NCBI GenBank assembly: GCA_023228865.1
Contig: JALOAH010000100.1
Span: forward strand, 1-12,863
DNA length: 12,863 bases
Source: Porticoccaceae bacterium
GTDB taxonomy: Bacteria; Pseudomonadota; Gammaproteobacteria; Pseudomonadales; Porticoccaceae
Reading direction: 5' to 3'
The notes below the pieces were generated by a model. The model saw nothing but the letters and a program-made list of their open reading frames with translations. It was not told the DNA's origin and searched no databases. The translations under genes and the position numbers were made by a program. Every line of letters begins with the position of its first letter. The first letter of the stretch is position 1. Shown here piece after piece: positions 1-12,863 of this stretch.

Positions 1-28
1 TGCCGATTCAGGCATTGAAAGATGAGAT

Positions 29-676
29 TTAGGTAACAGTCTCTGGCATTCCGATAATCTTTCCAAAAGGTACCATTTTCCTTTTATAGTCCACGTAGAG
101 GTGGGAGACATAGCATTGATTGCGATTCTTCGACTCTAGGAACAAAAGCACTTTCCATATCCACTGTAACACCGTGCGGGCGTCTTTCGGCCCAACGTTT
201 GCCGGGTTGGTATTCAATCCGAGTCTTTTGGTCTTGCCCGTGGCAGCATCTACATTTTCCGCATATTTCCTGTCCCCTGAGCTGCGTCGATTTGACGAAC
301 GAAGCGACATGTCGCCATTTGAGTTGCGATCAATCGAAACTTCCCAGAGGTGGTTGTGCATCAAGATATCTCTAATTACGAAGAGTTCTTTTGCTTCAGC
401 CAGATAAGGAAAATCCTGATACAGATCATTCAAATACGAAGGGACGGGTTTCGAGTCCAAGTCTTTTCCAGTAGCGTTGTTCATATAGCGAACTCGCATG
501 GTATAAGACTCAAGTGATGCCACGGCGAGAATTATTATAGATATGGCATAGGCATTTTCATAATACCCAGCTTTTATGGTTGGCTGATCTCCCTTGTCAT
601 GTTTCTCTAGCTTTTCTAATAGTGTTGCGATTGGGTCAAAAAAGGAACCCCCAATAATAGATACGAACTCATTCAT
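29..676 (-). CDS. HEPN-motif protein, putative RNase
   Basis: About 215 aa, mostly helical at both ends. Near residues 103-108 it reads RDILMH, an R-polar-x3-H arrangement matching the RNase motif (Rx4-6H) of HEPN-fold proteins. An earlier helix around residues 50-65 (LAVASLESYTMRV) resembles the first HEPN helix. HEPN proteins usually cut RNA in toxin-antitoxin, abortive-infection and other defence systems; that role here is inference from one short motif. The ATG at 676 was chosen; a GTG at 679 is directly adjacent. The nearest Shine-Dalgarno-like AAGGA lies about 13 nt upstream, so initiation looks weak. The gene follows the XRE regulator on the same strand after a 47-bp gap, so they may be co-transcribed. 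Its DNA is visibly AT-richer than the packaging and replication genes, suggesting separate acquisition. It could also be a non-catalytic HEPN or an unrelated helical protein. Confidence 0.6.
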   Translation of the reverse strand: MNEFVSIIGGSFFDPIATLLEKLEKHDKGDQPTIKAGYYENAYAISIIILAVASLESYTMRVRYMNNATGKDLDSKPVPSYLNDLYQDFPYLAEAKELFVIRDILMHNHLWEVSIDRNSNGDMSLRSSNRRSSGDRKYAENVDAATGKTKRLGLNTNPANVGPKDARTVLQWIWKVLLFLESKNRNQCYVSHLYVDYKRKMVPFGKIIGMPETVT

Positions 677-726
677 CACTTAACATAATTCCTTGTTGGC
701 GCCATTTATGACTGGCTAAAAGGTGA

Positions 727-963
727 TTATGAGTGGCAATCTTTGAGCATGTCTACCAGCTTGTGGGGATCAAGCCCAATCACGGTGCAAAGCTCCAGAG
801 TCTCCACGAAGTCAATCCGGCGTTCTCCGCTTTCGACCTTGGCAACATACGATTGGGGTTTGTTCAGCAACGCAGCAACATCCACCTGGCGTAGATTCGC
901 ACGAAGTCTCGCCGCCTTCAGTTCTTCTCGCAGCAAGTTGTGTTTGTCGCTGTTTTGGTACAT
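727..963 (-). CDS. XRE-family HTH regulator, controller-protein-like
   Basis: 78 aa. A Cro/C1-type helix-turn-helix covers about residues 10-70, with LRQVDVAALLNKPQSYVAKV forming the turn and recognition helix and a typical ESGERR ending. Size and layout match restriction-modification controller (C) proteins and small XRE repressors. The frame is open upstream to 1101, but that would run through the palindrome at 991-1007 and into the divergent gene, and the conserved domain begins just after the ATG at 963, so this start is preferred. The ribosome site is poor. It faces a GIY-YIG nuclease gene across an 87-bp divergent promoter region and precedes the HEPN gene. The likely role is to repress, or time, expression of both flanking genes through the palindrome (inference). 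Confidence 0.85.
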   Translation of the reverse strand: MYQNSDKHNLLREELKAARLRANLRQVDVAALLNKPQSYVAKVESGERRIDFVETLELCTVIGLDPHKLVDMLKDCHS

Positions 964-990
964 CGAGGAATGATGTACTATGCCCCTCAA

Positions 991-1007
991 TATCCCATTT
1001 TGGGATA
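991..1007. promoter_or_regulatory. Palindromic operator between XRE regulator and GIY-YIG gene
   Basis: TATCCCATTTTGGGATA is a perfect 7-bp inverted repeat with a 3-bp centre, midway between two divergent starts (963 on -, 1051 on +). A -10-like GATAAT at 1004-1009 for the + strand gene overlaps its right half, and no good -35 is visible. Position and symmetry suit a dimeric HTH regulator, presumably the adjacent XRE protein; the binding itself is inference. Confidence 0.65.
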
Positions 1008-1050
1008 ATTTGTCGAAAGCGAACGGAGCAGCAGAGGAGCAATAAGGGGA

Positions 1051-1851
1051 ATGGACTTGTTCGATATTCTCCGCGTGAACCCCACGGAAACAAAGGTCCA
1101 TCTGGCGGGATGGAATGGGGAGGAGGACCCGTTAGATGTCTATTTTGCTGGGGACTTCCAAGTGTGGCAGGAACACCAGACCAGGCGCAACTTTCAGCGC
1201 CGGTATGTCCTCAGTCTCATCAGGTATCCGGGGAACAACCTTTGGTTGTTTGTGGGGCTATACGAAGTCAAGGGCATCGTGGGAGCAGACGAAAATGGTT
1301 ATCACTTCTACGATACCGAATTGTCATCCATTGGGCTGGACCTAAAAGGGCGTCTCATCGTCCAGCATGCTCGCAAGGGCAGAAACTCCTACCCCTATGG
1401 GGAGAATGTTCAAGGGGCAGCCCGTGTCTACGAGGTCAAGCCCGAACCGTTGGCGTTTGCCGATTTCACAAGCTACAAGGATGTACAGCTTACGCGCCCG
1501 AAGCTGGAATTGCTGTTCAAGCACTCATACCCCTCGTGGAAAGCTGCGCTGTCGTCGGTGGCTGGCGTCTACCTCATTACCGATTCGGTCAACGGCAAAA
1601 TGTATGTTGGTAGCGCCTACGGGGAGGGGGGTATATGGAACCGTTGGGCGGAGTATGTCAATACCTATCATGGCGCCAACAGGGACTTCCTAAAGCTGTA
1701 TGGGGAAGCGGGACCCGAAGGGTTCCACCAATTCGAGTATTCGATTCTGGAAACCACGGATATAGAGGCATCACCGGATCAAGTTGTCGCATTGGAAAGT
1801 CGATGGAAGGACAGGCTGCTTACGCGAAAATTTGGGTATAACTCGAATTAA
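1051..1851 (+). CDS. GIY-YIG nuclease-family protein, putative restriction/defence endonuclease
   Basis: 266 aa with a C-terminal GIY-YIG nuclease domain from about residue 168 to the end. The GIY half is GVY at 172-174 and the YIG half is MYVG at 184-187. A helix Arg sits at 198 in WNRWAEY, the probable metal-binding Glu is 249 in ALESRWKDR, and the conserved terminal Asn is in GYN at 262-264. All expected catalytic positions are present, so the protein is probably active. The N-terminal ~165 residues (rich in W, Y and F, e.g. WNGEEDPLDVYF) form a domain I do not recognise by function; it may recognise DNA. The GGGGA next to the ATG and GAGGAG just upstream could bind ribosomes. No methyltransferase gene is nearby, so a modification-dependent or non-classical nuclease is more likely than a standard R-M enzyme. 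Divergent from an XRE regulator and close to a HEPN gene, it looks like defence cargo (inference). Confidence 0.85.
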   Translation: MDLFDILRVNPTETKVHLAGWNGEEDPLDVYFAGDFQVWQEHQTRRNFQRRYVLSLIRYPGNNLWLFVGLYEVKGIVGADENGYHFYDTELSSIGLDLKGRLIVQHARKGRNSYPYGENVQGAARVYEVKPEPLAFADFTSYKDVQLTRPKLELLFKHSYPSWKAALSSVAGVYLITDSVNGKMYVGSAYGEGGIWNRWAEYVNTYHGANRDFLKLYGEAGPEGFHQFEYSILETTDIEASPDQVVALESRWKDRLLTRKFGYNSN

Positions 1852-1862
1852 CCGAAGGTAGA

Positions 1863-1943
1863 GAAGCCACCCCGCCCCATCGTCAGCAGTCGACACGATC
1901 CCCGGCCAACCAAACGGGGATTATATCAAGACGGGGTGGCTTC
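1863..1943. repeat. Long nested inverted repeat at convergent gene junction
   Basis: GAAGCCACCCCG (1863-1874) and its exact reverse complement CGGGGTGGCTTC (1932-1943) enclose 57 bp. Inside, ATCCCC (1898-1903) and GGGGAT (1916-1921) form a second stem. It lies 11 bp after the GIY-YIG stop and before the convergent 256-aa gene. No T tract follows either strand, so it is not a classical terminator. It may act as a bidirectional transcription block or mark a module boundary. Confidence 0.6.
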
Positions 1944-1952
1944 ATGCGGTAA

Positions 1953-1970
1953 AGCTACCGGCGGGTAGCT
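1953..1970 (-). terminator. Short stem-loop overlapping stop codon of the 256-aa gene
   Basis: AGCTACC (1953-1959) pairs with GGTAGCT (1964-1970) with a 4-nt loop. Read on the - strand, it begins at the stop codon of the upstream gene and is followed by only TTTACC. A weak terminator at best. Confidence 0.35.
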
Positions 1971-2740
1971 CAAACTTGGTGGGCGGCCTCCTCGATACCT
2001 TCCTCCGCCTCGGCAACCGCCTTGCGGGCCAGTGCATTCGAGAGGTTGGACAGCGGATCGGCGAGGCCCCGGACAAATTCCCGGTTGGCGTTAATGGCAG
2101 TCTGGAAGGCGACCTGCACGCCTTTTAGCTTGGTGTTTACCCGCTGCCATACCGGCCCAACAACACGTTCCGCGAACTCGGCAGCGGGGAAGGGGCGGCG
2201 GTCCCGGGGGCGGCGGTCGATCACGGTGCAGATGGCGGCGGCCAGCACCGTATCGTTGCCCATAATTGCTTGGCGGGCGGCGGCTTCCAGCTCCTTGGGT
2301 CCGGCACCGTCGAGCTGCATCTGGTACTGGGTGCGCTTTGCATCGCCCAAGGCAGTACGGCCCAGCAGCATTACCGGACTCTCACACAGCGACTGGATGG
2401 CGGCGGCTTCGTCGGCGTAGGCTTTCAGGGTCCGTAGCATCTCCGTCCGTTCGTTCTCGCTGCTCTCAACCAGCTTGTGGCGCATATTCCGTACCCGCTG
2501 GGCTTCCTGCTGCTTGGCGAAGTCCTTGGCGGCGGCTCGGTTGTCGGGGTTGGTATCCCGGACAAGTTCGCTGCTCTCATGGGCAAATTTCTGCCGGGCC
2601 TCGTGGTATGTGGCTTGCAGCTTCTCGATCTTGCGGGCGAAGGCTTTTACTGTTTCTGCGGCGCGGTCGCTCAGTTGCTGGACGCGATCCTCAGAATAGG
2701 GGATGTTAGAAGGGACAGAATCGAAGTTAATTGTTGGCAT
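1970..2740 (-). CDS. SOS-controlled helical protein of unknown function
   Basis: 256 aa, not recognised. It is Ala/Glu/Arg-rich and strongly helical: residues ~15-115 look like a coiled coil (charged heptad-like runs such as DRAAETVKAFARKIEKL), and the C-terminal ~40 residues are again amphipathic helix. There is no signal peptide or membrane segment. The start is well supported by AGAGGAGG 5 nt before the ATG. It is the last - strand gene of the packaging cluster, but it has its own 142-bp upstream region holding a LexA box, so DNA damage should induce it separately. Possible roles are scaffold or assembly-interfering protein, antirepressor, or packaging accessory. None can be chosen from sequence alone. 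Confidence 0.8.
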   Translation of the reverse strand: MPTINFDSVPSNIPYSEDRVQQLSDRAAETVKAFARKIEKLQATYHEARQKFAHESSELVRDTNPDNRAAAKDFAKQQEAQRVRNMRHKLVESSENERTEMLRTLKAYADEAAAIQSLCESPVMLLGRTALGDAKRTQYQMQLDGAGPKELEAAARQAIMGNDTVLAAAICTVIDRRPRDRRPFPAAEFAERVVGPVWQRVNTKLKGVQVAFQTAINANREFVRGLADPLSNLSNALARKAVAEAEEGIEEAAHQV

Positions 2741-2808
2741 GGCGGCCTCCTCTGTTATTTAACCCGGGAAGCCCTTGTGGTGCGTGGTGGGGCTATTCCC
2801 AATCCGTA

Positions 2809-2828
2809 TACTGTACGAATATACAGTT
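2809..2828 (-). promoter_or_regulatory. LexA (SOS) box upstream of the 256-aa gene
   Basis: TACTGTACGAATATACAGTT contains CTGT-N8-ACAG exactly (2811-2826), the LexA operator of Enterobacteria, Pseudomonas and relatives, with near-consensus flanks. It lies about 70-90 bp upstream of the ATG at 2740, in a gap with no other gene, and overlaps -10-like TATA sequences on the - strand. Damage-activated RecA would remove LexA and switch the gene on, which is the usual cue for prophage induction. Binding is inferred from the match. Confidence 0.8.
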
Positions 2829-2882
2829 AAGGTAAGGATAAACCCCGGCCACAGAGGGAGTAAAGGAGGAAAAGTTGTCGGT

Positions 2883-3140
2883 TTAAGGGGTGTTTCGCCA
2901 TCCGCGTTGCCGGATATAGGCTTCCCTCGATTCAGCGTCCGGGAACGTCAATTCCCTCACTGGCTCGATACCTTGCCGGTCCTCCTCGTCCAATAAATAG
3001 TATGTTGCGGATTCGTTAACAATCAGTAGAAACTGGCCATCCTCCTCACAGGTATAAACGGCTCCGCCCTCGAAACCACCGATCAAAGTCATGTTTTCGC
3101 CGTTTTCCATTCTTTCCGCTCGTTTCTTGGTTTTGGTCAT
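2883..3140 (-). CDS. Hypothetical protein, 85 aa
   Basis: Not recognised. It is an acidic small protein with a basic N-terminus (MTKTKKRAERMENGE), then a probable beta-rich middle (GGAVYTCEEDGQFLLIV, ESATYYLL) and a short helical tail. It begins 1 bp after the TerL stop codon, so it is very likely co-transcribed and translationally coupled. An internal ATG at 3110, preceded by GGAAAGA, is a credible alternative start that would remove the basic leader. The tight spacing suggests a packaging-related or regulatory role, but nothing in the sequence defines it. Confidence 0.7.
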   Translation of the reverse strand: MTKTKKRAERMENGENMTLIGGFEGGAVYTCEEDGQFLLIVNESATYYLLDEEDRQGIEPVRELTFPDAESREAYIRQRGWRNTP

Positions 3141-3141
3141 C

Positions 3142-4536
3142 CTACACCCAAATCACCCGCTCCTCCCGGGGTGGTTCCGCAGTGCTGCCAAAGTGCGACA
3201 TTCGCGCTCCCGGGCGCTGGCCAGCGATCAGGTAGCTGGTGGCGTCCAGCATGTGGTCGTTAGCGGCAGAATCCACATCCTCCGGGTTGCGGCTGTCTCG
3301 GGGTAGGGTCGGGACCGTCGCCAGCCAGTAGCGGCAGCGGGAGGCCACATAGAAGTCACCGTTCACCATCAGCTCCTTCAGGTACTCGAAGCGGGGCACC
3401 CGCGCACCCTTCCGGGCGGGACTTACCCGCACCCCGGCGGCACGGAACATCTCCGAGATGCTGGCTTCCAGCTTTCCGGCGGTCTTGGCTTCGGCGGCGG
3501 CGTCGATCAGCCCACGGCAGCGGGTCTCGTTGCGGCGGGCAAGGGCATGGAGCGCCGGGGCGATCTGTCCCGGCGTCTTGGCTGTGCCCCTCGCCATGTT
3601 GCGGGGGTCGCACTCGAAGTGCTCGTCATGGATGCACCATGCCCCCTTGGGCAACACCCGGTCATCCCTCAGCCGGACATCGTGGGCCAGCTTCCCGCCC
3701 AACACAGTGGCGCATGGGGCGGCGCTGCCCCAGTCAATCGACAACTTCAGGTTGCTAAACAGGTGCGGCGGTATCTCGTGGTGGTCATAGACCATCTTGT
3801 CCATGGTCCAGATACCGGCGAAGTAATCGCCAACAATGGCGGACCAGTCGCCAAAGCGGTGGGCCTTATACAGCGCCGGGTCCGTGTGCTGCAATACAGA
3901 AAAATTGCGTTTATAGGCTTCCGGCAGGTGGGGGTTGTCGTCCACGGTCGAAGGGGCATAGACCCACTGCTGGTCGGCAAACTCGAAGGGTGCCCAAGGA
4001 ACACGGCCAGTCACGTAGCGGTCTGCTATAGCAGAGTGGTTGGCCCCGCCGGGGTTGCCCGCCAACACCATCCGCAGCGGCACACCCGGGGCGCGAAGGG
4101 TCAAGGCCAGGTTGTCGATCACCGGCAGGTCTGGGCCTTCCCCGGCCTCGTCAACAACGATCAACGAGAAGGTCATGCCCTGCACGGTGTCCTGCAAGGC
4201 GCTGGCGGACTCGCAATGGGTCAGGGCGATAGTTGCCCCATTGGGAAGCCGGAACACATTGTCGTTCTGGTTATAGCCCACATTGGCGCCGTAGGCAGAG
4301 CGCAGCAGCCCGCGCATCTCCTCAGCAAACTGGAGCAGGGACTTTAACCGGCGGCGCGTTACCAACACCCGGGCTTTACTCCGGTACTGGTTGCAGTGGC
4401 GAAGGACCAACAACTGGATCGCAAAGGACTTGCCGCCACCACGGCCCCCGCCCAGAAACAGGAAGTGGTCCTCCGGCACCGACAACACCGATGCTTGGAA
4501 GGGGGTAGGGCGGATTGCATCAATCTTGGCGGACAT
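3142..4536 (-). CDS. terL: Phage terminase large subunit (TerL)
   Basis: 464 aa, a usual TerL length. TerL is the ATP-driven DNA-packaging motor and headful or cos nuclease. The N-terminal ATPase shows an adenine-binding PTPFQ near residue 12, a Walker A GGGRGGGKS near 30-38, Walker B LIVVDE near 126-131 and a coupling motif LAGNPGG near 159-165. The C-terminal RNase H-like nuclease starts with LSIDWGSA near 267, has an acidic LIDAAAE near 345 and ends with NDHMLDATSYL near 427, giving the expected acidic metal-binding residues. Both halves look intact. The ATG at 4536 is preferred to the TTG just before it because GAGGG sits about 6 nt upstream. It overlaps the TerS-like gene by 17 bp. Instead of portal and capsid genes, an 85-aa unknown protein follows, which is unusual for a complete phage. 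Confidence 0.93.
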   Translation of the reverse strand: MSAKIDAIRPTPFQASVLSVPEDHFLFLGGGRGGGKSFAIQLLVLRHCNQYRSKARVLVTRRRLKSLLQFAEEMRGLLRSAYGANVGYNQNDNVFRLPNGATIALTHCESASALQDTVQGMTFSLIVVDEAGEGPDLPVIDNLALTLRAPGVPLRMVLAGNPGGANHSAIADRYVTGRVPWAPFEFADQQWVYAPSTVDDNPHLPEAYKRNFSVLQHTDPALYKAHRFGDWSAIVGDYFAGIWTMDKMVYDHHEIPPHLFSNLKLSIDWGSAAPCATVLGGKLAHDVRLRDDRVLPKGAWCIHDEHFECDPRNMARGTAKTPGQIAPALHALARRNETRCRGLIDAAAEAKTAGKLEASISEMFRAAGVRVSPARKGARVPRFEYLKELMVNGDFYVASRCRYWLATVPTLPRDSRNPEDVDSAANDHMLDATSYLIAGQRPGARMSHFGSTAEPPREERVIWV

Positions 4537-4945
4537 CAATTACCCTCGCATAGTCATCAGGGGACAGGGCGGCGTTAATCTGGATCAGCACCCGGGGGGC
4601 ATCGTCGCTGTTGCCGTCGCCTTTGTTAATCTTGTAAATGCGGTCGGCCAGCCATTCCGCTGCCCGCTCCGAACCTTCGTTTTTCATCTTGTCTTTCATA
4701 AACGACACAATCTCACCGGCACCCTCGGCACGGCCTTCTTCGAGGGCAAGTGCCAGTGGCGATAATTCACCCTCTTCTGTGTCCTCCTTCAATACTCGCC
4801 ACTGTGCTGGGGTAAGGCCCAGGGCACGGCGGATGGTGTGTTCCCGGCAGCCCTCCTGTGCCAGCTCGCGGGCAACGTCAAGGTTGCGATCATCGAGCGC
4901 CGGGAGGTTGTCAGGCTTCGGTGTCAGTTGTTTCTTGTCGGGCAC
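4520..4945 (-). CDS. Terminase small subunit-like protein (TerS)
   Basis: 141 aa from the GTG at 4945. This start is chosen over the in-frame ATG at 4996 because GGAGGAGG lies 6-7 nt upstream, and the longer version would be buried in the recombinase gene. A helix-turn-helix-like segment covers about residues 24-53 (VARELAQEGCREHTIRRALG followed by LTPAQWRVL), where small terminases bind the packaging site. A helical middle (~60-105) could be the oligomerisation region. It overlaps the end of the recombinase by 35 bp and the start of TerL by 17 bp. The TerS assignment rests on position, size and the N-terminal HTH; sequence similarity to a named TerS family is not evident by eye. Confidence 0.7.
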   Translation of the reverse strand: MPDKKQLTPKPDNLPALDDRNLDVARELAQEGCREHTIRRALGLTPAQWRVLKEDTEEGELSPLALALEEGRAEGAGEIVSFMKDKMKNEGSERAAEWLADRIYKINKGDGNSDDAPRVLIQINAALSPDDYARVIDVRQD

Positions 4946-5543
4946 GTTTCGCCTCCTCCAACTCTGTTTTAATGCGGTAAGCCGTCGAATAGCCAACGCG
5001 GGTGGTGCGGGTTATCCGTGTTATGGGAATGCCGCCCTCAAGCATGGCCGTTATGCGGTGCTCTACCGCCGGGGGTATCTTCGGCCTGCCCAGCTTCTTT
5101 CCCTTGGCCCGGGCACGTTCTAAGCCCAGCAAGGTGCGCTCCCGGATCATCTCCCGCTCGAATTCCGCGAAGGACCCCATCACGTTAAACATCAACTGGC
5201 CCATCGGGGTCGAGGTATCGAGCGCCATGTTGTGGATAAACAATCCCGCCTTCAGGGCTTCTAACTCCGCCACCATGGCGATCAGGTGCGGCAGGCTCCG
5301 GCCCAGCCGGTCAAGTGCGGTGGCCGCCACCATATCGACTTCCCCCAGCGTGGCGGCGGTCAGCATGGCATCGAGTCCGGGGCGTTTATCCCTGCCTTTC
5401 TTGCCGCTAATGCCCTCATCGACAAATTCCCCGGCGATGGTGTGGCCCCGGCCCTGCGCCCAAAGGCGAAGCGCCAGCAACTGGTTCTCAACGGTCTGGT
5501 CACGGTGGGTCGATACCCGGGCGTATAAAGCCACTCTTGTCAT
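4911..5543 (-). CDS. Serine recombinase, resolvase/invertase family
   Basis: 210 aa. The catalytic domain opens with VALYARVSTHRDQ, placing the nucleophile Ser11 with Arg9 beside it. Other family signatures are DEGISGKKGRDKRPGLDAML (42-61), the ALDRLGRS arginines (Arg79, Arg82) and GQLMFNVMGSFAEFERE (115-131), followed by the RTLLGLERARAKGKKLGRP linker. A C-terminal HTH at ~162-195 (ITRITRTTRVGYSTAYRIK) binds DNA. This is a complete Hin/Tn3-resolvase-type enzyme. The frame is open to 5705, but the conserved domain starts at the ATG at 5543, preceded by AGGGA. It heads the TerS-TerL operon and lies next to the origin, so it may resolve multimers, invert a segment or act as the first late-operon regulator. 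A 12-bp inverted repeat just upstream may be part of its site. Confidence 0.92.
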   Translation of the reverse strand: MTRVALYARVSTHRDQTVENQLLALRLWAQGRGHTIAGEFVDEGISGKKGRDKRPGLDAMLTAATLGEVDMVAATALDRLGRSLPHLIAMVAELEALKAGLFIHNMALDTSTPMGQLMFNVMGSFAEFEREMIRERTLLGLERARAKGKKLGRPKIPPAVEHRITAMLEGGIPITRITRTTRVGYSTAYRIKTELEEAKRARQETTDTEA

Positions 5544-5589
5544 GGTTCTAATCCCTAAACGTATATACAAACGATATGCATTTATCTTA

Positions 5590-5686
5590 CTCCGAAAACG
5601 TACGACTATCGAGGGAAAATCTATAACAAACAAGAGGTTGGAATATATGGCCTTCCGGCGGTGGCATTTCCGAGACGTTTTCGGAG
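5590..5686. repeat. 12-bp inverted repeat pair upstream of serine recombinase
   Basis: CTCCGAAAACGT (5590-5601) and ACGTTTTCGGAG (5675-5686) are perfect reverse complements separated by 73 bp. They sit 47-143 bp upstream of the recombinase start and next to the origin repeats. They could be recombinase binding subsites or an operator pair. No further symmetry extends the arms. Confidence 0.5.
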
Positions 5687-5742
5687 GGGGTGGTTTTGGC
5701 CACACAGGGGCGGGGCGGGAGGTCTATGGCCCAAGGGGAATG

Positions 5743-6045
5743 GTCAGTGACGGGTAGCAGTTTTCATCGACTCAGTACGGTCAGTATGGAGTCAGTATTC
5801 TTAACTATATGAATTTATTATATTTTATTATAAATATACTAACTATACTGGGTATACTGACCTAAAGAGTCTAGGAGATATTCTCACTGCTCCCTATCGT
5901 CTGCTGGGCATATCACCGAATTTTCCTAGAGAAAAAATCGGGGCGGTATACTCAGTATGGTCAGTACATTTTCACCGGAGGCCACGGCCCGCATGGATTT
6001 CGTTCGTACTGACCTGATTCCCGGGTCAGTATATTCGGTACTGAC
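5743..6045. other. Candidate replication origin with iterons and AT-rich tract
   Basis: Octamers of the form (G/C)TCAGTA(C/T) occur at 5771, 5780, 5791, 5951, 5960 and 6025. The opposite orientation occurs at 5854, 6006 and 6038. Weaker copies start at 5743, 5836 and 5845. Several are 9 bp apart. They flank an almost pure A+T run (about 5802-5840) suitable for unwinding. The cluster lies directly downstream of the primase-helicase gene, as the P4 ori/crr repeats lie near the alpha gene (family knowledge). Nothing else in this 580-bp gene-free stretch (5544-6123) looks coding. Origin function is inferred. Confidence 0.7.
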
Positions 6046-6082
6046 CTCAGCACCCCCACTCCGAACATCAGCCCACCAATCA

Positions 6083-6111
6083 GAAAAAAACGGCGAGCAT
6101 GGCCCGCCGTT
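6083..6111 (-). terminator. Intrinsic terminator of the primase operon
   Basis: On the - strand, AACGGCG pairs with CGCCGTT (arms 6105-6111 and 6089-6095, 9-nt loop) and is followed by a run of Ts (the A run at 6084-6090). It begins 12 nt after the primase-helicase stop codon and would insulate the origin from the early operon. Confidence 0.8.
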
Positions 6112-6123
6112 GAGTAGGGTTAT

Positions 6124-8526
6124 CTACCATCGTGCAGGAGGCTTGTAGTAATCCTCCGGGACTGGTGGCCATTTCACTGGGAACATTTCCTTGGACCATG
6201 CTGCGCGCAGTCTTGAGAGGTCCCACAGATAACCATTTGCACCGCCAGATTTTCGATGTTTTGTGGCGGCATCCAATTTCTCGATAAGCACCTTCCGGAT
6301 ACCGGAGTGGGTAATGTGATTCCAGCCGGGTCGCCCCTGCATCCAACTTTTTGCGTCTTTTAGTAGCTCAGAGGTAGGTACAAACATTCCCCCTGATCTC
6401 AGCTCTTCAGCTCCCGGGGGCGGCTCTGCGGACTTTAGCAGGTCGAACAGGTAAGCCTCGAATCCCTGAAGGCTTTGAGCCTTCTGGTCGATCAACGCTT
6501 CAGTCTGAGGTACTGCGCGAACCTCGAAGTCATCAAGGTCATACGTGAGTAGAAAATACAGAAGGTTCTCAAACCCGCCGGATTCCAGATCATTCCTGAT
6601 GGCCTTGAAATAGCGGTGATTCTGCTTTTCACCATCGCCGATTTCAAGAACAAAGAATCGACGTTCATCCAGACCAGCAGGAACTACCCAGCTGTCATTT
6701 GAAGCAAGTATGAGGTGCGTGAAGTTGGCGGCGGCTTCGGCGTCCACCCCCTTGCCTTCGACAATTAAGCTCTCTTCAGTGATGAGTGTCTTGAGCACCG
6801 ATTCATGCTTCTTGTCTCCGGCGAAGAATGCTTCATCACCGAACAGTAGGACCGTGTCCCGGAGGTGGGCGTTGAAAGAGCCCACCAAATGCTTGGAATC
6901 CGACACCTGAAGGAAGTGACGTCCAAAGAGGTGCCCCAATACTTTGGCAAAGAACGATTTGCCTGTGCCGCGTTTCCCTCGCAGTACAACGGCAACTTCT
7001 CCCGGGCTGTCAGGCTCCTGAACAGCACGGGCCATCCAGCCTACAAGATACTCATACCATTCCTCATTGCCAGAACAGACATTATCTTTCACATGGCGCA
7101 GGAAGGATTCATGATTGTTGCCGGGGCTTGAGTCGCAGGCGAAGCCTTGCCAAAGATTATAGGCATCCTCAACCTCCTGACCGGGAGCAAATACCATGGT
7201 CTCAAACTGACGGCGGAGGGGATGGTCAATCCACCACGCCCCGACCGCCTTTTCAATTGGCTGTCCGCTGTCACCGACACCCACCACCACCTTGCGGTTG
7301 CGGTAGAAGTTGCGGAAGTCCTCGAAGGACTGTTTTGTGATGCGTACCCGCTTGTCTTTGCGGCTTCGATCCTCAGTCTCTGTGATGATCCGGCATTTCC
7401 CACCTATATTACCTATCACGGCATACTTCTCGTTGAGTTTGCGCAGCCACGGGTCCACCGCCTCCTCGTGCGCCCGTTCGATCTGGCGCAGGGCGTAGGA
7501 TTCCCAGTTGGGCTTATCCCGGACTGAGGCGGCGATCTCGTTGGACCCGGTGATGATCGCATAAATCATCTCATCCGGGACCTCCGCCCTGACCAGGTCG
7601 CAACAGACCTTGAACAGGGTTTCGGACCGGGAAGGGTACTTGTTGGGGTCAATCGGGTCCGCCCCGGTCGCAATCAGGGCAAGGCAGTGGTCACTGATGG
7701 ATTTGCCGTTCTCTGACGCCCACTCCCTCAACTCCTCGGAACCGATGTCAGGGATGTTGCCCGTAACTCTGATTTTCGGTCGTGCGCCGGGAAGAGAGTC
7801 ATCTTTGCTCTGCACCCTGACAGCGGCGGCGAACTTCGACAGGGGGTACACGCGGTCATCGTGCCATTCCAGTAGGGTAGCCAGAACCGGGACCCGGCCC
7901 TTGCGCAGCTTCTTCTTGTTGGGCACGTTGATCGTGCCCGGAAGGCGCATGATGCGATCCACGTTGTGGCAGTGGTCCCCCTGGAATATGATCTCCAGCT
8001 GCTGGTTGTACCGCTCCAGCTCCTCCGCCTTCGCCACAATCCCGTTGATTTCGAGGTCCGGGGACTCCTCCAGCTTCCAGAAGGCTTGAATACCCCCGCC
8101 GGAGTCGATGATGACCGTGGGCTGCTTGTCGAACTCCCGGAGGACCTTCAGCGCCCGTTCCCGCTCCTCCTCAATATCCTCCCCCGCCCGGGGGTCAATG
8201 TCCACGTGGAGCCAGTCCATGCGCAGGACATCTTCCTTGGTGGCCTTCGCCTCATACTTCTCCCCGTTCTGCCCATGCTTGTACGCGGGCTTGGTCGGGT
8301 TCACGTGGAAGTAAATGTTCAGCTTGCCCTGCTTTCCGTCGATCCATGCCCGGGCCTCCGCTTCCGTCTCCAGCGTGAAGCTCTGGGTGATGGTCTTGCC
8401 GTCCGGGATAATCGCGGTCAGGACCCAGGGACCGCCGGGGCGGAATCGTTGCAAAAATTCGATAGCCGCTGGCGTATCGGGGGTAAGGGGCAGTGCTGTT
8501 TCTGCTGCCCTAAGAGCTTCAGCCAT
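6124..8526 (-). CDS. Replicative primase-helicase (AEP-like primase plus SF3 helicase)
   Basis: 800 aa, similar in architecture to the P4 alpha protein and other satellite and phage replication enzymes. The N-terminal primase region has metal-binding DID at 109-111 (WLHVDIDPR), the active-site DSGGGIQAFWKL at 141-152 and RIMRLPGTINVPNKKK at 191-206, a signature of RepB/AEP-type primases. The C-terminal third is a superfamily 3 helicase: Walker A GKRGTGKS (517-524), Walker B VLLFGDE (559-565), motif C LILASND (605-611) and an arginine finger in DERRFF (620-625). All key residues are present. The ATG at 8526 has AAAGGGG upstream and overlaps the stop of the preceding gene by 8 nt, so translation is coupled. 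It should start replication at the adjacent repeat cluster and makes the excised element a self-initiating replicon (inference). Confidence 0.93.
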   Translation of the reverse strand: MAEALRAAETALPLTPDTPAAIEFLQRFRPGGPWVLTAIIPDGKTITQSFTLETEAEARAWIDGKQGKLNIYFHVNPTKPAYKHGQNGEKYEAKATKEDVLRMDWLHVDIDPRAGEDIEEERERALKVLREFDKQPTVIIDSGGGIQAFWKLEESPDLEINGIVAKAEELERYNQQLEIIFQGDHCHNVDRIMRLPGTINVPNKKKLRKGRVPVLATLLEWHDDRVYPLSKFAAAVRVQSKDDSLPGARPKIRVTGNIPDIGSEELREWASENGKSISDHCLALIATGADPIDPNKYPSRSETLFKVCCDLVRAEVPDEMIYAIITGSNEIAASVRDKPNWESYALRQIERAHEEAVDPWLRKLNEKYAVIGNIGGKCRIITETEDRSRKDKRVRITKQSFEDFRNFYRNRKVVVGVGDSGQPIEKAVGAWWIDHPLRRQFETMVFAPGQEVEDAYNLWQGFACDSSPGNNHESFLRHVKDNVCSGNEEWYEYLVGWMARAVQEPDSPGEVAVVLRGKRGTGKSFFAKVLGHLFGRHFLQVSDSKHLVGSFNAHLRDTVLLFGDEAFFAGDKKHESVLKTLITEESLIVEGKGVDAEAAANFTHLILASNDSWVVPAGLDERRFFVLEIGDGEKQNHRYFKAIRNDLESGGFENLLYFLLTYDLDDFEVRAVPQTEALIDQKAQSLQGFEAYLFDLLKSAEPPPGAEELRSGGMFVPTSELLKDAKSWMQGRPGWNHITHSGIRKVLIEKLDAATKHRKSGGANGYLWDLSRLRAAWSKEMFPVKWPPVPEDYYKPPARW

Positions 8527-8938
8527 AACGCACCCCTTTCAGCAGGTGGTTCCAGCGGCTCCATGCGCCCCGGCGGACTCCGTGATAGTTGTAGAATATC
8601 CCACGGCCAAAATATCCGTTATCTCGAATGTCGGGATACAGGCGGACCAGTTTGTTGCCAACAAGGTGTTCTCTGCCTCGCATTACCTCCCTGCAATATT
8701 CGAGAGTCCGCAGATCATCAGCCAGATCAGCGGAATCGTTGGCGGCTCCGGTGCAGACTTTCAGTAGCCCATCCACGATGTCCCTCACGCAGGCCACGAG
8801 GTGGGCATTGCCCTCGTTGGTATAGTCGATCCACAGTGGGAAAATCTCCGACGGGGGAATGCCCAACAGCAAGGCCACATAGGCGGCTTCCTGCCAGTCG
8901 GATTCGCGGGTGGTGGGGGGAAAAGGTATATATTCCAT
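8519..8938 (-). CDS. Hypothetical protein of the replication operon, 139 aa
   Basis: Not recognised. It is a soluble, mixed-composition protein with an N-terminal helix (DWQEAAYVALLLGIPPSEIF), a central helix-rich part, and an aromatic and basic C-terminus (GYFGRGIFYNYHGVRRGAWS). It starts 4 nt after the AlpA-like stop codon behind AGGGGGG and overlaps the primase-helicase start by 8 nt, so the three genes form one tightly coupled unit. That position suggests a replication accessory protein, regulator or copy-number factor; there is no direct evidence for any of these. Confidence 0.8.
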   Translation of the reverse strand: MEYIPFPPTTRESDWQEAAYVALLLGIPPSEIFPLWIDYTNEGNAHLVACVRDIVDGLLKVCTGAANDSADLADDLRTLEYCREVMRGREHLVGNKLVRLYPDIRDNGYFGRGIFYNYHGVRRGAWSRWNHLLKGVRYG

Positions 8939-8941
8939 GTG

Positions 8942-9196
8942 TCAGCCCCCCTTTTCCTGCTCGGCGGCCAAGAACGCATCAATATCGTTCAGGTCCCATG
9001 CGGTGGTACGGGGTCCCAGCTTTTTTGGCTGGGGGAAGCCGGGGCGCTCCTTGGCCCAGCGCCAGCACGTCGCCAAACTCACCCCCAGATACTGGGCGGT
9101 GGCGTTGGGGCGGGAGTAGCGGGGTTGCTGGCGGCGTGCCAGTTCGTCAGCGACAGCCTGTTTCAAGGCAGAGAGTGGGATTGTTTCTTGGTTCAT
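8942..9196 (-). CDS. alpA: AlpA-family HTH transcriptional regulator
   Basis: 84 aa. A winged/MerR-like HTH occupies ~27-75: YSRPNATAQYLGVSLATCWR followed by WAKERPGFPQPKKLGPRTTAW and DLNDIDAFLA, which closely follows the AlpA pattern (FPxPxKLGxR..W...DIDAFL). AlpA proteins activate integrase or excision genes in P4-like satellites and PICIs, and some act as the induction switch (family knowledge). The ATG at 9196 is preferred over the in-frame upstream ATG at 9241, which lies at the base of a terminator-like hairpin. AGGA about 10 nt upstream is the likely ribosome site. It leads the replication operon, behind a structured leader. Confidence 0.85.
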   Translation of the reverse strand: MNQETIPLSALKQAVADELARRQQPRYSRPNATAQYLGVSLATCWRWAKERPGFPQPKKLGPRTTAWDLNDIDAFLAAEQEKGG

Positions 9197-9232
9197 AACA
9201 ACGAGTCCTATCACTAAGGCTCGCGCTACCCG

Positions 9233-9302
9233 TAAAAACAAACACGAGGCAGCGCAAGAGAGCCGCCCTTTGTTGGGCGGACCGCTTGCTAACTACCTCG
9301 TG
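9233..9302 (-). terminator. Nested terminator hairpin in alpA leader: attenuator or int terminator
   Basis: Read on the - strand, three stacked stems form: CACGAGG/CCTCGTG (arms 9296-9302 and 9243-9249), GCAAG/CTTGC (9285-9289 and 9254-9258) and CCGCCC/GGGCGG (9275-9280 and 9263-9268, 6-nt loop). TTTGTTTTT follows. This is a convincing intrinsic terminator, 37 nt upstream of the alpA ATG. It could end the int transcript or conditionally block the replication operon. Confidence 0.7.
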
Positions 9303-9387
9303 CTTTCTCCCGAGGGACCAATCTGGTGCCGTCCACCCCAGGATTGGGTACCTGGCGGCCAACGGTTCAGCTAGACAATTGGGTAAG

Positions 9388-9415
9388 ATACTATCGTCTA
9401 ATTACGGGGCGGTAA
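9388..9415 (-). promoter_or_regulatory. Possible sigma70 promoter for alpA-primase operon
   Basis: On the - strand TTACCG (9410-9415), a 16-bp spacer, then TAGTAT (9388-9393). It lies between the int stop and alpA and would give a leader of about 185 nt containing the nested hairpin. The match is moderate. CTAGAC/GTCTAA half-sites flank the -10 region. Confidence 0.35.
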
Positions 9416-9458
9416 AGCTCTTTTAGTAAATTATTTTTTGGTAACTCCATGTATTAGT

Positions 9459-10811
9459 TTACTTTTTAGGAAAACAGAACCCTGCCCAGTCCGCCATAAG
9501 TGCCCGTCGCTTCTCGAAAAGATCACCCCGCCGGTATGCCGCCTCCACCTTGCTTTCGATGGTGTGGGCCAAGGCCATTTCGGCCACTTCTCGTGGGTGG
9601 TTGGTGTGCTCTGCCGCCCAATCGCGGAAGGTCGAGCGGAAGCCATGGGGAGTCACCAGCTTGTCCCGCTTCGGGTCCAGGTAGCCGGGCTGGCCGCTGC
9701 TGGTGTTGGCCTCGTGCATCCGCATTATTACCGCCTTCAATGTGGCGTCGGACAGCTCGCCAGCCCTGGGTGCCGGAAACAGCATCCCGGTTCGGGGCTG
9801 GGGCAACCCGTCCAGCAGCTCAATGGCCAGCGGGGAGAGTGCCACCCGGTGCTCCTTGCCCGCCTTCATCCGCTCCGCCGGTACGGTCCAGACGCCATGG
9901 GCCAGGTCGATCTCCTCCCAGGTCGCGGCCCGCACTTCGCCGGATCGTGCCGCCGTCAGGATGGCGAAGGCTAGGGCTTTCGCCCCGGCGGAATCCTGTT
10001 GCCGCAAGTGGGCGAAGAACCGCGCCATATCTTCCACCGGCAGGGCGGGGAGGTGTTCGGTTCTGCTGGCCTTGCCCTTCTTGGGTAGCAGGTGGTCGAG
10101 GTGCCCCCGCCATCGGGCTGGGTTCTCTGCGGTCCGGTATTTGCGGGCAATGGCGAAGTCAAACACGTTTTCGATATGGCCCTGCAAGCGGACAGCAGTG
10201 GCCCCCTTCGCCTTCCAGAATTCCTCCTTGTTGGTGTTCTCGTTCTTCTGGCGCAGGACGTTCAGGACGTGGGCCGTGTCGATCTCCTCGATATGCAGCT
10301 TGCCCAGCAAGGGGTAAGCATAGGTCTCAAAGGCATTGCTCCACCGGGGGAAGTCCTTGGGGTTCTTCCACTCCTCGGCCTTCACCGCAAGGTACTGGGT
10401 CGCCACCTCCCGGAAGGTAATGGCCCTGGCCATCTCTGCCAGCATGGCGGCTTTTGCCCGCCTGCGCTCCGCCAGCGGGTCGATGCCTTGGTTGATCTTC
10501 TCCCGCAAGGTCCTGGCCGCTGTCCGTGCCTGTTCCAGCGACACCGTGGGATAGTCGCCCAAACCAATCTCCCGGCGGACATAGTTGCGCCACAGGTCCT
10601 TCTTGTCGGTATATTTTGGTTCGGTGTCGGGCTTCTCGATGCTATAGCGCAACAGCCAGGATTTTCCGCTGGTCTCTTGGGCGGTCGGGGCCACCTGTAC
10701 ATATAGCCCACTCACTCCGCCCACCGCATAGCAGATGGGCCGGTCCTTGTCCGGGTCCCCTTTCAGTTTCCGCACATAGAGGTCCGTTTTCTTCTTTGCT
10801 ACCCTTGGCAT
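9459..10811 (-). CDS. int: P4-type tyrosine integrase
   Basis: 450 aa, the normal length for P4-like site-specific integrases, which recombine the element with a tRNA 3' end. The N-terminal ~110 residues are the DUF4102-type arm-binding domain (GLYVQVAP, IGLGDYPTVSLEQARTAA). A SAM-like core-binding domain spans ~130-235. The catalytic domain carries Arg289 (TAARSGEVR), a lysine around 316-319 (MKAGKEHR), His389 and Arg392 (TPHGFRSTFRDW), His416 (LAHTIE) and nucleophile Tyr426 (VEAAYRRGDLF). All are intact. The only ribosome-site candidate is a weak GATAGAAG just before the ATG at 10811. Two 9-bp repeats lie 10-29 bp upstream of the start, so the protein may repress its own gene. The gene is transcribed away from the right attachment site. 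Confidence 0.96.
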   Translation of the reverse strand: MPRVAKKKTDLYVRKLKGDPDKDRPICYAVGGVSGLYVQVAPTAQETSGKSWLLRYSIEKPDTEPKYTDKKDLWRNYVRREIGLGDYPTVSLEQARTAARTLREKINQGIDPLAERRRAKAAMLAEMARAITFREVATQYLAVKAEEWKNPKDFPRWSNAFETYAYPLLGKLHIEEIDTAHVLNVLRQKNENTNKEEFWKAKGATAVRLQGHIENVFDFAIARKYRTAENPARWRGHLDHLLPKKGKASRTEHLPALPVEDMARFFAHLRQQDSAGAKALAFAILTAARSGEVRAATWEEIDLAHGVWTVPAERMKAGKEHRVALSPLAIELLDGLPQPRTGMLFPAPRAGELSDATLKAVIMRMHEANTSSGQPGYLDPKRDKLVTPHGFRSTFRDWAAEHTNHPREVAEMALAHTIESKVEAAYRRGDLFEKRRALMADWAGFCFPKK

Positions 10812-10820
10812 GTCTTCTAT

Positions 10821-10840
10821 CCGCCTATAACCCGCCTATA
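10821..10840. repeat. Tandem CCGCCTATA repeats before int start
   Basis: CCGCCTATA occurs at 10821-10829 and 10832-10840, 11 bp apart, about one helical turn, directly upstream of the int ATG. They are candidate integrase arm sites or an operator for int autoregulation. Confidence 0.5.
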
Positions 10841-10863
10841 GATTGGGCTATCTTACGCGATCC

Positions 10864-10956
10864 TATAAGACGAAGAAAGAGGGAAAAAATTATCAATATG
10901 CTGTTATATAAGGATAAAAAGTAAAGTAGAGAGATAAGGCGAGATGGTATAAGACG
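10864..10956. repeat. Direct TATAAGACG repeats near right attachment site
   Basis: TATAAGACG occurs at 10864-10872 and 10948-10956, 84 bp apart, between int and the tRNA-like core. They are possible arm-type sites for integrase or its excision partner. The 9-bp length makes chance possible but unlikely in 130 bp. Confidence 0.35.
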
Positions 10957-10969
10957 CTAAAGCGGCGGT

Positions 10970-10983
10970 CTCCCTCACCGCCA
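10970..10983 (+). other. Right attachment site: tRNA-Ser 3'-end fragment
   Basis: CTCCCTCACCGCCA contains CCTCACC-G-CCA, the 3' acceptor strand, discriminator and CCA of gammaproteobacterial tRNA-Ser genes whose 5' end is GGTGAGG. No tRNA body precedes it, and an intrinsic terminator follows 8 nt later as for a native tRNA. P4-type integrases commonly target such ends, so this is read as the duplicated core at the element border. The fragment also forms half of a GGCGGT/ACCGCC hairpin (10964-10982), an alternative explanation. Confidence 0.55.
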
Positions 10984-10991
10984 AATCAAAG

Positions 10992-11016
10992 AACCCGGCC
11001 TCGCGCCGGGTTTTTT
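10992..11016 (+). terminator. Intrinsic terminator after the tRNA-like fragment
   Basis: AACCCGGC (10992-10999) pairs with GCCGGGTT (11005-11012), with a 5-nt loop, followed by further Ts to 11016. It probably ended the original tRNA-Ser transcript before the element inserted, and belongs to the chromosome side of the junction. Confidence 0.85.
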
Positions 11017-11064
11017 GCTTTTGTCGAAGGTGGATGACCGCCGGTTCGATATTGAGGCTCCGAT

Positions 11065-11292
11065 ATGCCAAGGGCGGTTCAGTGGCAGCAAGCATGGCCT
11101 TTCGGCATCATTGGCGTAACGACCTTGGATCGAAGATGTATTGATATTCTCGATTCCGCTGGGGAGATCTCAAGGGTCGCGTTGTTTGCTTTATTTTTTT
11201 ACCCGGGCTATGGTTGTCTTGAATTTTTCACCAGCGATGGTTTTGGCCGTCGACTTTCTAGAGATCATGTTGAAAGCCTTGTTTTTCCATAG
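11065..11292 (+). CDS. Doubtful small ORF, 75 aa
   Basis: Not recognised. GAGG lies 8-9 nt before the ATG, and the frame reads MPRAVQWQQAWPFGIIGVTT, then a Phe-rich stretch (ALFALFFYPGYG). It may be a small chromosomal gene, a remnant disrupted long ago, or noncoding. It is listed because the ribosome site is reasonable and nothing else fills 11017-11417. Confidence 0.3.
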   Translation: MPRAVQWQQAWPFGIIGVTTLDRRCIDILDSAGEISRVALFALFFYPGYGCLEFFTSDGFGRRLSRDHVESLVFP

Positions 11293-11320
11293 AGCCGCCT
11301 CTCCCACCTTGCTTGCTTAA

Positions 11321-11344
11321 GCCAGGCGCGTGCCTGCGCCTGGC
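11321..11344. other. Strong GC-rich stem-loop before Rnk-like gene
   Basis: GCCAGGCGC (11321-11329) and GCGCCTGGC (11336-11344) form a perfect 9-bp stem with a 6-nt loop. No immediate T tract follows on the + strand; TTTTTA appears about 10 nt later. It could be a weak terminator or part of the leader of the gene starting at 11418. Confidence 0.5.
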
Positions 11345-11417
11345 GACATCTCGTTTTTATCCATTCCTATCATTCTCCGAGAGGGTCATCTTGGCGCTTC
11401 AGCGTTTGAGGATTTTC

Positions 11418-11792
11418 ATGAGTCGCTATATGGAAAAGGTCGAGAAGTATTGCATGACCAACCGGATAAGCCTCGCCCTTGGTCCGGTTGAACTTGGACA
11501 TGTGCTTGGCAAGCTCGAAGGGCTGGACTCGCTTCCCGATGACAGTGTGGAAAAGCGGTACAGGGCCCATGTTGGTAAATCAGTGGAACTTCTCGACCTC
11601 TACGATGGCAGTCGCGTAGTGTTTGATTTGGTATTGCCCGGAGAGGATGACGCTACAGCGGGTCGATTGTCGGTATTGTCCCCCCTGGGGGCCGCAGTGC
11701 TTGGTTTGACGGCGGGCGAGCGGGCCCAGGTTTCATTATTTGGCAGCCAGCATGTGTATCTGGTGTGTCGGGTTTTCAGCACCAATTCCTAG
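11418..11792 (+). CDS. Rnk/GreA-C-terminal-domain protein, nucleoside diphosphate kinase regulator-like
   Basis: 124 aa. The C-terminal half (about 52-120) is the FKBP-like GreA/GreB C-terminal domain with its hallmark LSVLSPLGAAVLGLTAGE at 84-101. The N-terminus is a short helical segment (LGKLEGLDSLPDD) rather than a GreA coiled coil, as in Rnk. Such proteins bind RNA polymerase near the secondary channel and compete with Gre factors; E. coli Rnk affects nucleoside diphosphate kinase levels (family knowledge). The ATG at 11418 is chosen for its GAGG 6 nt upstream; the frame extends to 11313, but that part has no conserved sequence. Chromosomal gene outside the element. It could be a Rnk paralogue rather than the true orthologue. 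Confidence 0.82.
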   Translation: MSRYMEKVEKYCMTNRISLALGPVELGHVLGKLEGLDSLPDDSVEKRYRAHVGKSVELLDLYDGSRVVFDLVLPGEDDATAGRLSVLSPLGAAVLGLTAGERAQVSLFGSQHVYLVCRVFSTNS

Positions 11793-11929
11793 CATATTGG
11801 CTGCGATAAGAACGGGAGGGTTTGTGCCTTGAAGCATCCGGTTGGCCGTCAAGTTCATCTTTAGGATTGGTCCTGGTGTGGCATGAAGACGGCCTGTGCC
11901 AATGCCATGACAGCCTGTGAGGAATGACC

Positions 11930-12025
11930 ATGAGCAAGGAGAAACAGAAAAAATCACCACAAAAAAGCCTCAAGGAAAAGCGAAACGAGAAGCGTGAAAA
12001 ACGCCAGAAACAGTCAAAAGATTGA
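11930..12025 (+). CDS. 31-aa Lys/Glu-rich small protein
   Basis: ATG at 11930 with AGGA about 6 nt upstream opens a 31-codon frame ending TGA at 12025. The product begins MSKEKQKKSPQKSLKEKRNE and continues in the same charged, basic style; about half the residues are Lys or Glu and there is no hydrophobic core. It could be a disordered nucleic-acid- or ribosome-associated peptide. The good ribosome site and coherent composition argue for a real gene. Function unknown. Confidence 0.6.
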   Translation: MSKEKQKKSPQKSLKEKRNEKREKRQKQSKD

Positions 12026-12392
12026 CTTTTTGGGGTGCAGGGATGCGCCCGCACATTCTGATAAATAAGCGTTTATGCGTCATGGCGAGGTGGATCTATT
12101 TTTTACCAGCTCAATGCACTTTCGGTGGTCAAGAATATTTCCCCGTGCGTAGGTGTGGGTGTTGAGATTTGATCTGAGAGTCGCCGGCTTGACATGGCCT
12201 TTTTCAATTCGTGAATTTTTTCTGGCAGATTATTTTTCCGCAAATCAATGTTTGCAGGATTGGGGGCGACGCATCGCCTGTATTTGAAATGCCACCAAAC
12301 ATTCACAATAACTTCCCGAAATGTACATAGACCGTCCTGATAATTTCTCCTGATTGCTCACACCCATTCCTACATCCGATCAGGAGACTCCC
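12026..12392. other. Gene-poor intergenic stretch upstream of TonB-dependent receptor
   Basis: No convincing gene. A 67-codon - strand frame (12103-12306, GTG start, GGAAG upstream) has no recognisable sequence and is not called. The last ~90 bp before 12393 should hold the receptor promoter and leader, but no clear Fur box or -35/-10 pair stands out. Confidence 0.4.
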
Positions 12393-12863
12393 ATGCCTTC
12401 CCCCGTATTCAACAAACTGGCCCTGGTGCTTGCCGTGCAGGTGGCCATCGGCTTGCCCGCTGTGGCCCTGGCCAAGCAGATAGAAGAGGTACAGGTCACC
12501 GCCAAGCCGATCCGCGACAGCGAGCTGGCCGCCATCGAAGCCAAGCGCGATTCGGACAACTATGTGGACATCATCGCCGCTGACACCATCGGTCGCTTCC
12601 CCGACCAGAATCTGGCGGATTCCCTCGGTCGACTGCCGGGGCTTGCCATCGAGCGGGATCAGGGCCAGGCCCGCTACATCAACCTGCGGGGGGCGCCGTT
12701 CCGCTACACCAGCATTGCCTTTGACGGCATCGACGTGCCGGGGGCCGAGAGCGGCCGCATTCCGCGCTTCGACAGCTTTCCCTCCGTGATCACCAGCCGC
12801 CTGGAGGCCAACAAGGCGATCCTGCCGAGCATGCCCGGGGAGTCCATCGCCGGCCATATCAAC
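12393..12863 (+). CDS. TonB-dependent outer-membrane receptor, N-terminal part (runs off window)
   Basis: 157 codons, open to the window end. A signal peptide covers ~1-27 (hydrophobic LALVLAVQVAIGLPAVALA, cleavage after ALA). A TonB-box-like EEVQVTA follows at 31-37. The plug domain begins near residue 50 with DIIAADTIGRFPDQNLADSL, then RLPGLAIERDQGQARYINLRG and FDGIDVPG, the standard plug signature. These receptors import iron-siderophores, cobalamin or oligosaccharides across the outer membrane using TonB energy. The IGRFPDQNLADSLGRLPG type is common among carbohydrate- or unknown-substrate receptors of marine gammaproteobacteria; the substrate cannot be told from this piece. AGGAG lies 7 nt upstream of the ATG. 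Chromosomal flank, not part of the element. Confidence 0.92.
   Translation, partial: MPSPVFNKLALVLAVQVAIGLPAVALAKQIEEVQVTAKPIRDSELAAIEAKRDSDNYVDIIAADTIGRFPDQNLADSLGRLPGLAIERDQGQARYINLRGAPFRYTSIAFDGIDVPGAESGRIPRFDSFPSVITSRLEANKAILPSMPGESIAGHIN

What the first reader, a model, noticed from the sequence alone, without database searches (positions are those of the whole stretch)
1..10983. Satellite-like element with its own TerS-TerL but no visible virion genes
The element has integrase, AlpA, primase-helicase, origin, serine recombinase, TerS-like and TerL, yet after TerL come an 85-aa unknown, an SOS gene and nuclease cargo instead of portal, protease and capsid. P4 relies on its helper's terminase and classical PICIs generally carry only TerS, while capsid-forming PICIs carry terminase with capsid genes. 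A terminase pair without structural genes would be an intermediate design that could package its own DNA into a helper's procapsids.
Basis: partly seen in the sequence, partly recalled or inferred. Interest (0 to 1): 0.75.

Follow-up and report, generated by a model that had tools for sequence, protein, structure and literature searches.

The report
Phage satellite with own packaging motor
A small mobile element that hitch-hikes on bacterial viruses carries its own complete DNA-packaging motor but no shell to pack into, and relatives with the same design sit in many unrelated bacteria, which suggests a type of virus parasite that brings its own loader and borrows the box.

Summary
The window carries an integrated element (Int, AlpA, primase, serine recombinase, TerS, TerL, then p85, p256 and cargo) with no head or tail gene in the part visible; its left end is not held. 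In 25 related loci SerRec-TerS-TerL is present in 25, and p256 in all 23 that run past TerL. Fourteen are bounded by repeats at tRNA genes (9.5-12.8 kb). Among 100 non-core ORFs of 24 elements the only virion-like gene recognised is a head-tail adaptor in 2 elements. TerL keeps its motor and nuclease residues, folds like known terminases and is under purifying selection. Copies from two proteobacterial classes are 97.9% identical over 6.9 kb, so the family moves. Likeliest reading: a satellite that loads its DNA with its own terminase into a helper's procapsids. Yuavirus-type siphophages are candidate helpers: the window's primase is 71% identical to theirs, and relatives share two small genes with them. 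Sister elements suggest a series: TerS+p256; TerS+TerL+p256; TerL with capsid gene. Packaging, helper and p256's role are inferred, not shown.

The parts
10970..10983 (.). att-like copy of a tRNA-Ser 3' end (int-proximal end of the element)
   Evidence: reads CTCCCTCACCGCCA, like the tRNA-Ser 3' ends of family members; no tRNA gene in the window
9459..10811 (-). tyrosine integrase
   Evidence: Phage_int_M 1.4e-22, Arm-DNA-bind_3 2.8e-16, Phage_integrase 1.8e-13; 38-55% identity to Int of 15 of 25 relatives
8942..9241 (-). AlpA-like regulator (my gene caller put the start at 9196)
   Evidence: PF05930 1.7e-4, 21.8 bits against a cut-off of 21; similarity in 18 of 25 relatives
8519..8938 (-). 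p139, unknown, between AlpA and primase
   Evidence: similar ORFs at the same place in part of the relatives
6124..8526 (-). primase-helicase (DUF5906), 71% identical to yuavirus primase
5590..5686 (.). res-like inverted repeat CTCCGAAAACGT ... ACGTTTTCGGAG, arms 5590-5601 and 5675-5686
   Evidence: TCCGAAAACGT occurs twice in the window, 0.14 expected at up to one mismatch; similar arms upstream of SerRec in L001 and L005
4911..5534 (-). serine recombinase of resolvase/invertase type
   Evidence: Resolvase 4e-43; present in 25 of 25 relatives
4520..4945 (-). terminase small subunit (TerS)
   Evidence: profile alignment to a phrog_309-type TerS of the sister group; 25 of 25 relatives
3142..4539 (-). 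terminase large subunit (TerL)
   Evidence: Terminase_3/6N, phrog_2, fold match to D6E, HK97, Sf6 and T4 terminases; 25 of 25 relatives
2883..3140 (-). p85, unknown; sits where many relatives have the yuavirus-like p88 gene but shows no clear similarity to it
2811..2826 (+). LexA-box-like site upstream of p256
   Evidence: not conserved in the family
1970..2740 (-). p256, conserved all-helical protein, hallmark of the family
   Evidence: 23 of 23 relatives that run past TerL; AlphaFold2 pLDDT 86; no match in the phage or plasmid collections
1051..1851 (+). cargo: GIY-YIG nuclease-like protein
   Evidence: PF01541 1.3e-4, phrog_26160 5e-54
727..1101 (-). cargo: HTH (XRE-type) regulator
   Evidence: HTH_31 3e-9
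29..679 (-). cargo: 216-aa unknown
   Evidence: no family hit

Best explanation
An integrated phage satellite of a widespread, recently mobile family. Shown by sequence: Int/AlpA and tRNA att sites for insertion, a primase for replication, a resolvase-type recombinase with a res-like site, a complete and constrained TerS-TerL pair, and p256; no portal, capsid or tail gene recognised. Inferred mechanism: on infection by a helper phage the element excises and replicates. The serine recombinase probably resolves multimers. The element's own TerS picks its DNA, and its own TerL docks on the helper's portal and pumps that DNA into helper procapsids; tails and lysis come from the helper. p256 probably acts on the capsid side of assembly (for instance as a small-capsid scaffold): it sits where a sister group carries capsid genes, and it is kept in relatives without TerL. 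Siphophages related to Yuavirus (Mesyanzhinovviridae) are the best candidate helpers. My estimates by step: mobile satellite without head genes 0.9; own terminase packs own DNA into borrowed heads 0.7; yuavirus-like helper 0.45; p256 acts in capsid assembly 0.35.
For: Synteny in 25 loci. Both att repeats in 14 of 16 loci tested, 9,476-12,791 bp. Empty site in 1 of 61 Stenotrophomonas genomes, one alignment over 480 of 481 bases at 92%. Pfam scan of 100 non-core ORFs lists no head, portal or tail family by name. TerL motif residues invariant in 33 rows, fold matches to whole terminases, dN/dS 0.057-0.214 in 8 pairs. L018 (Gammaproteobacteria) against L020 (Betaproteobacteria): 97.9% over 6,909 bp, cargo largely different. 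Shared with yuavirus PAE1: primase in 20 of 20 called primase ORFs (31-74%), p88 in 13 of 24 elements, p83 in 7 of 24. p88 occurs in 61 of 50,697 phage records, by name 52 Pseudomonas, 8 Bordetella, 1 Sphaerotilus. Sister elements with capsid gene and with TerS plus p256 but no TerL found.
Against: No induction, packaging or helper data. The window's left end is unseen. The window itself lacks p88 and p83 and shares closely only the primase with yuaviruses; related primases are in 328 phage records. Clade-A TerL is 21-24% identical to PAE1 TerL in the three compared, and phage ctLpZ231 is closer at 29-30%. L011 carries a head-tail adaptor-like ORF (phrog_477, 1.2e-16) and L002 its homologue. 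An ORF after p256 in L037 weakly resembles PAE1 at its adaptor Ad1 (3.5e-4) but hits no PHROG. p256 shows no similarity to either scaffold tested and no informative fold match. L021 has no primase similar to the window's.
Confidence: 0.66

Rival explanations
1. Remnant of an ordinary prophage that lost its head and tail genes, with the terminase as a leftover.
For: The primase is close to that of 60-kb phages. Some copies do decay: L144 carries pieces of int, terL and p256 with a stop inside, and in L037 a TerL N-terminus is joined to p256 in one ORF.
Against: The same reduced gene set in 25 loci, purifying selection on TerL, TerS and p256, cross-class near-identity, precise tRNA att sites. 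Random decay would not converge on one layout.
Confidence: 0.06
2. The terminase is used against the helper (cutting or mis-packaging helper DNA, or occupying its portal) and the satellite's own DNA is packed by the helper terminase.
For: Satellites commonly interfere with helpers (PMC11389934 passages); nuclease-domain residues are conserved; relatives with TerS and p256 but no TerL found would have to use a helper TerL.
Against: TerS is kept with TerL in 25 of 25 loci, as expected of a DNA-selection pair; the ATPase residues are constrained too.
Confidence: 0.15
3. p256 or another unrecognised gene is a new head protein, so the element makes its own capsid like a cf-PICI.
For: p256 is in every locus that runs past TerL and has no homologue in the phage collection; sister group D carries a capsid gene near TerL.
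Against: The p256 model is all-helical, unlike known tailed-phage capsid or portal proteins (fold reading from general knowledge); the gene clusters shared by nearly all elements are Int, AlpA, primase, SerRec, TerS, TerL and p256 only.
Confidence: 0.1
4. Satellite as described, but helpers are unrelated phages; shared yuavirus genes are only past recombination.
For: Phages of many groups share a related primase (328 records); the TerL is nearer to ctLpZ231 than to PAE1; the window has neither p88 nor p83; p83 is in 110 records of a wider set.
Against: p88 was found only in 61 records of Pseudomonas, Bordetella and Sphaerotilus phages; several separate genes point to the same phage group; TerS of four no-TerL elements resembles PAE1 TerS weakly.
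Confidence: 0.4

Closest known systems
PICI of Gram-negative bacteria
   Same: tRNA att sites, Int, AlpA, primase, TerS, about 10-12 kb, variable cargo (PICI traits partly recalled)
   Different: carries a TerL as well; prototypical PICIs bring TerS or Rpp and use the helper's TerL (PMC10690885 introduction passage)
capsid-forming PICI (cf-PICI)
   Same: own TerS and TerL
   Different: no capsid, protease or portal recognised; an adaptor-like ORF in 2 of 24 elements only; cf-PICI content as described in the PMC10690885 passage
P4-like satellites
   Same: similar size, primase-helicase, helper-supplied head; p256 is about the size of the P4 Sid scaffold (recalled)
   Different: P4 uses the helper terminase (passage); no homology of p256 to Sid shown or tested
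PICMI
   Same: Int, AlpA and DUF5906 primase core; satellites of virulent phages (PMC10803314 passages)
   Different: PICMI has no identifiable packaging genes and sits next to fis; this family has TerS-TerL-p256 and sits at tRNA genes
Mulch/Flayer satellites of Streptomyces
   Same: own terminase pair, virulent helpers (PMC10690885 passages)
   Different: those also encode portal, capsid and scaffold and no obvious replicase
AH14b of Pseudomonas sp. ANT_H14
   Same: AlpA, primase, no structural genes, found in helper capsids (PMC4936722 passages and abstract)
   Different: no terminase was identified in AH14b by its authors

Membership tests
PICI | site-specific integration with Int and att repeats | tested here: met
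   14 of 16 loci with 14-23 bp repeats in tRNA genes; empty site; the window shows the int-side copy only
PICI | AlpA-type regulator plus primase plus TerS | tested here: met
PICI | no own TerL; helper TerL used | tested here: not met
   TerL in the window and 25 of 25 loci
PICI | phage induction and transfer | not testable with these tools
   needs experiment
cf-PICI | TerS and TerL | tested here: met
cf-PICI | major capsid, protease, portal, connectors | tested here: not met
   none hit in the window nor by name in the Pfam scan of 100 non-core ORFs of 24 elements; a connector-like ORF in L011 and its homologue in L002; 63 short ORFs unscanned and 37 PHROG families unseen
P4-like | P4 set of genes (sid, delta, psu, epsilon; recalled) | not tested
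   no P4 sequence was compared
PICMI | insertion next to fis, no packaging genes | tested here: not met
   insertion at tRNA genes in 14 loci; TerS-TerL present
Mesyanzhinovviridae provirus | yuavirus structural genes | tested here: not met
   proteins of the 24 elements match PAE1 at terminase, primase, endonucleases and small ORFs, not at its portal, capsid or tail genes

The most novel reading that the evidence does not exclude
A satellite lineage built around a portable packaging motor: its own TerS-TerL docks on the portals of virulent, non-integrating yuavirus-type phages, while p256 reshapes the helper's capsid assembly. It is one step in a graded series (TerS+p256; TerS+TerL+p256; TerL with scaffold and capsid but no portal) that would show how head genes are gained or shed by satellites.
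Probability: 0.3. Interest if true: 0.85.

Novelty: new variant of a known kind. Interest (0 to 1): 0.68.

Why it matters
The satellites described in the papers I saw either redirect the helper's motor or bring motor and head together (passages). A conserved family with the motor alone, moving between bacterial classes, suggests that a terminase can be a self-standing hijacking module and makes a direct question testable: how freely can a foreign TerL work on another phage's portal? The shared genes name a helper group to test, phages in which one study found no integrase and failed to get lysogens, while it also cites lysogeny reports for DLP4 and LK3 (PMC11946847 passages). My searches for a satellite of that group showed none in their listings.

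Tried and rejected
p256 as homologue of a known scaffold: profile comparison with the sister group's coiled-coil protein (probability 0.13) and with the PAE1 scaffold (0.04) gave nothing. Fold searches of the p256 model gave no Foldseek hit at E<=0.001 in PDB or BFVD and helical bundles of many unrelated proteins in VIA-align; this excludes no family.

Sequence search of PDB with profiles: TerL hit Sf6 gp2 weakly (0.003); TerS a short stretch of a 'CAP REPEAT' chain (4e-9 over 32 residues, no stretch passing alone; taken as chance or a shared HTH, not followed); p256 nothing convincing.

Helper by co-residence: portal families in 20 host genomes: PF04860 5, PF05136 3 (2 over cut-off), PF05133 0, PF06074 3. 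About half the hosts have none of these four, and one of the five PF04860 hits is the ORF beside the element of L021, so co-residence is uninformative.

p256 as SOS gene: box not conserved. Window p85 as member of the p88 family: no clear similarity.

Paper searches for satellites with a terminase pair but no head genes; for yuavirus satellites: 98, 99. Listings only, apart from the passages cited; none found in that open-access library. The paper on thousands of satellites (10.1093/nar/gkad123, recalled DOI) is not held and was not read. In one further paper (PMC11680222, passages) satellites in S. maltophilia defence islands are only mentioned.

Counts and drops: fragments L044 and L060 (one contig) were left out. 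L003 and L023 (contigs ending inside TerL) were left out of the 24-element map; L023 comes from a MAG labelled Blastopirellula, perhaps mis-binned. Of 160 non-core ORFs listed, 97 were scanned (all 91 of 110 aa or more, 6 shorter) plus 3 short ORFs of the map; 63 were not. PHROGs showed 25 of 62 matched families. Tree 2 dropped 12 rows as near-copies or long branches and added 3 phages. My simple gene caller missed genes (for instance in L009), so presence counts rest on tblastn.
Full report
Observation. The window's minus strand encodes, from the integrase end leftwards, Int, AlpA, p139, primase-helicase, serine recombinase, TerS, TerL, p85 and p256, then cargo on both strands. Domain scans confirm Int and AlpA, the primase (phrog_1829, 3e-121), resolvase (4e-43) and TerL (Terminase_3 5.5e-11; phrog_2 7.9e-29) and hit no portal, capsid, protease or tail family. 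TerS has no direct hit, but its family profile aligns with probability 96 to a sister-group TerS that hits phrog_309. The int-side att copy ends like family tRNA-Ser 3' ends. The other end lies left of position 1 and no genome is held.

The family. A search of public proteins listed 120 TerL relatives of 230 found; about 70 of those are 60-93% identical. Genome and viral contigs gave 25 loci of the same clade, hosts including Pseudomonas, Halomonas, Stenotrophomonas, Acidithiobacillus, Thioalkalivibrio, Methylobacillus, Gulbenkiania and Plasticicumulans. TerL, TerS and SerRec are in 25 of 25; primase in 22 of 25; p256 in 23 of 25, the two others being contigs that stop inside TerL. In L002, L015, L024 and L043 TerL lies apart from TerS, beyond p256. 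Of 16 loci tested, 14 show repeats of 14-23 bp linking the int end to a tRNA gene (12 Ser, one Thr, one Gly), enclosing 9,476-12,791 bp; the other two are cut near the int end. For the S. maltophilia copy the joined flanks align over 480 of 481 bases at 92% in one of 61 Stenotrophomonas genomes, an empty site; most others match only the tRNA side.

Virion genes. I listed 160 non-core ORFs in 24 mapped elements. I scanned 97 of them (all 91 of 110 aa or more, 6 shorter) plus 3 short ORFs from the gene map; 63 short ones were not scanned. Pfam gave 21 families, all shown: methylases, PvuII- and BsuBI/PstI-type nucleases, NADAR, PRTase-CE, GIY-YIG, DnaT_2 and others, none with a virion name. PHROGs showed 25 of 62 families without a virion name. 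Against this, the DnaT_2 hit is an ORF next to the primase of L011, with a homologue in L002, that PHROGs names head-tail adaptor (phrog_477, 1.2e-16). So 2 of 24 elements carry one connector-like gene; in the window no scanned protein does. Seven cargo ORFs scanned singly gave methylases or unknowns.

Is the motor real? Walker and nuclease-domain residues are invariant in 33 TerLs (K37, D130, E131, D269, D346, D428, D432; roles assigned from general knowledge). The model (pLDDT 82, pTM 0.53) matches terminases of D6E, HK97, Sf6 and T4 across both domains, with whole-chain TM-scores of only about 0.4. dN/dS is 0.057-0.214 in 8 TerL pairs (two with dS above 1), 0.067-0.161 in 3 TerS pairs and 0.013-0.373 in 6 p256 pairs. 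L018 in a gammaproteobacterium and L020 in a betaproteobacterium are 97.9% identical over 6,909 bp from AlpA to p256; beyond p256 only short stretches match. These data speak against a decaying prophage.

Sister designs. More distant TerLs reveal other layouts. In sphingomonad loci L026-L028, L037 and L040 a TerL of 38-49% is accompanied by a p256 relative. Ten loci (L025, L031-L034, L042, L049, L051, L054, L055) have a capsid gene close to TerL: three were scanned (phrog_247, 2.6e-92 or better), the others match those at 62% or more; six of the ten also have a related coiled-coil, scaffold-like protein. Their TerS is assigned by position and size, with one weak match (L025). In L031 and L033, which have a tRNA-Ser at the far end, no further ORF of portal size is seen: the 420-aa ORF of L033 and its counterparts in L032 and L034 are helicase-like and the 682-aa ORF of L031 primase-like. 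A third type came from a p256-profile search: eight loci of the S. maltophilia family and two others (L166, L167) have a diverged p256. Seven share a phage-type TerS: phrog_4044 in the two scanned, weak similarity to PAE1 TerS in four. L166 and L167 match the window-type TerS. None gives a credible TerL match: the hits are the p256 part of L037's fused ORF and two weak ones inside primase. I saw p256 and the L031-type capsid gene together in no locus where both were sought and shown. In trees of 60 and 51 TerLs the window's clade is supported 100/100, and in the second tree six phage TerLs separate from the rest at 100/100. However, L062 and L064, from 87- and 70-kb viral contigs that may be phages, fall among the satellites, several rows are uncharacterised and roots are by midpoint, so the lineage is not proven exclusive to satellites.

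Candidate helper. The window's primase is 71% identical over 85% of its length to primases of Yuavirus-type phages. Thirteen of 24 elements carry an 86-101 aa protein 34-69% identical to PAE1 Orf68, and seven an 83-aa protein after p256 that is 53-59% identical to PAE1 Orf32; L024 and L043 share a third gene with Orf41 (46%). The first occurs in 61 of 50,697 phage records, all named after Pseudomonas, Bordetella or Sphaerotilus (the taxonomy line was read only for PAE1). The second is in 110 records of a wider set. In other phage stretches that I compared, shared genes were mainly the terminase; those stretches are shorter than PAE1, so this is no full control. The Lydia paper (passages, PMC11946847) reports no integrase in correctly classified members of this phage family and argues for a lytic life, but cites lysogeny reports for DLP4 and LK3. 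The window has neither small gene, and its TerL is nearer to phage ctLpZ231 than to PAE1. Gene sharing is shown; helper status is inferred.

p256. All-helical model, pLDDT 86, two long helices then a helical core; no match in the phage or plasmid collections and no informative fold match. Its universal presence, its place where sisters keep capsid genes, and its survival without TerL make a capsid-assembly role my first guess, at 0.35. Size similarity to P4 Sid is recalled, not tested.

Serine recombinase. Inverted repeats TCCGAAAACGT/ACGTTTTCGGA 73 nt apart lie just upstream in the window, with similar arms 76 nt apart in L001 and L005. This looks like a res site, so multimer resolution is likely; inference. 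LexA-like boxes lie upstream of SerRec in L001 and L005 and of p256 in the window and L043, too few to call a regulon.

How common. The p256 profile matched 4 of 398 genomes of the phylum (one is the S. maltophilia centre, one marginal) and 20 of 395 of its family (five already known, two marginal). The single window protein matched 1 of 398 genomes of the genus of L005's host, the known one.

Verdict. It is a new variant of phage satellite: TerS plus TerL without recognisable head genes, conserved, recently mobile, with a plausible helper group.

Noticed in passing
L021:2198-3963: Next to the S. maltophilia element, outside its int end, a 242-aa ORF with coiled-coil look precedes a PF04860 portal ORF (1.6e-13, partial); probably a second satellite or prophage remnant in tandem.
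   Followed up: partly
L037:9992-11275: One ORF reads as TerL N-terminus followed by the p256 C-terminus, apparently a deletion joining the two genes.
   Followed up: partly
L037:11244-11723: A 159-aa ORF after the fused gene resembles PAE1 at its head-tail adaptor position (3.5e-4) but hits no PHROG.
   Followed up: partly
L031, L033, L042, L034: Elements with TerL, a scaffold-like coiled coil and a phrog_247-type capsid; no portal-size gene seen in L031 and L033: a separate intermediate design.
   Followed up: partly
L159-L168: Elements with a TerS and a diverged p256 but no TerL found.
   Followed up: partly
L018 and L020, downstream of p256: Cargo is largely different while the core stays 98% identical; cargo in the family includes several type II restriction-modification genes.
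   Followed up: partly
L002:5090-5524 and L011:7937-8377: Head-tail adaptor-like ORF (Pfam name DnaT_2) beside the primase.
   Followed up: yes
window 11313-11792 and 12354-12863: Right flank looks chromosomal: a GreA/Rnk-like protein and the start of a TonB-dependent receptor.
   Followed up: no
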